From: Blautia sp. An249
GTDB lineage: Bacteria; Bacillota; Clostridia; Lachnospirales; Lachnospiraceae
NCBI RefSeq assembly: GCF_002159835.1
Contig: NZ_NFJL01000003.1
Coordinates: forward strand, 1-64,000
DNA length: 64,000 bases
Direction of reading: 5' to 3'
Shown one piece after another: positions 1 through 64,000 of the stretch (position 1 is the first letter of the stretch; each line of letters begins with the position of its first letter). Both the position numbers and the translations under genes were made by a program. The notes under the pieces are model-generated. The model did no database searches, had not been told where the DNA came from, and saw nothing but the letters and a program-made list of their open reading frames with translations.

Positions 1-91
1 TAAAAATTTGACACAAAAAAAGCAGGTTTTATAAGGCCTACAAGTGATTTTTCATTTATTCAACTGTCAAACTCCCGGCCAGGCTCAGGAG

Positions 92-220
92 ATGGCAAAA
101 GAGTTTCTGGAGAAAGGCAAAGATGAAAAAGAGATGGAACTGGAGGATGTCTTTGACCGGATTTTCGAGGAGGAGCAGAAAAAAAAGAAAGAAAAATCAC
201 AGAAACGGAAGGAATCCTGA
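92..220 (+). CDS. Lys/Glu-rich 3' end of an unrecognised ORF
   Basis: A 42-codon frame from the ATG at 92 ends at TGA 218-220. The peptide is very rich in Lys and Glu and ends in a basic tail. The frame stays open back to a TAA at 32-34, but the bases before about 85 are AT-rich and do not look coding. This may be a small protein, a gene 3' end, or a fragment left by a rearrangement at the window edge. No family is recognised. The pheST promoter begins 10 bases after the stop. Confidence 0.3.
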   Translation: MAKEFLEKGKDEKEMELEDVFDRIFEEEQKKKKEKSQKRKES

Positions 221-230
221 AATCTGCTAC

Positions 231-259
231 TTGACAGAATTTCTTTTTACAGATAAAAT
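231..259 (+). promoter_or_regulatory. pheST promoter
   Basis: TTGACA at 231-236 and TAAAAT at 254-259 are separated by exactly 17 bases. This is a near-consensus housekeeping promoter directly before the T-box leader, with transcription expected to start near 266. Confidence 0.75.
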
Positions 260-265
260 AACAAA

Positions 266-520
266 AGTATAAATAAGAAAAAGCAAGGAAAGTGTCAGTA
301 GAAATAATTTTTCTATCAGAGAGAGGAGATCATCGGCTGAAAGTCACCTTTAGTTCAGAATTATTTTGAGATTCCCACTGGAGCTGCTTCTCTGAAAACA
401 GTAGGAGATGCCGTTTGCTGCGCGTTAAGCAGATGAGTGCCTGCATAAGCAAAGAAGATATGCAGGAAACAGGGTGGTACCGCGAGATAGCTTCGTCCCT
501 TTTGGGGATGGAGCTTTTTT
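266..520 (+). promoter_or_regulatory. T-box leader of pheST
   Basis: The leader carries the T-box core AGGGTGGTACCGCG at 471-484, which pairs with the acceptor end of uncharged tRNA in this riboswitch class. A stem I-like region lies at about 320-420, and a terminator hairpin ending in a T run follows at 489-520. The downstream gene is pheS, so the sensed tRNA should be tRNA-Phe. A TTC triplet at 389-391, in the position expected for the specifier loop, is a candidate specifier, but I did not fold the RNA. Confidence 0.9.
489..520 (+). terminator. T-box attenuator terminator
   Basis: The arm AGCTTCGTCCC (489-499) pairs with GGGGATGGAGCT (503-514, allowing G-U pairs) around a short loop, and six T residues follow at 515-520. 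It is mutually exclusive with the antiterminator formed by the upstream T-box core. Confidence 0.8.
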
Positions 521-521
521 A

Positions 522-646
522 TTTAATAGGAAACTGCGTTCCCTATTAAACAAAACGCTCCGCGTGGATCGCACTGCGTCGGAGTGGAAGAAGGCGCTTT
601 GCGCCCCCGCCGCAGGCGGAGAATCCTGCGAGCAGGATTCTTTTTT
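522..646. repeat. Dispersed hairpin-rich repeat, family A copy 1
   Basis: A 125-base segment found again almost unchanged at 22097-22220 (one substitution and one missing C by eye). It is a chain of hairpins: TTTAATAGG/CCCTATTAAA, CGCTCCG/CGGAGTG, GGCGC/GCGCC, and GAATCCTGC/GCAGGATTC followed by a T run. It starts directly at the T run of the T-box terminator. The sequence TTTTTTATTTAA occurs on both sides (515-526 and 641-652), like a target duplication. It has no coding potential I can defend. Confidence 0.8.
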
Positions 647-687
647 ATTTAAAAGATTGTTAAAAAAGTAAAGGAGAGAATAGAGAC

Positions 688-1713
688 ATGGATATGAAGC
701 AGAAACTGGAAGCGCTTCATGAGGAAGCCAGGAAAAAGATTATGGAGTCGGGAAACCTGGATAAACTCAATGAAGTGAGAGTTGCCTATCTCGGAAAAAA
801 AGGCGAACTGACAGCTATTTTAAAAAGTATGAAGGATGTGGCGCCGGAAGACCGTCCCAAGGTAGGACAGCTTGTCAATGAGACAAGAAGCCGGATTGAA
901 GGACTTCTGGAAAACCATAAGAAAGCGCTGGCAGACGCAAAACGGGAAGCCCAGTTAAAGGCAGAAGTGATTGATGTGACACTTCCCGCTAAGAAAGCAA
1001 GAATCGGCCACCGCCATCCGAATACCATCGCACTGGAAGAAGTAGAGCGTATTTTCGTGGGAATGGGCTATGAAGTGGTAGAAGGTCCGGAAGTGGAATA
1101 CCAGGACTACAACTTTACCAAACTGAATATCCCGGAGGATCATCCTGCCAGAGACGAACAGGATACTTTTTTCATTAATAAAGAAATCTGTCTGCGTTCT
1201 CAGACGTCTCCGGTACAGGCGCGTACCATGGAACAGGGAAAACTCCCGATTCGTATGATTGCGCCGGGAAGAGTGTTCCGTTCTGACGAAGTGGACGCGA
1301 CCCATTCTCCTTCTTTCCATCAGATTGAAGGACTTGTGATTGATAAAAATATTACATTTGCAGATCTGAAGGGAACCCTGGAAGAGTTTGCTAAAGAATT
1401 ATTCGGACCGGAAACAAAGACCAAGTTCCGTCCTCATCATTTCCCGTTTACAGAGCCAAGTGCAGAAGTGGATGTTTCCTGCTTCAAATGCGGCGGCAAA
1501 GGATGCCGTTTCTGTAAAGGATCCGGATGGATTGAGATTCTGGGCTGCGGCATGGTGCATCCAAACGTTCTGCGTATGTGCGGAATTGACCCGGAAGAAT
1601 ACACCGGATTTGCTTTCGGTGTGGGTCTTGAGAGAATTGCCCTGCTGAAATATGAAATTGATGATATGCGTCTCTTATACGAAAACGATATTCGTTTCCT
1701 GAACCAGTTCTAA
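688..1713 (+). CDS. pheS: Phenylalanine--tRNA ligase alpha subunit
   Basis: This is the catalytic alpha chain of the alpha2-beta2 enzyme that charges tRNA-Phe in the cytoplasm. At 341 aa it has the usual length. A coiled-coil N-terminus (about residues 1-85) binds tRNA. The class II core follows, with the FRSDEVDATHSPSFHQIEG motif 2 region and the C-terminal GFAFGVGLERIALL motif 3. The start at 688 has AAGGAGAG 8 bases upstream. pheT follows after 54 bases, and both genes lie behind the Phe T-box, so expression should rise when tRNA-Phe is uncharged. An unusual but known Cys cluster (CFKCGGKGCRFC) sits inside the catalytic domain. Confidence 0.97.
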   Translation: MDMKQKLEALHEEARKKIMESGNLDKLNEVRVAYLGKKGELTAILKSMKDVAPEDRPKVGQLVNETRSRIEGLLENHKKALADAKREAQLKAEVIDVTLPAKKARIGHRHPNTIALEEVERIFVGMGYEVVEGPEVEYQDYNFTKLNIPEDHPARDEQDTFFINKEICLRSQTSPVQARTMEQGKLPIRMIAPGRVFRSDEVDATHSPSFHQIEGLVIDKNITFADLKGTLEEFAKELFGPETKTKFRPHHFPFTEPSAEVDVSCFKCGGKGCRFCKGSGWIEILGCGMVHPNVLRMCGIDPEEYTGFAFGVGLERIALLKYEIDDMRLLYENDIRFLNQF

Positions 1714-1767
1714 GAGAACAGACGACCAGGCTTATAGGTAAAGAATGAAATAGAGAGGATTGGAAAA

Positions 1768-4185
1768 ATGAATACTTCATTATCATGGATTAAAATGTAT
1801 GTGCCGGATCTGGATGTCACGGCCCAGGAATATATGGATGCAATGACATTATCCGGTACAAAGGTAGAAGGTTATGAAATTTTAGATGCCGACCTGGATA
1901 AAATTATCATCGGCCAGATTGAAAAAATTGAGAAGCATCCGGATGCAGATAAACTGATTGTCTGCCAGGTAAACGTTGGAAAGGAAACCGTTCAGATTGT
2001 AACCGGAGCGCCCAATGTAAAAGAAGGCGATAAGATTCCGGTGGTACTGGACGGCGGAAGAGTGGCCGGAGGCCACGATGGAAAGAAGACACCGGGCGGA
2101 ATTGAAATTAAAAAGGGCAAACTGCGCGGCGTGGAATCCTGCGGTATGATGTGTTCCATCGAGGAACTGGGAAGCAACCGGGAAATGTATCCGGAAGCTC
2201 CGGAAAACGGAATTTATATTTTCCCGGAAGATGCGGTTGTAGGAGAGAGTGCGGTAAAGGCTCTGGGACTGGATGACGTAGTTTTTGAATACGAAATCAC
2301 CTCAAACCGTGTAGACTGTTACGGAGTTCTGGGAATTGCCAGAGAAGCTGCAGCGACCTTTAATAAAAAGTTCCATATGCCGGAGGTACAGGAAACTGGA
2401 AACAGCGAGAAAGCAGAGGATTATATCAAAGTAACAGTCAAAGATCCGGAGCTCTGCCCCAGATATTGCGCCAGAGTAGTAAAAAATGTGAAAATCGGTC
2501 CTTCTCCTAAATGGATGCAGAGATGTCTGGCTTCCAACGGAATCCGTCCCATTAACAACCTGGTAGATATTACCAACTATGTAATGGAAGAATATGGACA
2601 GCCCATGCATGCTTACGATCTGGATACCATCGAAGGCAGAGAGATTATTGTACGCCGGGCAGACAAAAATGAGAAATTTGTCACCCTGGACGGTCAGGAA
2701 AGAGAGATGGATGATTCTGTTTTAATGATCTGCGACGGAGAAAAAGCCGTGGGAATTGCCGGAATCATGGGTGGAGAAAACTCTATGATTACCGACCAGG
2801 TAAAAACTGTTTTATTTGAAGCAGCCTGCTTTAACGGAACCAATATCCGTCTGTCTTCTAAGAAAATCGGTCTTCGTACAGACGCTTCCGGAAAGTTCGA
2901 AAAAGGACTGGATCCCAACAATGCACAGGCAGCCATTGACCGTGCCTGCCAGTTAATGGAGGAGCTGGGCGCCGGTGAAGTTGTAGGCGGAATTGTAGAC
3001 GTATGCAGCGAGACGAGAGAGCCTTCCCGGGTAAAATTCGAGCCGGAGAAAATCAATGCTCTTCTTGGAACCAGCCTTACGAAAGAAGAAATGCTGGACT
3101 ACCTGAATCGGGTAGAGCTTTCTTATGATGAAGAAACCAATGAAATCGTGGCTCCTACTTTCCGTCAGGATATACATTGCATGGCAGATGTGGCAGAAGA
3201 AATTGTCCGTTTCTACGGTTATGACAAAGTACCTACAACTCTGCCGACCGGAGAGGCTACCACAGGAAAACTGTCCTTTAAACTGAGAATCGAAGAGATT
3301 GCCAGAGATATTGCAGAATACTGCGGATTCTCTCAGGGAATGACCTATTCTTTTGAAAGTCCGAAAGTATTTGACAAGCTGCTGCTTCCCCAGGACAGTC
3401 CTTTTAGACAGGCCATTCCCATCAGCAACCCTCTGGGAGAAGACTACAGTATTATGAGAACGATTTCCTTAAACGGAATGCTGACTTCCCTGGCTACCAA
3501 TTATAACCGCAGAAACAAAGACGTGCGTCTTTATGAACTGGGGAATGTTTACCTTCCTGAAGAACTTCCCTTAAAAGAACTTCCTGACGAACGGATGAAA
3601 TTCACCCTTGGCATGTACGGAAAAGGTGATTTCTTCGAAATGAAGGGCGTCTGCGAAGAATTCTTTGAAAAAGTGGGAATGAAAGACAAATTTACTTACG
3701 ATCCCAATAGCGGAAAACCCTTCCTGCATCCGGGAAGACAGGCTGATATTTTCTATCAGGGAACTGTCGTAGGATATTTAGGCGAGGTACATCCTGTCGT
3801 GGCTGAGACTTATGGAATCGGAGAAAAAACGTATGTGGCAGTGATTGATATTCCCACAGTTCTGGAATATGCTTCTTTCAGTCACAAATATACGGGAATT
3901 GCCAAATATCCGGCTGTCACAAGGGATTTAAGTATGGTAGTTCCCAAAGAAGTTCTGGCCGGACAGATTGAAGATATTTTAAGACAGCGGGGCGGAAAAA
4001 TTCTGGAAAGCTGCAGTTTATTTGACATCTACGAGGGAAGCCAGATTAAAAACGGTTATAAATCAATGGCTTATTCCCTTGTTTTCAGAGCCCATGACAA
4101 AACTCTGGAAGAATCAGAAATCAATGGTGCCATGAAGAAAATCTTAAACGGACTGACAGGTCTTGGAATAGAGTTGAGAAGTTGA
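1768..4185 (+). CDS. pheT: Phenylalanine--tRNA ligase beta subunit
   Basis: This is the beta chain (805 aa, normal length) of the PheRS tetramer. It holds an EMAP/OB-type tRNA-binding domain near residues 40-155, the B3/B4 editing region that clears Tyr-tRNA-Phe, a B5 domain, a degenerate class II core, and a C-terminal ferredoxin-fold anticodon-binding domain (from about residue 710, containing KYPAVTRDLSMVV). AGAGAGG precedes the ATG. The next gene begins one base after this stop, which indicates co-transcription. Confidence 0.97.
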   Translation: MNTSLSWIKMYVPDLDVTAQEYMDAMTLSGTKVEGYEILDADLDKIIIGQIEKIEKHPDADKLIVCQVNVGKETVQIVTGAPNVKEGDKIPVVLDGGRVAGGHDGKKTPGGIEIKKGKLRGVESCGMMCSIEELGSNREMYPEAPENGIYIFPEDAVVGESAVKALGLDDVVFEYEITSNRVDCYGVLGIAREAAATFNKKFHMPEVQETGNSEKAEDYIKVTVKDPELCPRYCARVVKNVKIGPSPKWMQRCLASNGIRPINNLVDITNYVMEEYGQPMHAYDLDTIEGREIIVRRADKNEKFVTLDGQEREMDDSVLMICDGEKAVGIAGIMGGENSMITDQVKTVLFEAACFNGTNIRLSSKKIGLRTDASGKFEKGLDPNNAQAAIDRACQLMEELGAGEVVGGIVDVCSETREPSRVKFEPEKINALLGTSLTKEEMLDYLNRVELSYDEETNEIVAPTFRQDIHCMADVAEEIVRFYGYDKVPTTLPTGEATTGKLSFKLRIEEIARDIAEYCGFSQGMTYSFESPKVFDKLLLPQDSPFRQAIPISNPLGEDYSIMRTISLNGMLTSLATNYNRRNKDVRLYELGNVYLPEELPLKELPDERMKFTLGMYGKGDFFEMKGVCEEFFEKVGMKDKFTYDPNSGKPFLHPGRQADIFYQGTVVGYLGEVHPVVAETYGIGEKTYVAVIDIPTVLEYASFSHKYTGIAKYPAVTRDLSMVVPKEVLAGQIEDILRQRGGKILESCSLFDIYEGSQIKNGYKSMAYSLVFRAHDKTLEESEINGAMKKILNGLTGLGIELRS

Positions 4186-4186
4186 T

Positions 4187-4795
4187 ATGAAATTATATAT
4201 TATGCGTCACGGGGAGACGGTATGGAATAGTCTGAGAAAACTGCAGGGGACAGCCGACATCCCTTTAAATGAAAACGGAATCCGTCTGGCCGAAATCACC
4301 GGAAAGGCTCTGGCGGAGGTTCCCTTTGACTTCGCTGTTTCAAGTCCTTTAAGCCGGGCAGTGGAAACTGCCCGGCTGGTTCTGAAAGGAAGAGAGATTC
4401 CCATCTATACAGACGAACGTATCCGGGAGATTGATTTCGGAGAAATGGAAGGCAGCAGTATTGAAGACGGGATGAAAGGCGCTTACGGAGAGAACTACAA
4501 AAGATTTTTCCAGATGCCCTTTGCCTTTCAGGCGCCCAAAGGAGGAGAAAGTATCTGGGATATTTGTGCCAGAACCAAAGAATTCTGGGATGAACTGATA
4601 CGGATTCCTGAATATCAGGAAAAAACCATTCTGATTACTGCCCACGGATGTGCAGTACGGGCGCTGCTTCAGACGGCTTACGGCGAAACCGGGGATTTCT
4701 GGCACGGAAAGGTCCCGCCTAACTGCAGCGTGAACATTCTGGAGGTAAAAGACCAAAAAGCGGTCTTTCTGGAAGAAGATAAGACCTATTATTAA
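4187..4795 (+). CDS. Histidine phosphatase family protein
   Basis: A 202-aa member of the phosphoglycerate-mutase-like histidine phosphatases. The catalytic RHG motif is at residues 7-9 (MRHGETVWN), a second-site Arg/Glu follows (IREIDFGEMEG), and the second catalytic His lies in ITAHGCAVRALL. These enzymes hydrolyse phosphomonoesters through a phospho-His. The substrate cannot be read from the sequence; alpha-ribazole or sugar phosphatases are close relatives. It starts one base after pheT and precedes queA, so it belongs to the pheST transcription unit. Confidence 0.85.
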   Translation: MKLYIMRHGETVWNSLRKLQGTADIPLNENGIRLAEITGKALAEVPFDFAVSSPLSRAVETARLVLKGREIPIYTDERIREIDFGEMEGSSIEDGMKGAYGENYKRFFQMPFAFQAPKGGESIWDICARTKEFWDELIRIPEYQEKTILITAHGCAVRALLQTAYGETGDFWHGKVPPNCSVNILEVKDQKAVFLEEDKTYY

Positions 4796-4820
4796 TTTGT
4801 GAAAGGTTCGGTACACAGGA

Positions 4821-5846
4821 ATGAAGACATCTGATTTTTACTATGATTTACCCCAGGAGTTAATCGCGCAGGATCCTCTGGAAGATCGGAGTTCTTCCAG
4901 ACTGCTGCACCTGGACAGAAACAGCGGGAAAATAGACCACGGAGTATTTTCCGATATTCTTTCGTATCTGAATCCGGGGGATTGTCTGGTAATTAATGAT
5001 ACAAAGGTAATCCCGGCCCGCCTTTACGGACATAAAGAAGACACAGGAGCTCTGATAGAGATTCTGCTTTTGAAGCGCAGGGAAAATAATATCTGGGAAA
5101 CACTGGTGAAACCGGGAAAGAAAGCCCGCCCGGGTGCTAAAATTGTTTTCGGAAACGGGATTTTAAAGGGAGAAGTGCTGGATATTGTGGAAGAGGGAAA
5201 CCGTCTGATACAGTTTACTTATGAAGGGATTTTTGAAGAGATCCTGGATCAGTTGGGAGAGATGCCTCTGCCCCCCTATATCACCCATAAGCTAAAAGAC
5301 AAGAACCGTTATCAGACGGTATATGCAAAGCATGAAGGATCTGCGGCAGCGCCCACAGCCGGCCTTCACTTTACCAAAGAACTGCTGGAAAAAGTAGAGG
5401 CCATGGGTGTAAAGATCGCCCATGTCACCCTTCATGTGGGACTGGGCACATTTCGTCCGGTGAAAGTGGAGGACGTGGAGAAACATCACATGCATTCTGA
5501 GCTTTACATTGTGGAAGAAGATCAGGCTGAGATGATAAATGAAACGAAGAAAGCAGGAGGAAGGATTATCTGTGTAGGCACCACAAGCTGCCGGACACTG
5601 GAATCCGCCGCCCAAAAGGACGGATATTTAAAGGCAGGAAGCGGATGGACAGACATTTTTATCTATCCCGGTTATCAGTTTAAAATCATGGATGGTCTGA
5701 TCACCAACTTCCATCTGCCGGAGTCCACCCTGTTAATGCTGGTATCCGCCTTTGCGGACAAAGAAAAGATCATGCATGCCTATGAAGAAGCTGTGAAAGA
5801 GCGTTACCGTTTCTTCTCTTTCGGGGATGCGATGTTTATAGGATGA
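4821..5846 (+). CDS. queA: S-adenosylmethionine:tRNA ribosyltransferase-isomerase
   Basis: QueA transfers and isomerises the ribosyl group of SAM onto preQ1 at tRNA position 34 to form epoxyqueuosine. The 341-aa length and the motifs near the N-terminus ([20 protein letters not shown]), the [13 protein letters not shown] segment and the C-terminal [19 protein letters not shown] are diagnostic. It lies 25 bases behind the histidine phosphatase gene. A QueG-like Fe-S protein that could act on the next queuosine step is encoded far away at 32501, though that assignment is only family-level. Confidence 0.96.
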
Positions 5847-5859
5847 ACAGGGAGGGGTT

Positions 5860-6315
5860 ATGAAAATACTGGACGGAAGACCTTATATCCCGCAGATTCG
5901 GAAACTGATTGAAGAATATACCAGCTGGCTGGGGAGAGATTTGACTTTTCAGAATCTGGAAGAAGAGTTGCGGGATCCGGCCAAAAAATATACTCCGCCT
6001 CAGGGAGAAGTGTTGGTGGCAGAGGAAGCCGGCCGGATTATCGGGATGATTGCCTATCACAGACATACAGATAGACGGTGTGAAATGAAACGATTGTATG
6101 TAAATCCGGAGTATCGGGGAAGAAACGCAGGGGAACGGCTGATCGAGACACTGATAGAACATGCAAAAGCGGCCGGCTATCAGGAAATGGTACTGGATTC
6201 TATTGTTTCGCTGCATGCAGCTATTCATCTGTATAAGAAATTTGGATTTCAGGAATGCGAGCCGTATTATGAAAATCCCATGAGCGACGCGATTTATATG
6301 AGAAGGGCATTGTAG
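5860..6315 (+). CDS. GNAT family N-acetyltransferase
   Basis: A 151-aa acetyl-CoA-dependent transferase. The GNAT motif A is visible as MKRLYVNPEYRGRNAGERLI, in which the R/Q-x-x-G-x-G/A loop binds the pyrophosphate of acetyl-CoA, followed by the YKKFGFQECEPYYENP C-terminal strand. The substrate is unknown. GGGAGGGG sits just upstream of the ATG and the gene is 13 bases behind queA. The transcription unit ends at a hairpin that overlaps its stop codon. Confidence 0.85.
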   Translation: MKILDGRPYIPQIRKLIEEYTSWLGRDLTFQNLEEELRDPAKKYTPPQGEVLVAEEAGRIIGMIAYHRHTDRRCEMKRLYVNPEYRGRNAGERLIETLIEHAKAAGYQEMVLDSIVSLHAAIHLYKKFGFQECEPYYENPMSDAIYMRRAL

Positions 6316-6334
6316 AAAGCTGCAATGTCCTTTT
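6305..6334 (+). terminator. Terminator of the pheST-queA unit
   Basis: GGGCATTG (6305-6312) pairs with CAATGTCC (6323-6330) with one G-U pair and is followed by TTTT. The left arm overlaps the last codons of the GNAT gene. The rest of the gap up to 6543 is AT-rich and shows nothing I can assign. Confidence 0.6.
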
Positions 6335-6543
6335 GCAATTGGTGCTGCCCTGGTTCGGGAATCATAATTTGTCAGTAAATTTTTACATAAATTTAAAAAA
6401 GTATTAATTCCATAAATAAAAAAATATTGTAAATTGTTTATATAAAAGCGAATGATTATCCTATAAATTTATCACTTCATAGATTGTGACATTTTCGATA
6501 AAATATTCTAAAAGGAGAACGATTACTAAGGAAGGGCAGAAAA

Positions 6544-6885
6544 GTGGACAATAGTGTGAATGGGAAAATCAAGGAAATTGCGGTAAAATTGCGTAAAATA
6601 CGGGAACTGAAAGGTCTGACCAGGGAGAAGTTCTGTGAGTCTCTGGGAGAAAACAGCGAATACTGGGGTCTGATTGAACGAGGAGAACAGCCAATCAGTC
6701 TGGCGAAACTTCTTCAGGTATGTGAAGTTTACAATATTCCCATAGAAAGTCTGATTACACTGGAGTATGACAAACTGGAAGACAGCCAGTTACGGCAGGA
6801 TATTAATCATCTTCTGAGCCAGTGCAAAGGGAAACAACTGGAAGTGATTTTAAAATTTATTGAAGATATTGCCATGGCATTATAA
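6544..6885 (+). CDS. XRE-family helix-turn-helix regulator
   Basis: A 113-aa protein with a Cro/C1-type HTH at about residues 10-65 (LRKIRELKGLTREKFCESLG, then the recognition helix region NSEYWGLIERGEQPISLAKLL). A short helical tail follows that could dimerise. The start is a GTG at 6544 with GGAAGGG 8 bases upstream. It stands alone between a GNAT gene and its own strong terminator. It is not next to a phage gene or an obvious target operon. Similar HTH proteins in Clostridia act as stationary-phase or SinR-like regulators, but the target here is unknown. Confidence 0.8.
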   Translation: MDNSVNGKIKEIAVKLRKIRELKGLTREKFCESLGENSEYWGLIERGEQPISLAKLLQVCEVYNIPIESLITLEYDKLEDSQLRQDINHLLSQCKGKQLEVILKFIEDIAMAL

Positions 6886-6886
6886 A

Positions 6887-6935
6887 CCCCCGGATACATA
6901 GAACGGCTTCGAACTATGTATTCGGGGCTTCTTTT
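6887..6935 (+). terminator. Rho-independent terminator
   Basis: CCCCCGGATACATAG and CTATGTATTCGGGG form a long stem around a GGCTTCGA-containing loop, followed by CTTCTTTT. It directly follows the XRE gene. Confidence 0.85.
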
Positions 6936-7025
6936 GTATAGAGGAACACATAAAAAGCTATGTATATCCTCTATAATTATATAGTTTTCCGGGGAAGAGT
7001 GCAAGAGAAAACAAAAGATTGCCTT

Positions 7026-7216
7026 AAAATTTTGTAACTATTCAGCCATGCATCTCGGATTCCCGCAGCTACCGCTGCTCTACCGCCGCTTACGCGGCTG
7101 AATCCTCGATTACGGCTAAACGCCATATGTCTGCTGATGGCAAAATTCCTCTGCAAGCAAGCTTGCGTTGTATTTTTGCCATCAGCAGCCGCATGGCTGA
7201 ATAATTACAAAATTTT
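7026..7216. repeat. Nested palindromic repeat, family B long copy
   Basis: A 191-base element bounded by 26-base inverted arms at 7026-7051 and 7191-7216 (AAAATTTTGTAACTATTCAG... against its complement, one mismatch). A second inverted pair lies inside, CTGCTGATGGCAAAA against TTTTTGCCATCAGCAG, with GCAAGC/GCTTGC at the centre. The first 70 bases (7034-7103) recur at 39965-40034 with three differences. The structure is like a MITE or an intergenic palindrome. It fills most of the 391-base gap between the XRE gene and the glycosyltransferase gene and has no ORF. Confidence 0.75.
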
Positions 7217-7277
7217 GGGAATGGCTGAAATTTTTTCATAGAATAAAGGGAAGTGTAATTTCAGAAAGGCGATTGAG

Positions 7278-8363
7278 ATGATAACCATAAGTCTCTGCAT
7301 GATAGTAAAGGATGAAGAAGACACTCTTGAAAGATGCCTGGAAGGAGTGGGGGAATGTGTGGACGAAATAATCATAGTAGATACAGGCTCAAAAGACAAT
7401 ACAAAGGCCATTGCCGGAAAATATACGGATAAACTCTATGACTTTCCATGGATAAAGGATTTTTCCGCCGCCAGAAATTATGGATTTTCCAAAGCCACCA
7501 AAGAATATTGTATGTGGATGGATGCAGATGATATACTTTCTGCAGAAAATGCACAGGCACTGCTGGAACTGAAGCAGGAACTGACAACAGAAACAGATAT
7601 TGTGATGATGCCTTACGAAACGGCGTTTGATGAAACCGGAGCGCCTGTATTCAGTTATTACAGAGAACGGATTGTGAAAAATCAGGAGAACTTTCGTTTT
7701 AAAGGCCGGGTTCATGAAGCCATTGCTCTGTCAGGGAAGATTTTCTATGCAGATATACCTGTCAGGCATCAGAAAACAAAAGAAGGGGACCATTTACGCA
7801 ACCTGAATATCTATGAAGAAATGGAAAGAGAGGGAGAAAATTTTTCTCCAAGGGATTTCTATTATTACGGAAGAGAATTACTTACTCATAGAAGATATGA
7901 AAAAGGGATACGAATTTTGACTGCTTTTCTGAAGACTCCGGACGGATGGATTGAAAATAAAATCGATGCCACCCGCCAGCTTTCTTATTGTTACGAACAG
8001 ACCGGAAGAAAAGAAGAGGCACTGAAAGCGCTGCTGGAAGGACTGGCGTATGATGTACCACGGGGAGAGACCTGTTGTGCTCTGGGAAGACACTTTTTGA
8101 ATCAGGGACAATATGAGCAGGCAGTATTCTGGTATCAGCAGGCACTCTATTCTAAAAAGAATAAGACTACCGGAGCTTTTGTTGAGGAGGATTGTTATGG
8201 ATTCCTTCCGGCTATCTCTCTGTGTATCTGTTATGATCGGATGGGAGATCAGAAAAAGGCAGAAATTTACAATGAACTTGCCGGAAGATACAAACCAGAA
8301 TCCCCGTATTATCTGCAAAATAAGGAGTATTTTAAGAAAAAAGAGAACTCAGGGGCAAATTGA
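7278..8363 (+). CDS. Glycosyltransferase family 2 protein with C-terminal TPR-like repeats
   Basis: A 361-aa GT-A fold transferase. The N-terminus ISLCMIVKDEEDTLERCL is typical of family 2, IIIVDTGSKDNT binds the nucleotide sugar, and MWMDADD is the metal-binding DxD region. Residues from about 195 onward form helical repeats of TPR type. It is 49 bases upstream of a collagen-like protein gene. In Clostridioides difficile a glycosyltransferase (SgtA) lies beside bclA3 and glycosylates that collagen-like spore protein, so a similar role here is a reasonable inference. The sugar and acceptor are not known. A CATAGAATA box at 7237-7245 resembles a sigma-K -10 element, but no matching -35 was seen. 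Confidence 0.85.
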   Translation: MITISLCMIVKDEEDTLERCLEGVGECVDEIIIVDTGSKDNTKAIAGKYTDKLYDFPWIKDFSAARNYGFSKATKEYCMWMDADDILSAENAQALLELKQELTTETDIVMMPYETAFDETGAPVFSYYRERIVKNQENFRFKGRVHEAIALSGKIFYADIPVRHQKTKEGDHLRNLNIYEEMEREGENFSPRDFYYYGRELLTHRRYEKGIRILTAFLKTPDGWIENKIDATRQLSYCYEQTGRKEEALKALLEGLAYDVPRGETCCALGRHFLNQGQYEQAVFWYQQALYSKKNKTTGAFVEEDCYGFLPAISLCICYDRMGDQKKAEIYNELAGRYKPESPYYLQNKEYFKKKENSGAN

Positions 8364-8379
8364 AAAAATGGACATATGA

Positions 8380-9561
<1,182 letters not shown>

Positions 9562-9574
9562 TCGAAAAGAAGAA

Positions 9575-9607
9575 GGGCCGGATGTCAGGAAAGAGGGCAT
9601 CCGGCCC
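9575..9607 (+). terminator. Stem-loop after the collagen-like gene
   Basis: GGGCCGGATG (9575-9584) and CATCCGGCCC (9598-9607) form a perfect 10-bp stem. No T run follows, so it may be a weak terminator or an mRNA-stabilising hairpin. Confidence 0.55.
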
Positions 9608-9655
9608 GAATGAATATTGTATACAAAAAGATACATTCTTTTTTGCTACAAGATA

Positions 9656-9684
9656 TTGATTTCTTTGAAGAGTAATGGTACTAT
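9656..9684 (+). promoter_or_regulatory. Promoter of the pyruvate formate-lyase operon
   Basis: TTGATT at 9656-9661 and TACTAT at 9679-9684 are 17 bases apart. A leader of about 155 bases follows before the ATG of pflB. No clear palindromic operator was found in it. Confidence 0.55.
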
Positions 9685-9845
9685 ATGTGCGTGTTAGGAA
9701 GAGATAACATCAGGAAACAACGGGGATTGCATGAAATTGGACGTTATGAGTGCAGAATCTTTTTGGGAAACCTGAAATACAGGAGGAACCAGCAGGATTT
9801 TATGTGAAATCTGTGTTTCATAAAAGAAAAAACAGGAGGTAATTT

Positions 9846-11930
9846 ATGAGAGAAGAATGGACAGGCTTTCAGGAAGGAATCTGGGAAAAAGAAATTAATG
9901 TCAGAGACTTTATCCAGAAAAACTACACACCCTATGAAGGGGATGAAAGTTTTTTAACGGAAGCAACAGAGAGTACGAAAACTTTGTGGGCCCAGGTGAT
10001 GGATTTAACAAAGCAGGAAAGAGAAAAAGGCGGAGTGCTTGATATGGACACCCGGATTATTTCCTCAATTACCTCTCATGGCCCCGGATATTTAGATAAA
10101 AATTTAGAAACCATTGTAGGATTCCAGACAGATAAACCCTTTAAACGTTCCTTACAGCCCTATGGCGGAATCCGTATGGCTGTAAAAGCGTGCGAAGACA
10201 ACGGTTATCATGTGGATCCGGAAATTGTAGAGTTTTTTACAAAGCACAGAAAGACACACAACGAAGGAGTATTTGACGCATATACACCGGAGATGAGAGC
10301 GTGCCGTTCCAGCCATATTATTACCGGACTTCCGGATGCCTATGGCCGGGGACGTATTATCGGCGACTACCGCAGAGTGGCTCTTTATGGAATCGATCGT
10401 CTGATTGAGGATAAGCAGCATCAGAAAGATACCACAAGAACCATTATGTATTCCGATGTAACCAGACAGAGGGAAGAGCTGTCCGAGCAGATTAAAGCCC
10501 TGAAAGAGCTCAAAGAGCTTGGAAAGATTTACGGCTTTGATATTTCTGCACCGGCGAAGAACGTGCAGGAAGCCATTCAGTGGCTGTACTTCGGTTATCT
10601 TGCAGCGATTAAAGAACAAAACGGAGCGGCTATGTCTCTGGGACGTACTTCCACCTTCCTGGATATTTATGCAGAGAGAGACTTAAAGAACGGAACCTTT
10701 ACCGAAGAGCAGATTCAGGAGTTCATCGACCATTTTATCATGAAACTGCGTCTGGTAAAATTCGCAAGAACACCGGAATATAATGCACTGTTCTCCGGAG
10801 ATCCTACCTGGGTAACCGAATCCATCGGAGGTATGGGAATTGACGGACGTACACTGGTAACCAAGATGTCCTTCCGGTATCTGCATACTCTGGAAAATCT
10901 GGGAACAGCTCCGGAACCAAACCTGACGGTTCTCTGGTCAACCAGACTGCCTCAGAACTTTAAACGTTTCTGTGCGAAGACTTCCATCAGTTCTTCTTCC
11001 ATTCAGTATGAGAATGATGATCTGATGCGCGTTACCCACGGAGATGATTACGCCATTGCCTGCTGCGTATCTTCCATGAGAGTAGGAAAAGAAATGCAGT
11101 TCTTCGGAGCAAGGGCAAACCTGGCAAAATGCCTCTTATACGCCATCAACGGCGGTGTGGATGAGGTCAGCAAAAAGCAGGTAGGACCGGAATACCGTCC
11201 GATTACTACCGAATATCTGGACTACGACGAAGTAATGAAGAAATTCCACGATATGATGAAATGGCTGGCAAGAGTCTATGTTAATACTCTTAATATCATT
11301 CACTATATGCATGATAAGTACTGCTACGAGAGAATTCAGATGGCTTTGCATGACAAAGACGTCACCCGCTGGTTTGCAACGGGAATTGCAGGACTTTCTG
11401 TTGTAGCCGACTCCTTATCCGCAATTAAATATGCCAAGGTGAAAACAATCCGTGATGAAAACGGAATTGTGGTTGACTATCAGGTAGAAGGAGACTTCCC
11501 GAAATACGGAAACGATGATGACCGGGTAGATTCCATTGCCTACGATATTGTCCATGACTTTATGGCATATGTAAAAGGAAACCATACGTACCGGGGAGGA
11601 ATTCCTACCACTTCCATTCTGACCATTACTTCCAATGTGGTCTATGGAAAAGCCACAGGATCCACACCGGACGGAAGAAAAGCCGGAGAACCTTTCGCAC
11701 CGGGAGCAAATCCCATGCACAGAAGAGATTCTCACGGAGCAGTCGCTTCTTTAAGCTCTGTATCCAAACTTCCGTTTAAAGATGCACAGGACGGAATTTC
11801 CAATACCTTCTCCATCATTCCGGGGGCTCTTGGAAAGGACGACGCTGTATTCTTTGACGACATTGCTTTTGAACTGGAACCTGACTGCGCCTGCTGTGAA
11901 CCTAATTTAACAGTAGACGAAGAAGAATAA
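9846..11930 (+). CDS. pflB: Pyruvate formate-lyase core lacking the glycyl-radical segment
   Basis: Formate C-acetyltransferase converts pyruvate and CoA to acetyl-CoA and formate in anaerobic fermentation. The 694-aa chain contains the catalytic Cys pair C406-C407 ([12 protein letters not shown]), matching C418-C419 of the E. coli enzyme. It stops shortly after [10 protein letters not shown] and ends in an acidic, Cys-containing tail ([12 protein letters not shown]). The roughly 60 residues that carry the radical Gly in the 760-aa E. coli enzyme are missing here and are encoded by the next gene. AGGAGGT precedes the ATG. Both genes have their own ribosome binding sites, so this is a real gene split and not a simple frameshift. 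Confidence 0.93.
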
Positions 11931-11957
11931 ATATAAAAAAGAAAAGGAGACTGCGAT

Positions 11958-12200
11958 ATGAAGATTAGTGATGCTCAGATTGATAATCTGGTAGGTTTAT
12001 TAGACGGTTACGCAGAAAAAGGCGGCCACCACTTAAATGTAAACGTATTTACAAAAGAAACCCTTCTGGATGCCCAGGCGCATCCGGAGAAATATCCTCA
12101 GTTGACTGTTCGTGTATCCGGATATGCAGTAAACTTCAACAAGCTGACAAAAGAGCAGCAGGACGAGGTTATTTCCAGAACCTTCCATGATGAAATCTAA
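11958..12200 (+). CDS. grcA: Separate glycyl-radical subunit of pyruvate formate-lyase
   Basis: An 80-aa protein equivalent to the C-terminal end of pyruvate formate-lyase. It contains [18 protein letters not shown] and the radical loop [11 protein letters not shown], with the radical Gly at residue 55, and ends [18 protein letters not shown]. It resembles the E. coli spare part GrcA/YfiD, which restores oxygen-cleaved PFL. Here it is the only glycyl-radical segment in the operon, so it is probably an obligatory subunit. It lies 27 bases after pflB behind AAAAGGAGA, and overlaps pflA by 14 bases. Confidence 0.9.
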
Positions 12201-12948
12201 AGAAGGATTCATCCATTCCATTGAAAGTTTCGGGACCGTTGACGGTCCCGGAATTCGTTTTGTCATCTTTTTTCAGGGATGTCCCATGAGATGCCAGTAC
12301 TGTCATAATCCGGATACCTGGAATCCCGGGGGCGGGGAAAAAATGACGGTGGAGGAATTACTGAAAGAGTACGAAAAAAATAAGGGCTTTTATAAAACAG
12401 GGGGAATTACGGCAACAGGAGGAGAGCCTCTGATGCAGATGGAGTTTCTGACAGAGCTGTTTACCGAGGCGAAGAAGCGTCAGATTCATACCTGCCTGGA
12501 TACTTCCGGCATTTTGTATACAGAAAAGAAGAAAGAAGCATTTCAGAATCTTTTTCAGGTGACGGATCTGGTTCTTTTAGATATAAAAAACAGCCGGGAA
12601 GAAGGACATCTGAAGCTGACCCGGCAGCCCCAAAAGCCGGTGCTGGAATTTGCCGATGCTCTGGCGAGAGCAAAGGTGCCTGTGATTATCCGGCATGTGA
12701 TTGTGCCCGGGATTACAGATTCCAGAGAGGAATTAGAGGGCGTCGGTACATTAATCAGCCGCTACCCCAATCTGAAAGGGCTGGAAGTGCTGCCGTATCA
12801 TACCATGGGGATAAAAAAATATGAAGAACTGGGACTTTCCTATCCCCTGGAAGGAGTAGAAAGTATGTCTAAAGAAGAGGCGAAAAACGCCCGGAAGATC
12901 ATACTGGAAACTATTAAGAAAGAACGGATGAAAAGAATAAAAGAATAA
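12187..12948 (+). CDS. pflA: Pyruvate formate-lyase activating enzyme (radical SAM)
   Basis: A 253-aa radical SAM enzyme that takes a hydrogen atom from the PFL glycine. The cluster motif C-x3-C-x2-C is at C32, C36 and C39 ([15 protein letters not shown]), preceded by the family signature [18 protein letters not shown]. Its length is the normal short form without extra ferredoxin domains. The start overlaps the end of the glycyl-radical gene, which points to translational coupling. A second ATG follows immediately at 12190. The target is the Gly55 loop of the upstream small subunit. Confidence 0.95.
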
Positions 12949-12967
12949 AAGAATAAAAAACGAAAAA

Positions 12968-12993
12968 GGGACTGTCATGTGGCAGTCCCTTTT
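12968..12993 (+). terminator. Terminator between pflA and the CapA-like gene
   Basis: GGGACTG and CAGTCCC form the stem, followed by TTTT. The A-rich left flank means it could work in both directions for these converging genes. Confidence 0.8.
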
Positions 12994-13029
12994 GCAGTAT
13001 GGAAGCGGCGTGCAAAGTGTAAAAGCTTG

Positions 13030-14262
13030 TCACTCCTGACTGGTTTCAGCATCTTCTTCCTGGGAAGAAGTGTCGGCGCTTTGAGTATCAGAGGGAATCA
13101 TCTGGGATAATTCCCCGACTTTGTCCAGAATACGGGAGGCTTCCTCTCCCTCTGCCGGAGTCGGCTGATAGTTATTATAATCTGAGGCCGATGAAATGGA
13201 GCAGGGAATGATATTGGTTACATTATCTTCCTGTACGCCTTCTGTGGTTACCGTGAAGGTCTGCTGGAAGATGATGGTATCCATGTCGCTGGGGTAGGCA
13301 TTACCGCCAAAACAGAAGTTTCCCAGACTGTAAACAATATTTTTTCCATTGTAAACTTCAATTCCCTGCAGCACATGGGGATGATGTCCCACAACCAGGT
13401 CGGCGCCCTCGTCAATGGCCATATGTCCCAGTTGTCTCTGGTTTTCATCGGGCACGGTTTCTTTTTCATTTCCCCAGTGAAAGACAGCAATCACAAGCTG
13501 CGCCCCTTCGTTTTTTACTTTTGCGATGTTATCTTTTAACTGCTGCGCCCGTTCCATGTGATCGTTTAATTCATAGATTCCCACCAGTCCTACTTTGACT
13601 CCCTTTACCTCCATGACTGCAGTCTCGTCATAACCGAAATGGACAATTCCCGCGGCATCCAGGGCAGACAGAGTATCTGTATAACTCTGATCCCCGTAGT
13701 CGTGGCTGTGGTTGTTGGCCATATTGACAGCCTCCACAGAACTTCCTGAAAGGATTTGGGTATATTCGGGATCGGCCTTAAAGGCAAACAGTTTGTCTTC
13801 CCTTGTATCCAGAGTGGTTAAGGTACCCTCGAAATTGGCGATGGTCAGATCGTCGCTTTCAAAAATAGAACGAACATTCTGGAAAAAATAATCTGCTCCC
13901 TGACTTTCATAGTACGCATTCAGACTGGTACTGTAGTCAAAAGTTTCGTCTGTGCCAAGGGTACAGTCGCCCACCAGAGACAGGGTAAGAGAGACCGGCT
14001 CTGTCTGCTGGGGGACAGGGGTCAGAGACGTAGAAGTTTCTGCCTGGCCGGAAGAGGTATCTTTGGCAGTTTCCTGTATATCCCGGGAAACGGCGGGTTT
14101 CCCCGAAGAGGAGTCCTTAAAAACAGTAAAGAGAAGGATACCCGCAATCAGAGCGAGAACAACGCCGGCAGATGAAAGAGCAATGATTTTGTTCCTCCGA
14201 TCCTGTTTCCCATACTTCGTTTCCTGATAGGCAGAAAGCGTTTTCTTCTTTAATTTTTTCAT
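13030..14262 (-). CDS. CapA-family (poly-gamma-glutamate synthesis type) membrane-anchored protein
   Basis: A 410-aa protein with a basic N-terminus, one membrane helix at about residues 28-47 (IALSSAGVVLALIAGILLF), a Thr/Ser-rich linker, and a CapA calcineurin-like domain. The metallophosphatase motifs are seen as LVGDCTLG, FANFEGTL, MANNHSHDYG and VGHHPHVLQGIEVY. CapA proteins are linked to capsule or polyglutamate production, but no capB/capC partner is nearby, so the role is open. An acidic Ser/Glu tail closes the protein. It is transcribed toward pflA and ends at the shared terminator. Confidence 0.85.
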   Translation of the reverse strand: MKKLKKKTLSAYQETKYGKQDRRNKIIALSSAGVVLALIAGILLFTVFKDSSSGKPAVSRDIQETAKDTSSGQAETSTSLTPVPQQTEPVSLTLSLVGDCTLGTDETFDYSTSLNAYYESQGADYFFQNVRSIFESDDLTIANFEGTLTTLDTREDKLFAFKADPEYTQILSGSSVEAVNMANNHSHDYGDQSYTDTLSALDAAGIVHFGYDETAVMEVKGVKVGLVGIYELNDHMERAQQLKDNIAKVKNEGAQLVIAVFHWGNEKETVPDENQRQLGHMAIDEGADLVVGHHPHVLQGIEVYNGKNIVYSLGNFCFGGNAYPSDMDTIIFQQTFTVTTEGVQEDNVTNIIPCSISSASDYNNYQPTPAEGEEASRILDKVGELSQMIPSDTQSADTSSQEEDAETSQE

Positions 14263-14436
14263 TCCTGTTACAATCCTCCCTCAAAATTGCTTTACGCTAA
14301 TAACAAGATACTGATCTTCCCGAATTTTGTCAATATTTTAGAGAAAAAAAGGAAAAAGTAGGCGTATGAACAGAAGTCTGCTATAATAAGCAGGCAGGAA
14401 AAAGATGAAAGGATAAGATACAGGAGGATTTGCAGA

Positions 14437-15279
14437 ATGCTTTATATAGGAAATCATACCTCTTCCTCTGCCGGTTATCTGGCAATGGGAAAGAGAACAG
14501 CCAAAAAAGACGGGAATACCTTTGCCTTTTTTACCAGAAATCCCAGAGGGGGCCGGGCGAAAGCCATACAGGAAGAAGATGTGGAGAAGTTTTTAAAACT
14601 GGCCAAAGAAGAGAAGTTCGGGAAATTAGTGGCCCATGCGCCCTATACCCTTAATGCCTGTGCGGCAAAAGAGGAGCTGAGAGTTTTTGCAAGAGAAACT
14701 ATGGAAGATGATTTAAGGCGAATGGAATACACCCCCGGAAACTATTACAACTTCCATCCGGGAAGCCATGTGGGTCAGGGAGCTGAAAAAGGAATCCGGC
14801 TGATTGCCCAGGTGCTCAATGAAGTGCTGAAAGAGGAACAGACTACAACGGTTCTGCTGGAAACCATGTCCGGAAAAGGAACGGAGGTAGGCAGAAACTT
14901 TGAGGAACTGCAGGCAATTTTAGAGCAGGTAAACCTCCAGGAAAAGATGGGAGTCTGCCTGGATACCTGTCATGTGTGGGACGGGGGATACGATATTGTA
15001 AAAGATTTAGACAAAGTACTGGAGGAATTTGACAGAATCATCGGCCTGCACCGTCTGAAAGCCATTCATCTGAACGACAGTCAGAATGACCTGGGAAGCC
15101 ATAAGGACCGCCATGCGAAAATCGGAGAAGGCAAAATCGGCCTGGAAGCTCTGGTAAGGGTTATCAATCACCCTTCCTTAAGAGGAATTCCCTTTATTCT
15201 GGAAACACCCAACGATGAAGAAGGCTGGGCCAGAGAAATTAAGATGCTTCGGGAAGCGTATAAAGAAGAATCGGAATAA
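14437..15279 (+). CDS. nfo: Deoxyribonuclease IV (AP endonuclease)
   Basis: Endonuclease IV cleaves DNA 5' of abasic sites in base-excision repair and needs zinc. The 280-aa length is normal. Metal-ligand regions are visible as [37 protein letters not shown] and [16 protein letters not shown]. The start is set by GGAGG upstream of 14437. It is a single-gene unit between the CapA-like gene and the dehydrogenase gene. Confidence 0.94.
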
Positions 15280-15358
15280 ATTTAGAAAAATCAGGGAAGG
15301 ATAGCAGTATAACTGTGGTATAATGAACTTATAAAATATATCAAAGGGGTGTTCTGTT

Positions 15359-16348
15359 ATGAAAATATTGTTTTATGGTACAAAAAGTTATGATGAACAG
15401 TTTTTTACAAAACTGCTTCCACAGTATCCGGGAATCGAAATGAAATTTATCGAGGCGAATATCCATGAGGAGACGGCAGCCCTTGCAAAAGGATATGACG
15501 CGATCTGTGCATTTGTAAATGCAGATTTGGGAAAGGATGTAATAGAAGCCCTTCACCACTGCCAGGTGCGTCTGATTCTGATGCGCTGTGCAGGCTATAA
15601 TAATGTGGATCTGGAAACAGCAGCCAAATACCAGATAAAAATTTTAAGAGTGCCCAGCTATTCTCCGGAAGCAGTGGCAGAGCATGCTATGGCGCTGGTA
15701 CTTACAGCCAACAGACACATGCATAAGGCCTATATTAAATGCCGGGAAAACAATTTCGCATTAAACGGCCTGATGGGTGTGAATCTTTATGGGAAAACAG
15801 CAGGAATTGTGGGCACCGGAAAAATCGGACAGGCAATGGCCCGGATCTGTCACGGTTTCGGAATGAAAGTCATAGGCTATGATGCCTATCCCAATCAGAA
15901 CCTGGATTTTCTGGAGTACGTTTCTCTGGATGAATTATTTGAAAGAAGTGACTTAATCAGTCTCCATTGTCCTCTTACCGATGAGACACATCATCTGATT
16001 AATGAAGAATCTATCCGCAAGATGAAAGACGGAGTTATTTTAGTTAATACCTCCCGGGGCGGTCTGATAAAAACAGATGATTTAGTGGATGGAATCCGGG
16101 ATCATAAATTCTTTGCCGTAGGGCTTGACGTATATGAGGAAGAAACCGACTTCGTATATGAAGACATGTCAGAAAGAATTATGCCCCATTCCACCATGGC
16201 CAGACTGTTATCTTTCCCCAATGTAATGATTACTTCCCACCAGGGATTTTTTACAGAGGAGGCGCTCTCTGCCATTGCAAAAACCACATTGGACAATGCC
16301 AAGGACTTTATGGAAGGAAAAGAAAGTCCCAATGAAGTAACCGCTTAA
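15359..16348 (+). CDS. D-lactate dehydrogenase family 2-hydroxyacid dehydrogenase
   Basis: A 329-aa NAD-dependent D-2-hydroxyacid dehydrogenase. The Rossmann loop is GIVGTGKIGQAMARI, the NAD/Arg region is NTSRGGLIKTDDLVDGI, and the active-site His lies in the late SHQGFFTEEAL segment. Overall it is closest to fermentative D-lactate dehydrogenases (LdhA). It would reduce pyruvate to D-lactate in competition with the pyruvate formate-lyase encoded 3 kb upstream. AAAGGGGTG lies before the ATG and TATAAT near 15319-15324 may be its -10 box. A strong bidirectional terminator follows. Confidence 0.88.
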   Translation: MKILFYGTKSYDEQFFTKLLPQYPGIEMKFIEANIHEETAALAKGYDAICAFVNADLGKDVIEALHHCQVRLILMRCAGYNNVDLETAAKYQIKILRVPSYSPEAVAEHAMALVLTANRHMHKAYIKCRENNFALNGLMGVNLYGKTAGIVGTGKIGQAMARICHGFGMKVIGYDAYPNQNLDFLEYVSLDELFERSDLISLHCPLTDETHHLINEESIRKMKDGVILVNTSRGGLIKTDDLVDGIRDHKFFAVGLDVYEEETDFVYEDMSERIMPHSTMARLLSFPNVMITSHQGFFTEEALSAIAKTTLDNAKDFMEGKESPNEVTA

Positions 16349-16350
16349 TA

Positions 16351-16394
16351 AAGAAGCCCGCTTTTGGATTTATTATCCCAGAAGCGGGTTCTTC
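16351..16394. terminator. Bidirectional terminator
   Basis: AAGAAGCCCGCTTTTGG (16351-16367) and CCAGAAGCGGGTTCTT form a long stem flanked by A and T runs, between two converging genes. Confidence 0.85.
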
Positions 16395-16397
16395 TGT

Positions 16398-17114
16398 CTA
16401 TCCGGATATTTGTTTGTTTAAAAGTATGGCGCATAGAATTGCTGACACACAAAAAACAAAAATGAAATACCATAGATTTTCAGAGCGGAAACCATTTTCC
16501 AGCATCAGCCGGTATCCCCAGTAGGCGGGGAAAAAGCGCCCTGTGGTTTCAAGAAAATCAGGAAGCAGGCCGACAGGAAACATAGTCCCTGAAAGCATAA
16601 TCGAGGGTAAAAAAACCAGCTGTGCAGTCATCGTCAGCTTTGCCTGATTTTTTACAGTCAGTCCCAGGATACTTCCGGTACTCAGTGATACAAGAATATA
16701 TACGGCAAGCGCAGAAAGGAAAAGGGGAAGCTGTGTCGGCAAAACTGCCTCAAACAGGGCAGGGGCAAGCAGCAGAAGAATGACGCAGCTAATCATTAAA
16801 TGGACAAATGCAGAAAGGTACAGAGTGAGAAGACCTGAATACAAAGGTACTCCATTTGCTTTATAAATCTTTTTTATATCACTTCCATAAGTTTCAGCCA
16901 GGGATGGCGGTAACCCGATAAAGGCTCCCATGGAAACGCTCATCACAATCATAGATTGTATCAGTGTATTTTTCATTTCAGGCATAACAGAAGTAAAAAT
17001 ACCACCCATCAGCAGGAAGAAAATAAGGGGAATGATGTAGCAGGTCACAAACAAAGATTTACTGCGTATGTCCATTTTCCACTGCAATGCCAGACCATAT
17101 AAAAAACCATTCAT
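16398..17114 (-). CDS. ABC-2 type transporter permease
   Basis: A 238-aa membrane protein with about six hydrophobic helices and the arrangement of ABC-2 exporter permeases. A cytoplasmic N-terminus is followed by a first helix (FVTCYIIPLIFFLLMGGIF), and the motif LSGTMFPVGLLPDFL lies before the last helices. It starts directly after its ATPase gene. The MerR-type regulator upstream suggests export of a drug or toxic ligand sensed by that regulator. Confidence 0.85.
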   Translation of the reverse strand: MNGFLYGLALQWKMDIRSKSLFVTCYIIPLIFFLLMGGIFTSVMPEMKNTLIQSMIVMSVSMGAFIGLPPSLAETYGSDIKKIYKANGVPLYSGLLTLYLSAFVHLMISCVILLLLAPALFEAVLPTQLPLFLSALAVYILVSLSTGSILGLTVKNQAKLTMTAQLVFLPSIMLSGTMFPVGLLPDFLETTGRFFPAYWGYRLMLENGFRSENLWYFIFVFCVSAILCAILLNKQISG

Positions 17115-17927
17115 TTAAGTTTCCCTCCCTGCTATTTCCATAAAATGCTGTTCCAGTGTGCCCCGGTCAATTTTAATATCCTGTACATGGATGTTTTTCT
17201 GCTTTAAATCGCCAAGCAGGGAAAGCAAAGTATTTTCGATATTAGCCGTTTCAAAAGTATCATCTCCCTGCTGTGTTTTGATATGGATGAAATATTTTCT
17301 CCCGATTTTATCAGCCAGTTCTGAAGCGGTACCGCAAAAGTTAATCTTTCCTTTATTTAAAATGGCAATGCGATCACATAAAGTTTCTACTTCTGCCATA
17401 TCGTGACTTGCCAGAACGATAGTTTTCCCCTTTGATTTGAGCTTGCGGATTTGTCCGTGGAGAGACTGCCTTGTCTCCACATCAAGCCCTGCAGTTGGTT
17501 CGTCAAGAAAAATAATGTCGGGATTGCCGATAAGTGCCAGGGCAAGATGTAACCGTCTTTTCTGTCCTGTGGACAATTGCAGATACTGCTTCTTTTCCAT
17601 TCCTCTGATACCAAGGCTGTTAAGCATGGCATAATCAATTTTTGTTTTATTCCATTTTGCAAACAGTTTAATAGCCTCCATTGGCTTGATATAGCCTGGT
17701 AAAGAGGAGGACTGTAACTGAATCCCCATTTTCCCATTTACAGTAATCGTACCACTGTCATAGTTTCTCAGACCCTCGATACATTCAAGAGTTGTCGTTT
17801 TTCCTGCTCCGTTTATGCCGAGCAGGGCGAAAATTTCTCCTTTTTCAATTCGGAAATCAATTCCCCTGAGAATCCTATGGCTGCCGTAACTTTTCTTTAA
17901 TTCAAGGACCTGTATTGCTTCTTTCAC
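17115..17927 (-). CDS. ABC transporter ATP-binding protein
   Basis: A 270-aa ATPase partner of the ABC-2 permease. It shows Walker A (GINGAGKTT near residues 37-45), a Q-loop region, the signature LSTGQKRRL, Walker B IIFLDEPTAGLD and the switch His in LASHDM. The signature has LSTGQ instead of LSGGQ, as in several ABC-2 type exporters. Its start overlaps the MerR gene end by 4 bases, and the permease begins at the next base, so the three genes form one operon. Confidence 0.93.
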   Translation of the reverse strand: MKEAIQVLELKKSYGSHRILRGIDFRIEKGEIFALLGINGAGKTTTLECIEGLRNYDSGTITVNGKMGIQLQSSSLPGYIKPMEAIKLFAKWNKTKIDYAMLNSLGIRGMEKKQYLQLSTGQKRRLHLALALIGNPDIIFLDEPTAGLDVETRQSLHGQIRKLKSKGKTIVLASHDMAEVETLCDRIAILNKGKINFCGTASELADKIGRKYFIHIKTQQGDDTFETANIENTLLSLLGDLKQKNIHVQDIKIDRGTLEQHFMEIAGRET

Positions 17928-18724
17928 TGTTTTTCCTCCTCAAATGGATTCGTTCCAAGCTTTGAAAAATAGACTTGTAAAGCCGGTTCTAAATACTCGT
18001 TTACAATTTTTTGCCTTTCTTCCCAGGCGTTTGTGGCGGTATCAATGTTACCGAACTCCATCAATTTGGGAAGCATCCCCATATCCCCGTTGGTAAACTC
18101 CATAATCAGATTCCAGTATTCATTTACAACCTGCTGACATTTTTCGCTTTCAGGGGATACATTTTCCCTTTGAAGCTGTACGATTTTATCGCTCAGGCGG
18201 TTAAATCTGTCCATAAAATCCAGGCCGCTTTCCTTATCAAACTGACTGCGTATGTGGTCGAGTGTATCATCATCGAAACGCTTAATAAGAGAATAAGAGT
18301 CATTCTTCATCTGCAGATTTACAATAATATCTGCATACTTCTTAAAGCTGACGGTCTGCATTTGCAAAACTTCGGTTTTTAACTGTTCGATTGCCGTCAA
18401 AGAAGTTTTAAGCTGCTCTATTTTCTGGCGTATATCCTCTGCCTGCTCGGAAAGAGCGGTTGCAACATCAGCCGGCGTCTCTAAAGCAATCAGCCGCTGT
18501 TTTATATCATGCAGAGAAAATCCCAGTGATTTCAGGGAGAGAATCTGATGAAGTGTAACCAAATCTCTATCGGTATAAAGCCTGCGTCCGCCTTCACTTT
18601 CCGCCGACGGGGAGAGAAGTCCTTCTTTATCGTAATACTGCAGAGTACGGACGGTAACTCCCATTTTCTTTGCCGCTTCGCCAACTGTCAGAAACCCTTC
18701 CGGAATTGCTCTGTGTTTTGCCAT
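17924..18724 (-). CDS. MerR-family regulator of the adjacent ABC exporter
   Basis: A 266-aa regulator with an N-terminal winged HTH of MerR type (FLTVGEAAKKMGVTVRTLQYYDKEGLLSP..., residues about 13-80), a coiled-coil dimer helix, and a roughly 130-aa C-terminal part resembling TipAS-like ligand domains. It is the first gene of the exporter operon. Its promoter has the 19-base spacer typical of MerR control, so it probably activates its own operon on binding a ligand. Confidence 0.88.
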   Translation of the reverse strand: MAKHRAIPEGFLTVGEAAKKMGVTVRTLQYYDKEGLLSPSAESEGGRRLYTDRDLVTLHQILSLKSLGFSLHDIKQRLIALETPADVATALSEQAEDIRQKIEQLKTSLTAIEQLKTEVLQMQTVSFKKYADIIVNLQMKNDSYSLIKRFDDDTLDHIRSQFDKESGLDFMDRFNRLSDKIVQLQRENVSPESEKCQQVVNEYWNLIMEFTNGDMGMLPKLMEFGNIDTATNAWEERQKIVNEYLEPALQVYFSKLGTNPFEEEKQ

Positions 18725-18746
18725 AATCCGTTACCTCCTGATACCT

Positions 18747-18785
18747 ATTATAAATCATTACGCAGGGTCACAAGCAAGACCCTGC
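18747..18785 (-). promoter_or_regulatory. MerR-type promoter with dyad operator
   Basis: Read on the minus strand, TTGCTT (18777-18772) and TATAAT (18752-18747) are 19 bases apart, the over-long spacing used by MerR regulators. A perfect inverted repeat GCAGGGTC-N8-GACCCTGC occupies 18762-18785 and spans the -35 box. Confidence 0.75.
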
Positions 18786-18806
18786 TGAAAAATTTCAGGT
18801 AAAACC

Positions 18807-18835
18807 TTGTCCGGTTAAAAATCCTCCGGTATAAT
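18807..18835 (+). promoter_or_regulatory. Promoter of the DUF1801 gene
   Basis: TTGTCC at 18807-18812 and TATAAT at 18830-18835 with a 17-base spacer, 46 bases before the ATG. Confidence 0.55.
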
Positions 18836-18881
18836 AGATTCACAGTTACACGTTCATTTACGTCTATAAACGGGAGATTCT

Positions 18882-19283
18882 ATGATGTGGATATGTCCTA
18901 AATGCAACAGAGAATTTAAGCGGAACAATCAGTCTCATTACTGCGGGGAAGCTCCGAAAACCATCGAGGAATGGATACTGCAGCAAGAGCAGCCCTTACA
19001 GAATTATTTCCGGAAACTCCATCAGGTGATCAGTGATGCGGTTCCCGACAGGAAACAGAGAATTGCGTGGAGTATGCCAACATATGGGGAAAAGAAGATT
19101 GTTGTGCAGTTTTCAGCCTGTAAAAATCATGCCAGCCTTTATGTGGGGGAAAAGGCAATAGAGCATTTTTCCACAGATTTGCGCGAATATGAATGTAAAA
19201 AGTCGGCTGTTTATCTCAAATACAGTCAGTCGCTTCCCGAAGAGCTAATTGTACAGATTGTGAAATGGTGCTGCGAAAATTAA
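18882..19283 (+). CDS. DUF1801 (YdhG-like) protein with N-terminal Cys cluster
   Basis: A 133-aa protein. Residues 1-22 contain CPKCNREFKRNNQSHYC, a possible zinc-binding hook, followed by a YdhG/DUF1801 domain recognised from the PDRKQRIAWSMPTYGEKKIVVQF segment and HASLYVG. This family is small, cytoplasmic and of unsettled function. It has its own promoter. Its last 39 bases overlap a decayed gene on the other strand. Confidence 0.75.
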   Translation: MMWICPKCNREFKRNNQSHYCGEAPKTIEEWILQQEQPLQNYFRKLHQVISDAVPDRKQRIAWSMPTYGEKKIVVQFSACKNHASLYVGEKAIEHFSTDLREYECKKSAVYLKYSQSLPEELIVQIVKWCCEN

Positions 19284-19544
19284 AAACGTATCTATCTGTG
19301 ACATTCCTACACCCCGAACATGCATCCCTTTTGTTCCGATTTCTCGGTATTGCTCGTAGCCGGCGGACAGAGCCTGCCGAAAATCGGTATCATTTTTTCC
19401 AGCCAGAACTCCCATCGGTGAAGCTGCAATAAATTCCGGAGCGTATAGCTCCCACATTTCGTCACCATCAATTTCTCCGTTAAGTGATTGCATAAAAAAG
19501 CGTTCGTACCGTTGAAAAAACTTTTCCAGTGTATCTTTTGTCAT
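19245..19544 (-). pseudogene. Truncated SnoaL/NTF2-like gene
   Basis: On the minus strand a start at 19544 (GGGAAG upstream) reads MTKDTLEKFFQRYERFF... and continues with ...GVLAGKNDTDFRQALSAGY, the beginning of a nuclear-transport-factor-2-like small protein. After GMHVRGVGMSQIDT the family sequence is lost, and the frame runs into the antisense of the DUF1801 gene. The gene has lost its 3' half, probably by a deletion that brought the DUF1801 gene up against it. Confidence 0.6.
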
Positions 19545-19603
19545 GTCAGCACTTCCCAAATTCTGTTGATTACTGAGTTTATTATACTCCATTTTTATCC
19601 TTC

Positions 19604-19632
19604 TTGAAACAGAACGAATGTTCTGGTATAAT
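19604..19632 (+). promoter_or_regulatory. SOS promoter with LexA box
   Basis: TTGAAA (19604-19609) and TATAAT (19627-19632) are 17 bases apart. Between them lies GAACGAATGTTC (19612-19623), an exact match to the Gram-positive SOS box GAACRNRYGTTY. The downstream gene is a Y-family DNA polymerase. Confidence 0.88.
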
Positions 19633-19673
19633 TAAAAAGAAAAGGATTTACAATAACAAGGGAGATGATGTGA

Positions 19674-20942
19674 ATGGAAAAGAAGCGGATATACGTCTGT
19701 ATTGATTTGAAAAGTTTCTATGCATCGGTGGAATGCAGGGAGAGAGGCCTGGATCCCATGAACACGAACCTTGTTGTAGCGGATCCTCAACGGACGGAGA
19801 AAACCATTTGTCTTGCAGTATCTCCGGCGATGAAAGCTCTGGGGATTCCCGGGAGATGCCGGGTGTTTGAAATCCCGGCAGGAATCCAATATATTATGGC
19901 GCCGCCCCGGATGCAGCTGTATATTGATTACTCCGCTGAGATTTATGAAATCTATTTGAAATATATCGCGAAGGAAGACATCCATGTTTACAGCATTGAT
20001 GAAGTTTTTATGGATGTTACGGATTATCTGGAAATGTATCAGATGACCGCAAAGGAGCTGGCGTTGATGATTATGGACGATGTTATAAAGACAACAGGAA
20101 TCACTGCCACGGCGGGAATCGGGACGAATCTGTATCTGGCAAAAATAGCTCTGGATATTACAGCGAAACATGCAGCGGATCATATTGGGATTCTGGATGA
20201 AGAAAGCTACTGCAATACATTGTGGGATTATAAGCCTCTGACAGATTTTTGGAGAATCGGAAAGGGTGTTGCCGGCCGACTAAAGAGATCCGGAATCAGC
20301 ACCATGGGAGAAATTGCCCATGCAGATGAGGATATGCTTTATCAGATGTTTGGGATTGACGCGGAGCTTTTGATTGACCATGCATGGGGAAGAGAACCTG
20401 TGACAATGGCAGACATTAAGTCATACAAGCCAAAAAGCAATTCCGTATCAAGCGGACAGGTGCTGCCCCGGGATTACAGTTATGAGGAAGCCAGACTGGC
20501 AGTAAAGGAGATGGCGGATCTTCTGGCGCTGGAACTGGTGGAAAAAGGACTGGTGACAGATTCCATCACGCTGCATGTGGGATATTCCAACCGACTGGAA
20601 AGAAAGCCGGCCCACGGAACGATTACCATGACAGTGACTACCAGCTCCGCCCGTCAGATTATGGCATATACAGAGAAACTCTTTGAGAGGATTGTAAATC
20701 CTCATGTATCTGTCCGGCGTATGAATGTTACATTTAATCATGTTGTGGACGAAGCGTATAAACAGTATGATTTGTTTACCGATCCGGCAGAGATGGAACG
20801 GGAACATCGGCTGCAGACCGCAATGCTGGACATTAAGGGAAAGTTTGGAAAGAATGCGATCTTAAAAGGAATGAACCTGCAGGAGAGTGCGACTGCAATG
20901 GAACGAAATGGTCAGATAGGAGGGCATAAAAGTGGCGTTTAG
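19674..20942 (+). CDS. Y-family DNA polymerase (UmuC/UvrX-like)
   Basis: A 422-aa translesion polymerase. The metal-binding aspartates are D11 (YVCIDLKSFYASVE) and the D109-E110 pair in VYSIDEVFMDVT. The helix-hairpin-helix segment (WRIGKGVAGRLKRSGI) and the C-terminal little-finger region follow. It differs from DinB in its PAMKALGIPGRCRVFEIP segment and resembles the Gram-positive UvrX/YqjW group, which is usually paired with a YolD protein, as here. It is transcribed from an SOS promoter and should be induced by DNA damage. Confidence 0.92.
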   Translation: MEKKRIYVCIDLKSFYASVECRERGLDPMNTNLVVADPQRTEKTICLAVSPAMKALGIPGRCRVFEIPAGIQYIMAPPRMQLYIDYSAEIYEIYLKYIAKEDIHVYSIDEVFMDVTDYLEMYQMTAKELALMIMDDVIKTTGITATAGIGTNLYLAKIALDITAKHAADHIGILDEESYCNTLWDYKPLTDFWRIGKGVAGRLKRSGISTMGEIAHADEDMLYQMFGIDAELLIDHAWGREPVTMADIKSYKPKSNSVSSGQVLPRDYSYEEARLAVKEMADLLALELVEKGLVTDSITLHVGYSNRLERKPAHGTITMTVTTSSARQIMAYTEKLFERIVNPHVSVRRMNVTFNHVVDEAYKQYDLFTDPAEMEREHRLQTAMLDIKGKFGKNAILKGMNLQESATAMERNGQIGGHKSGV

Positions 20943-21267
20943 AGGGAAAATGAGCCGTGAGGAACGTGCAAAGCAGTTTATGCCTTTTGCTGCATTAAAA
21001 GGGTATCCGGAGGCGCTGCGCAGGAAAGAGAAGATTATAGTGCCAAAGAGGGAGCTGTCTGAAGAATACGGGGAAGTGCTGGATCGGAAGCTCCACGGGA
21101 TTCAGCGAAAGGATATGGTTTCCGTGATCTACTTTTGCCGGGGAGAATACTTAAAAGTTACGGGGATGGTATCCCGCATGGATCCCACTGCGGGGATATT
21201 GAAAGTAGTAAATACAAAAATTCCGTTTGGAGATATTTATGATATTGAAAGAAAAGACAGAGTATGA
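20932..21267 (+). CDS. YolD-like protein
   Basis: A 111-aa protein of the YolD family, known as the small partner of UvrX/YqjW polymerases. The family hallmark RAKQFMPFAALKGYPEALR is at residues 10-28. It starts with GTG at 20932, overlaps the polymerase gene by 11 bases, and is probably translationally coupled. The next gene has its own promoter inside the region of this gene's 3' end. Confidence 0.85.
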   Translation: MAFRGKMSREERAKQFMPFAALKGYPEALRRKEKIIVPKRELSEEYGEVLDRKLHGIQRKDMVSVIYFCRGEYLKVTGMVSRMDPTAGILKVVNTKIPFGDIYDIERKDRV

Positions 21268-21290
21268 TACAGCCGGAATCGACAGGCACC

Positions 21291-21340
21291 TTGACAGGCC
21301 ATACAGTGAACGGTATAATTCATACATACCAGACGTATGT
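21291..21340 (+). promoter_or_regulatory. tetR promoter and autoregulatory operator
   Basis: A perfect promoter: TTGACA 21291-21296, 17 bases, TATAAT 21314-21319. The palindrome ACATACCAGACGTATGT (21324-21340, arms ACATAC/GTATGT) covers the expected transcription start. Related sequences recur at the downstream MFS promoter. Confidence 0.85.
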
Positions 21341-21359
21341 TGAAGAAGGAGGGGATCCT

Positions 21360-22007
21360 GTGGCACGAAACAAATACCCCGAGGTAACCGTGGAAAAAAT
21401 TCTGGATGTGGCGCAGCGGCTGTTTTTAGAAAAAGGATATGATAACACCACCATTCAGGACATTGTGGATCATTTGGATGGATTATCCAAGGGAGCGGTC
21501 TATCATCATTTTAAGTCTAAAGAGGAAATTATGGATGCGGTGGGCGACCGGATGTTTTCAGCAAATAATCCTTTTGAGAAAGTCCGGAAGCGTTCGGACT
21601 TAAACGGCCTGCAGAAACTGCGGGAGGCCATTCATCTGAATCAGGCGGATGAGAACCAGACCAATATGACAATACAATCCATTCCCCTGACGAGAAATCC
21701 CCGGCTTTTGGTGGAAATGATCGAATCTAACCGGCGTATTCTGACTCCATATTTTCAGGAGCTGCTGGAAGAGGGAAACAGGGACGGTTCCCTGCATACA
21801 GAGTATGTCAGGGAAATTGCGGAACTCATACCGCTCCTTACCAGCCTGTGGCTGCTGCCATCGGTGTTTCCTTCTGATAAAGAAGGAATGAAGAAGAAGT
21901 TTTATTTCCTTGGCGATATGCTGGAGAAAATGGGAGTTCCTCTTATGGATGATTCTATCTACGTTTTGGTGGAAGAATTTATTGAAAAAATGTCAGAGAA
22001 AAAATAA
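21360..22007 (+). CDS. TetR/AcrR-family repressor
   Basis: A 215-aa regulator with an N-terminal TetR HTH (VEKILDVAQRLFLEKGYDNTTIQDIVDHL..GLSKGAVYHHFKSKEE) and a ligand-binding C-terminal domain. I chose the GTG at 21360 because GGAGGGG lies 8-13 bases upstream. An upstream ATG at 21264 would place the promoter and operator inside the coding sequence. It should repress itself and the MFS transporter gene that follows, since both promoters share CATACC-containing operator sequences. Confidence 0.9.
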   Translation: MARNKYPEVTVEKILDVAQRLFLEKGYDNTTIQDIVDHLDGLSKGAVYHHFKSKEEIMDAVGDRMFSANNPFEKVRKRSDLNGLQKLREAIHLNQADENQTNMTIQSIPLTRNPRLLVEMIESNRRILTPYFQELLEEGNRDGSLHTEYVREIAELIPLLTSLWLLPSVFPSDKEGMKKKFYFLGDMLEKMGVPLMDDSIYVLVEEFIEKMSEKK

Positions 22008-22059
22008 AGCTGCCAAAACACCTGTATACGAAAGAAACAGAATAACAAAGTAAACGAAA

Positions 22060-22096
22060 AGAATGTCAGAGTCCTTATGTCCGGCATTCTTTTTTG
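22060..22096 (+). terminator. Terminator after tetR
   Basis: AGAATGTC (22060-22067) pairs with GGCATTCT (22083-22090) and is followed by a run of T. Repeat family A copy 2 begins exactly at the end of this T run. Confidence 0.7.
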
Positions 22097-22220
22097 TTTA
22101 ATAGGAAGCTGCGTTCCCTATTAAACAAAACGCTCCGCGTGGATCGCACTGCGTCGGAGTGGAAGAAGGCGCTTTGCGCCCCGCCGCAGGCGGAGAATCC
22201 TGCGAGCAGGATTCTTTTTT
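22097..22220. repeat. Dispersed hairpin-rich repeat, family A copy 2
   Basis: Second copy of the element at 522-646, differing by eye at one base plus one C of a C run. It again follows a terminator T run and ends with its own GAATCCTGC/GCAGGATTC hairpin and six T. The flanks TTTTTTGTTTAATAGG and TTTTTTATGTAATGGG are similar to each other. Confidence 0.8.
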
Positions 22221-22248
22221 ATGTAATGGGAAATTCTTCCGGATTTAA

Positions 22249-22370
22249 ATACCAAACGAATGTATCTTGACAGATAAGGTGACGTAGAATATAATACATA
22301 CCAAACGAATGTAAAAGAAAACTCATTTGGGATGAGTAATTTTTTTATTTATTTACATACCGTCGTATGG
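22249..22370 (+). promoter_or_regulatory. MFS gene promoter with TetR operators
   Basis: Perfect promoter TTGACA 22267-22272, 17 bases, TATAAT 22290-22295. It is flanked by two nearly identical sites, ATACCAAACGAATGTAT (22249-22265) and ACATACCAAACGAATGTA (22296-22313). A third, less exact site ACATACCGTCGTATGG is at 22355-22370. They match the operator in front of tetR. Confidence 0.8.
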
Positions 22371-22387
22371 TATTGAAAGGAGGAGAA

Positions 22388-23653
22388 ATGAAAACAGACA
22401 AAGAAATGAATCGGAAACTTTTTACAAGGAATTTTACTTTTTTAATTTTAGGGCAGGTCAGTTCCCTGATTGGCAATTACACGTTAAAATTTGCCCTGTC
22501 CATGTACGTACTGGAGCAGACCGGATCTGCGTCGGTTTTTGCGGGATTGCTGGCGTTGTCTATGCTTCCTGTAATCTTTTTATCCCCTTTTGGAGGAATT
22601 CTTGCAGATCGGGCAAACCGTCGTAATATCATGGTTGCATTGGATGCTCTTTCTGGAATGTCGGTACTGATTGCCGGTTTTGTTATTACAATGGGGAAGG
22701 ATATTTTTGTCATTGGCGCACTGCTGATTTTTCTGTCGGTATTGGGCGCTTTTGAATCGCCCACTGTGCAGGCCTGTGTACCGCAGATGCTGTCCGGGGA
22801 TAATATCATTAAAGGAAATGCTGTTATCAGTCAGGTGGCCTCAATAACATCTCTGATTACTCCGTTTCTGGGAAGCTTTTTTTATACCGCATTCGGAATC
22901 CGGACTGTATTTTGTGCAGCAGTCGTATGCTTCTTTCTGACTGCTTTACTGGAATGCTTTATTCAACTGGATTACAAAAAGCCGGGACAAAGAACAGGGA
23001 TTGGTGCAGTTATCAGGGAAGATTTCTCTGTCAGTATGCATTTTTTACGTCGGGAACAGCCGGGGATTATGAAACTTCTTCTTTTGGCGGCGGCGGTAAG
23101 CCTGTTTGTGGCGGGTATTGCTGTGGTAGGTCTTCCCTATTTAGTCCGCACTGTGCTGGGGCTCTCCGCTGCTCATTATGGAATTGCAGAAAGTGCTATG
23201 GGTGTTGCCTCCATTTTAGGAAGTCTGTGTGTTGTGATACTGGCGAAAAAGCTCCAGGCGCACCATCTTGCCATTGTTTTAATATCCTTTGGGATATGCC
23301 TCATTCCGTGTGGAATCGCGTTTCTGTTGCCGGCAATTGATTTTACCCGTTACCTGATTTTGCTGGTAATGTTCAGCGTCTGCCAGCTTGGCTGCAGCCT
23401 GTTTTCTACCTATGCTATTTCTATCATACAGGAACGGACGCCGGAGCATTTGATGGGGAAGGTAATGTCCTGTGTATTTACCCTCTCTATGTGTGCACAG
23501 CCGGTGGGACAGATTATTTACGGAGCTTTGTTCGATCAGTTTACGGACAGCGCCTATTGGGTACTGATTCCAAGCGGAGTGATTGTATGCCTGATAGGAT
23601 TATTTTCAACGCACTTTTTCAGACAGTTTGAACAGGAAGAACCTGTACTCTGA
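22388..23653 (+). CDS. MFS transporter, drug-efflux type
   Basis: A 421-aa protein with about 12 hydrophobic helices and the MFS loop motif PFGGILADRANRRN after helix 2, typical of macrolide/antibiotic efflux (MefA/MDR-like) members. I start it at 22388 because AAAGGAGGAG lies just upstream; an in-frame ATG at 22367 overlaps the third operator. It is under a strong promoter flanked by TetR-type operators, so it is probably induced by a ligand of the neighbouring repressor. The substrate is unknown. Confidence 0.88.
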   Translation: MKTDKEMNRKLFTRNFTFLILGQVSSLIGNYTLKFALSMYVLEQTGSASVFAGLLALSMLPVIFLSPFGGILADRANRRNIMVALDALSGMSVLIAGFVITMGKDIFVIGALLIFLSVLGAFESPTVQACVPQMLSGDNIIKGNAVISQVASITSLITPFLGSFFYTAFGIRTVFCAAVVCFFLTALLECFIQLDYKKPGQRTGIGAVIREDFSVSMHFLRREQPGIMKLLLLAAAVSLFVAGIAVVGLPYLVRTVLGLSAAHYGIAESAMGVASILGSLCVVILAKKLQAHHLAIVLISFGICLIPCGIAFLLPAIDFTRYLILLVMFSVCQLGCSLFSTYAISIIQERTPEHLMGKVMSCVFTLSMCAQPVGQIIYGALFDQFTDSAYWVLIPSGVIVCLIGLFSTHFFRQFEQEEPVL

Positions 23654-23764
23654 GGGAGACTCGTATGTTTTAGTATTTTAAAAAGCAGAAAAGAAATGAC
23701 GATATTAAAATATCATGCTACAATGTACACAAAGACAAATTGGAAGTTGTAAAGGAGACCGACT

Positions 23765-23929
23765 ATGAAAGATAAAAGCATTTTAATCAGTGTGGGAATT
23801 ATTATTTATATTGTTATGTCTGGAATTGATAGATTTGTTTATCATATACCTAATATTATTTATATTCCAATAGCAATTCTCGGTATTGCTTTAATTTTAA
23901 TTGGCTTCTTTAAGGATAAATCTAAATAA
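23765..23929 (+). CDS. Small two-helix membrane protein
   Basis: A 54-aa protein that I found outside the longer frames: MKDKSILISVGIIIYIV, then a polar/aromatic turn, then IPIAILGIALILIGFF and a KDKSK tail. Two membrane helices are predicted by eye. AAAGGAG lies upstream, and ATGACG-N17-TACAAT at 23697-23725 is a possible promoter. The family is not recognised. The bases just before its ribosome binding site resemble those before the DUF3784 gene at 31260, and a recurrent element follows its stop. Confidence 0.6.
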   Translation: MKDKSILISVGIIIYIVMSGIDRFVYHIPNIIYIPIAILGIALILIGFFKDKSK

Positions 23930-23930
23930 C

Positions 23931-23967
23931 AAAATCCCAGGTTGTAGAACTGAGAAAATTAGAAGTT
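23931..23967 (+). repeat. Recurrent post-stop element, copy J1
   Basis: AAAATCCCAGGTTGTAGAAC then TGAGAAAATTAGAAGTT. It lies two bases after a stop codon and can form a small stem between TCCCAG and CTGAGA. Related copies follow other genes of this region at 24603, 26481, 27049 and 32437. Confidence 0.55.
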
Positions 23968-23985
23968 ATGAAGGAGTATATTAAA

Positions 23986-24585
23986 ATGAAAAAAACGATT
24001 TTATTTGTGATTTTACAGCAATATGCGGATTGGGAAGCTGCATATTTATCGTCTGCAATAACTATGTTAGGACAAGGGCAGTACGATATAAAAACAGTAT
24101 CATTATCGAAAGATTATGTCCAGTCTATAGGTGGTTTTCGGGTATTGCCCGATTATGATATTAAATCTGTTCCAAAGGATTATGAAGCACTGGTTTTAAT
24201 TGGCGGAATGACATGGAGAACAGAAAATACACAGCAAATAGAAGTACTTGTAGAAGAGTGTTATCAAAAAGGCAAAGTATTAGGCGGGATTTGTGATGCA
24301 TCTGCGTTTTTAGGTAAAGCCGGTGTTTTGAATGATGTGATACATACAGGTAATGATGTAAATGACTTAAAACAATGGGCTGGCTCTTCCTATGCAGGGG
24401 AAACAAAGTATATTGCGAAACAGGCGGTTAGAGACAGAAATATAATAACCGCGAACGGTACGGCACCGATGGAATTTGCAAAAGAGATTTTGTCTGCTTT
24501 AAATGTAGCAAGTGAAGATAAAATATCAGACTGGTATAATTTCCATAAATTAGGTTTTTATACCGCGCCTATGCCTAAAATGTAA
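23986..24585 (+). CDS. DJ-1/PfpI family protein
   Basis: A 199-aa class I glutamine amidotransferase-like protein. The nucleophile elbow is VLGGICDASAFLG with Cys103, preceded by ALVLIGGMTW, which supplies the typical DJ-1 fold. Members act as proteases, chaperones or deglycases; which applies here is unknown. I start at 23986 because GAAGGAG (23971-23977) lies 8 bases upstream. An ATG at 23968 overlaps that ribosome binding site. It sits among unrelated single genes. Confidence 0.85.
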   Translation: MKKTILFVILQQYADWEAAYLSSAITMLGQGQYDIKTVSLSKDYVQSIGGFRVLPDYDIKSVPKDYEALVLIGGMTWRTENTQQIEVLVEECYQKGKVLGGICDASAFLGKAGVLNDVIHTGNDVNDLKQWAGSSYAGETKYIAKQAVRDRNIITANGTAPMEFAKEILSALNVASEDKISDWYNFHKLGFYTAPMPKM

Positions 24586-24602
24586 AGACAAGGCGTTTGA
24601 GG

Positions 24603-24638
24603 AACTCCCAGCTTGTAGAATTGAGAAAATCAGAGGCT
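24603..24638 (+). repeat. Recurrent post-stop element, copy J2
   Basis: AACTCCCAGCTTGTAGAATT then GAGAAAATCAGAGGCT, 17 bases after the DJ-1 gene stop. It differs from J1 at paired positions in a way that keeps most of the stem. Confidence 0.5.
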
Positions 24639-24696
24639 GCCGAAAGGACAAGCAGGACTATACCTAACTATCACAGGACAGGGAAGGATTAAGAGT

Positions 24697-25252
24697 ATGA
24701 TTACGGATTCATTTGACGATAAAACTGAACCTATATTTACGCTGCAGGATTTTTATGGAGAGAGAAAAAAGATCCTCGATACCTGTATTATCATTTTTTC
24801 CAAAGAGATTTACGAGACAATACTCACCACTTATATTTGTACAAAAATTGCGGAAATCAATGCACCGAACGGGGCTGTTCCCATCTATAAATTCAGCTAT
24901 AGTGGAAAGGAAATGGCCTTCTATTTATCCGCGATCGGTGCAACGGGAACATCCGAATATTGTATTGAGGCAAATTGGCTGACCGGTGCTGAGAAGTTTA
25001 TCATGTTTGGCTCGGCGGGAAGTCTTGATAAAGAAAAAACTCAAGGGAGATTTGTTATTAGGCTGTATTGCGGTAGATATGGAGCTGGCAGGTGTGCAGT
25101 CTGTTTGTGACTTCTACGGCTTTGATCTATATGATTTTCTTGTGACGGGGGATGTGCTGTCGGAAGATAAATATGAGATGGAAGGATTCAACGATGCCAA
25201 CCATAACATGGATAAATTCTATATTGCTTTGGAGATTGCGAAACGAATTTAA
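24697..25252 (+). pseudogene. Internally deleted nucleoside phosphorylase
   Basis: The first part (from ATG 24697) reads like a uridine/purine-nucleoside phosphorylase: FSYSGKEMAFYLSAIGATGTSEYCIEANWLTGAEKFIMFGSAGSLD. After DKEKTQG the frame breaks. In another frame the family C-terminus continues: CIAVDMELAGVQSVCDFYGF...LVTGDVLSEDKYE...DANHNMDKFYIALEIAKRI. The middle of the protein, which holds much of the active site, is missing. This is an out-of-frame deletion and not a sequencing slip. Without it the enzyme would cleave nucleosides with phosphate. Confidence 0.8.
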
Positions 25253-25276
25253 AAGAACGCGCTAGGGGGAATAAGT

Positions 25277-25690
25277 ATGCTGGATAAAATACCTGATGCG
25301 GAGGAAATGACTGCTTTGGTAGGGCGATCATTGTATGATATATGGAATAAACTGTGTACCTTAATTGATGAAAAGTATGACATGGAATGCTTGTGGAACA
25401 AAGGCGGTAAAGCGTGGACTTATGAGTATAAATACCGTCGCGGCGGGAAAACACTTTGTGCGTTGTACGCAAGAGAAAACTGTGTAGGATTTATGATTAT
25501 CTTAGGGAAAGATGAACGGTTAAAATTCGATGCAGATAGAAATAGTTATTCAGAAGAAGTTCAAAAAATTTATGATGAAACTAAAACCTACCATGATGGA
25601 AAATGGCTGATGTTTGAGCCAACGGATACAGCTTTGTTTGAGGATTTTGTCAGGCTGTTGGGAATAAAAAGAAAGCCCAACAGGAAGTAA
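25277..25690 (+). CDS. DUF3788 family protein
   Basis: A 137-aa cytoplasmic protein. The segment LWNKGGKAWTYEYKYRRGGKTLCALYARENCVGFMIILG matches the DUF3788 (YdhG-neighbour) type found in gut Firmicutes and Bacteroidetes. No catalytic motif is evident. AGGGGGAAT precedes the ATG. It follows the decayed phosphorylase by 24 bases and precedes a hydrolase by 30. Confidence 0.7.
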   Translation: MLDKIPDAEEMTALVGRSLYDIWNKLCTLIDEKYDMECLWNKGGKAWTYEYKYRRGGKTLCALYARENCVGFMIILGKDERLKFDADRNSYSEEVQKIYDETKTYHDGKWLMFEPTDTALFEDFVRLLGIKRKPNRK

Positions 25691-25720
25691 ACCGATAAAA
25701 GCGTAAGAAGGGGTGAGATA

Positions 25721-26476
25721 ATGGCATATTTTAAATACCGGGAAAAATCTATTTACTATGAAGAATACGGGCAGGGCGAGCCGGTGATTTTCCTGCATGG
25801 CAATACTGCTTCTTCTAAAATGTCCCAGCTCCTCATGCCGCTGTATGTGGAAAATTTCAGATGTATTCTGATTGATTTTTTAGGCAACGGGCAGTCAGAC
25901 CGGGTAAAGAAATTTTCGCCTGATATGTGGTATGATGAAGCCTTGCAGACGATTGCCCTCGCTGAACACTTGAGATGCGGGAAGGTCAGCCTTATCGGAA
26001 CAAGCGGCGGTGCATGGGTGGCTGTTAATGCGGCACTGGAACGTCCCGACTTATTTCGGGCAGTCGTAGCAGACAGTTTTGACGGACGCACTCTTGATCA
26101 AAATTTTTCCGTTAACCTTTTAGCTGAAAGGAAAGCGGCAAAAGAAAATACACAGTCAAGGCAATTTTACGAATGGTGTCAGGGAGCAGACTGGGAAAAG
26201 GTAGTTGAGCTTGATACGGAAGCATTATTGAAGTGCGCGTGGGAAAAGCGTCCGCTGTTCCATAAGCCATTGGAGGAATTAAGAACGCCTGTTTTATTCA
26301 TGGGAAGTTTAGAAGACGAAAGCTGCCGAAACGACATTGAAAAAGAGTATAGAGAAATGGCATCTATGGTTTCAAAGGCTTCCGTATATCTGTTCCCGGA
26401 CGGAGGCCACCCGGCTCTCTTTTCCAACGCGGAAAAGGCCGCAGATATAATTTGTGATTTTATATTTCAGCAATAA
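25721..26476 (+). CDS. Alpha/beta hydrolase
   Basis: A 251-aa alpha/beta-fold hydrolase. The oxyanion segment is VIFLHGNTASS, the nucleophile elbow LIGTSGGAW carries Ser95, and a C-terminal GGHPALF gives the catalytic His. The acid is probably in the FMGSLEDESC region. Substrate is not predictable; esterases and lipase-like proteins share this pattern. AAGGGGTGA lies upstream. A variant of the recurrent post-stop sequence follows its TAA. Confidence 0.88.
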   Translation: MAYFKYREKSIYYEEYGQGEPVIFLHGNTASSKMSQLLMPLYVENFRCILIDFLGNGQSDRVKKFSPDMWYDEALQTIALAEHLRCGKVSLIGTSGGAWVAVNAALERPDLFRAVVADSFDGRTLDQNFSVNLLAERKAAKENTQSRQFYEWCQGADWEKVVELDTEALLKCAWEKRPLFHKPLEELRTPVLFMGSLEDESCRNDIEKEYREMASMVSKASVYLFPDGGHPALFSNAEKAADIICDFIFQQ

Positions 26477-26480
26477 CAGC

Positions 26481-26513
26481 AATCCCGGTTTCTCAAAATT
26501 GGAACTTTCGGGA
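26481..26513 (+). repeat. Recurrent post-stop element, divergent copy J3
   Basis: AATCCCGGTTTCTCAAAATT then GGAACTTTCGGGA, four bases after the hydrolase stop. TCCCG and CGGGA pair. It shares the AATCCC-G-TT start with J1 but the rest is rearranged. Confidence 0.35.
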
Positions 26514-26572
26514 GATGTGGAGACAGGAATGTAGTTTGGGTCGGAGAATTTAGATCATAAAGAGGTGAGCAG

Positions 26573-27046
26573 ATGGAATATGTAATACGAGAAATGAGAA
26601 ATGAAGAATATTGTTTGTTAGACAATTTTTTATACGAAGCGATTTATATTCCAGACGGTATTGAAGCTCCACCCAAATCCATAATAGGTTGTCCTGAATT
26701 ACAAGAATATATCATTGACTTTGGAAAACGAAAACATGATAAAGCCTTAGTTGCAGAAATTCAAGAGAATGTGGTAGGAGCTATTTGGGCTAGAATAATG
26801 AATGACTATGGACATATTGATAATGATACTCCATCCCTTGCTATGTCTATCTATAAAAAATACAGAGGATTAGGAATCGGAACTTCATTATTGAAACAAC
26901 TATTGTCAGTAGAAAGATTAGCTGGTTATCCAAAAATTTCTTTATCTGTTCAGAAAAGTAATTACGCTGTAAAAATGTATAAGAAAGCTGGATTTACTGT
27001 TGTTAATGAAAATAATGAAGAATATATTATGGCTATAAATTTGTAA
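26573..27046 (+). CDS. GNAT family N-acetyltransferase
   Basis: A 157-aa acetyltransferase with the acetyl-CoA loop LAMSIYKKYRGLGIGTSLLKQLL (pattern R-G-x-G-x-G) and a C-terminal VQKSNYAVKMYKKAGFTVV strand. The N-terminal region (YCLLDNFLYEAIYIPDG) is typical of small-molecule GNAT proteins of Firmicutes. Codons are more AT-rich than in the neighbouring core genes, as in the ABC genes that follow. AGAGGTGAG lies before the ATG. Confidence 0.88.
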   Translation: MEYVIREMRNEEYCLLDNFLYEAIYIPDGIEAPPKSIIGCPELQEYIIDFGKRKHDKALVAEIQENVVGAIWARIMNDYGHIDNDTPSLAMSIYKKYRGLGIGTSLLKQLLSVERLAGYPKISLSVQKSNYAVKMYKKAGFTVVNENNEEYIMAINL

Positions 27047-27048
27047 CA

Positions 27049-27082
27049 TTAAATCCGAGTTTTATAGAAGACCGGGATTTAA
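27049..27082 (+). repeat. Recurrent post-stop element, divergent copy J4
   Basis: TTAAATCCGAGTTTTATAGA then AGACCGGGATTTAA, two bases after the GNAT stop. TTAAATCC pairs with GGATTTAA in an 8-bp stem. It could also be read as a plain terminator-like hairpin, but it lacks a T run. Confidence 0.4.
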
Positions 27083-27121
27083 AGCGAAAATTAACAATAG
27101 TAAAGAGAGGAGTATAACGTA

Positions 27122-27354
27122 ATGAGAAAAAGGTGCCTTATGAACGAGAGAGAAGAAATAATCCGATTATGGTTTGATGAATGGAATACGCGCGGAAGGG
27201 TTCTTCTTTGGGAGATTAAACAGTTTTTTTTCAAGGTGATCAAACCATTGTGGAGTGGTATTTTAAAAACAAAATGGATAATGGAAATATCGAAGAATTT
27301 GACGGTCTCTCTTTGATTGTCTGGACAGAGGATAATAAAATAGGAGGCAATTGA
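27122..27354 (+). pseudogene. Decayed NTF2/SnoaL-like gene
   Basis: The start MNEREEIIRLWFDEWNTRGRVLLWEIKQFF, preceded by GAGAGGAG, looks like a nuclear-transport-factor-2-like protein with its first third shortened. The WFDEW segment probably joins two once separate parts. After the run of eight T near 27224 the reading frame changes. The rest of the family continues in another frame as GDQTIVEWYFKN...IEEFDGLSLIVWTEDNKI and ends at TGA 27352-27354. One deletion and one frameshift are therefore needed. The ABC gene starts on the next base. Confidence 0.7.
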
Positions 27355-28269
27355 ATGAGCAATATTATTCAAATCAATAATCTTAACAAGAGTTTTGGAA
27401 GTGTAAATGCTGTTCAGAATTTGAGTTTTCGTGTGAAAGAAGGGGAGTTGTTTGCCTTTCTTGGTATCAATGGGGCAGGAAAATCAACTACAATCAATAT
27501 TATGTGCGGACAACTGTCAAAAGACAGTGGAAGCGTTTTTATTGATAAACACGATTTAGATAAGGATATGGACCATATTAAGCGTGAACTGGGTGTGGTT
27601 TTTCAATCATCTGTCTTGGATTCAGCCATTTCTGTTTATGATAATTTGGAAAGCCGTGCCGCTTTATATGGCATTACTGGAAAGGAATTTAAGAAACGGC
27701 TTACGGAACTTGCCCAAATATTAGATTTTGAAAACTTGTTGAAACGCACCGTTGGTAAATTATCAGGAGGACAACGCCGGAGAATTGATATTGCAAGGGC
27801 TTTGTTTCATAAACCTAAAATCCTTATTCTTGATGAGCCGACAACAGGGCTTGATCCGCAGACACGCCGACTGATTTGGAATGTTATATCAAATTTTCGC
27901 AAAGATGAAAATATGACTGTATTTTTAACTACGCATTATATGGAAGAAGCTGCACAAGCGGATTATGTTGTAATTATTGATGATGGGAAAATATCCGCAG
28001 AGGGTACTCCGCTTGAATTAAAAAATATCTATACTGGAGATTACATCACCATTTACGGTGTAGATGAAAAGGCTATTAAAGCACTTAATGTAGAATATGA
28101 GCAGATCCGAAACGGTTATCGGCTTTCTGTCCCGAATACAAAGGCTGCAACTGAATTGATTATTCGTAATCCGCAGTTGTTTAATGATTACGAAATAACA
28201 AAAGGAAAAATGGACGATGTTTTTCTTGCTGTTACAGGCAAAACATTGGTGGGAGGTGCAGAAAAATGA
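27355..28269 (+). CDS. ABC-2 exporter ATP-binding protein
   Basis: A 304-aa drug-resistance type (DrrA-like) ATPase. Walker A GINGAGKST (residues 38-46), Q-loop GVVFQSSVLD, signature LSGGQRRRID, Walker B ILILDEPTTGLDPQT, and switch His in LTTHYMEEA. The C-terminal extension of about 80 aa is usual for the DrrA group. It overlaps its permease gene by 4 bases. No regulator is attached; transcription may come through the decayed gene in front, whose ribosome binding site and stop abut it. Confidence 0.93.
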   Translation: MSNIIQINNLNKSFGSVNAVQNLSFRVKEGELFAFLGINGAGKSTTINIMCGQLSKDSGSVFIDKHDLDKDMDHIKRELGVVFQSSVLDSAISVYDNLESRAALYGITGKEFKKRLTELAQILDFENLLKRTVGKLSGGQRRRIDIARALFHKPKILILDEPTTGLDPQTRRLIWNVISNFRKDENMTVFLTTHYMEEAAQADYVVIIDDGKISAEGTPLELKNIYTGDYITIYGVDEKAIKALNVEYEQIRNGYRLSVPNTKAATELIIRNPQLFNDYEITKGKMDDVFLAVTGKTLVGGAEK

Positions 28270-29162
28270 GTATGGCTTTCATTCTTATCAAAAGAAACAT
28301 CAAATTGTTTTTCAAAGATAAGGGAATGTTCTTTACCTCTTTGATAACGCCTGCTATATTGCTTGTACTTTATGTGACTTTTCTTGGGAATGTGTATCGG
28401 GATAGTTTTGTATCTAATTTACCTAACTCATTAAAACTATCAGAAAGTATAATAGAGGGACTGGTAGGCGGTCAACTTATCTCATCTATTCTTGCTGTTT
28501 CGTGTGTAACGGTTGCTTTTTGTTCTAATTTTTTAATGGTGCAAGATAAAGCAAATGGTACGATAAGAGATTTAAGAATATCTCCTGTGAAGTCAGCTGC
28601 GCTTTCGCTGAGTTATTATATTGCAACTTTGCTTTCAACACTTATTATTTGCTTTGCTGCAACGGGTATCTGCCTTGCTTATGTGGCTATTGTCGGTTGG
28701 TATATGTCACTCGCAGATGTACTCTTTTTATTTCTTGATATTTTACTCCTCGTTTTGTTTGGAACAGCATTATCGTCGATTATTAATTTTTTCTTATCAA
28801 CACAAGGACAAATTTCAGCGGTAGGTACAATCATCAGTGCGGGATATGGGTTCATTTGTGGTGCATATATGCCTATTTCTTCATTTGGCGAAGGATTGCA
28901 GAAAATAATTTCATTTTTGCCGGGGACTTATGGTACATCACTTATCCGAAATCATACAATGCAGGGGGCACTTGCCGAAATGCAAAATCAAGGTATTCCA
29001 ACAGAGGTTATTGAGAAATTAAAAGATTCCCTTGATTGTAATCTTTATTTTTTTGGAAGTGAAGTAAATATTGAAACAATGTATATGATACTTGGAATCA
29101 CTACTTTGGTATTGATTGGAATTTATATTTTTTTAAACAAATCAAAAAAATACAACCATTAA
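28266..29162 (+). CDS. ABC-2 exporter permease
   Basis: A 298-aa membrane protein with about six helices, the large first loop of ABC-2 permeases (NVYRDSFVSNLPNSLKL), and the conserved region AVGTIISAGYGFICGAYMPISSFG before the last helices, typical of DrrB/NodJ-like exporters. It is coupled to the ATPase by a 4-base overlap. The likely function is export of a drug or lipid-like molecule. A hairpin with T run follows. Confidence 0.9.
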   Translation: MSMAFILIKRNIKLFFKDKGMFFTSLITPAILLVLYVTFLGNVYRDSFVSNLPNSLKLSESIIEGLVGGQLISSILAVSCVTVAFCSNFLMVQDKANGTIRDLRISPVKSAALSLSYYIATLLSTLIICFAATGICLAYVAIVGWYMSLADVLFLFLDILLLVLFGTALSSIINFFLSTQGQISAVGTIISAGYGFICGAYMPISSFGEGLQKIISFLPGTYGTSLIRNHTMQGALAEMQNQGIPTEVIEKLKDSLDCNLYFFGSEVNIETMYMILGITTLVLIGIYIFLNKSKKYNH

Positions 29163-29188
29163 TTTAGCAGCTACAAATGCTATGTATG

Positions 29189-29223
29189 CCGCGGCTATGG
29201 GTAATACCATAACGGCGGTTTTT
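29189..29223 (+). terminator. Terminator of the DrrAB-like pair
   Basis: CCGCGGCTATGG and CCATAACGGCGG form an imperfect stem around GTAATA and are followed by five T. Confidence 0.7.
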
Positions 29224-29304
29224 CTATGATGTAAAATGAAGATATTTTACAAGCCTTTTGAAATTCACAGTGATACAATGGAAACGTTTAAGGAGGAAAT
29301 GCAC

Positions 29305-30150
29305 ATGAAGAAAGAAACAAGAACGGTGGTCTACGATGATGAACTGCGTATCGAAGCCTACCGCTTTGAAGGAATTGTGCAGCCGTTTCCGAACCATTTC
29401 CATGAATACTATGTCATCGGATTTGTAGAAGATGGAGAACGGTGCCTGTCCTGCAAAAATCGAGAGTACACCATTGGTCGAAACGATATTGTTCTGTTCA
29501 ATCCTGGCGATAATCACGCCTGTGTCCAGACCGATGACAGAACCCTGGATTATCGGGGGTTTAATATCACAAAGGAAACCATGCTGGATTTGGCTGGGGA
29601 AGTCACCGGAAAGCGTTTACTACCGGGCTTTTCAAAGACGGTCATTTCTGATGAAGAAATTACCTGTTATCTTAGACCTCTCCATGAACGGATCATGAAC
29701 GGTTCTATGGAATTTGACAAAGAAGAGCATCTTCTTTTGTTGCTGTCAGTTCTGATTCAGCGTTACGGACAGCCTTTTGAAGAATGTATTCCAGAGTGCC
29801 GGAAAGAAATTGAAAAAGCCTGCGCCTTTATGGAGCAGCATTATACCGAGCGCATTTACTTAGACCAGATCTGCCGGAGTGCGAATTTAAGTAAATCCAC
29901 ATTGCTTCGGGCTTTTGCAAAAGCGAAAGGCGTTACGCCGTACCGCTATCTGGAAAATATCCGGATCGGCGCAGCAAAAAAATTATTGGAACAGGGCGCT
30001 GCCCCCATTGAGGCGGCTATGCAGACGGGTTTTTCCGATCAAAGCCATTTCACCAATTATTTTAACAGTTTTATTGGTCTGTCTCCCGGCGCCTACCGTG
30101 AAATATTCCTAAAGAAAGAGGAAACAGGAGGGGAACGGCATGGAGCATAA
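29305..30150 (+). CDS. AraC-family regulator with cupin sensor domain
   Basis: A 281-aa regulator. The N-terminal cupin ([21 protein letters not shown]...[15 protein letters not shown]) senses a small ligand, and the C-terminal pair of HTH motifs ([21 protein letters not shown] and [18 protein letters not shown]) binds DNA. I start it at 29305, since AGGAGG at 29291-29296 is 8 bases upstream. Longer in-frame starts at 29236 have no such site. It overlaps the following EamA transporter gene by 11 bases and probably controls it. Confidence 0.9.
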
Positions 30151-31054
30151 TAAAGCAATCGGGCACGTATCTGCGCTGCTTACGATTTTGATTTGGGGAA
30201 CCACTTTTATTTCTACAAAAGTGCTGTTGGCAGACTTTCAGCCCATAGAAATCTTATTTTTCCGTTTTGTCATGGGACTGTTGGCACTTTTAATCGTTTA
30301 TCCTCACCGTATGCCAAAGACGACGGGCAGGCAGGAACTTTCCTTCGCCGGGGCGGGGCTGTGCGGCGTGTGCCTTTATTATCTGCTGGAAAATATCGCA
30401 TTGACCTATACGATGGCCTCCAATGTGGGAGTAATTATTTCCGTTGCCCCTTTCTTTACCGCAATTTTGTCCCATATCTTTTTGAAACAGGACGAGAAAT
30501 TGCGGGCCAATTTCTTCATTGGCTTTCTTGTGGCCATGGTGGGAATTGCGCTGATCAGTTTCAACGGTTCCTCTTTGCAGCTCAATCCCGTGGGGGATCT
30601 GCTGGCGCTGCTGGCTGCTCTCTTATGGGCCTGTTATTCCATCCTGACAAGGAAGATTAGTGACTTTGGATACCATACCATCCAGACCACCAGACGGGTG
30701 TTCTTCTACGGGGTACTATTTATGATACCGGCACTGTTCTTCTTTGATTTCAAGTTAGATTTGAGGCGATTTGCCAATCTGACTTATTTGCTGAACATAA
30801 TCTTTTTGGGGCTTGGGGCGTCAGCACTTTGCTTCGTTACATGGAATTTTGCGGTTAAGCTGCTGGGAGCAGTAAAGACCAGCATTTATATTTATTTGGT
30901 TCCTGTTATCACGGTGGTGGCATCTGTACTTATCCTGCACGAGCCGTTTACCTGGCTGACCGGGACCGGAACCGTTCTGACACTGGCCGGGTTGCTGCTC
31001 TCCGAAAGAAAACAATTTAGGAAAGAAGGAAATCGAAATGGACTTGCAAAATGA
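30140..31054 (+). CDS. EamA/DMT family transporter
   Basis: A 304-aa permease of the drug/metabolite transporter superfamily with ten hydrophobic helices in two EamA repeats (first repeat [16 protein letters not shown]; second [21 protein letters not shown]). Such proteins export amino acids or other metabolites. It follows the AraC gene with an 11-base overlap, so regulator and exporter form one unit. The 3' end overlaps a truncated DUF2000 gene by 17 bases. Confidence 0.9.
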
Positions 31055-31160
31055 AAAATGTGTGATGGTGATTGACGAACATCTGCCTATGGGCCTGATT
31101 GCAAATACGGCGGCAATTATGGGAATTACCCTGGGAAAGAAAATGCCGGAAGTATGTCTT
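31038..31160 (+). pseudogene. Truncated DUF2000 gene
   Basis: The frame from ATG 31038 reads [20 protein letters not shown]...MGITLGKKMPEV, the start of a DUF2000 protein. Family members continue for about 100 more residues. After PEV the sequence changes to non-coding bases that include the promoter of the next gene. The frame runs by chance into the DUF3784 protein, giving an apparent 184-aa fusion that I do not consider real. AraC, EamA and DUF2000 genes occur together in related bacteria as far as I recall. Confidence 0.7.
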
Positions 31161-31182
31161 TGCTGCGATAATATCAAATACA

Positions 31183-31211
31183 ATGACAGAGAAAGAAACG
31201 AATGGTATAAT
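31183..31211 (+). promoter_or_regulatory. Promoter of the DUF3784 gene
   Basis: ATGACA 31183-31188 and TATAAT 31206-31211 are 17 bases apart. The leader GACAAATTTAGAAGTTGTGG (31228-31247) closely matches GACAAATTGGAAGTTGTAAA before the small membrane protein gene at 23765. Confidence 0.55.
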
Positions 31212-31259
31212 AAAAGAAATCAGGAAGACAAATTTAGAAGTTGTGGAGGGATATCTAAA

Positions 31260-31592
31260 ATGAAATTGGCGGATTTATCAACGGGACCAGATTGGATAGT
31301 ATGGATTGGTTTTTTTATACTTGCTGTACTTTCTATTATTTTGGTTTCTGGGCATGGGAGCTGTTTTATTTCCGGATACAATATGGCTTCTAAAGAAGAA
31401 AAGGCAAAATATAATGAAAAGAAGTTATGTCGAACAATGGGAATAGGAATGTCTGTTATAGCAATTCTTCTTCTGATTATGGGATTGTTTGAAAATGCTT
31501 TACCAGCATTTTTTGTATATATTTCACTGGGGATTATTTTGGTTGATGTCGTTGTAATTATCATTTTAGGAAACACAATATGCAGAAAGTAA
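31260..31592 (+). CDS. DUF3784-like membrane protein
   Basis: A 110-aa protein with three hydrophobic segments: IVWIGFFILAVLSIILVSGH, MGIGMSVIAILLLIMGLF and FFVYISLGIILVDVVVIIIL. The loop HGSCFISGYNMASKEEKAKYNEKKLCRTMG is the hallmark of DUF3784 proteins. Function unknown. The start at 31260 is chosen because GTGGAGGG lies upstream and a promoter at 31183-31211 would otherwise be inside the frame. Confidence 0.8.
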   Translation: MKLADLSTGPDWIVWIGFFILAVLSIILVSGHGSCFISGYNMASKEEKAKYNEKKLCRTMGIGMSVIAILLLIMGLFENALPAFFVYISLGIILVDVVVIIILGNTICRK

Positions 31593-31619
31593 CAAAAAAC
31601 GAAAAAGGAGGATTCCAAA

Positions 31620-31664
31620 ATGGCAAAAGCAATAGATAAAGAAAGAGAAGTGTTTGCCCTTTGA
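31620..31664 (+). CDS. 14-codon leader or gene remnant
   Basis: A 14-codon frame (MAKAIDKEREVFAL) starts behind the good site AAAAAGGAGG. Its TGA (31662-31664) overlaps the TTG at 31661 that would start the methyltransferase. It may couple translation of that gene, or be the leftover start of a deleted gene. I cannot tell which. Confidence 0.35.
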   Translation: MAKAIDKEREVFAL

Positions 31665-32434
31665 TTATCAAAAATAAAATGATAGATAATGGAAAGGGAT
31701 TTGATTGGGGAAAAGTGTCCTCTGAATATGCAAAATATCGAGATATTTATCCAAAAGAATTTTATGAAAAGATTCTTGACTTAGGATTGTGCAAAGATGG
31801 ACAAAAGGTTTTAGATCTCGGCACGGGTACAGGTGTTCTGCCGAGAAATATGTATTCTTATGGGGCAAAATGGATTGGTACAGATATTCAGCAAGCAAAA
31901 AAGTTATCGGTGGGAATGGGTATTGATTATTTTGTAGAAGCAGCAGAAAACATAGATTTCCCGGAGGAAACTTTTGATGTTATTACCGCATGTCAGTGTT
32001 TTTGGTATTTCGATCATAAAAATGTCATGTCAAACTTATATCGAATGTTAAAACCTAATGGTAAATTGTTGGTTTTGTATATGGCATGGCTTCCCTATGA
32101 GGATAAAATAGCTGGAAAAAGCGAAGAGCTTGTTTTGAAATATAGCCCGAAATGGAGTGGCGCAGGGGAAACGCTTCATCCAATTCAAATTCCAGATTGT
32201 TATGAATTGTGTTTTGAGGTGCTTTACCGTGAAGAATACCTTTTGAATGTGCATTTTTCCAGAGATACATGGAATGGAAGAATGAAAGCCTGTCGTGGTG
32301 TGGGCGCTTCACTTTCTAAAGAAGAATTGAAAGAATGGGAGGCTGAACATCTAAAAATGCTTTCAGAAATAGCACCAGAAGAATTTGATATTAAGCATTA
32401 TGCAGCACTTGTTGAACTACAAGCTAGAAAGTAA
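31661..32434 (+). CDS. Class I SAM-dependent methyltransferase
   Basis: A 257-aa methyltransferase (UbiE/Methyltransf_11 type). Motif I is KVLDLGTGTGVLPRNMYSYGA, the acidic end of strand 2 is WIGTDI, and motif IV is FDVITACQCFWYF. The segment after TDI (QQAKKLS) appears a few residues shorter than I would expect for the family, so activity is uncertain. The substrate is unknown. The start is doubtful: TTG 31661 overlaps a 14-codon leader, and ATG 31679 has no clear ribosome binding site. Confidence 0.8.
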   Translation: MIIKNKMIDNGKGFDWGKVSSEYAKYRDIYPKEFYEKILDLGLCKDGQKVLDLGTGTGVLPRNMYSYGAKWIGTDIQQAKKLSVGMGIDYFVEAAENIDFPEETFDVITACQCFWYFDHKNVMSNLYRMLKPNGKLLVLYMAWLPYEDKIAGKSEELVLKYSPKWSGAGETLHPIQIPDCYELCFEVLYREEYLLNVHFSRDTWNGRMKACRGVGASLSKEELKEWEAEHLKMLSEIAPEEFDIKHYAALVELQARK

Positions 32435-32436
32435 AT

Positions 32437-32472
32437 AAATTCCAGTTTTAAGAACCGAGAAAATTGAAATTG
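32437..32472 (+). repeat. Recurrent post-stop element, copy J5
   Basis: AAATTCCAGTTTTAAGAACC then GAGAAAATTGAAATTG, two bases after the methyltransferase stop. It aligns with J1 (23931) over most of its length: AAAT-CCAG-TT-TA-GAAC-GAGAAAATT. Confidence 0.55.
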
Positions 32473-32500
32473 ATTTTATTTTTCCGGGAGGTACTGTAAT

Positions 32501-33298
32501 ATGACACAGAAACGGCTGATGATAGAACAGAAAATTACAGATTTTGTAAGCACGTACCAGAAACTCCATCACACGGAAACGCACTGGCGCAGCCCGGTCA
32601 TCGGAGTGGCAGACGCCCTTGACCCATTGTACAGGGAACTGAAAGAAAAAATCTGCCCCGGCCACGCTCTTCCTTCAGAAATCGTTCCCGGTGCAAGATC
32701 CGTGATTGTATTTTTTATTCCCTTCTCTAAAGAGATTATAAAAAGTAATATTTCAGGTGAGGAAAGTTCGCGGGAATGGGACTATGCATGTATTGAAACC
32801 AATCAGCTTATCCGTGATCTCTGCCATGAGCTGTACCGGACCATAACGGATATGGGATGGCACGCCTCCAACCTGCCGCCTACCTATCAGTACGATGAGA
32901 AAAGACTGGTCAGCAAATGGTCCCATAAAAGCTCCGCATATATTGCAGGCATCGGAAAATTTGGAATTCATCAGCTTCTAATTACCAGCCAGGGCTGCTG
33001 CGGACGGATCGGAAGCGTCATAACAGATATGGAACTTTCTCCTACCCGTCGAAAGGAAGAGGAATACTGCCTTTATAAACGCCAAGGCATCTGTAAAAAA
33101 TGTATGGACAGATGCGTCAATCAGGCTTTTTCCCTACAGGGGCTCGAAACCGTGTACGATCGTTTTCGGTGCAATGAACAAATTTATGATAAAATTGTTC
33201 CCAGATACCCCATTGGTGATGGCGATGCCTGTGGTAAATGCATGTGCGGCGTCCCCTGTTCTTTTGCAAACCCGGCAGATATCGTGGAAAAAGAGTGA
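32501..33298 (+). CDS. QueG-like Fe-S protein (epoxyqueuosine reductase related)
   Basis: A 265-aa protein of the QueG-like corrinoid/Fe-S group. An N-terminal QueG-type segment (SEIVPGARSVIVFFIPFSKE) is followed by SSAYIAGIGKFGIHQLLITSQGCCGRIGSV, corresponding to the conserved region of QueG. A Cys-rich C-terminus (CLYKRQGICKKCMDRCVNQAF and CGKCMCGVPCSF) can hold two 4Fe-4S clusters. It is shorter than true QueG and lacks the HEAT tail, so it may act on another substrate. GGGAGGT precedes the ATG. Confidence 0.75.
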   Translation: MTQKRLMIEQKITDFVSTYQKLHHTETHWRSPVIGVADALDPLYRELKEKICPGHALPSEIVPGARSVIVFFIPFSKEIIKSNISGEESSREWDYACIETNQLIRDLCHELYRTITDMGWHASNLPPTYQYDEKRLVSKWSHKSSAYIAGIGKFGIHQLLITSQGCCGRIGSVITDMELSPTRRKEEEYCLYKRQGICKKCMDRCVNQAFSLQGLETVYDRFRCNEQIYDKIVPRYPIGDGDACGKCMCGVPCSFANPADIVEKE

Positions 33299-33330
33299 AA
33301 ATGCTGTTTTAAAGTCCCTGTATAAAAAGA

Positions 33331-33378
33331 GGATGTCCCTTTTCTGTTGAACCAAGAATTCACAGGAAAGGGACATCC
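33331..33378. terminator. Bidirectional terminator
   Basis: GGATGTCCCTTTTCTGT (33331-33347) pairs with ACAGGAAAGGGACATCC (33362-33378) with one mismatch, between two converging genes, with A-rich and T-rich flanks. Confidence 0.8.
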
Positions 33379-33385
33379 TTATATA

Positions 33386-34663
33386 CTATTCAGACAGACC
33401 GTATAAATCCTGATAGAAATCGGGATAGGAAATGTTTACACACTCTGCGCCCTGAAGGGTCAGCTCACCTTCGCAGATCAGTCCGGCCACGGCAAAGCTC
33501 ATGGCAATCCGGTGATCCAGGTGCGTATCAATCTGTGCGCCGTGAAGAGGATGTCCCCCTTCAATAATCATCCCGTCTTTGGTTCCGGAGATTTTCGCAC
33601 CCATACGGGAGAGATTATCGACCATTACGTCAATACGGTTGGATTCCTTGACCTTTAATTCTTCTGCATTTCGGATAACCGTGGTTCCCTTTGCATAAGC
33701 GGCCAGAACAGCAATTAACGGAATTTCGTCAATCAGTGTCGGAATCAGATCGCCTTCTATGGACGCAACATGCAGTTCGGAAGAGCGAACCAGCAGATCT
33801 GCCACCGGTTCTTCCCCGGCCAGACGGGAATTTAAAAGGGTAACATCCCCGCCCATCTTTTTAAGTACTCTTAAAATACCGTCTCTGGTAGGATTAATCC
33901 CTACATTTTTAATTAAAATCTCAGAATTCGGAGTCAATAGTCCGGCGCCGATAAAATAAGCGGCAGAAGATATATCTCCGGGTACTATAATCTTGCGTCC
34001 TTCCAGACAGGGATCCGGAAGAATGGTGGCGGTGGTGCCATGGGAGGCGACCTGCGCTCCGAAGTGACGAAGCATCAGTTCCGAATGGTTTCTGGAGAGA
34101 GAAGGTTCAGTAAAACTGGTAGGAGTGTCCGCATACAGGCCGGCAAGCAGGACGCAGGATTTCACCTGGGCGGAAGCTACCTTGGAAATATAGTGAATTC
34201 CATGAAGGTTTCCTCCCTGGATGGTGAGGGGCACGCAGCCGTTGTCTTTCTGGCTGGAAACAGAAGCTCCCATCTGTTCCAGAGGAGTTATAATTCTCTG
34301 CATAGGCCGTTTCTGAATAGAAGCATCTCCGGTGATTTCACTGGTAAAATCCTGTCCGGCCAGAATTCCTGAAAGCAGACGCACCGTAGTTCCGCTGTTT
34401 CCCGCATCCAGAATCTGAGATGGTTTCTTCAGACCCCGCAGACCTTTTCCATGTACCTGTACCTGATCTCCCTGAACAGAGATGTCAATCCCCATCTGCC
34501 GAAAACAGTCAATGGTAGAGAGACAGTCTGCACCCTTTAAAAACCCGGTGATCTCCGTAGTTCCACGGGCAATGGAACCAAACATTACGGCACGGTGAGA
34601 AACCGATTTGTCACCCGGAACTGTTATTTCCCCTTTTAGGCGGGATACTTTTTTGATAACCAT
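33386..34663 (-). CDS. aroA: 3-phosphoshikimate 1-carboxyvinyltransferase (EPSP synthase)
   Basis: AroA joins shikimate-3-phosphate and PEP in the shikimate pathway for aromatic amino acids. Hallmarks are PGDKSVSHRAVMFG near the N-terminus, LDAGNSGTTVRLLSGILAG, and the late KVKESNRIDVM and DHRIAMSFAVAGL motifs. I start at 34663 (425 aa) because GGGAGG lies 6 bases upstream. The alternative ATG at 34678 overlaps the tyrA stop as ATGA. It is the second gene of a tyrA-aroA unit. Confidence 0.95.
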   Translation of the reverse strand: MVIKKVSRLKGEITVPGDKSVSHRAVMFGSIARGTTEITGFLKGADCLSTIDCFRQMGIDISVQGDQVQVHGKGLRGLKKPSQILDAGNSGTTVRLLSGILAGQDFTSEITGDASIQKRPMQRIITPLEQMGASVSSQKDNGCVPLTIQGGNLHGIHYISKVASAQVKSCVLLAGLYADTPTSFTEPSLSRNHSELMLRHFGAQVASHGTTATILPDPCLEGRKIIVPGDISSAAYFIGAGLLTPNSEILIKNVGINPTRDGILRVLKKMGGDVTLLNSRLAGEEPVADLLVRSSELHVASIEGDLIPTLIDEIPLIAVLAAYAKGTTVIRNAEELKVKESNRIDVMVDNLSRMGAKISGTKDGMIIEGGHPLHGAQIDTHLDHRIAMSFAVAGLICEGELTLQGAECVNISYPDFYQDLYGLSE

Positions 34664-34674
34664 AAGATCCTCCC

Positions 34675-35784
34675 TCATGAATCGTAAATGATATAATTTC
34701 GTTTTCTTAACAGAGCGGCTGCCCTTTCCAGGGCGGCTTCATCGTAGAACTCAATTTTTAAAACGCCTTCTTCAAACTCCCGGTTATGGATAATTCCGAT
34801 ATTTTTAATACTGATTTTATCCATTGCCAGTATCGTTGCAATGGTAGCGATTCCGCCGGCCTCGTCTACAATATCGCAGTAAAGACGATAGGAAGATTTT
34901 AAAGGACCATGGGCAACGGTATCGAAGGAATCCCGGTAGTCTCTGGAATCTGCAAACATCTGGAAAATAGCATCCCCGTCTTTTTCATTAATATAATAGC
35001 GAATCTGAATCAGCATCCGTATATAATCGTCCAGGACAGAGGAGATATTTCCGGGATTTTCCAGACAAATCTGCTGCCACATCACAGGGGAAGAAGAAGC
35101 AATTCGCGTAATATCCTTAAATCCTCCTGCTGCAATCATTTTCATATATTCGGCTTCATTGTCCAGCGAATGAATCAGATTTACCAGAGAAGAAGCAATA
35201 ATATGCGGAAGATGGCTGACTCCCGCAGTGATATAATCGTGTTCTTCATAGGTGAGGACTAAAGGAATGGCGCCGAAAGAAGTCACCAAATCCGTATAGG
35301 AAGACAGTTTATCCAGAGAAATTTCTTCAGAAGGAGTCAAAATATAATAGGCATTTTCAAACAGATGATCGCTGGCATGTTCAAAACCGCTGCGCTCTGA
35401 ACCGGCCATAGGATGTCCGCCGATAAAATTCTTCTCCAGCCCGATTTCCGTTACTGCCTGATGGATAATTCCTTTTACGCTTCCCACATCAGAGATAATA
35501 CAGGTATCTTTGATGACCTGCTTTAAGTATTTCAGATACTCCAGATTGCAGGAAACGGGGGCGCACAGAAAAATGTAATCGCATTCTTTAAAACGTGGGT
35601 CTTTTGCTTCGCAGACACCACTGATAATGTTGTCAGAAAGGGCGCTTGCCAGTGCCTCTTTATTTACATCGTAGGCCAGAAGACAGTACTCCGGATGATA
35701 TTTCCGGATGGTCTTTGCAAGAGAGCCTCCGATCAAACCTAAACCAATAAAGCCAATTGTTACATTCATTGAAGTTTTATGCAT
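34675..35784 (-). CDS. tyrA: Prephenate dehydrogenase with C-terminal ACT domain
   Basis: TyrA oxidises prephenate to 4-hydroxyphenylpyruvate for tyrosine. The N-terminal NAD loop is VTIGFIGLGLIGGSLAKTIR, the catalytic region includes IISDVGSVKG and FIGGHPMAGSERSG, and about the last 75 residues form an ACT-like domain (ISIKNIGIIHNREFEEGVLKIEF) for probable tyrosine feedback. The start is uncertain. The ATG at 35784 follows GAAAGG with no spacing, while ATG 35769 (MNVTIGFIG) fits the family start but is far from that site. It is co-transcribed with aroA. Confidence 0.94.
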   Translation of the reverse strand: MHKTSMNVTIGFIGLGLIGGSLAKTIRKYHPEYCLLAYDVNKEALASALSDNIISGVCEAKDPRFKECDYIFLCAPVSCNLEYLKYLKQVIKDTCIISDVGSVKGIIHQAVTEIGLEKNFIGGHPMAGSERSGFEHASDHLFENAYYILTPSEEISLDKLSSYTDLVTSFGAIPLVLTYEEHDYITAGVSHLPHIIASSLVNLIHSLDNEAEYMKMIAAGGFKDITRIASSSPVMWQQICLENPGNISSVLDDYIRMLIQIRYYINEKDGDAIFQMFADSRDYRDSFDTVAHGPLKSSYRLYCDIVDEAGGIATIATILAMDKISIKNIGIIHNREFEEGVLKIEFYDEAALERAAALLRKRNYIIYDS

Positions 35785-35913
35785 CCTTTCTATAATACGT
35801 TAACGCGCATGGTTTATTTTAAGAGAATCCGCTATAAATGTCAATTGCACAGCAAAAATTAAAGAAATCGGAAAAATATCACGAAAAAAAGTTGTTAAAA
35901 TTATATAATTTAC

Positions 35914-35942
35914 TTGAAATTACTCAACTTTTTTAGTAAAAT
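35914..35942 (+). promoter_or_regulatory. Promoter of the EF-G paralogue gene
   Basis: TTGAAA 35914-35919 and TAAAAT 35937-35942, spacer 17. Transcription should start near 35949, after the first in-frame ATG at 35943, so translation must begin at the later ATG 35976. Confidence 0.75.
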
Positions 35943-35975
35943 ATGAACATATTATACTACAGGGAGGTATTACAG

Positions 35976-38069
35976 ATGGACGTTTATAGAACCGACCGAA
36001 TAAGAAATGTAGTTTTATTAGGTCATGGCGGAGCAGGAAAGACCACAGTAGTGGAGGCAATGGCATATTTAGCAGGTGTTACGAACCGGCTTGGAAAAGT
36101 GGAAGACGGTAATACCATAAGCGATTATGATAAAGAAGAAATGAAGAGACATTTTTCTATTTCCACAACTCTGGTACCAGTACCATGGAACAAAATGAAA
36201 GTCAACGTACTGGATACACCCGGATATTTTGATTTTGTGGGAGAAGTAGAAGAAGCCGTAAGCGCAGCAGGAGCCGCAATTATCGTGGTATCAGGAAAAG
36301 CCGGCGTACAGGTGGGAACACAGAAAGCCTGGGAGTTATGTGAAAAATACAAACTTCCCCGTATGATTTTTGTAACAGACATGGACGTGGACGATGTCAG
36401 CTACCGGAAAGTAGTAGAAGACCTTACTGAATTATATGGAAAGAGAATTGCGCCTCTGCATTTCCCCATTCGTGAAGACGGAAAATTCGTGGGATACGTA
36501 AACGTGGTAAAACAGGCCGGAAGAAAATACGTGGATAAAGCCGGAAAACAGGAATGCCCGGTTCCGGAACATCTTCAGGAATACCTGGATAAATATCATG
36601 AAATCTTAATGGAATCTGTGGCAGAAACCAGTGAGGAATTCATGGAAAGATATTTTGAGGGAGATGAATTTTCTGTTACAGAAGTATCCGCTGCATTAGC
36701 CAATAATATTCAGGACGGAAGCATTGTTCCGGTATGTATGGGATCCCCAATCAACCTGCGGGGCGTATCCAATCTTCTGGATGATATTTGCGGTTACTTC
36801 CCCGGACCGGATAAACGGGAATGCAAAGGAATCATGCAGAAGACCAACGAAATTTTCTCTGCGGACTATGATTTCACAAAAGCAAAATCTGCTTATGTAT
36901 GGAAAACTATCGTAGATCCTTTCCTGGGTAAATATTCCCTGGTGAAAGTGGCATCGGGCGTTATTAAATCCGACGACGTTCTGTATAATACAGAAAAAGG
37001 AACAGAAGAGAAACTGAATAAGCTGTATGTGCTGGAAGGTTCCAAACCGGTGGAAGTTCCGGAGCTGCATGCGGGGGATATTGGAGCAATTGCAAAATTA
37101 AACAGCGTACAGACCGGAGATACTTTATCTACCAAGGCAAATCCAATCCTGTATCCGAAGACAGCCATTTCCGTTCCTTATACATATAAGAGATACCGTG
37201 CAAAGAACAAAGGAGATGAAGATAAGATCTCCCAGGCACTGGCAAAAATGATGAGCGAAGATCTGACCATCCGCAATGTGAACGATTCTGCCAACCGCCA
37301 GACTCTTCTCTATGGTATGGGCGAGCAGCATCTGGATATTATCTGCAGCAAATTAAAAGAGCGCTACAGAGTGGAAATTGAGCTTTCCAAACCGAAGGTT
37401 CCTTTCCGTGAGACTATCCGCAAAAATTCCGATGTGGAAGGCAAACATAAAAAACAGTCCGGAGGACACGGACAGTATGGTCATGTAAAGATGCGTTTTG
37501 AGCCGTCCGGCGATCTGGAGACTCCATACATCTTTGAACAGGTTGTAGTGGGCGGAGCCGTTCCCAAGAACTACTTCCCGGCAGTGGAAAAAGGTCTTCA
37601 GGAATGTGTACAGAAAGGACCACTGGCCGCATATCCTGTAGTAGGAGTGAAAGCTACCTTATATGACGGTTCTTATCATACCGTAGACTCTTCCGAAATG
37701 GCCTTTAAGATGGCAACTATTTTAGCGTTTAAGAAGGGATTTATGGAGGCATCTCCGGTTCTTCTGGAACCGATTGTATCTATGAAAGTAACAGTTCCGG
37801 ATAAATATACCGGAGACGTTATGGGCGATTTGAATAAGCGCCGTGGCCGTGTTCTGGGAATGTCCCCGGAAAAGAGCGGTCTTACTGTAATAGAAGCAGA
37901 TGTACCAATGCTTGAGATATACGGTTATTCCACAGATTTGCGCTCCATGACCGGCGGAAGCGGAGAATTTTCTTATGAATTCGCCCGCTACGAGCAGGCT
38001 CCAAATGATATTCAGGAGAAAGAGATTGCCGCAAGAGCAAGCAAAGTGGAAGAAGGAGCAGACGATTAA
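35976..38069 (+). CDS. Elongation factor G-like GTPase (EF-G paralogue)
   Basis: A 697-aa translational GTPase of EF-G domain order: G domain with P-loop GHGGAGKT (residues 16-23) and G3 DTPGY, domain II, then III-V ending in SGEFSYEFARYEQAP. The G4 guanine-recognition motif, NKxD in classical EF-G, reads TDMD at residues 133-136. This fits the EF-G2/EF-G-like subgroup common in Clostridia, and the gene is not in a str operon with rpsL/rpsG. It may therefore be a specialised factor and not the main translocase. GGGAGGT precedes the start. Confidence 0.88.
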   Translation: MDVYRTDRIRNVVLLGHGGAGKTTVVEAMAYLAGVTNRLGKVEDGNTISDYDKEEMKRHFSISTTLVPVPWNKMKVNVLDTPGYFDFVGEVEEAVSAAGAAIIVVSGKAGVQVGTQKAWELCEKYKLPRMIFVTDMDVDDVSYRKVVEDLTELYGKRIAPLHFPIREDGKFVGYVNVVKQAGRKYVDKAGKQECPVPEHLQEYLDKYHEILMESVAETSEEFMERYFEGDEFSVTEVSAALANNIQDGSIVPVCMGSPINLRGVSNLLDDICGYFPGPDKRECKGIMQKTNEIFSADYDFTKAKSAYVWKTIVDPFLGKYSLVKVASGVIKSDDVLYNTEKGTEEKLNKLYVLEGSKPVEVPELHAGDIGAIAKLNSVQTGDTLSTKANPILYPKTAISVPYTYKRYRAKNKGDEDKISQALAKMMSEDLTIRNVNDSANRQTLLYGMGEQHLDIICSKLKERYRVEIELSKPKVPFRETIRKNSDVEGKHKKQSGGHGQYGHVKMRFEPSGDLETPYIFEQVVVGGAVPKNYFPAVEKGLQECVQKGPLAAYPVVGVKATLYDGSYHTVDSSEMAFKMATILAFKKGFMEASPVLLEPIVSMKVTVPDKYTGDVMGDLNKRRGRVLGMSPEKSGLTVIEADVPMLEIYGYSTDLRSMTGGSGEFSYEFARYEQAPNDIQEKEIAARASKVEEGADD

Positions 38070-38106
38070 TACAGTTTTATTTCTTTGAAATTGGGGGATT
38101 TTATAG

Positions 38107-38134
38107 AAGGCTGCCGCAGTAGTGCGACAGCCTT
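38107..38134 (+). terminator. Terminator after the EF-G paralogue
   Basis: AAGGCTGCCGCA and TGCGACAGCCTT form a stem with one C-A mismatch. Only a short, distant T run (GTTTTT) follows. Confidence 0.65.
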
Positions 38135-38246
38135 CCGTATGTTTTTCTCCTGGAAAATATTTATAGAATCTTAATTGTATTTCTACGGGAAAAATGATAC
38201 CATAGAAGGGCTTTTAAGATAAAAGACGAAAAGAAAGAAGGAGACT

Positions 38247-39944
38247 ATGAAAAGTAAAAAAGGAAAGATCATTGCCGTTTTAGCTGTTCTGATTATTGCG
38301 GGAATTTATTACTACGTGACGATTCCTGCGATTAACATTCACGCCACAGGTTTCTGGATTTTCCTGATTGCACTGTTGGTATTATGTCTGTTTCTTTACG
38401 GCATCCGGAAAGTGCGCTCTCCGGAAGAATTTAAAACCAATAAGGTAATCAAAGCCGGCCTCGGAATCATTGTGGCCGTAGTGGCCGTCTATTTAATCGG
38501 GACACTGTTGTCTTCCCCGATTATAAATGCAAAGAAATACCGGGAACTGATAACTCCTGAGACCAGTGATTTCACAGAAGATATTGAGCAGATCAGCTAC
38601 AATCAGATTCCTATTTTAGACAAGGACTCTGCCACACTTCTGGGAAACAGGAAGATGGGAAGCATGGTGGATATGGTATCCCAGTTCGAAGTAAGTTCCA
38701 TTTACTCCCAGATTAATTATCAGGGGAGACCGGTGCGTGTAACGCCTCTTACCTATGCAAGCCCCATTAAATGGCTGACCAATCAGAAAGAGGGAATTCC
38801 GGCTTACATCACCATTGACATGACAACCCAGAATACAGAACTGGTGAAGTTAAAAGAAGGAATGAAATATACGGAATCGGAATATTTTAACCGGAATATT
38901 TACCGGCATTTAAGATTCCGTTATCCAACTTACATTTTCGATCAGATCAGTTTTGAAATTGATGAAGAGGGAACTCCGTTCTGGATCTGTCCGGTGAAAG
39001 AATATACTATCGGCTTATTCGGCGGCCAGACCATCGGAAAAGTGGTTCTGTGCAACGCTGTAACCGGTGAATGTACGGATATGGATGTGGAAGACTGCCC
39101 TACCTGGATAGACCGGGTTTATCCGGCGGATCTTCTCATTGAGATGTATGATTATCACGGAGAATTAATTAACGGATTTTTCAACAGCGTTTTCGGACAG
39201 AAAGGCTGTCTGAAAACAACGGAAGGATATAATTACCTGGCCATTGACGATGATGTCTGGGTGTATACCGGAGTTACTTCTGTAAGCGGCGATAAATCCA
39301 ATGTGGGATTTGTGCTGATGAATCAGCGAACCAGAGAAACGAAATACTATGAAATCCCGGGAGCGGAAGAATTTTCCGCCATGGAATCTGCGGAAGGGCA
39401 GGTGCAGAACCTGGCGTATACCGCAGCCTTCCCTCTGCTTTTAAACATCGCAGACGAACCCACATATCTGATTGCATTAAAGGATAATGCCGGTCTGGTG
39501 AAAAAGTATGCTATGGTAAACATCCAGAAATATCAGAACGTGGCAATCGGAGATACGGTTTCCCAGTGTGAGGAGAAATATCTGGAACTTCTGGTAGACA
39601 ATGGAATGCTGGATGATGAGAAAGCGGCTCAGTCGTCAGAAGAAAAAGAAGCAAAAGGAGTGATTTCCCGGATGGCCCAGGCGGTCGTGGAGGGAAATAC
39701 CCATTATTATCTGATGCTGGAAAATGAGGATCGCATATATGATGTTCCTATTACCGATTTTCTGGGAATTGTAAAATACGATGTGGGAGATACGATTACT
39801 CTTACTTACATTGAGGGAGAACCGGCCTGTGAAGTGACCTCTGTTACCGGAGCCTCCGGGGATGCCCGGGCGGAAATAGAAACAGAGAGTACAGAAGAGG
39901 AAACAGACGAAACAGCCGCAGAAAGCGAAGAAACACAATCCTAG
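38247..39944 (+). CDS. Large membrane-anchored protein of unknown function
   Basis: A 565-aa protein. Three N-terminal helices are visible (IIAVLAVLIIAGIYYYV, FWIFLIALLVLCLFLYGI and AGLGIIVAVVAVYLIGTLL), followed by a soluble part of about 450 residues that should lie outside the membrane, and an acidic Glu/Thr tail. I recall similar proteins in Lachnospiraceae annotated as CvpA-related, but no motif supports a function. It is a single gene with GAAGGAG before the ATG, followed by a family B repeat. Confidence 0.75.
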   Translation: MKSKKGKIIAVLAVLIIAGIYYYVTIPAINIHATGFWIFLIALLVLCLFLYGIRKVRSPEEFKTNKVIKAGLGIIVAVVAVYLIGTLLSSPIINAKKYRELITPETSDFTEDIEQISYNQIPILDKDSATLLGNRKMGSMVDMVSQFEVSSIYSQINYQGRPVRVTPLTYASPIKWLTNQKEGIPAYITIDMTTQNTELVKLKEGMKYTESEYFNRNIYRHLRFRYPTYIFDQISFEIDEEGTPFWICPVKEYTIGLFGGQTIGKVVLCNAVTGECTDMDVEDCPTWIDRVYPADLLIEMYDYHGELINGFFNSVFGQKGCLKTTEGYNYLAIDDDVWVYTGVTSVSGDKSNVGFVLMNQRTRETKYYEIPGAEEFSAMESAEGQVQNLAYTAAFPLLLNIADEPTYLIALKDNAGLVKKYAMVNIQKYQNVAIGDTVSQCEEKYLELLVDNGMLDDEKAAQSSEEKEAKGVISRMAQAVVEGNTHYYLMLENEDRIYDVPITDFLGIVKYDVGDTITLTYIEGEPACEVTSVTGASGDARAEIETESTEEETDETAAESEETQS

Positions 39945-39964
39945 TACAAAAGACAGGAAAAAGC

Positions 39965-40040
39965 GTAACTATTCAGCCATGCATCTCGGATTCTCGCAGC
40001 TGCCGCTGCTCTACCGCCGCTTACCCGGCTGAATAGTTAC
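39965..40040. repeat. Palindromic repeat, family B short copy
   Basis: A 76-base element with perfect 14-base inverted ends GTAACTATTCAGCC and GGCTGAATAGTTAC. Its first 70 bases match 7034-7103 with three differences. It lies just before the leuS promoter. Confidence 0.75.
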
Positions 40041-40069
40041 GAAAAAGCCACAAAATCTCAGGTTAATAC

Positions 40070-40098
40070 TTGACAAACAGACAACCGCTCGTTAAAAT
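40070..40098 (+). promoter_or_regulatory. leuS promoter
   Basis: TTGACA 40070-40075 and TAAAAT 40093-40098, spacer 17, the same boxes and spacing as the pheST promoter. Confidence 0.75.
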
Positions 40099-40104
40099 GA
40101 CAAT

Positions 40105-40371
40105 AGTTTTACAGGAGAAAGGCAAGGAAAAGGAAGAGTAAAAAACGGATGTCTTTCAGAGAGCTGCCGGCAGGTGCAAGGCAGCAGCGGAAGTTTTTGA
40201 ACTGGCCTTTGAGCTTCACTGCCGAAAAGAAGAGTAGGCAGCGGCGGTTATTTCCCCGTTATCGGAAAATGAGTGCGTCTGTTGAGAAAGAAGACAGATG
40301 AATTAGAGTGGTACCACGGAAAATTAAGCCCTTTCGTCTCTAAGAGATTAGCGACAGAGGGCTTCTTTTTT
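40105..40371 (+). promoter_or_regulatory. T-box leader of leuS
   Basis: T-box core AGAGTGGTACCACGG at about 40305-40319 is followed by a terminator hairpin (AAGCCCTTTCGTC at 40326-40338 against the arm ending AGAGGGCTT at 40364) and a T run. The gene downstream is leuS, so the effector should be uncharged tRNA-Leu. A CTT triplet at 40214-40216 is a candidate specifier codon. The structure was not folded. Confidence 0.9.
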
Positions 40372-40399
40372 CTTATTTTATAATTCAGGAGGAGAAGTC

Positions 40400-42814
40400 A
40401 TGAGTGTACCTTACAATCATAAAGCGATTGAAGCAAAATGGCGTACAAACTGGGAAAAAAATCCGGTAAACGTCAATGATGGAAAAAAACCGAAATATTA
40501 CTGTCTGGATATGTTTCCATACCCTTCCGGCAATGGATTACATGTAGGACACTGGAGAGGATATGTAATTTCAGACGTATGGAGCCGTTATAAAATGCTG
40601 CAGGGATATTATCTGATTCATCCCATGGGATGGGACGCTTTCGGACTGCCCGCAGAAAACTACGCAATTAAAATGGGCGTTCATCCGGCCAAATCAACGG
40701 CTCAGAACGTGGCAAATATTAAGAAACAGATTAATGACATTGCCGCTATTTATGACTGGGATATGGAAGTCAACACCACAGATCCCAATTTCTATAAATG
40801 GACCCAGTGGATTTTCGTAAAGATGTTCAAAGAAGGACTGGCTTACGAAAAAGAATTCCCCATTAACTGGTGTCCGTCCTGTAAAACAGGACTGGCCAAT
40901 GAAGAAGTGGTAAACGGCTGCTGCGAACGCTGCGGCGCTACGGTTACCAAGAAAAATCTCCGTCAGTGGATGCTTCGTATTACCAAATATGCGGACCGTC
41001 TTTTAAATGATCTGGATAAACTGGACTGGCCGGAGAAAGTAAAGAAGATGCAGACGGACTGGATTGGAAAATCTTATGGTGCGGAGGTAGATTTCCCGGT
41101 AGAAGGAAGAGAGGAAAAGATTACCGTATACACCACAAGACCAGATACCCTCCATGGAGCCACCTTTATGGTACTGGCGCCGGAGCATAAGCTGGCAGCC
41201 TCTCTGGCAACCCCGGAGAACAAAGAAGCCGTAGAAAAATACATTTATGATGCTTCTATGAAATCCAATGTGGATCGTCTTCAGGATAAAGAAAAGACAG
41301 GTGTATTTACCGGAACCTATGCCATCAATCCTTTAAACGGAGCGAAGGTTCCCATCTGGCTTTCCGATTACGTACTGGCCGACTATGGTACAGGAGCCAT
41401 TATGTGCGTACCTGCCCATGACGACCGCGACTTTGAATTTGCAACGAAATTCCAGATTCCGATTATTCAGGTAATTGCAAAAGACGGAAAAGAAATCGAA
41501 AATATGACAGAAGCTTACACAGAAGCTTCCGGAACCATGATCAATTCCGGAGAGTGGAACGGCATGGAATCCGCTGTTCTGAAAAAAGAAGCTCCGGCCA
41601 TGATCGAAGAGAGAGGAATCGGAAGAAAGACTGTAAATTACAAACTCCGCGACTGGGTATTCTCCCGTCAGCGTTATTGGGGAGAGCCGATTCCGATTAT
41701 TCACTGTCCTAAGTGCGGAGCTGTTCCCGTACCGGAAGAAGAGCTTCCGTTAACCCTTCCGGAGGTAGACAGCTACCAGCCTACCGGAACCGGAGAATCC
41801 CCCCTGGCAGCCATTGACGAGTGGGTAAATACCACCTGCCCGTGCTGCGGATCTCCTGCCAAGAGAGAGACAAACACCATGCCTCAGTGGGCCGGATCTT
41901 CCTGGTATTTCCTGCGATACGTGGATAATAAGAATGATAAAGAACTAGTATCCAAGGAAAAAGCAGATAAGTATCTTCCGGTAGATATGTATATCGGAGG
42001 AGTAGAACACGCAGTTCTTCATCTTCTGTATTCCAGATTCTATACCAAGTTTTTATATGATATTGGAGCAATTGACTTTGACGAGCCGTTCCATAAGCTG
42101 TTTAACCAGGGTATGATTACCGGTAAAAACGGAATCAAGATGAGTAAATCCAAAGGAAATGTGGTATCCCCGGACGATCTGGTAAGAGACTACGGCTGTG
42201 ACTCCCTGCGTATGTATGAATTATTCGTAGGACCGCCGGAACTGGATGCAGAGTGGGATGACCGCGGAATCGACGGCGTATACCGTTTCTTAAAACGTTT
42301 CTGGACTCTGGCCTGCGACAGCATTGAAAAGAATCCGGCAGAGACAAAAGAGATGGTAAAAATCCGCCATAAAATGGTGTATGATATTACCCAGCGTCTG
42401 GAAAGCTTCAGCCTGAATACGGTTATCTCCGGTTTTATGGAATATACCAATAAGATGATGGAGATTGCAAAGAAAGAAGGCGGAATGGATCTGGAGACTA
42501 TCAGGACGGCAACCATTCTTCTTGCGCCGTTCGCACCTCACATTGCAGAAGAACTCTGGGAGAAACTGGGAAATACAGATTCTGTTTTCCATACCCAGTG
42601 GCCAAAAGCAGACGAAGAGGCAATGAAAGACGATGAAATCAAGGTGCCGGTACAGATTAACGGAAAGACAAAAGCCGTAATTGAAATCCCGGCAGAAAGC
42701 TCCAGGGAAGAAGCCATTGCAAAGGGAAAAGAAGCCATTGCAGATAAGCTGACTGGAAATGTAATAAAAGAAATTTACGTACCAAAGAAAATTATTAATA
42801 TTGTTATGAAATAA
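40400..42814 (+). CDS. leuS: Leucine--tRNA ligase
   Basis: LeuRS charges tRNA-Leu. The 804-aa length is normal for the bacterial class I enzyme. The HIGH-type motif is MFPYPSGNGLHVGHWRGY, the Cys-rich zinc region is WCPSCKTGLANEEV, the CP1 editing domain includes TTRPDTLHGATFMVLAPEH, and the KMSKS loop is GIKMSKSKGN. AGGAGGAG precedes the ATG, which comes right behind the T-box terminator. A hairpin with a T run ends the unit. Confidence 0.97.
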   Translation: MSVPYNHKAIEAKWRTNWEKNPVNVNDGKKPKYYCLDMFPYPSGNGLHVGHWRGYVISDVWSRYKMLQGYYLIHPMGWDAFGLPAENYAIKMGVHPAKSTAQNVANIKKQINDIAAIYDWDMEVNTTDPNFYKWTQWIFVKMFKEGLAYEKEFPINWCPSCKTGLANEEVVNGCCERCGATVTKKNLRQWMLRITKYADRLLNDLDKLDWPEKVKKMQTDWIGKSYGAEVDFPVEGREEKITVYTTRPDTLHGATFMVLAPEHKLAASLATPENKEAVEKYIYDASMKSNVDRLQDKEKTGVFTGTYAINPLNGAKVPIWLSDYVLADYGTGAIMCVPAHDDRDFEFATKFQIPIIQVIAKDGKEIENMTEAYTEASGTMINSGEWNGMESAVLKKEAPAMIEERGIGRKTVNYKLRDWVFSRQRYWGEPIPIIHCPKCGAVPVPEEELPLTLPEVDSYQPTGTGESPLAAIDEWVNTTCPCCGSPAKRETNTMPQWAGSSWYFLRYVDNKNDKELVSKEKADKYLPVDMYIGGVEHAVLHLLYSRFYTKFLYDIGAIDFDEPFHKLFNQGMITGKNGIKMSKSKGNVVSPDDLVRDYGCDSLRMYELFVGPPELDAEWDDRGIDGVYRFLKRFWTLACDSIEKNPAETKEMVKIRHKMVYDITQRLESFSLNTVISGFMEYTNKMMEIAKKEGGMDLETIRTATILLAPFAPHIAEELWEKLGNTDSVFHTQWPKADEEAMKDDEIKVPVQINGKTKAVIEIPAESSREEAIAKGKEAIADKLTGNVIKEIYVPKKIINIVMK

Positions 42815-42830
42815 AAGCAGAAAGAAAAGA

Positions 42831-42866
42831 CGCTGATTCATTAAGAATCAGCGACTTTCTTTTTTA
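42831..42866 (+). terminator. leuS terminator
   Basis: CGCTGATTC (42831-42839) and GAATCAGCG (42845-42853) form a perfect 9-bp stem; a T-rich tail follows. Confidence 0.88.
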
Positions 42867-42951
42867 GTGGTGTGCCTGGCAGCGCACGTTTCCAAACGGG
42901 TGAAACTAGAGGTATTAGAATTTAAAGGATAGCAGGAGTGGAAAGTCACAG

Positions 42952-42990
42952 TTGACAATTTTCTTCCAAAATGTTATTTTGTGAATAACA
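42952..42990 (+). promoter_or_regulatory. rrf2 promoter with autoregulatory operator
   Basis: TTGACA 42952-42957 and TATTTT 42975-42980, spacer 17. The -10 box is covered by the inverted repeat TGTTATT-N5-AATAACA (42972-42990), the same palindrome found twice at the promoter of the downstream operon. Confidence 0.78.
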
Positions 42991-43021
42991 AGAAGTTTAT
43001 AAAATACATAGAGGAGGGAAA

Positions 43022-43462
43022 ATGAAATTTTCAACAAAATTAAGTGACGCGGTGCATGTCATGGCCTTTATTGTGATCAATCCCACAATGGATCTGAGCA
43101 GTACGGCTATTGCGAAAAGCATCCATACAAATCCGGGATATGTCCGCCAGCTTATGATGCTTCTAAAAAAAGCGGGCTTGCTGTCCGGGACACGGGGGAA
43201 AGCCAAACCGGTACTTCTGCGTGAACCGGAAAAGATATCTTTGCTGGATGTCTATCGGGCGATTGAAGGGAGTAAACCACTGTTGCATTTGGACACGCAT
43301 ACAAATCCGGAATGTGCCGCGGGAGTCAATATTCAGCTTGCTCTGCAGCGATACTATGATGAGATACAACAAACTGCAGAGCGGGAAATGGAACAGATCA
43401 CATTAGCAGATATTATTCGGGAATATTATAGCAGATTAGAAACAGGTGAATCTTTGTATTAG
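43022..43462 (+). CDS. Rrf2-family transcriptional regulator
   Basis: A 146-aa winged-helix regulator (KLSDAVHVMAFIVINP, recognition region STAIAKSIHTNPGYVRQLMMLLKKAGLL). A single Cys at about residue 100 (TNPECAAGVNIQ) stands where Rrf2 proteins such as IscR keep cluster-ligand cysteines. With only one Cys an Fe-S cluster is doubtful, and redox or ligand sensing is possible. It is probably autoregulated through the TGTTATT-N5-AATAACA site. The same site flanks the promoter of the next operon, its likely target. Confidence 0.9.
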   Translation: MKFSTKLSDAVHVMAFIVINPTMDLSSTAIAKSIHTNPGYVRQLMMLLKKAGLLSGTRGKAKPVLLREPEKISLLDVYRAIEGSKPLLHLDTHTNPECAAGVNIQLALQRYYDEIQQTAEREMEQITLADIIREYYSRLETGESLY

Positions 43463-43490
43463 AGAAAAAGCAAAGATTCACCTGTTTTTT
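43441..43490 (+). terminator. rrf2 terminator overlapping the gene end
   Basis: AACAGGTGAATCTTTG (43441-43456) and CAAAGATTCACCTGTT (43471-43486) pair perfectly over 16 bp, followed by T. The stop codon TAG lies in the loop. Confidence 0.9.
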
Positions 43491-43497
43491 ATGGGAA

Positions 43498-43586
43498 ATA
43501 TAATGTTATTTTTAAAATAACATTATATTGACAAAGAGGGTTTTAAGCGTTATACTGTTGGAAAAGATGTTAATTTAAAAATAACA
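43498..43586 (+). promoter_or_regulatory. Rrf2-controlled promoter with two operators
   Basis: TTGACA 43528-43533, 17 bases, TATACT 43551-43556. Site 2, TGTTATT-N5-AATAACA at 43504-43522, extends to a 13-bp-arm palindrome (43498-43528) ending at the -35 box. Site 3, TGTTAAT-N5-AATAACA at 43568-43586, lies just after the expected start. Binding at both would block the promoter. Confidence 0.82.
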
Positions 43587-43653
43587 TTATGAGATAAAAA
43601 GAGTCTAAACTATGGGTTCCAGAAAATAATACAAAAGAAGAGTCAAAGATAGA

Positions 43654-43770
43654 ATGTTGAACTTGGGAAAACGGAAACTTTCGATGGAGGAAAAATTGAA
43701 AGTTGCATTGAGCCTAGCTGATGGCAGCTTTTATGAATTGGCAGCAGAAAGGGCAAAAAATTATGAATGA
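43654..43770 (+). CDS. 38-codon ORF before the flavoprotein
   Basis: MLNLGKRKLSMEEKLKVALS... runs 38 codons to TGA 43768-43770 and overlaps the start of the flavoprotein gene (43763) by 8 bases. No convincing ribosome binding site is seen for it. It could be a coupled leader peptide or the remnant of a larger gene. No family recognised. Confidence 0.3.
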   Translation: MLNLGKRKLSMEEKLKVALSLADGSFYELAAERAKNYE

Positions 43771-45349
43771 AACCATTATTATTATAGGTGCGGGATTTGG
43801 GGGACTGTCCGCAGCCCTTACATTGGCGGAGAGAGACTGCAAATGTGTTTTAGTTTCCAGGCAGCCGTCAGAACGGGCGCAGTCCGTGCTGGCGGAGGGT
43901 GGAATCAGCGGAGCGCTCTCCCAGGATGCAGAGGATATTTTTTCTCATTATCAGGATACGATGAAAGCAGGATGTGATTTGGCGGATAGCGATGCAGTGC
44001 GGCGTATGGTACAATTCGCACCGGAAATCATCCGGCAGTTAAAAGCATTGGGGGCACCTTTTCAGATGGAAAGCGGAACTGCGGCATTGAGAAAGTTGGG
44101 TGGACATAGCCGGGCACGTACCAGTTTTGCAGGAAACAGTACGGGAAAGGTTATTATGACAGCGTTAATTGATGAAGTGAGAAAAAAAGAGGTTCTGGGA
44201 ATTGTGGAACGACTGCCGCATCATGTTTTTGAGAGTCTGCTTCTGGATGGAGAGAACTGTCAGGGTTGTATCATACGCGATTGTTATTCTGGACAGAAAA
44301 TGACATTATATGGATCGGTGATTTTAGCATCTGGCGGTATGAGCGGCCTGTTTCCGGGAAAGGCAACAGGCGGGCTGGAAAATGACGGGAACGTAACGGC
44401 ATCTGTATTTCGCCAGGGAGTAGAATTGGGGAATTTAGAATTTATCCAATACCACCCTACTGCGGTTACAGGCGCCGGGAAGAAGTTGCTGGTCAGCGAA
44501 TCTGCCAGAAGCCATGGTGGAAGGTTATTTATAAAACGAGGAACGGAAAACTGGTATTTTCTGGAGGATTTTTATGGACCGGAAGGGAATTTGGTTACGA
44601 GGGACACGGCGGTGAAAAAGATGCAGGAGGTCAGTGAAAGAGAGGATTGTGAGCTTCCCATCTATTTAGATATGACGGGAATTAACAAAAAAGTATGGGA
44701 AGAACAGCTTTTTGAGCTTCGGGGTATGTGTGAAAAGTTCTTGGGAATAAATCCCCAAAAAGATTCTGTTCCAGTGGAACCTGCAATTCACTATTTCATG
44801 GGCGGCATTTTAGCAGATAAAAATCACCGCACGAATAAAAAATTTTTATATGCAGCGGGAGAATGTGCCTGCCAGTACCACGGGGCTAATCGATTAGGCG
44901 GTAATTCTATCTTAGGTGCGATTTATGGAGGACAAAAAGCAGCAGAGACAGCGGTATCGGAAATCCGGCAATTTAAAATGCAAAGAATTGAGGATGATAC
45001 CGGTTATTTTTCGGCACCAGAAGCTATGGATAAGGCAAAGCGCTTAGGAGAAATTCTTGAAAAGTGTATGGGGATTATGAGGAATGAAGATAGGTTGCGG
45101 AGCGCTTTGTGCGAATTGGAAGAATGGTTTGTAAAGACAGATTCATGGGTGATTCAGAATAAATTGCTTCTGGGAATTGCTATGGTGAAGTCGGCACTGG
45201 AGAGAAGAGAGAGCAGAGGTGCTCATTGGAGAGCAGATTATCCTAGGGAAGAAAAAGACTTTCAGAGGATTACGGTTGCCCGGTTTGAGAAGGGAAAGGT
45301 GAAAATTCTGTTTCGTAAGATTAGTGAAGACGAGGTGGATGTAGGATGA
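43763..45349 (+). CDS. FAD-dependent fumarate reductase/succinate dehydrogenase-type flavoprotein
   Basis: A 528-aa flavoprotein of the FrdA/SdhA/NadB superfamily. The FAD loop is TIIIIGAGFGGLSAAL, the central region has GNLEFIQYHPTAVTG and SESARSHGGRLF, and the FAD-binding C-terminal part has EPAIHYFMGGI and CQYHGANRLGGNSILGAIYGG. The SHT-type His that binds FAD covalently in FrdA/SdhA is replaced (AQSVLAEGGIS), so FAD is probably not covalent, as in NadB. I start at 43763 with AAAGGG upstream. The Fe-S gene overlaps by 4 bases, and no membrane-anchor gene follows, so the complex may be soluble. Confidence 0.85.
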   Translation: MNETIIIIGAGFGGLSAALTLAERDCKCVLVSRQPSERAQSVLAEGGISGALSQDAEDIFSHYQDTMKAGCDLADSDAVRRMVQFAPEIIRQLKALGAPFQMESGTAALRKLGGHSRARTSFAGNSTGKVIMTALIDEVRKKEVLGIVERLPHHVFESLLLDGENCQGCIIRDCYSGQKMTLYGSVILASGGMSGLFPGKATGGLENDGNVTASVFRQGVELGNLEFIQYHPTAVTGAGKKLLVSESARSHGGRLFIKRGTENWYFLEDFYGPEGNLVTRDTAVKKMQEVSEREDCELPIYLDMTGINKKVWEEQLFELRGMCEKFLGINPQKDSVPVEPAIHYFMGGILADKNHRTNKKFLYAAGECACQYHGANRLGGNSILGAIYGGQKAAETAVSEIRQFKMQRIEDDTGYFSAPEAMDKAKRLGEILEKCMGIMRNEDRLRSALCELEEWFVKTDSWVIQNKLLLGIAMVKSALERRESRGAHWRADYPREEKDFQRITVARFEKGKVKILFRKISEDEVDVG

Positions 45350-46059
45350 GAAAATATATAAAAATTCTTCGGAAGCAGCAAGAAAACACTTTCTGGCAAA
45401 CGTTCTGCTATGATACAAATAAATCGCAGATTTCCATAGCACATGTGCTTTTGGAATTGAATCAAAGGAGTCCCTTGAAGGACATAGAAGGAAAAGAAGC
45501 AGAACCTATTCAATGGGAATGTAATTGCCAGCAGGGAAAATGCGGAGCCTGTGCAATGCTGATCGATGGTTTTCCGGCATTAGCCTGTGAAGAAAAACTG
45601 GATATTCATATGGACACAGTGGAGCTGATGCCTTTACAGAAATTTCCTGTTGTGAAGGATTTGATCGTGGATAGGAGTTCAGTTTTTGAAAATTTAAAGA
45701 AAATGCAGGTTTGGATAAAAGGAAAAGGTCCGGTAAAACAGGAAAACCAGAAGGAGGCTTATTGCGCTTCGCAATGTCTGCAATGTGGATGTTGTCTGGA
45801 AATTTGTACCAGCTATACGGGTGGAGATGAGTTCCTGGGAATGGCGGTACTTGCTCCCTCTGTCAGAATTTTTTCTGTTTCAAAAGGAAAGGAAAAAGAT
45901 TTGATGCTGAAAAAATATCGAAGGTATGTATATGAGGGCTGTGATGAATTTCATGCCTGTGACCACGTTTGCCCTGTAAAGCTGCCACTGGCACAGCTTA
46001 TGGCGCATATGAACGCACAAATAAAAAAAGCAGTAGGAGGAGATAGAAATGAAGAATGA
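45346..46059 (+). CDS. Fumarate reductase/succinate dehydrogenase-type iron-sulfur subunit
   Basis: A 237-aa electron-transfer subunit. The N-terminal plant-type 2Fe-2S site is C61-x4-C66-x2-C69-x11-C81, followed by CLQCGCCLEIC and a later CDHVCP group that can hold 4Fe-4S and 3Fe-4S-type clusters, as in SdhB/FrdB. It overlaps the flavoprotein gene (ATGA) and in turn is overlapped by the DUF3786 gene by 11 bases, so the three proteins should be made together. The electron donor is not encoded nearby. Confidence 0.88.
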   Translation: MRKYIKILRKQQENTFWQTFCYDTNKSQISIAHVLLELNQRSPLKDIEGKEAEPIQWECNCQQGKCGACAMLIDGFPALACEEKLDIHMDTVELMPLQKFPVVKDLIVDRSSVFENLKKMQVWIKGKGPVKQENQKEAYCASQCLQCGCCLEICTSYTGGDEFLGMAVLAPSVRIFSVSKGKEKDLMLKKYRRYVYEGCDEFHACDHVCPVKLPLAQLMAHMNAQIKKAVGGDRNEE

Positions 46060-46714
46060 GTTTCAAGCAGAAGAGACAAATAATTATGAGAAATGGTGTG
46101 AGCAGTGGCGGGAAAAATTTCTGGATATGGACCAGGAAAAATTAAAAATACTGCTGCCGGAATTAAAAGAAGAAGGCGACTGGCTGACAATTTGTCATTT
46201 TGGAAGAAAACTGGGGATTCATAAAGATATTGGAAATATCAGGGCGATGGAGGATGACGAGCCGGTAACCTGCTATGAAAAATTGAATATTTACACTTTA
46301 TTCGGGTATGTGACTTCGTTGGCATATTTCAAAAATGAGTGGGTAAAGTTTGAAAAATTAAAGAATACAGCTCCGTTTTCAAAGGCATTTCAGCAGGGAA
46401 TCATAGATCCTTTTTCAAGAATGTTCCATGAGCATACGAGAGAATTAGAAGAAGCTCTTCAGAAGATGGGAGGTAAAAAAATAACATGGTCGGATGTAGG
46501 GTATGAATTAAATGCATTCGAATGTATTCCGGTTCGATTCCTTTTTTGGGAGGGAGATGAGGAATTTCCATCGCAGGGAAATCTTCTTTTTGATGCCAGT
46601 GCTACAGATTTTATTCATGGGGAAAGTATCGTAACCATTGCGGCTGTGGGGTTGGACAGAATTGCAAAACAGGCGGGAGTATCAAGAGATGCCAGCGCTT
46701 TTCCTGTTTTCTGA
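46049..46714 (+). CDS. DUF3786 protein, third gene of the Rrf2-controlled operon
   Basis: A 221-aa DUF3786 protein, recognised by LTICHFGRKLGIHKDIGNI near the middle and the C-terminal LLFDASATDFIHGESIVTIAAVGLDRI. DUF3786 proteins occur in anaerobes, often near corrinoid or Fe-S enzymes, but have no assigned reaction. It has no Cys cluster and no membrane helix; the single conserved-looking Cys and His residues could bind a cofactor. GGAGGAG lies before the ATG, inside the Fe-S gene. The tight overlap suggests a partner or maturation factor of the flavoprotein pair. Confidence 0.8.
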   Translation: MKNEFQAEETNNYEKWCEQWREKFLDMDQEKLKILLPELKEEGDWLTICHFGRKLGIHKDIGNIRAMEDDEPVTCYEKLNIYTLFGYVTSLAYFKNEWVKFEKLKNTAPFSKAFQQGIIDPFSRMFHEHTRELEEALQKMGGKKITWSDVGYELNAFECIPVRFLFWEGDEEFPSQGNLLFDASATDFIHGESIVTIAAVGLDRIAKQAGVSRDASAFPVF

Positions 46715-46883
46715 GATGGTGTGAATAGAGTTACTAGGTTGATATCTGCTAATCCAAAGCTGTATTCTTGAATGAAAAATGTGCTATCTATGATTAGAAA
46801 GGAATGGTTGGATGGTTCAATACCTTCTTCATACCATCGGCATGGTAGTGGTGGCTACCCAGGAGGATATGGACAGGTTCTGA
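46715..46883 (+). other. Intergenic stretch with a 23-codon ORF
   Basis: After the DUF3786 gene there is no complete gene until 47006. A short frame at 46812-46883 (MVQYLLHTIGMVVVATQEDM...) looks protein-like and may be a gene remnant, but I cannot place it. The rest shows nothing assignable until the promoter at 46884. Confidence 0.25.
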
Positions 46884-46936
46884 TTGAAGCAGCATAAGGT
46901 CTTTGCTATAATCAGATCAGACATGCAAGCATGTCT
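46884..46936 (+). promoter_or_regulatory. Promoter with a palindrome at the transcription start
   Basis: TTGAAG 46884-46889, 17 bases, TATAAT 46907-46912, then the perfect palindrome AGACATGC-AA-GCATGTCT at 46919-46936. The palindrome lies where a repressor would block initiation, or it could form a 5' mRNA hairpin. Confidence 0.6.
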
Positions 46937-47005
46937 GCCTGGCTCACTGCCTGCGTAATAAAAAGAAAAGGGTTCTGAAAATCAACTGGAACAGCGGTGG
47001 AATTT

Positions 47006-48094
47006 ATGAAAGAAGAATGTTTGATCTGTAAAGCACCCCTGGAATATCTGAAGGAAGATGTAGAAATGGAGTGTGAACTGTGCCATAAAAAAGAAAAAAG
47101 CAAAACGAGATGTATCAATGGGCATTATGTCTGCAATGAATGCCATATGCAGGGGATTGACAGTCTCATTGGGATATGCATGGGGGAGACATCCAAAAAC
47201 CCGGCGATTATCCTGAACCAAATGATGGCTCAGCCCTTCTGCCATATGCATGGGCCGGAGCATCATATCATGGTTGGAATGGCGCTTCTGACAGCGTACA
47301 GAAATTCCGGAGGGGATCTTGATCTGAAGAATGCGCTGATAGAAATGAACAGCAGGGGACGATCTGTCCCGGGAGGGACATGCGGTTTCTGGGGAGCTTG
47401 TGGGGCAGGAATCAGTACGGGAATGTTTCTTTCCATTGCTACGGGGTCTACGCCTTTGGGAAAGGAGAATTTCGGATTGTCCAATAAGATGACGGCAAAA
47501 GCCCTGGGAGCAATCGGAGAAGTCGGAGGTCCCAGATGCTGCAAAAGGGATTCTTATCTTTCAATTCTTCAGGCCGTTGATTTTGTCAGAGAGAACCTAG
47601 GGATTTTTATGGAAAAACCGAAAATATGCTGCTCGTACAGCCGTCAGAATAATCAGTGCATCGGGAAACGCTGTCCATTCTGCGAAAGGAAAAAGAAGAT
47701 TGCTTTTATCTGTGTCCATAATTCCTGCCGGAGTCAGATAGCGGAAGCGTTGGGGAAAAAATATTTATCAGATTTTTGTGACTGCTATTCTGCCGGAACG
47801 GAGACGAAACCGCAGATTAATCAGGATGCGGTAAGGCTGATGAAACAGGAGTATGGGATAGACATGGAAAAAGAACAGTATTCCAAGCTGATTCAGGACA
47901 TACCGGAAGCGGATATTTATGTATCCATGGAGTGCAATGTGTCATGCCCGAACATTCCCGGCAGAAAGATGGTCAACTGGGGATTAGAGGATCCAACGGG
48001 AAAGGACGATGACGCTTTTCGGAATGTCATGCGTCAGGTTGAAGAAAATATACTGTATTTAAGAGACCAGCTAAGCAGGAAGAGATGTTTTTGA
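47006..48094 (+). CDS. DUF5714 domain fused to thioredoxin-type arsenate reductase (LMW phosphatase fold)
   Basis: A 362-aa two-domain protein. Residues about 1-205 are a DUF5714 domain with Cys pairs (CLICKAPLEYL, CELCHKK, CINGHYVCNECHMQG) and Gly-rich helices (PGGTCGFWGACGAGISTGMFLSIATG). From about residue 225 an ArsC/LMW-PTPase domain follows with the catalytic P-loop CVHNSCRS (C-x5-R), and the late CNVSCP and W-x-L-E-D-P segments that supply the further redox cysteines and the Asp. It may reduce arsenate or act as a phosphatase; DUF5714 itself is uncharacterised. ATG 47006 has GGTGG 5 bases upstream; a GTG at 46997 is an alternative. Confidence 0.8.
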   Translation: MKEECLICKAPLEYLKEDVEMECELCHKKEKSKTRCINGHYVCNECHMQGIDSLIGICMGETSKNPAIILNQMMAQPFCHMHGPEHHIMVGMALLTAYRNSGGDLDLKNALIEMNSRGRSVPGGTCGFWGACGAGISTGMFLSIATGSTPLGKENFGLSNKMTAKALGAIGEVGGPRCCKRDSYLSILQAVDFVRENLGIFMEKPKICCSYSRQNNQCIGKRCPFCERKKKIAFICVHNSCRSQIAEALGKKYLSDFCDCYSAGTETKPQINQDAVRLMKQEYGIDMEKEQYSKLIQDIPEADIYVSMECNVSCPNIPGRKMVNWGLEDPTGKDDDAFRNVMRQVEENILYLRDQLSRKRCF

Positions 48095-48174
48095 GAATAA
48101 GAGCCTAAGGAAAGCAAAAGGTTGATAGAAATTTGAAAAAGAGAGGGTAGTATCATTTGTAGGGGGGTGATTTT

Positions 48175-48848
48175 ATGGCGCCGAAAATACTTGTCGCAGA
48201 CGACGAAATAGAAATACGGAATATGCTAAAACGCTATTTTACACTTGATGGCTACGATGTGATTACAGCAGCCGGAGGACAGGACGCACGAAACAAATTG
48301 TCGCTTCAGCCGGACATTATTCTGCTGGATATAAATATGCCGGATATAGATGGCCTCTCTTTATGCAAAAGCATACGGGACTTTATTTCATGCCCCATTC
48401 TGTTCCTGACCGCTAATGTGGAAGACAGCGACAAAATCAAAGGCTTTGGCGCAGGAGGGGATGATTACATTGTAAAACCGTTTTCCATTGATGAATTAGG
48501 CGCAAGAGTATCCGCACATCTGCGGCGGGAGAGCCGCAGTAAAGTAAAAGCGCGGGTACTATTCAATGATTGTCTTGCTGTTGACTATACAGAAAGGGCC
48601 GCCTATTGGAATGGACAGGAAATCCCACTTTTGAAAAAGGAGTTCGATATAATCGAAGTCCTTTCGCAAAATCCAGACAGGTCTTTGATAAAGAGCGGCT
48701 TTATGAAGCGGCGTGGGGCTTAGACGGTATGGGGAATAATTCTGTTGTTGCAGAGCATATTCGGAAAATCCGGGCGAAGTTTGCAGCCATAGGTGCAAAG
48801 CAGTACATCGAAACAGTTTGGGGGGTGGGGTATAAATGGCAAAAATAA
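48175..48848 (+). pseudogene. OmpR-family response regulator with a frameshift
   Basis: The receiver domain is intact (phospho-acceptor D52 in DIILLDINMPDIDG, K101 in DDYIVKPF). The winged-helix output domain starts in frame 1 up to IEVLSQNP (about 48675), then continues in another frame as GQVFDKERLYEAAWGL-like sequence through SVVAEHIRKIRAKFAAIG and ETVWGVGYKWQK to TAA 48846-48848. One missing G near CCAGACAGG would explain it. It is either a real one-base deletion that inactivates DNA binding or a sequencing error. The 182-aa truncated product could still accept phosphate. It overlaps the kinase gene by 13 bases. Confidence 0.82.
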
Positions 48849-49999
48849 AGCACAAACTGCGAGACCTCTCCATTTTGCCGACCTTCATATTATTGTCAAT
48901 CGTCTTTATCCTGCTTGCTATGTTGTTGGCTGAGGTTGAAAAGACGATTTTATCCAATGCTCAGACAGAGATAGCTTTCCAGTACTCCAATATCGTAGAG
49001 GGCTTTAATTCTAAAAAGGTTTGGGGCAATCAGGCAGTATTTTGGCTTTCTCAACAGGATAGCAGAAGGATGTGGCTGTATGAAATGTGCCTGTGGCTGC
49101 TGCCGCCTGTTACCTATCTTATCTGCTTCTTTATGGCGGGGGTGACTTTTTATCGGAGTAAGATCAAAACACCGCTTGCCTTGTTGACTGTGGCTTCTGA
49201 ACGGATTGCAGACAATGATTTGGACTTCTCGCTTCAATACGACAGCCATGATGAAATGGGTACATTGTGTGTGGCATTTGAAAAAATGCGTTCTGCTCTG
49301 GAGACAAATAATCGCGAAATGTGGCGGCAAATGGACGAGCGTAAGCGATTAAATGCCGCGTTCTCTCATGATTTGCGGACACCACTCACCGTGTTGGAGG
49401 GTCATTTAGGTATTCTTCAAAAATATGTGCCAGACGGAAAACTATCATCCAACGACATAATAGATACCTATACAGTAATGGCCGGGCAGATGAAACGATT
49501 AAAAACTTATGTTGCCTCAATGAATACCCTGCAGCGGTTGGAAGATATACCAATCAATCGAGAATGTATCCCAACAGCAGATTTTATTGGTCAGTTACGG
49601 GATACCGGAAAAATCGTATGTAATGGAAAGCAGCTTATCTTTCTTAATGAGGCGACGGTTCCAACGCTTTTTCTTGACCCGGAAATCGTTATGCAGGTGT
49701 TTGAAAACCTCCTGTCAAATGCCGTCCGCTATGCGGATGAAGCCGTCACCATACAATGCCGGACAGAGCAAAACACACTATTTCTTTCCGTAGGCGATGA
49801 TGGCAAAGGCTTTGATGATGTTGCGCTCAAATCGGCAACAAACCCTTTTTACACTACCGGGGACGGAGAAAACCAGCATTTAGGGATTGGTCTAAATATT
49901 TGCAAAATCCTGTGCGTGCGTCACGGCGGAAATATATTGCTGTCAAACGGAGCGAAAAAAGGCGCCATAGTTTGTACCAGCTTTGATATGAAAAAATAA
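48836..49999 (+). CDS. Sensor histidine kinase
   Basis: A 387-aa membrane kinase. Two helices (about residues 14-32 and 85-106) enclose a short outer loop of about 50 residues. A HAMP-like linker, the H-box FSHDLRTPLT with His178, and the ATP-binding domain (N box ENLLSNAVRYADEA, G1 VGDDGKGF, G2 HLGIGLNICK) follow. It overlaps the response regulator gene and stands before an ABC transporter pair, the order of peptide-antibiotic sensing modules of BceRS-BceAB type. The HAMP domain and outer loop make it less like BceS itself and more like VanS/CprK-type kinases. Confidence 0.88.
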   Translation: MAKIKHKLRDLSILPTFILLSIVFILLAMLLAEVEKTILSNAQTEIAFQYSNIVEGFNSKKVWGNQAVFWLSQQDSRRMWLYEMCLWLLPPVTYLICFFMAGVTFYRSKIKTPLALLTVASERIADNDLDFSLQYDSHDEMGTLCVAFEKMRSALETNNREMWRQMDERKRLNAAFSHDLRTPLTVLEGHLGILQKYVPDGKLSSNDIIDTYTVMAGQMKRLKTYVASMNTLQRLEDIPINRECIPTADFIGQLRDTGKIVCNGKQLIFLNEATVPTLFLDPEIVMQVFENLLSNAVRYADEAVTIQCRTEQNTLFLSVGDDGKGFDDVALKSATNPFYTTGDGENQHLGIGLNICKILCVRHGGNILLSNGAKKGAIVCTSFDMKK

Positions 50000-50016
50000 C
50001 AAGTATAGATAATAAA

Positions 50017-50052
50017 AAATCTCCTTGTGGAAATCCACCGGGGGATTTTTTT
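50017..50052 (+). terminator. Terminator between kinase and ABC genes
   Basis: AAATCTCC and GGGGATTT plus the inner GTGG/CCAC pair form a stem followed by a T run. The ABC pair therefore probably has its own promoter in 50053-50129. Confidence 0.8.
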
Positions 50053-50129
50053 GATTGACAGATATTTGAAAATTGGGCGGTAAGCTGTATTCGTAACCCC
50101 ATAAGCAGCAGAAAAGGAGAGATAACATT

Positions 50130-50882
50130 ATGTTAGAAATCAGGGAAATTACGAAAACATACCGTTCAAATGGGATGGACTTTCCCGTTTTGAAAGGTGT
50201 ATCAGCAAGTATTTCAGATGGTGAATTCGTCGCAATCATGGGACCGTCCGGCAGTGGTAAAACAACGCTGCTCAATGTGGTGTCTGGCTTTACTTCTGCG
50301 GACAGTGGAAGTGTCCTGCTGGACGGGGAAGACATATTGACAGGGGATGAAAATATCCTTGCCGAAATCCGGCAGCGCCAACTCGGCTTTGTCTTTCAGG
50401 ACTTTATGCTCCTTAATGGATTGACAATCCGGGAGAATGTGTTTTTACCGCAAATAATCGCGGGAAGGCCCGCAAAGAGCATGGAAAGAAAAACCGAAAG
50501 TCTGCTTTCCATGTTCGGGATTGGGGACATTGCGGCGAAATATCCTGCTGAAGTGTCCGGCGGTCAAAAGCAGCGGGCCGCTATTGCAAGAGCATTGTCG
50601 AATAGTCCCTCTGTCATCTTAGCAGACGAGCCCACAGGAAATCTTGATTCCAAATCAGGCGCAGCGGTTATTGAGGCGTTTATAGCTGCAAACAAAAGCA
50701 TGGGCGCTACCATTCTAATGGTAACTCATGACGCATTTGCCGCTTCCTACGCTGATAAGGTAATTGCACTAAAGGATGGAATTGTATTTGGTGAGCTTGT
50801 GCGGCATGGAAAGCCGAAGCAGTTTTTGGATGAACTGCTGGACTTTATCCGAAAGGTTAATGGTGATGGATATGACGCTTAA
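50130..50882 (+). CDS. ABC transporter ATPase, BceA/LolD type
   Basis: A 250-aa ATPase of the MacB/LolD/BceA group. Walker A GPSGSGKTT (residues 38-46), Q-loop GFVFQDFMLL, signature VSGGQKQRAAIARAL, Walker B VILADEPTGNLDS, switch His MVTHDAF. It works with the FtsX-type permease that follows, whose start overlaps this gene's end. Such pairs give resistance to bacitracin- or lantibiotic-like peptides by freeing lipid II-cycle targets. The substrate here is not known. Confidence 0.93.
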   Translation: MLEIREITKTYRSNGMDFPVLKGVSASISDGEFVAIMGPSGSGKTTLLNVVSGFTSADSGSVLLDGEDILTGDENILAEIRQRQLGFVFQDFMLLNGLTIRENVFLPQIIAGRPAKSMERKTESLLSMFGIGDIAAKYPAEVSGGQKQRAAIARALSNSPSVILADEPTGNLDSKSGAAVIEAFIAANKSMGATILMVTHDAFAASYADKVIALKDGIVFGELVRHGKPKQFLDELLDFIRKVNGDGYDA

Positions 50883-52908
50883 TGAGATCAGCCGCAAGCT
50901 CATAAAGAATGACCGAAAGCAGTATGCGCTTTTTTTCTTCTCCGTTCTCTTTTCCATCATAATGACCGGGGCATACGGCGTACTGCAATACAGCCCCACG
51001 ATTACAAATGTACTGGCAGACGGCGGTTCCACGCAGACCATTTCACAAGGAATGTTTTTCGGCTCTATGCTTGGTATTGTCGTTTTCCTTGTTTATGCGG
51101 ACGTTTTATTTCTAAAATATAAGTCGCGGGAAATCGGGATTTTCCTTTCGCTTGGGATTGACGGCCGCAGCGTACAGAAAATCATTATCAGGGAGTTTAC
51201 AACCTTGTTTCAGATTGCCGCCTTGCTGGGGCTGATTTTGTCCGTTCCCTTTGCGTTTTTGTGCTGGACGTCACTGAACATTTTTTTGAAAACACAGGAA
51301 ACGGCATTTTCGATTGGCTGGGGAGGACTGCTAATTGCCCTTGTCTTTTCCGTCCTATCCTGGCTGATTTTGCGTGAGGTCAACCGCAGATATATTTGTA
51401 CCCTTGATATTTTGAAAATATTAAAAAGTTCTGATGAAAACGAAGGCACAAAAAGCGGAAATCTGCTTTTTCTGATTTTGGGGGCTGCTCTTGTTCCAGT
51501 GGGCATCATAGCCTTTTTCACATTGCAGAATATGGGAGGCTTCCTGAACGCGCTTCTTGCCTTTATGGGCCTTGCCGCTGCCGTATGGGGTGTTTATATT
51601 CTGATTATTCAATGCGCTTCAATCGGGGATATTCTGAAAAGATTTTGCGTTCAGGCCTATTACAAAAACATTGTATTTTATAACCTCTTAAAGCAGAAAA
51701 TCAGGCAATATACCCGCTCTATTTTTGCTGCGTCTTTGCTTATTACCTTTACTATTTTCGGTATTGGCTTTATCGCTGCCGGATTTGTGGATGGGTATAA
51801 TGTGGCGCTCAATGAACCATATGACTATACGATAAGCACCACGGCGGACAGAACGGAAATAACGCAACAGCGCATTTCCTCTATTGCGGAGGAAACAAAC
51901 ACGGCAATTACAGAAATTATCCGGCTGGATTGCCTTTTGATTGGGGTGGAAAACACCTACAAAGACGGATCCACCGATTGGGGTTCCCGTGTAATTGTGA
52001 GTGAAAGCACATTCGAGGAACTTTGCGGACAGGAAGTAACCGTACCAAAAGGAAGCTATACTCTTTGTTTTGATGGTTCCATGCAGTATAAGCGAAATGC
52101 ATTTCATAGCAGCAGCAGCTTGTTCTATAATCCGACCACGGGGGACGAGGCCGTTTATACGCAGAATGAGCCGATTTCTATTGACAGGCTGGTGAATTCC
52201 CGCTCTTTCTTTTCGTCCTTTTTAATCCTCAATGACGATGATTATATGGACATTTCATCGACGCTTGGGGCGGAATATAAGGCAACTACATTCCTGTTGA
52301 ATGTTGCCGATTGGCGCAGCACAGGAGTATTTCAGAACCGCATATTGGAAGAAGTAATCTCTGACAATGACGAGATGATTTTCACAAATTGGCATAACAG
52401 CGCAACCTTTGAAAAGACAGGAAGTAAAGCGGAGTATTTGTCTTATATTGGGAACGAAACCCGTATTGCCCGTGTATGGGCCCTTTATCCCCTGTCAAAG
52501 CTCTCCAGTGCAACAACACAGTTTGAGGCGTTTGCCATCTATCTCATGCTCATGCTGTTTATTGCAATTGTAGCCTTTGTGTCCTCTATCATGGTGGTGG
52601 GTCTTAAACTTGTCAGTACAATATGGGACGATGCAGCCGTGTACGAAAATCTCCGGCGTTTAGGCATGAAGCCACGCGGGATACGGCGTCTTATCACAAG
52701 GCAAATGGTCTTTGTCTATTTCATTCCCACTGTCTTTGGCTGTCTTGTCGGAGCATTTACAACATACCGGATTATGCTTGTTTCAGGTGTGATTTACATT
52801 GCGGAAACAATGCAGGTTGTCGGTGTCGCCTGTGGATTGGTGGCAGTATTACAGCTTTTAATTTTTGCTGTGCTACGTTCCAGAATTATTTGGAATTGTA
52901 TCTCATAG
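50872..52908 (+). CDS. FtsX-like ABC permease, BceB type
   Basis: A 678-aa membrane protein of about ten helices. It has a short N-terminal helix group, FtsX-type segments (MLGIVVFLVYADVLFLKYKSREIGIFLSLG), a large outer domain of about 215 residues between helices 7 and 8 (roughly from the DGYNVALNEPYDYTIS segment to the WALYPLSKL segment), and C-terminal helices. The large outer domain after helix 7 is the BceB hallmark for antimicrobial peptide sensing. The start is uncertain among ATG 50860, 50866 and 50872; all overlap the ATPase gene. Confidence 0.88.
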   Translation: MTLNEISRKLIKNDRKQYALFFFSVLFSIIMTGAYGVLQYSPTITNVLADGGSTQTISQGMFFGSMLGIVVFLVYADVLFLKYKSREIGIFLSLGIDGRSVQKIIIREFTTLFQIAALLGLILSVPFAFLCWTSLNIFLKTQETAFSIGWGGLLIALVFSVLSWLILREVNRRYICTLDILKILKSSDENEGTKSGNLLFLILGAALVPVGIIAFFTLQNMGGFLNALLAFMGLAAAVWGVYILIIQCASIGDILKRFCVQAYYKNIVFYNLLKQKIRQYTRSIFAASLLITFTIFGIGFIAAGFVDGYNVALNEPYDYTISTTADRTEITQQRISSIAEETNTAITEIIRLDCLLIGVENTYKDGSTDWGSRVIVSESTFEELCGQEVTVPKGSYTLCFDGSMQYKRNAFHSSSSLFYNPTTGDEAVYTQNEPISIDRLVNSRSFFSSFLILNDDDYMDISSTLGAEYKATTFLLNVADWRSTGVFQNRILEEVISDNDEMIFTNWHNSATFEKTGSKAEYLSYIGNETRIARVWALYPLSKLSSATTQFEAFAIYLMLMLFIAIVAFVSSIMVVGLKLVSTIWDDAAVYENLRRLGMKPRGIRRLITRQMVFVYFIPTVFGCLVGAFTTYRIMLVSGVIYIAETMQVVGVACGLVAVLQLLIFAVLRSRIIWNCIS

Positions 52909-52976
52909 AAAGATAGTATGATTACAATTCTTTTTTACTATGAAATTTATGAGTGTATCATAAATTTGCAAGTATA

Positions 52977-53004
52977 TTGAAAAGAACCAATTAACTTTTA
53001 TAAT
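52977..53004 (+). promoter_or_regulatory. Promoter of the lar-like operon
   Basis: TTGAAA 52977-52982, 16 bases, TATAAT 52999-53004, 33 bases before the first ATG, with GGGAGG as ribosome binding site. Confidence 0.6.
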
Positions 53005-53036
53005 AGACAATATAAAATGTCTGGGAGGTTAAATCA

Positions 53037-53510
53037 ATGAAAAGAGCAGCGGAAATCATTCATCTCTTACCGGAAAACAGAAAAAAATATCTGGAGAAGT
53101 ATACAAATCCTTCAACGGAAGCGGCTCGGATTTTATGGCAGGCAGGGATTCGGAAACAGTTTTACTATGAGTTTGGAGATGAAATTTTACGTACCTATGA
53201 GTACACGGGAAAGCAGTTTCAAGTGGACATGAAACGTATTTTGCAGGCAAAAGAAACAACGGATTTTTTCCTTCAGCGACGGAGAAAGGATGTGCCGGAG
53301 AAGGAGAGAGCAGCAACGGAGTGGTGGGCGCCTTTGAAATGGTACGGCGCCTCTCTGATGGCAGAGCCGCAGTCAGAAGAAGATGAGATGTCTAATAAAG
53401 AAGCATATCATCGTATGGTATCCGGAGAGATGTCAGAAGAAGATGAGGATATGGAAGTTTTTCACTTTATTTATGATGAAGATGACTGGAGCGAATCCAT
53501 TCATATGTAA
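53037..53510 (+). CDS. L-rhamnose mutarotase-like (DUF718) protein
   Basis: A 157-aa protein whose first about 110 residues follow the RhaM/DUF718 dimeric alpha-beta barrel pattern (LLPENRKKYLEKYTNP, AGIRKQFYYEF, and the late ATEWWAPL with the Trp pair). RhaM interconverts the anomers of rhamnose. The rest is an acidic tail (SEEDEDMEVFHFIYDEDDW) not seen in RhaM. No rhamnose genes are nearby. It is the first gene of an operon with larC2, larB and larC1, so its substrate may instead belong to that system. Confidence 0.65.
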   Translation: MKRAAEIIHLLPENRKKYLEKYTNPSTEAARILWQAGIRKQFYYEFGDEILRTYEYTGKQFQVDMKRILQAKETTDFFLQRRRKDVPEKERAATEWWAPLKWYGASLMAEPQSEEDEMSNKEAYHRMVSGEMSEEDEDMEVFHFIYDEDDWSESIHM

Positions 53511-53536
53511 AATGCAGAAAGGGAGGGGAAGAAGGA

Positions 53537-54040
53537 ATGGACATATATTCAAAAGAAGGTCTTCTGATACTGGTACAGATTGATCATCTAAGCGGCGAAC
53601 TTTTAGGCAATGTAATAGAAGATTTTTATGATGCCGGGGCAAAAAATGTACAGATAGTGAGTGCCATTACAAAGAAAAACCGTCCGGCGTATATGATTTT
53701 TATCGATGTCCCCTTCCAAAAAGCAGATAAAGTAGAAAATGTGATTATAAAAGAGTGTGGATCCTCAGGCTGGCACAGAATTTCTACCTGTCACCGTCAT
53801 ACCAATGTTTCTGTTCAGAAGAAACAAATAAAAATCCGGACAGAAAAAGGATATTACAATTTTGAGGCAGAAGGGAAGGTCATTAACGATGACTGGAAAC
53901 ATGCCAGACCGGAATATGAAAACTGTATAAAACTTAAAAAACTTCTTCTCGAAAAAGAAGGAATTTCAATTCCGGTGAAAAATATTCAAAACTACCTGTC
54001 CATGTTGTTTTATGAGGAAAAAAATGAACTGACTATTTAG
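53537..54040 (+). CDS. larC2: LarC2-like protein (C-terminal half of the nickel insertase)
   Basis: A 167-aa protein matching the C-terminal part of LarC: LVQIDHLSGELLGNVIEDFYDAGAKNVQI near the start, AYMIFIDV, and the EKGYYNFEAEGKVINDDWKHARPEYENC segment. LarC inserts nickel into the pyridinium-dithiocarboxylate mononucleotide (pincer) cofactor. In Lactobacillus plantarum LarC1 and LarC2 are joined by a programmed frameshift. Here LarC2 is a free gene, with LarC1 encoded 2.6 kb downstream at 56678. GGGAGGGG precedes the ATG. Confidence 0.82.
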   Translation: MDIYSKEGLLILVQIDHLSGELLGNVIEDFYDAGAKNVQIVSAITKKNRPAYMIFIDVPFQKADKVENVIIKECGSSGWHRISTCHRHTNVSVQKKQIKIRTEKGYYNFEAEGKVINDDWKHARPEYENCIKLKKLLLEKEGISIPVKNIQNYLSMLFYEEKNELTI

Positions 54041-54050
54041 GAGGAAATCT

Positions 54051-55850
54051 ATGGAAAATAATAACAAAGCAAAGATACTGTCTGCCGCACAAATGGCATC
54101 GGTATCAAATATTTCAAATTTAACAAACGACCGGATTGAAGCTCTTGCCGGAGGGCACGGAATGGTAAATATTGCAATCCATACAGTAGCCAATGTTATA
54201 GCAGAAGAGCTTCTTGGAGGAGGCAGCATTGCCATCCGGTTTGCAGATGCCCGTCAACTGCCAGTGGAAAATATTATAAAAAAGGCAATCGATACAGCAA
54301 AAGCCTCCGGGGCAGATGGTGCAAATGCAGCATTGCTGACGGCGGTACTGATGTATCTTGCAGGAACTGCAGCCCAGGTAGGAATCCCCGCAGGAAACAG
54401 GAAACTGGGAGCAACCTGCCGTATGCTGGCAGGAGTGGATCGCAGTGGTGTAAGCGCAATTCCCACATCTAAAATGAATAGTAAAATTTCTGCTTTTCCG
54501 GCTGTTCTGGCAGTCAATCAGGCAATGTTAGACGGAACGTTATCACCCATTAATGGAAGAGATGTCCCTCAGAATGTAGGCGGAAGTCCTTTATATGGTC
54601 ACAGTGCCTTAGGAGAGGATATTATCTGGCCGGGAATCGCAAAAAAAGGAGCGGAGATCGGAACAAAGGCGATGCTGGATGCTATGGCAGGAGCAGGGAT
54701 ACGTCCGGATCCCCTTCATGCCGCTTTATTCGGTGCGGCGGCAATCCTTGAGGTGATTCATCCGGATGCGGAAGTACCGGAAGGAGAAGGACGATATGGA
54801 AGAACCACATCTGTGCGGCTTGTGGGAAAAGCGGCAGCTGAAACAGCAGGACTTCCGGAAAAAATACATATGCATCTGACCAATCAGGAATTTGATACGG
54901 CACAGCTTGTGGGAGATATAGGATTAATTCTAAAAGATATTGGGGGACCTTCTGTCATTGGTATGATGGCTCTGGCTGAAATTCTGGCCTGCTTTAAGGA
55001 AGGAATCTCCAGCGGATTTTCTTCCGGCCCGGTGAATGCGCCGCTGGGACACCAGGGTTCCTATGCCGTTGCTGTTATGAAAGCTCTTCTGGAAGAAAAT
55101 GCAGATCCAAAGGAAATTGCAGAACAGCTCGTTCAGGAGCGAACCGCAAACTCTCTGAATCCGGAATCGGCTCTGGTAAGTATCAATATTATAGCGAGAA
55201 AAGCAGATGAGGTAAGGCTCGGACCAGTGACCAGGCTGATGATTAGGGCGACAGAACCTATGCGTACAAAGGCGATTTTTACAAAAGCCTCCTTTACCTA
55301 TGACCAGTTAAAAGAAGGAAAAAGTCTGGCAGAAGTTGTAAAAGCCCTGGATGACCAACGACTTTTGACAGTGGAAACCCAGGCAGGAGCTCTTTTCAGT
55401 GAGATGACAGGAGAAAAAGTGACTGTAAAAGTAGAAAATCTTCACAGTGCTGCAAGAAGAACCGCAAAATTAGTAAAAAAATACTGGTCATTTGATCCCT
55501 ACGTGGATATGACGGTAACTTTGGGAGAAAAGAAGGCTGTCATGGAAGGATTTGTTCATGACATCATTCCAAGAGTATGCCAGGGAGAATGTCAGGATGT
55601 AGCCTGGGCTGTCCCCTTTGCGGCAGGAGTCATGGATGAACTTGCACTTGCAGGCTGTAACATTTTAAATGTGGTAATCCCTGTGGCAGTGGCATCTGCT
55701 CTGAAACTAAATGACCCGTCTGTCCTGGCAGAAGAAGCGGAACGGGCTGCTTATATAAGTGTGGGAATACCCGGGGCAAAAGCACATGCCACAGAGGCAG
55801 GTATTCTGGCATCTGAAATCGCAGAATTTATGCAGACATCTTACTTTTAA
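54051..55850 (+). CDS. 599-aa protein of unknown function in the lar locus
   Basis: I do not recognise this family. The 599-aa chain is Ala/Gly-rich, soluble by eye, and has no signal peptide or Cys cluster. Notable segments are GGHGMVNIAIHTVANVIAEELLGGG, GVSAIPTSKMNSKISAFPA, DVPQNVGGSPLYGHSALGEDI, SSGPVNAPLGHQGSY and a late VCQGECQDVAWAVPFAAGVMDELA. Several His residues sit in Gly-rich loops, a setting seen in cofactor- or metal-binding enzymes. It lacks the LarA signature. It lies 10 bases after larC2 and 70 before larB, so it may be the enzyme that uses the nickel-pincer cofactor. That is inference from position only. Confidence 0.8.
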   Translation: MENNNKAKILSAAQMASVSNISNLTNDRIEALAGGHGMVNIAIHTVANVIAEELLGGGSIAIRFADARQLPVENIIKKAIDTAKASGADGANAALLTAVLMYLAGTAAQVGIPAGNRKLGATCRMLAGVDRSGVSAIPTSKMNSKISAFPAVLAVNQAMLDGTLSPINGRDVPQNVGGSPLYGHSALGEDIIWPGIAKKGAEIGTKAMLDAMAGAGIRPDPLHAALFGAAAILEVIHPDAEVPEGEGRYGRTTSVRLVGKAAAETAGLPEKIHMHLTNQEFDTAQLVGDIGLILKDIGGPSVIGMMALAEILACFKEGISSGFSSGPVNAPLGHQGSYAVAVMKALLEENADPKEIAEQLVQERTANSLNPESALVSINIIARKADEVRLGPVTRLMIRATEPMRTKAIFTKASFTYDQLKEGKSLAEVVKALDDQRLLTVETQAGALFSEMTGEKVTVKVENLHSAARRTAKLVKKYWSFDPYVDMTVTLGEKKAVMEGFVHDIIPRVCQGECQDVAWAVPFAAGVMDELALAGCNILNVVIPVAVASALKLNDPSVLAEEAERAAYISVGIPGAKAHATEAGILASEIAEFMQTSYF

Positions 55851-55920
55851 TTGAATCCCATAAAAAGAAGGAGCATAGCGGCAGAGATGCCGCTGTGTTT
55901 CTTCAGACAAAGGAGAAAAA

Positions 55921-56667
55921 ATGAAAAAAAGGGAACTGTATGAAATTTTAAATGAAGTAAAAGAAGGAAAACTTCCCGTAAATGAGGCGGTTTTTGAACT
56001 GAAGAAGATGCCGTTTGAAGATCTAGGGTATGCGAAAATTGACTACCACAGGGAATTAAGACAAGGATATGGCGAAGTGATTTTCGGACAGGGGAAGACT
56101 GCGGAACAGATAATCGGGATTCTTACTTCTATGAAAGCAGCGGGACAGAATACGATTTTAATCACCAGGCTGTACCAGGAAGCGGCTGAAAAAATAAAAG
56201 AGAAATTTGATTTGTATTATGATCCCGATTCACATATCGGATTTTCAGGAGAGAAACCTGCCCCCGACGGAAAAGGTACCATACTGATTATGACAGGAGG
56301 AACAAGCGACATTCCTGTTGCTGAAGAAGCGGCATGGACGGCAGAAGTCATGGGAAACCGGGTACAGCGTGTTTATGACGTAGGCGTTGCAGGCATACAC
56401 CGTACTCTGGCACATATGGAAGATATTATGAAAGCAAATGTAATCATTGCAATCGCAGGTATGGAAGGAGCGCTTGCAAGTGTAATCGCCGGTCTTGCAG
56501 ATTGTCCGGTTATTGCAGTTCCTACAAGTATAGGATATGGCACCTCTTTTCATGGTCTTGCAGCGCTTTTATCTATGTTAAATTCCTGTGCCAATGGAGT
56601 TGCCACAGTGAATATCGATAATGGATTTGGCGCGGGCTGCTTTGCCAGCATGATCAATCACAGATAG
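55921..56667 (+). CDS. larB: Nickel pincer cofactor biosynthesis protein LarB
   Basis: LarB carboxylates and hydrolyses nicotinic acid adenine dinucleotide in the first step of pincer cofactor synthesis. The 248-aa length is normal. The C-terminal half is an AIR-carboxylase (PurE-like) fold: ILIMTGGTSDIPVAEEAAWTAEVMG, YDVGVAGIHRTLAHME, VIIAIAGMEGALASVIAGL and VPTSIGYGTSFHGLAALLSMLNSC. The N-terminal segment EILNEVKEGKLPVNEAVFEL is also typical. larC1 follows after 10 bases. Confidence 0.95.
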   Translation: MKKRELYEILNEVKEGKLPVNEAVFELKKMPFEDLGYAKIDYHRELRQGYGEVIFGQGKTAEQIIGILTSMKAAGQNTILITRLYQEAAEKIKEKFDLYYDPDSHIGFSGEKPAPDGKGTILIMTGGTSDIPVAEEAAWTAEVMGNRVQRVYDVGVAGIHRTLAHMEDIMKANVIIAIAGMEGALASVIAGLADCPVIAVPTSIGYGTSFHGLAALLSMLNSCANGVATVNIDNGFGAGCFASMINHR

Positions 56668-56677
56668 GAGGAAAACG

Positions 56678-57433
56678 ATGTGTACAGTTTATTTTGACTG
56701 CGAAAGAGGGGCGGCAGGAGATATGATTTGCGCCGCTTTATTCGGACTTATAAAAGATAAGGCAGCTATGGTAAAACGACTGAACAACATGGGGATTCCC
56801 GGAGCAAAGTTTCTGATAAACAATACAAAACGCTATGAGATGGAAGGACTTTCCATGACGGTAGAAATAGGTGAGCAAACGGAGGAAACGGCATTTTCCG
56901 AACATGGCCATACAGCTCATCGGCATATGACTATGGAAACAATCCGTGAAATTGTGGGAAACCTTAAAGTACCGCAGCATATTAAAAAGATGGTTCTGGA
57001 GATATATCAGATGATTGCCCTGGCTGAGTCTGAGGCACATAACTGCCAGGTGACGGAAGTGCATTTCCATGAGGTTGGGGCACTGGATGCGATTGCTGAT
57101 GTTAGTGCCGCCTGTATGCTTTTGGATGAACTTAAGCCGGAGAATATTATTTCTTCTTCCGTCCATGTGGGAAATGGAACGGTACGCTGTGCCCATGGAG
57201 TTCTCGATGTTCCTGCTCCCGCAACTGCAAATCTGCTTCGGGGAATTCCTTATGAAAAAGGAGAAATTGAAGGAGAAATCTGTACACCTACAGGCGCTGC
57301 TCTTTTGCGGTACTTTGTGCAGAAATTCGGCGTACCTATTCCGGAAAGTTCTATAAAAAAATCGGGAATAGGAATCGGCAAAAGAAAATTTCAGAAACCT
57401 AGCTTTTTTATGGCGGCTATCCTTGCAGAATAA
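56678..57433 (+). CDS. larC1: LarC1-like protein (N-terminal half of the nickel insertase)
   Basis: A 251-aa protein matching LarC1: start VYFDCERGAAGDMICAAL, a His-rich stretch (EHGHTAHRHMTME) that can bind nickel, VHFHEVGALDAIADV, and GEICTPTGAALLRYFV. It ends where LarC1 ends (GIGIGKRKFQKPSFFMAAIL). The LarC2 half is a separate gene upstream (53537). GGAGG precedes the ATG. There is no larE (sulfur donor) gene in the window, although the pathway needs that activity. Confidence 0.92.
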   Translation: MCTVYFDCERGAAGDMICAALFGLIKDKAAMVKRLNNMGIPGAKFLINNTKRYEMEGLSMTVEIGEQTEETAFSEHGHTAHRHMTMETIREIVGNLKVPQHIKKMVLEIYQMIALAESEAHNCQVTEVHFHEVGALDAIADVSAACMLLDELKPENIISSSVHVGNGTVRCAHGVLDVPAPATANLLRGIPYEKGEIEGEICTPTGAALLRYFVQKFGVPIPESSIKKSGIGIGKRKFQKPSFFMAAILAE

Positions 57434-57470
57434 AATATGATACAATGGAAATCGAAAGGAGCTGTATGTT

Positions 57471-57845
57471 ATGTATCAGAAAAAAATGCAGGAAGATATA
57501 CGGTGTCCGTTAGAATACGGTCTGGATGTTTTCGGAGGCAAATGGAAATCCAGAATTATATGTGTACTGGCTGCTAAGGAAAAACTGCGATATAGTGAAA
57601 TCAGAAAAGAAATGTGCAATATCACCGATGCGGTTTTGTCATCAACATTAAAGGAATTAATCGCAGATAAAATTGTTATCCGAAAATCGTACGATGAAAT
57701 TCCTCCGAAGGTTGAATACTCACTTACGGAAAAGGGAAAATCGGTTGTTCCGATTCTGCAGAATATTTGTAAATGGTCTGGGATTTTTTATAAAAAAGAC
57801 AGTGAACATACCATGACACAGTGCCAGAAATGTGACCACTTATAA
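57471..57845 (+). CDS. HxlR-family transcriptional regulator
   Basis: A 124-aa winged-helix regulator with the HxlR signature CPLEYGLDVFGGKWKSRIICVL and LKELIADKIVIRKSYDEIPPKVEYSLTEKG. The Cys at the start of that signature (residue 10) is the one that senses aldehydes or oxidants in several members. It precedes a LysE-type exporter by 35 bases and may control it. It starts 37 bases behind larC1 with AAAGGAG upstream. Confidence 0.9.
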   Translation: MYQKKMQEDIRCPLEYGLDVFGGKWKSRIICVLAAKEKLRYSEIRKEMCNITDAVLSSTLKELIADKIVIRKSYDEIPPKVEYSLTEKGKSVVPILQNICKWSGIFYKKDSEHTMTQCQKCDHL

Positions 57846-57880
57846 AAGCTTGAATCAGTTTGAAAAGGAGAAAAACAGAT

Positions 57881-58468
57881 ATGACCTTTTCCGTGTTAGG
57901 GACACTGTCTTTCTATATGATCGTTAATTCCTTCACTCCCGGTCCGGGCAATATACTGGCCATGAATACGACAACACAGTACGGATGGGGAAAAGGAAAG
58001 AAGCTGATTTTGGGAATCTGCTGCGGATATTTTACAGTTCAGATGATTTGTACGCTGGCATTATATGAATTGAACACACTGCTTACTCCGGTATTATCAC
58101 TGTTAAAGTATATTGGCGCTGTTTATATGTGCTGGCTGGCAATTCATATTTTGCTCAGCCGTCCGGAAAAAAAGAATTTAGATAAAGCCCCTGATTTTTT
58201 CAGAGGTTTTTTATTGCAGCTTGTGAATGTTAAAATCTATTTTTATATTAGTACCTTATTAACCGTGTATCTTATTCCATATATGGAAAATCTGTTCATG
58301 CTTGTGACAGCAGGAATTATAGTAACTGCTGTGGGAAGCGCCGCTTCCCTTGTGTGGGCGTTTTTAGGAGTCAGGCTTCAATCGGGTTATGAAAAGTACT
58401 ATCGTCTGATCAATTCCATTCTTGCGCTGTTTCTGTTTTATTGCGCGTGGGGAATTATGAATCAGTAA
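57881..58468 (+). CDS. LysE-family translocator
   Basis: A 195-aa exporter of the LysE/RhtB group with about six helices. The family start is YMIVNSFTPGPGNILAMNTTTQYG, and the middle contains GFLLQLVNVKIYFYISTLLTVYL in place of the usual NPK motif. It probably exports an amino acid or related compound. ATG 57881 is chosen because AAAAGGAG lies 10 bases upstream; an earlier ATG at 57860 overlaps that site. Confidence 0.88.
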   Translation: MTFSVLGTLSFYMIVNSFTPGPGNILAMNTTTQYGWGKGKKLILGICCGYFTVQMICTLALYELNTLLTPVLSLLKYIGAVYMCWLAIHILLSRPEKKNLDKAPDFFRGFLLQLVNVKIYFYISTLLTVYLIPYMENLFMLVTAGIIVTAVGSAASLVWAFLGVRLQSGYEKYYRLINSILALFLFYCAWGIMNQ

Positions 58469-58489
58469 AATGTGACAGGGAGAGAGAAA

Positions 58490-58894
58490 ATGAAGATTCA
58501 GTATACGGATGAGAAAATTTTTACACAGCAACAGGTAACCGAATTATTTTTATCTGTAGGATGGATTTCCGGCCGGTATCCGGACAGATTATATAAAGCG
58601 TTGAAACATTCTTCTACTGTAATCACTGCATGGGACAGGGAACAGTTGGTGGGCCTTGTCAGAGTCTTAGATGATTCATCAATGCTTGCGTACATACATT
58701 ATGTGCTTGTTCATCCCTCCTATCAGGGAAAAGGGATTGCGGGAACAATGATAAATCAGGTTAAGGAAAAATATAAAGATTTTCCGTATCTTGAAGTTAT
58801 GCCGGAAGAAAGCAAAAATGCTGCGTTTTATGAACAATTCGGATTTCAGATGATGAAAGATGGCGCTGCGATGCAGATTTGCAGTTTCTCATAA
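58490..58894 (+). CDS. GNAT family N-acetyltransferase
   Basis: A 134-aa acetyltransferase. The N-terminal part matches the common small GNAT type (LFLSVGWISGRYPDRLYKAL), and the acetyl-CoA loop is YVLVHPSYQGKGIAGTMINQV (Q-G-K-G-I-A/G). It ends in FYEQFGFQMMKDGAAM. I start at 58490, where GGGAGAGAG lies upstream. It follows the LysE gene by 21 bases and is probably co-transcribed. Substrate unknown. Confidence 0.87.
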   Translation: MKIQYTDEKIFTQQQVTELFLSVGWISGRYPDRLYKALKHSSTVITAWDREQLVGLVRVLDDSSMLAYIHYVLVHPSYQGKGIAGTMINQVKEKYKDFPYLEVMPEESKNAAFYEQFGFQMMKDGAAMQICSFS

Positions 58895-58951
58895 CAAATC
58901 CTCTGTTTAGCATTGCACTGTGGCTGGCGGTATGCCCTTCCAGTCACGGAG

Positions 58952-59120
58952 CTAAATAATCTGTTTGATTATGTGTACAAATTCCTGAGCTGCAGGTGTT
59001 AAGTCCTGCATATTGTTTGCAAATATCCCTATATCGAAAGATATGTCTGTTGTCAGCGACCATATACTATTTCCAGAAGCAATAATAATCAAAACTGACA
59101 GGAATTTCTTCAATATGAAG
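58952..59120 (-). pseudogene. C-terminal fragment of a LysR-family regulator
   Basis: The minus strand reads LHIEEIPVSFDYYCFWK, then, after a frame change, SIWSLTTDISFDIGIFANNM and QDLTPAAQEFVHIIKQII to a stop at 58954-58952. This is the typical end of a LysR effector domain. The HTH and most of the sensor are absent, and one frameshift is present. It borders the heme-operon control region, which may have been placed here by the deletion. Bases 58895-58951 hold nothing assignable. Confidence 0.6.
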
Positions 59121-59235
59121 GTTAGCGAAAACTAACACAATAAAAAATTCTGTATTGACAGGAAATAATTAGCATGTTATACCTAAAGGAGGTAGTCGCA
59201 ACTAACTCATATTATATGGGTAGTCCTTCCTAACC
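59120..59235 (+). promoter_or_regulatory. Heme-uptake operon promoter with three operator-like repeats
   Basis: TTGACA 59155-59160, 17 bases, TATACC 59178-59183. Three related imperfect palindromes occur: GGTTAGCGAAAACTAAC (59120-59136), GGTAGTCGCAACTAAC (59191-59206) and GGTAGTCCTTCCTAACC (59219-59235). The GTTAG/CTAAC half-sites resemble DtxR/IdeR-type iron boxes. MtsR, a DtxR-family protein, controls the related operon in Streptococcus pyogenes. Confidence 0.65.
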
Positions 59236-59303
59236 TGCGCTATAAAAGATTACGGGAATCGGAAAGAAACAATTTTCAATCCCAAAGGGTGGAGGAAGAG
59301 AGT

Positions 59304-59342
59304 ATGAAGAAGAAAACAGAGAGAGCAGACAGGAGAGATTAA
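59304..59342 (+). CDS. 12-codon leader peptide
   Basis: MKKKTERADRRD follows a strong site (GGAGGAAGAG) and ends in TAA, overlapping the A of the shp ATG (TAATG). The second ribosome binding site for shp lies inside it. It may couple or tune translation of the heme protein. Such short frames can also arise by chance. Confidence 0.35.
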   Translation: MKKKTERADRRD

Positions 59343-60460
59343 TGAAAACAGTAAAAAGAATGAGAAAAATCCTTGCCGGACTGCTTGGACTGTTCCTGTT
59401 TGTCCTTATTGGGGCCGGTACAGTGCAGGTGCAGGCGGCAAGCGGCAATGTATATACCTGTGTGATTCATCCCTGTTACGCACATCCGGTCACCGGGGTA
59501 ATCGAGGATTCCGGAGGGGAAGCTTCCTATGCTACCGGACAGGGGATGATTGACGGAGCAGTCTATACCACAGGCATCCTTGAACTGACGGACAGCGGAG
59601 AATATTACCTGACCATTCGGATGAGTCTGATGGGATATACCAGCGGTCATACGTTCTGGGTGCAGAATGTGGGGGATTCCGGCTGGTCCAGTCCGGCGAT
59701 GGGCATAACAGGTACAGGTACAGACAATAATGGAGACACAGCGGATATCTGTATGCAGGTTCCCAGCGAGAACTGCGTAGTCCGCGGCTCTATGTACGTG
59801 GAGCCTATGGGGAGAGATGTGGTTTTCTATCTTTATCCCAGTGACTATGCAGAAGGAAATAATACAGATATGAATGCTACCATGGTGACGTCAGCCTCGG
59901 GAAGTGACAGTGGGGCAGCCGCCGCAGACAATTCTTCCGGCACGGGTACCGCTGGTACAGCCGCCGCAGAAAACAGTACAGCGGCATCCGCAGATAACTC
60001 TTCCGGTACCAATGCCACAGGAGGCAGTTCTGCGGAAACGCCGGCTTCCTTAGAAAGCAGTGCAGAAAACGGGGAAGGTGAGCCCCCCGCGCAGAACAGT
60101 TCTTCCCCCTCTGATACCAGTACTGCAGCGAATAAAACGACAGATAAGGAATCCGGGAATACAACGGACGAAAGCGAGGCTCCGGCCTTGTCCAGCTCCA
60201 TTGAGCTGGCGGCGGAACCGACGTCGGATACGGTCACGGATAAAGAACTCAATGACGCGCAGGGCTTAAGTCTTTCAACAGCGGAGGCTGCTGCAGAAGA
60301 AGGGACAGCGGGAACTTCCGGCGGAACCAGCGCCTTTGCCATTGGGACAGCCATTACGGTATCCGGCCTGATCCTGATGGGCGCTGCAGCAGTAATCGTA
60401 TATTTCTTCCGTAAGAACTGGAGACGCTGGGGCGGAGGTTACGATGATGATGAAATTTAG
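59342..60460 (+). CDS. shp: Cell-surface heme-binding Shp-like protein
   Basis: A 372-aa secreted, membrane-anchored protein. A signal peptide (about residues 1-33) is followed by an Shp heme-binding domain, recognised from YTCVIHPCYAHPVTGVIEDSGG, ATGQGMIDGAVYTTGILELT, SGEYYLTIRMSLMGYTSGH and a domain end at YLYPSDYAEGNNTDM. A low-complexity Ser/Ala/Thr/Glu stalk and a C-terminal helix (ITVSGLILMGAAAVIVYFF) with a basic tail anchor it. In S. pyogenes Shp takes heme and passes it to HtsA; the next gene encodes the HtsA counterpart. Confidence 0.88.
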   Translation: MKTVKRMRKILAGLLGLFLFVLIGAGTVQVQAASGNVYTCVIHPCYAHPVTGVIEDSGGEASYATGQGMIDGAVYTTGILELTDSGEYYLTIRMSLMGYTSGHTFWVQNVGDSGWSSPAMGITGTGTDNNGDTADICMQVPSENCVVRGSMYVEPMGRDVVFYLYPSDYAEGNNTDMNATMVTSASGSDSGAAAADNSSGTGTAGTAAAENSTAASADNSSGTNATGGSSAETPASLESSAENGEGEPPAQNSSSPSDTSTAANKTTDKESGNTTDESEAPALSSSIELAAEPTSDTVTDKELNDAQGLSLSTAEAAAEEGTAGTSGGTSAFAIGTAITVSGLILMGAAAVIVYFFRKNWRRWGGGYDDDEI

Positions 60461-61571
60461 AGCAGGACATAAGAGCAAAAGGCTGGCAGGAGCCGTCCTA
60501 AGTACAGCGCTGGCCTGCAGTCTCTTGACAGGGTGCGTGGATCAAAGGGGCGGGGCTTCCGAGACGGAAGCAGCCCGGAAAGAGACGGCACAGGCTGCAG
60601 AGACCCTCCTTGCGATCACAGATCCCCGGGAAAAAGCAGCGGTAGAAGCGGCAAAGGCTAAGGTGGCAGCCATGGAAGAAGAACCCAGAATCATTGCTAC
60701 TTCCCCGGCCGCGGCTGATATTTGCGACAGACTAAAGCTGGATCTTGTAGGCATATGTTCCAGTACGATTTCCACTTTGCCGGATCGGTATGCGGATGTG
60801 GAGCAGGTGGGAACCTCTATGAGCCCCGATATGGAGATTGTAGCATCCCTGTCTCCGGACTGGATTTTAAGTCCTGCAAGCCTGCAGTCAGATCTGCAGC
60901 CAAAGTATGAGGCTATTGAAACGGACTGGGCATTTCTGAATCTGCGCAGCGTACCGGGCATGTACCGCTCCATTCAGGAGCTGGGGGAAATCTTTGATCG
61001 AAAGGAACAGGCCCAGGAGATGGTGAATGAGTTTACAGAATTCTATGAAGATTACAGCACTGCCAATGAGGGAAAGGAAAATCCGAAGGTACTGATCCTC
61101 ATGGGGCTTCCCGGCAGTTATATTATTGCAACAGAAAATTCCTATGTGGGAAGTCTGGTAGAACTGGCAGGAGGAGAGAACGTTTATGCCGGCACGGAGC
61201 AGGAATTTCTGACTGTCAATACGGAAGACATGCAGTCGAAGGAACCGGATGTGATTCTGCGTGCGGCCCATGCTCTTCCGGATCAGGTAATTGAGATGTT
61301 TAACGAAGATTTTAAAACCAGCGGTATCTGGCAGCATTTCACCGCTGTACAGGAAGGAAGGGTCTATGATTTATCCTATGAGCTCTTTGGTATGAGCGCC
61401 ACCTTCCGCTATCCGGAAGCATTGGAAGAGCTGCAGCCCATGCTTTATCCGGAAAGCGAAGAAGACGAGGCGAAGGCGAAATCCAACAGCGAGAACGCCG
61501 CCCGGGCAGCCGAAGAGAGCGAAGCCAGCGAGAAAACAAATGAGGAAACGCTGAAGGAAATTACCAGGTAG
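60444..61571 (+). CDS. Heme ABC transporter substrate-binding lipoprotein (HtsA/IsdE-like)
   Basis: A 375-aa lipoprotein with the lipobox LLTGC (Cys31) and a periplasmic-binding-protein domain of helical-backbone type: PRIIATSPAAADICDRLKLDLVGI, EQVGTSMSPDMEIVASLSPDWIL, and SYVGSLVELAGGENVYAG. It should receive heme from Shp and give it to the permease. The gene overlaps shp by 17 bases with GGAGG in the overlap. A charged Ala/Glu-rich tail (about the last 45 residues) is an unusual addition. Confidence 0.9.
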   Translation: MMMKFRAGHKSKRLAGAVLSTALACSLLTGCVDQRGGASETEAARKETAQAAETLLAITDPREKAAVEAAKAKVAAMEEEPRIIATSPAAADICDRLKLDLVGICSSTISTLPDRYADVEQVGTSMSPDMEIVASLSPDWILSPASLQSDLQPKYEAIETDWAFLNLRSVPGMYRSIQELGEIFDRKEQAQEMVNEFTEFYEDYSTANEGKENPKVLILMGLPGSYIIATENSYVGSLVELAGGENVYAGTEQEFLTVNTEDMQSKEPDVILRAAHALPDQVIEMFNEDFKTSGIWQHFTAVQEGRVYDLSYELFGMSATFRYPEALEELQPMLYPESEEDEAKAKSNSENAARAAEESEASEKTNEETLKEITR

Positions 61572-61583
61572 GAGGGATATCGC

Positions 61584-62618
61584 ATGAAAAAACTGGAGGA
61601 AAGTCATCGGATGGATATGAGCCGGAAAAAGAAAAAGACGGCGCGGGCCACATTCTCCTTCCTGATTATGGGTGTCCTGCTGATAATTCTGATTTTTGCC
61701 GCAGTGAATATGGGAAGCCTCCGGGTATCTCCGTCAGAGCTGTTCCGGGGACTGTTTATCGAACGAATCGAAAATGTGGCAGCGATCTACGATCTGCGGT
61801 TTCCCCGAATTGTTATTTCCCTGTTTGCAGGCGCAGCGGTGGCAGTCTCCGGTGTACTGTTCCAGGCGGTTCTTAAGAATCCCCTGGCAGATCCGGGAAT
61901 TATCGGCATTTCCGGCGGGGCAGGTTTTACCGCTGTTTTGATTACCGCATTCCTTCCGTCGCTGTTTTTTTTCACACCCTTGTTTGCATTTGCAGGCGGT
62001 GTGCTGGCCTTCTTCCTTGTATACAGCCTGTCGTGGAAAGGCGGACTGAGTCCTCTGCGTATCATCCTGACCGGCGTGGCCGTAAGCACCGTGTTTACCG
62101 GACTTTCCGATGCGCTTAATTCCATGACCGGAGGCAGTTCTACAGGGGTTGCGTCTATCGTGGAAGGAAATATCACACAGAAAACGTGGGAGGACGTACA
62201 GACTCTCCTCCCCTATGTTATAGGAGGACTGATCCTTGCCATCTTGTTTTCCGGGATGTGTAATCTGATGTCGCTGGAGGACAAGACGGCGCGGGGACTG
62301 GGCGTCAACGTGAATCTGATGCGGATTCTGATTTCCCTGGTTGCAGTGCTTCTGGCCAGTATCTCCACAGCAGTGGCCGGGGCTGTCAGCTTCCTGGGAC
62401 TGCTTGTGCCGCATATCGGGCGTCTCCTGGTGGGAAGCGATCACCGGGCGCTGATTCCCTTTTCCATGCTGGCAGGAGCGTTTACTTTCCTGCTGGCCGA
62501 TACCATCGGCAGGACGATAGCGGCGCCTTACGAGGTGTCTGCGTCTGTCATTATGAGTGTGATCGGCGGCCCGTTCTTCATCATTCTGTTAAGGAGGTCG
62601 AAGAAATATGCAGCGTGA
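61584..62618 (+). CDS. FecCD-type heme ABC transporter permease
   Basis: A 344-aa permease of the BtuC/FecCD group with about ten helices. Family motifs are YDLRFPRIVISLFAGAAVAVSGVLFQAVLKNPLADPGIIGISGGAGF near the N-terminus, and the coupling region ISTAVAGAVSFLGLLVPHIGRLLVG. AGGAGGG precedes the ATG. It overlaps the ATPase gene by 11 bases and belongs to the shp operon. Confidence 0.93.
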   Translation: MKKLEESHRMDMSRKKKKTARATFSFLIMGVLLIILIFAAVNMGSLRVSPSELFRGLFIERIENVAAIYDLRFPRIVISLFAGAAVAVSGVLFQAVLKNPLADPGIIGISGGAGFTAVLITAFLPSLFFFTPLFAFAGGVLAFFLVYSLSWKGGLSPLRIILTGVAVSTVFTGLSDALNSMTGGSSTGVASIVEGNITQKTWEDVQTLLPYVIGGLILAILFSGMCNLMSLEDKTARGLGVNVNLMRILISLVAVLLASISTAVAGAVSFLGLLVPHIGRLLVGSDHRALIPFSMLAGAFTFLLADTIGRTIAAPYEVSASVIMSVIGGPFFIILLRRSKKYAA

Positions 62619-63396
62619 GGATAAGAAAAAATCTGCCATGGAAGTGAGAAACCTGTTCTTTTCCTTTGGAAAAAACAAAGTGTTAAAGGATACGTCATTC
62701 AGGATTGAGGAAGGGAAAATCACCACCATCATGGGTGCAAACGGATGCGGCAAGTCCACTCTGTTTAACCTGATGACGAAAAACCTGTACCCGGGCAGAG
62801 GAAATATTTTTCTTTACGGAAAAAATATCCAGAACCTTGCCCTTAAAGAATTTGCCAGAAGGGTATCCATTGTCCATCAGTATAATTCGTCGGCGGACGA
62901 CATCACTGTGGAGCGGCTGGTTTCCTTTGGCCGTACCCCTCATATGAAACTGATGCAGGGGCGAAGCGAGGAGGATGAGCGTCTGATCCAGTGGGCGATG
63001 GAGGTTACCAATGTGAAGAAGTATAAAGACAGGGAAGTCAGCCGGCTTTCCGGCGGACAGCGGCAGCGTGTGTGGATTGCCATGGCGCTGGCTCAGAATA
63101 CGAAGATTCTCTTTTTGGACGAACCAACTACCTATCTGGATATCCGCTACCAGATCGAGATTCTGGAACTGGTGAAAAAACTCAATGAAGAGTACGGAAT
63201 CACGATTATTATGGTACTCCATGACATCAATCAGGCGATCCATTTCTCTGATCGGATCATCGGACTGAAAGACGGGCATGTGGAGGCGGACGGAGCTCCC
63301 AGGGAGGTTATCACCACAGAGTGCATCCAGAAACTGTATGGAATCTCCCTGGGAGTAACCACAATAGAAGGAAAGAAATTTGTACTGACTGTATAA
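62608..63396 (+). CDS. Heme ABC transporter ATP-binding protein
   Basis: A 262-aa FepC-type ATPase. Walker [10 protein letters not shown] (about residues 44-52), Q-loop region [23 protein letters not shown], signature [15 protein letters not shown], Walker [13 protein letters not shown], switch His MVLHDINQ. It powers the heme permease encoded just upstream. AAGGAGG lies before the ATG inside the permease gene. Confidence 0.94.
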
Positions 63397-63410
63397 CAGG
63401 AGTGAAAAAA

Positions 63411-63809
63411 ATGAAGAAAAAGAATCCACTAAGGATCTTCTGGATCCTATTAGGTTTTATCTGTCTTGGACTGGGAACGGTGGGCATTGTCCTGCCGATC
63501 CTTCCTACGGTGCCGTTTTATATGGCCACGGTGTTCTGCTTTGCCAAAAGTTCCAGAAAGCTGCACGACTGGTTTATAGGAACCGGGCTGTATAAGAAGC
63601 ATCTGGACAGCTTTGTAAAACAGCGTGCCATGACTATGGAGACGAAGCTTCGGATCGTGGGGACGGTAACCGTGGTTATGGCAGTTGGCTTTCTTTTAAT
63701 GAGCCGGGTGCCTGCGGGGAGAGTCTGCCTTGCTGTTGTCTGGATCTGCCATCTGCTCTACTTCTTCCTGCGGGTGAAAACCATCCGGTCGGAAGAAGCT
63801 GTGGAATAA
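63411..63809 (+). CDS. DUF454 (YbaN-like) membrane protein
   Basis: A 132-aa protein of the YbaN/DUF454 family with about three to four helices. The hallmark start [41 protein letters not shown] is clear, as is the following [15 protein letters not shown]. Function is unknown, but this family often accompanies heme or respiratory genes in Firmicutes. I start at 63411 with CAGGAG 9 bases upstream; a longer frame from 63321 lies inside the ATPase gene. Confidence 0.88.
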
Positions 63810-63839
63810 ATCCAGGTATTAACAGGAAAAGAGGAAACT

Positions 63840-64000
63840 ATGATTAAGACACGACTTCTGGGACTTTTATCCCATGCAAAGAAATATATTGTATACCAGG
63901 TAGTCTGGCAGTGGCTCGCGCTGCTGTGCCAGATACTGATGATCTACAGCGTATCTATGCTTCTGGAACAAGCGTTTTTTCAGAAAGTTTCTACGGATAT
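63840..64000 (+). CDS. ABC exporter (transmembrane plus ATPase type), 5' part only
   Basis: The window ends after 53 codons. The start MIKTRLLGLLSHAKKYIVYQ, followed by a helix (VVWQWLALLCQILMIYSVSMLLEQAFF), fits the first transmembrane helix of a CydCD/MsbA-type half transporter. In the S. pyogenes sia operon similar ABC exporter genes follow the heme importer. GAGGAAA precedes the ATG. The ATPase part lies beyond the window, so the call rests on the N-terminus and context. Confidence 0.65.
   Translation, partial: MIKTRLLGLLSHAKKYIVYQVVWQWLALLCQILMIYSVSMLLEQAFFQKVSTD

Follow-up and report, generated by a model that had tools for sequence, protein, structure and literature searches.

A putative nickel-pincer enzyme family encoded with a stand-alone LarC2 in Blautia sp. 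An249 and other bacteria

Contig NZ_NFJL01000003.1 of Blautia sp. An249 carries genes for the synthesis of the nickel-pincer cofactor, and no match to LarA or LarE was identified inside the 64-kb window (the whole stretch of DNA analysed). Which protein would such a locus serve? According to a previous analysis, larB, larE and larC but no larA are present in about 15% of the analysed genomes, and non-LarA cofactor-binding proteins were inferred from LarA-less genomes, with the protein yet to be identified (PMC11796402). Here, we consider the 599-aa protein encoded in this locus, referred to as u599, as a candidate.

The locus and the other lar genes of the genome

The genes larC2, u599, larB and larC1 form one co-directional run, in that order. 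The features of the region are the following (positions in the window, strand):

52977..53004, +, sigma-70-type promoter-like site preceding the 157-aa open reading frame (consensus scan, 11 of 12 matches)
53037..53510, +, 157-aa open reading frame, no family above cut-off
53537..54040, +, stand-alone LarC2-type protein with nickel-insertion domain (NF052512, 62 bits, cut-off 50)
54051..55850, +, u599, 599 aa, candidate nickel-pincer enzyme (recurrent larC2 linkage, without family match)
55921..56667, +, larB, pyridinium carboxylase/hydrolase of nickel-pincer synthesis (NF033503, 293 bits, cut-off 175)
56678..57433, +, larC1, encoding the N-terminal portion of nickel insertase (TIGR00299, 186 bits, cut-off 90)
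57471..57845, +, regulator of the HxlR type, which may control the cassette (PF01638, 95 bits)
57860..58468, +, LysE-type exporter (PF01810), co-directional, unit membership uncertain
58472..58894, +, GNAT acetyltransferase (PF00583), co-directional, unit membership uncertain

The five open reading frames from the 157-aa frame to larC1 run in the same direction, with gaps of 10–70 bases, and lie where a previous sequence-only reading had placed them (53037..57433). The larB, larC1 and larC2-like calls of that reading all scored above curated cut-offs, and the larC2 product also matched Pfam Ni_insertion, to positions 246–363. The 157-aa frame had been called rhamnose-mutarotase-like, which was not borne out: a Pfam search at E up to 1 gave a single unrelated sub-threshold family (E 0.056), and no relatives of this frame were found by profile search in the 49 other u599 loci.

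The consensus scan detected no terminator-like site on the + strand before 58991; the next one, at 58991–59010, lies past the LysE and GNAT genes. Promoter-like sites numbered 20 in the region as compared to 15.4 expected, and are consensus matches rather than proof of function; neither they nor the terminator-like sites were clearly in excess over shuffled sequence. No Rfam matches at gathering scores were obtained in the window from 46000 to 64000. Genes of the HxlR type were identified in 11 of the 49 u599 loci, all in Bacillota judging from the record titles (those of L024 and L055 being the same gene); as such genes are common, some of this co-occurrence may be due to chance.

The lack of larA and larE, as reported from the sequence-only reading, holds for the window but not for the genome. 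Two clear LarA homologues (Lar_N, 210 and 141 bits) were identified on other contigs, as well as one LarE over the cut-off (C68:27331-28113, 287 bits), a second LarB (294 bits, giving two in total) and another larC2; in the genome as a whole, LarC parts are encoded at four places. The lar genes outside the window are located on contigs C21 and C68, the latter with a separate larE-larB-larC1 cluster. With LarB, LarE and LarC all encoded, the nickel-pincer pathway is thus complete in this genome.

We also compared LarB and LarC1 from the window to their homologs. The scores against u599 loci L055 and L016 (400/376 and 273/234 bits) exceeded those against the other pair in the same genome (247 and 127 bits). 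The scores against loci L015, L017 and L018 (262–268 and 127–134 bits) were hardly above those against this other pair.

Linkage of u599 to larC2 and the lar pathway

The 49 u599 loci were collected from a species-level genome collection by one of two exact peptide patterns, a search that misses divergent members, and they include many related rhizobia. Judging from the record titles, they belong to Clostridia, Sporomusa, alpha-, beta- and gammaproteobacteria, and to metagenome-assembled genomes of Nitrospirales, Balneolaceae and Pyramidobacter. A larC2 gene was located beside u599 or one gene away, within 1.4 kb, in 42 of the 49 loci, and next door in 41. In L055, which has no larC2 nearby, larB-larC1 adjoin u599. 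L045 and L060 end at a contig edge, yet show larC1 or larE-larB, while L048, L051, L053 and L057 are cut through u599 at the contig end, with no lar gene in view. The order u599-larC2-larC1-larE-larB was observed in 19 of the 49 loci, and in four loci from betaproteobacteria or Burkholderiales (L027, L029, L031, L052) larC2 is the sole lar gene near u599. We also considered that u599 might replace LarE, as the window locus is without larE, and rejected this because 19 loci have larE within the same run as u599.

The u599 operon is conserved in cultured soil bacteria of the genera Rhizobium, Sinorhizobium and Mesorhizobium, whose searched genomes gave no LarA match. In the operon on a plasmid of R. 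tropici CIAT 899, the last gene encodes a nickel transporter and the u599 product bears the annotation “hypothetical protein”; no LarA-like gene is listed in this annotated stretch.

A search for Lar_N covered 41 genomes behind the 49 loci; L039 and L055 (from the same genomes as L034 and L024) were omitted, as were L012, L014, L045, L053, L057 and L060. The LarB and LarE searches covered 44 entries, of which G217, G235 and G251 repeat G041, G008 and G010, as judged from identical match coordinates, leaving 41 distinct genomes. A Lar_N match was obtained in 18 of the 41 u599 genomes and none in the other 23. Both LarB and LarE scored over the cut-off in 21 of these 23, including four Rhizobium genomes with an in-frame stop in larE (G022, G023, G024, G032).

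The sequence-only reading had named two findings that would speak against a new nickel-pincer enzyme served by this locus. One was a larA elsewhere in the genome that explains larB and larC: such homologues do exist in An249, but so does the separate cluster on C68, and 23 u599 genomes gave no LarA match. The other was a u599 family found for the most part where larB and larC are absent, and here the opposite was observed, with LarB over the cut-off in 38 of the 41 genomes. In the same context, the window locus could be a spare cofactor set for the two LarA homologues, with u599 as a chance neighbour, as might be suggested by the single LarE and the second LarB/LarC set in the genome. We rejected this explanation, which we regard as extremely improbable, because the u599-larC2 pairing recurs across phyla; in addition, C68 has its own larE-larB-larC1 cluster and the window larC2 is a member of a u599-linked group (see below).

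Neither LarB nor LarE was identified over the cut-off in two Anaerosphaera genomes and one Eubacteriaceae metagenome-assembled genome, all of which contain u599 and larC2; in Anaerosphaera aminiphila and A. multitolerans the genes are arranged as u599-larC2-larC1. It is thus LarC2, rather than the pathway as a whole, to which u599 is most tightly linked. These genomes, together with the constancy of larC2 as a neighbour and the in-frame stops in larE in Rhizobium, could also mean that u599 is an enzyme of nickel or another metal with a site that is built by LarC-type proteins and is not the pincer nucleotide, larB and larE being co-located only in the presence of another pincer enzyme. We consider this very unlikely, as it leaves unexplained why 21 genomes with no match to LarA retain LarB and LarE and why 19 loci hold larB and larE in one run with u599. 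Import of a precursor could account for the exceptions: a gene for an ECF S-component follows larC1 in L021 and L022, but also in L019, the genome of which has LarB and LarE. Moreover, G010, which is without LarB and LarE, carries a LarA homologue and would need imported cofactor anyway.

The u599 family is rare. In the class of Sinorhizobium, it was found in 1 of 385 genomes (the centre genome itself), as compared to LarB over the cut-off in 28; in the class of the window genome, sampled with a requested completeness of at least 90, it was found in 4 of 293 genomes (An249, G217, G235 and G251), as compared to LarB in 126. We therefore rejected u599 as the answer for most larB-bearing genomes. 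Within the Alphaproteobacteria, LarB was identified in all 14 u599 genomes, many of which are close kin, as compared to the 28 of 385 genomes sampled from the class.

The u599 protein and its stand-alone LarC2

No match to Pfam or NCBIfam was obtained for the full u599 protein of the window at E up to 0.1, nor to Pfam for residues 1–405 of 18 family members. Homologues numbered 856, out of 7995 candidates scored. The AlphaFold model of residues 1–599 is mostly helical (pLDDT 87), and that of residues 1–405 has a pLDDT of 81; neither matched a PDB structure at E up to 0.001, a result that still allows for a fold shared with LarA but points to no enzyme class. In a comparison to five LarA homologues by hhalign, the probability was 0.2%.

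Sequence conservation was assessed in 167 sequences, namely the window protein, 119 of the 120 homologues listed (the best 120 of 856) and 47 locus copies with hits of more than 1650 bases; the set contains a few repeats, and disrupted or truncated copies were excluded. In total, 93 positions are near-invariant and 32 polar residues are shared by at least 98.5% of the sequences; the latter are intact also in the Anaerosphaera and Eubacteriaceae genomes without LarB and LarE. Among the invariant residues are four histidines (36, 184, 237, 334) and five lysines (118, 141, 145, 295, 384). With about 600 residues and such a pattern of conservation, u599 looks more like an enzyme than like a carrier.

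The enzyme-like size and near-invariant His and Lys residues also bear on the possibility that u599 instead assists in maturation, as a chaperone, a store or a transfer protein, acting with the stand-alone LarC2 and delivering the cofactor to LarA or to another client. This is rather unlikely in our view, even though the nickel-insertion domain is the most constant partner of u599, a LarA gene is located in the same stretch in L024, L025, L055 and L058 (the same gene in L024 and L055), and LarA is also encoded in the An249 genome. A helper would require a further, unseen client in the 23 genomes without a LarA match, and the CIAT 899 stretch likewise lists no LarA-like gene.

The LarC2 protein from the window gave a weak direct match to the LarC2 structure 6bwo (E 0.004). 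The stand-alone LarC2 sequences comprised 48 rows, consisting of the window, 41 loci, two plasmid loci and L070–L073 (which repeat L021, L023 and L059). In a tree, the stand-alone LarC2 proteins are set apart from the LarC2 domains of the full-length LarC proteins that these operons encode, and the window protein falls with other stand-alone sequences in the u599-linked group. The support for the grouping was 0.88, or 0.97 without L020; as the tree included just one Bacillota LarC2 from outside the cassette, we regard the separate grouping as suggestive. As in LarC, the LarC1 and LarC2 domains in the window are recognised over curated cut-offs, but LarC2 here has its own gene, which precedes u599 and belongs to a distinct group, and in alpha- and gammaproteobacterial loci the stand-alone LarC2 is extra to a full-length LarC. 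We make no claim for an HxH motif in stand-alone LarC2 as a nickel motif; it is present in 34 of the 48 rows and missing in 14.

A predicted cassette for u599 maturation

Judging from gene content and conservation, the locus is probably a cassette dedicated to the maturation of u599, a predicted nickel-pincer enzyme unrelated to LarA with its own LarC2. Following the roles described in PMC11796402, LarB would convert nicotinic acid adenine dinucleotide to pyridinium dicarboxylate nucleotide, the sulfurs would be added by LarE, which is shared and has its single clear copy on contig C68, and nickel would be inserted by LarC1 together with the stand-alone LarC2. The finished nickel-pincer nucleotide would then be received by u599. 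We infer that u599 may bind the cofactor, and its invariant His and Lys residues may hold nickel, the cofactor phosphate or the substrate. By analogy to LarA, the chemistry could be a hydride-transfer isomerisation of a small amino or hydroxy acid.

Like LarA (Lar_N PF09861, LarA_C PF21113), u599 is encoded with larB, larC and larE and is apparently dependent on them, which makes it a probable user of the same cofactor. In contrast to LarA, it lacks a Lar_N match, its profile shows no similarity to that of five LarA homologues, and its model is mostly helical. The sequence-only reading had suggested that the locus may serve a nickel-pincer enzyme of a new kind, with u599 as the candidate. The linkage over several phyla and the LarA-less genomes favour this suggestion in part, while the An249 genome itself does encode larA homologues.

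That u599 occurs in genomes lacking a LarA match agrees with the non-LarA cofactor-binding protein predicted in PMC11796402, for which it is a concrete single-gene candidate. That paper, in its accessible portion, stresses cyanobacteria and names no protein, whereas none of the 49 u599 loci found with the two exact patterns is from a cyanobacterium by title. Searches of the open-licence literature listed no paper that ties u599 to the nickel-pincer cofactor. On balance, we favour u599 as what would be, to our knowledge, the first-named non-LarA nickel-pincer family: unrelated to LarA, mostly helical, without a detectable relative of known structure, with its own stand-alone LarC2, linked to amino-acid metabolism in rhizobia and anaerobes, where genes for a PatB-type C-S lyase, RidA and amino-acid transporters lie nearby, and reliant on an imported cofactor precursor in a few anaerobes. 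Should u599 prove to carry the cofactor, nickel-pincer catalysis would extend beyond a single protein family, perhaps with a wider range of substrates, and the split-off LarC2 would gain a role.

The neighbouring genes vary, and no single pathway fits all u599 loci. An amino-acid ABC transporter is encoded near u599 in rhizobia, and other loci instead contain LarA, a UxaA-like dehydratase or folate genes. RidA was identified in 8 of the 49 loci and a PatB-type C-S lyase in 11 (the same gene in L024 and L055), with TIGR04350 over the cut-off in all four of the lyases examined.

The window locus and the lar genes of its genome

The ORFs and profile matches bear out the sequence-only reading that larB, larC1 and a larC2-like gene share one stretch with a 599-aa ORF (here u599). 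From larC2 to larC1 all genes are on the + strand, 10-70 bases apart; downstream come a HxlR regulator, an exporter of the LysE type and a GNAT gene. The 157-aa ORF ahead of larC2 had been read as rhamnose-mutarotase-like, for which profile searches give no support, and profile scoring of the collection loci recovered no relatives of it in other u599 loci.

Features of the window locus (genes from the ORF listing and profile searches)
52977-53004, promoter-like site by consensus, of a kind not clearly above shuffled-sequence level
53037-53510, 157-aa ORF ahead of larC2
53537-54040, +, larC2
54051-55850, +, u599, 599-aa ORF with no family match
55921-56667, +, larB
56678-57433, +, larC1
58991, +, next terminator-like site, likewise of a kind not clearly above shuffled-sequence level

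The window genome (3.94 Mb, 68 contigs, completeness 99.9%, contamination 3.2%) contains a single u599 copy. That larA and larE are missing is correct for the window and incorrect for the genome, in which a Lar_N search identified two clear LarA homologues and in which larE is located on contig C68.

Lar genes elsewhere in the genome
C21, LarA homologue, 429 aa, Lar_N and LarA_C
C68, LarA homologue, 481 aa, Lar_N
C68, larE-larB-TauE/SafE-larC1 cluster (profile searches)
C68, beyond this cluster, second LarC2-bearing ORF of the genome

If the window cassette is a source of cofactor, LarE must therefore be shared. Lar_N also matched weakly at two other places; one of them, beside larE (C68:26617; L066:4069-5190), is a DUF362 ferredoxin-type protein (DUF362 188 bits versus Lar_N 23 bits), whose Lar_N match is partial and close to the Pfam cut-off; such proteins can inflate automatic LarA counts. 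The genes next to the C21 LarA homologue (L068:2856-7758), named by eye, resemble TRAP transporter and GntR regulator genes, which suggests organic-acid uptake. Elsewhere in the window, a 365-aa ORF (46997-48094) has, by eye, a cysteine-rich N-terminal part and a C-terminal part resembling low-molecular-weight phosphatase/arsenate reductase.

Linkage of u599 to lar genes

A protein search (7995 candidates scored) yielded 856 u599 homologues at E up to 0.001, with no informative name among the 120 matches listed. Neighbours were scored with small profiles in 49 u599 loci from a scan of the species-level genome collection. In 42 of these loci LarC2 is encoded no more than 1.4 kb from u599, and in all but one of the 42 (41 loci) by the immediate neighbour; in the exception, Sporomusa (L020), aminotransferase pieces separate the two. 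L055, the second u599 copy of Blautia schinkii, is among the other seven loci and has larB-larC1 directly downstream. In L045 and L060 a contig end cuts the locus, yet larC1 or larE-larB is visible. In L048, L051, L053 and L057 the cut falls inside u599 itself, and what can be seen of the locus includes no lar gene. An Eubacteriaceae MAG (L059:10007-11777, same as L072/L073) has u599 in two overlapping frames, broken or mis-assembled.

The order u599-larC2-larC1-larE-larB was found in 19 of the 49 loci, from alpha- and gammaproteobacteria and Thiobacillus; larC2 is the sole lar gene near u599 in four betaproteobacterial or Burkholderiales loci. A nickel permease gene comes next on the same strand in 9 of 12 rhizobial loci (NicO by Pfam for L044), and the remaining three have only short fragments, on the opposite strand. 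The R. tropici CIAT 899 plasmid is annotated with a hypothetical protein, larC, a LarC family protein, two hypothetical proteins, larB and a HoxN/HupN/NixA transporter, the two hypothetical proteins before larB being larE in two pieces. In this Rhizobium tropici group (L035, L036, L037, L047, L074) larE, situated between larC and larB, is split by an in-frame stop common to R. lusitanum, R. leucaenae, R. freirei and the CIAT 899 plasmid; u599, larC and larB are open there.

Ten proteobacterial operons examined encode a stand-alone LarC2 and, next to it, a full-length LarC, the C-terminal domain of which differs in sequence from the stand-alone protein. In a FastTree analysis of 48 stand-alone rows (some repeated), ten LarC C-termini and the C68 LarC2, the stand-alone proteins, including the window copy, formed one group (support 0.88, or 0.97 without Sporomusa L020); with a short alignment and a small outgroup, this grouping is suggestive. 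Given this separate grouping, we regard the stand-alone LarC2 as a putative dedicated partner of u599.

Cofactor genes and LarA across u599 genomes

Of the 41 distinct u599 genomes, 38 have LarB above cut-off and 38 have LarE above cut-off. A Lar_N match was present in 18 of the 41 (17 above cut-off); the sole matches of G002 and G003 are weak, partial and at the same profile positions as the window genome's DUF362 protein, and are doubtful as LarA. No Lar_N match at E up to 0.001 was found in the other 23, which include all 13 of G020-G032 (Paracoccus, Mesorhizobium, Rhizobium, a gammaproteobacterial MAG, Thiobacillus, Sinorhizobium) and both Anaerosphaera. Of these 23, 21 have both LarB and LarE, with an in-frame stop in larE in four (G022, G023, G024, G032). 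For comparison, 126 of 293 genomes from the class to which the window genome belongs have LarB above cut-off, and so do 28 of 385 from that of Sinorhizobium terangae. LarB was present in 14 of 14 alphaproteobacterial u599 genomes searched, many of them close kin. The u599 family is rare in both classes sampled and leaves most larB-bearing genomes there unaccounted for.

Neither LarB nor LarE was above cut-off in Anaerosphaera aminiphila (G008), A. multitolerans (G009) and an Eubacteriaceae MAG (G010), which are the main evidence against a simple association of u599 with the pincer. Their u599 proteins keep all 32 invariant polar residues, and G010 also encodes a LarA homologue (E 6e-67). Both Anaerosphaera have the arrangement u599-larC2-larC1-DUF1893-ECF S component (Pfam for L021), shared by L019, whose genome has LarB and LarE.

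Loci with larC1, then DUF1893 and an ECF-transporter S component
L021:12411-14161, genome with no larB or larE above cut-off
L022:12348-14055, genome with no larB or larE above cut-off
L019:12451-14234

Import of a cofactor precursor is a possible account of all three genomes; a u599 site that depends on LarC and yet holds no pincer would explain the two Anaerosphaera. Non-LarA pincer-binding proteins are expected and still to be found according to PMC11796402, and among papers listed in searches of mainly open-licence literature none names a candidate in its title or abstract start; we therefore rate the window locus as a probable pincer cassette with a different client, a variant on known cassettes. 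There is a substantial chance that u599 is a nickel enzyme family of an entirely new category.

The u599 protein and its possible substrate

Of the 599 positions, 93 show the same residue in at least 98.5% of 167 sequences. Near-invariant residues include D27, H36, N116-R117-K118, R124, R131, K141, K145, H184, E189-D190, E234, H237, D239, D289, K295-D296, E310, E317, H334, K384, R469-R470 and D482; the Pyramidobacter protein (L048) deviates at N40 and N143. The four invariant histidines and five invariant lysines would fit a nickel site and a cofactor that is anionic. The AlphaFold model (pLDDT 87, pTM 0.88) consists largely of helices; strands occur around residues 457-498, and a conserved loop at about residues 31-37 is poorly modelled. 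No significant PDB match was obtained for the whole model or residues 1-405, and profile comparison revealed no similarity to LarA homologues.

By raw count, PatB-type C-S lyases occur in 11 of the 49 loci (one gene common to L024 and L055) and RidA in eight; all four lyases tested match TIGR04350 above cut-off. PatB-type C-S lyases are not rare. These loci belong to Bacillota, rhizobia and Pyramidobacter (lyase only), accompanied in rhizobia by an amino-acid ABC transporter; L019 and L020 have amino-acid carriers. In L019, L021 and L022, u599 is near folate one-carbon genes (named by eye), and in L024, L055 and L025 near LarA and a UxaA-like dehydratase. The least strained guess, held with low confidence, is an amino-acid or hydroxy-acid isomerisation tied to sulfur amino-acid breakdown. 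In Blautia schinkii (L024/L055), two u599 copies share one contig, their starts separated by about 13 kb, and between the copies are LarA, a split UxaA/galactarate-dehydratase-like pair, a PatB-type C-S lyase and an NhaC-like carrier.
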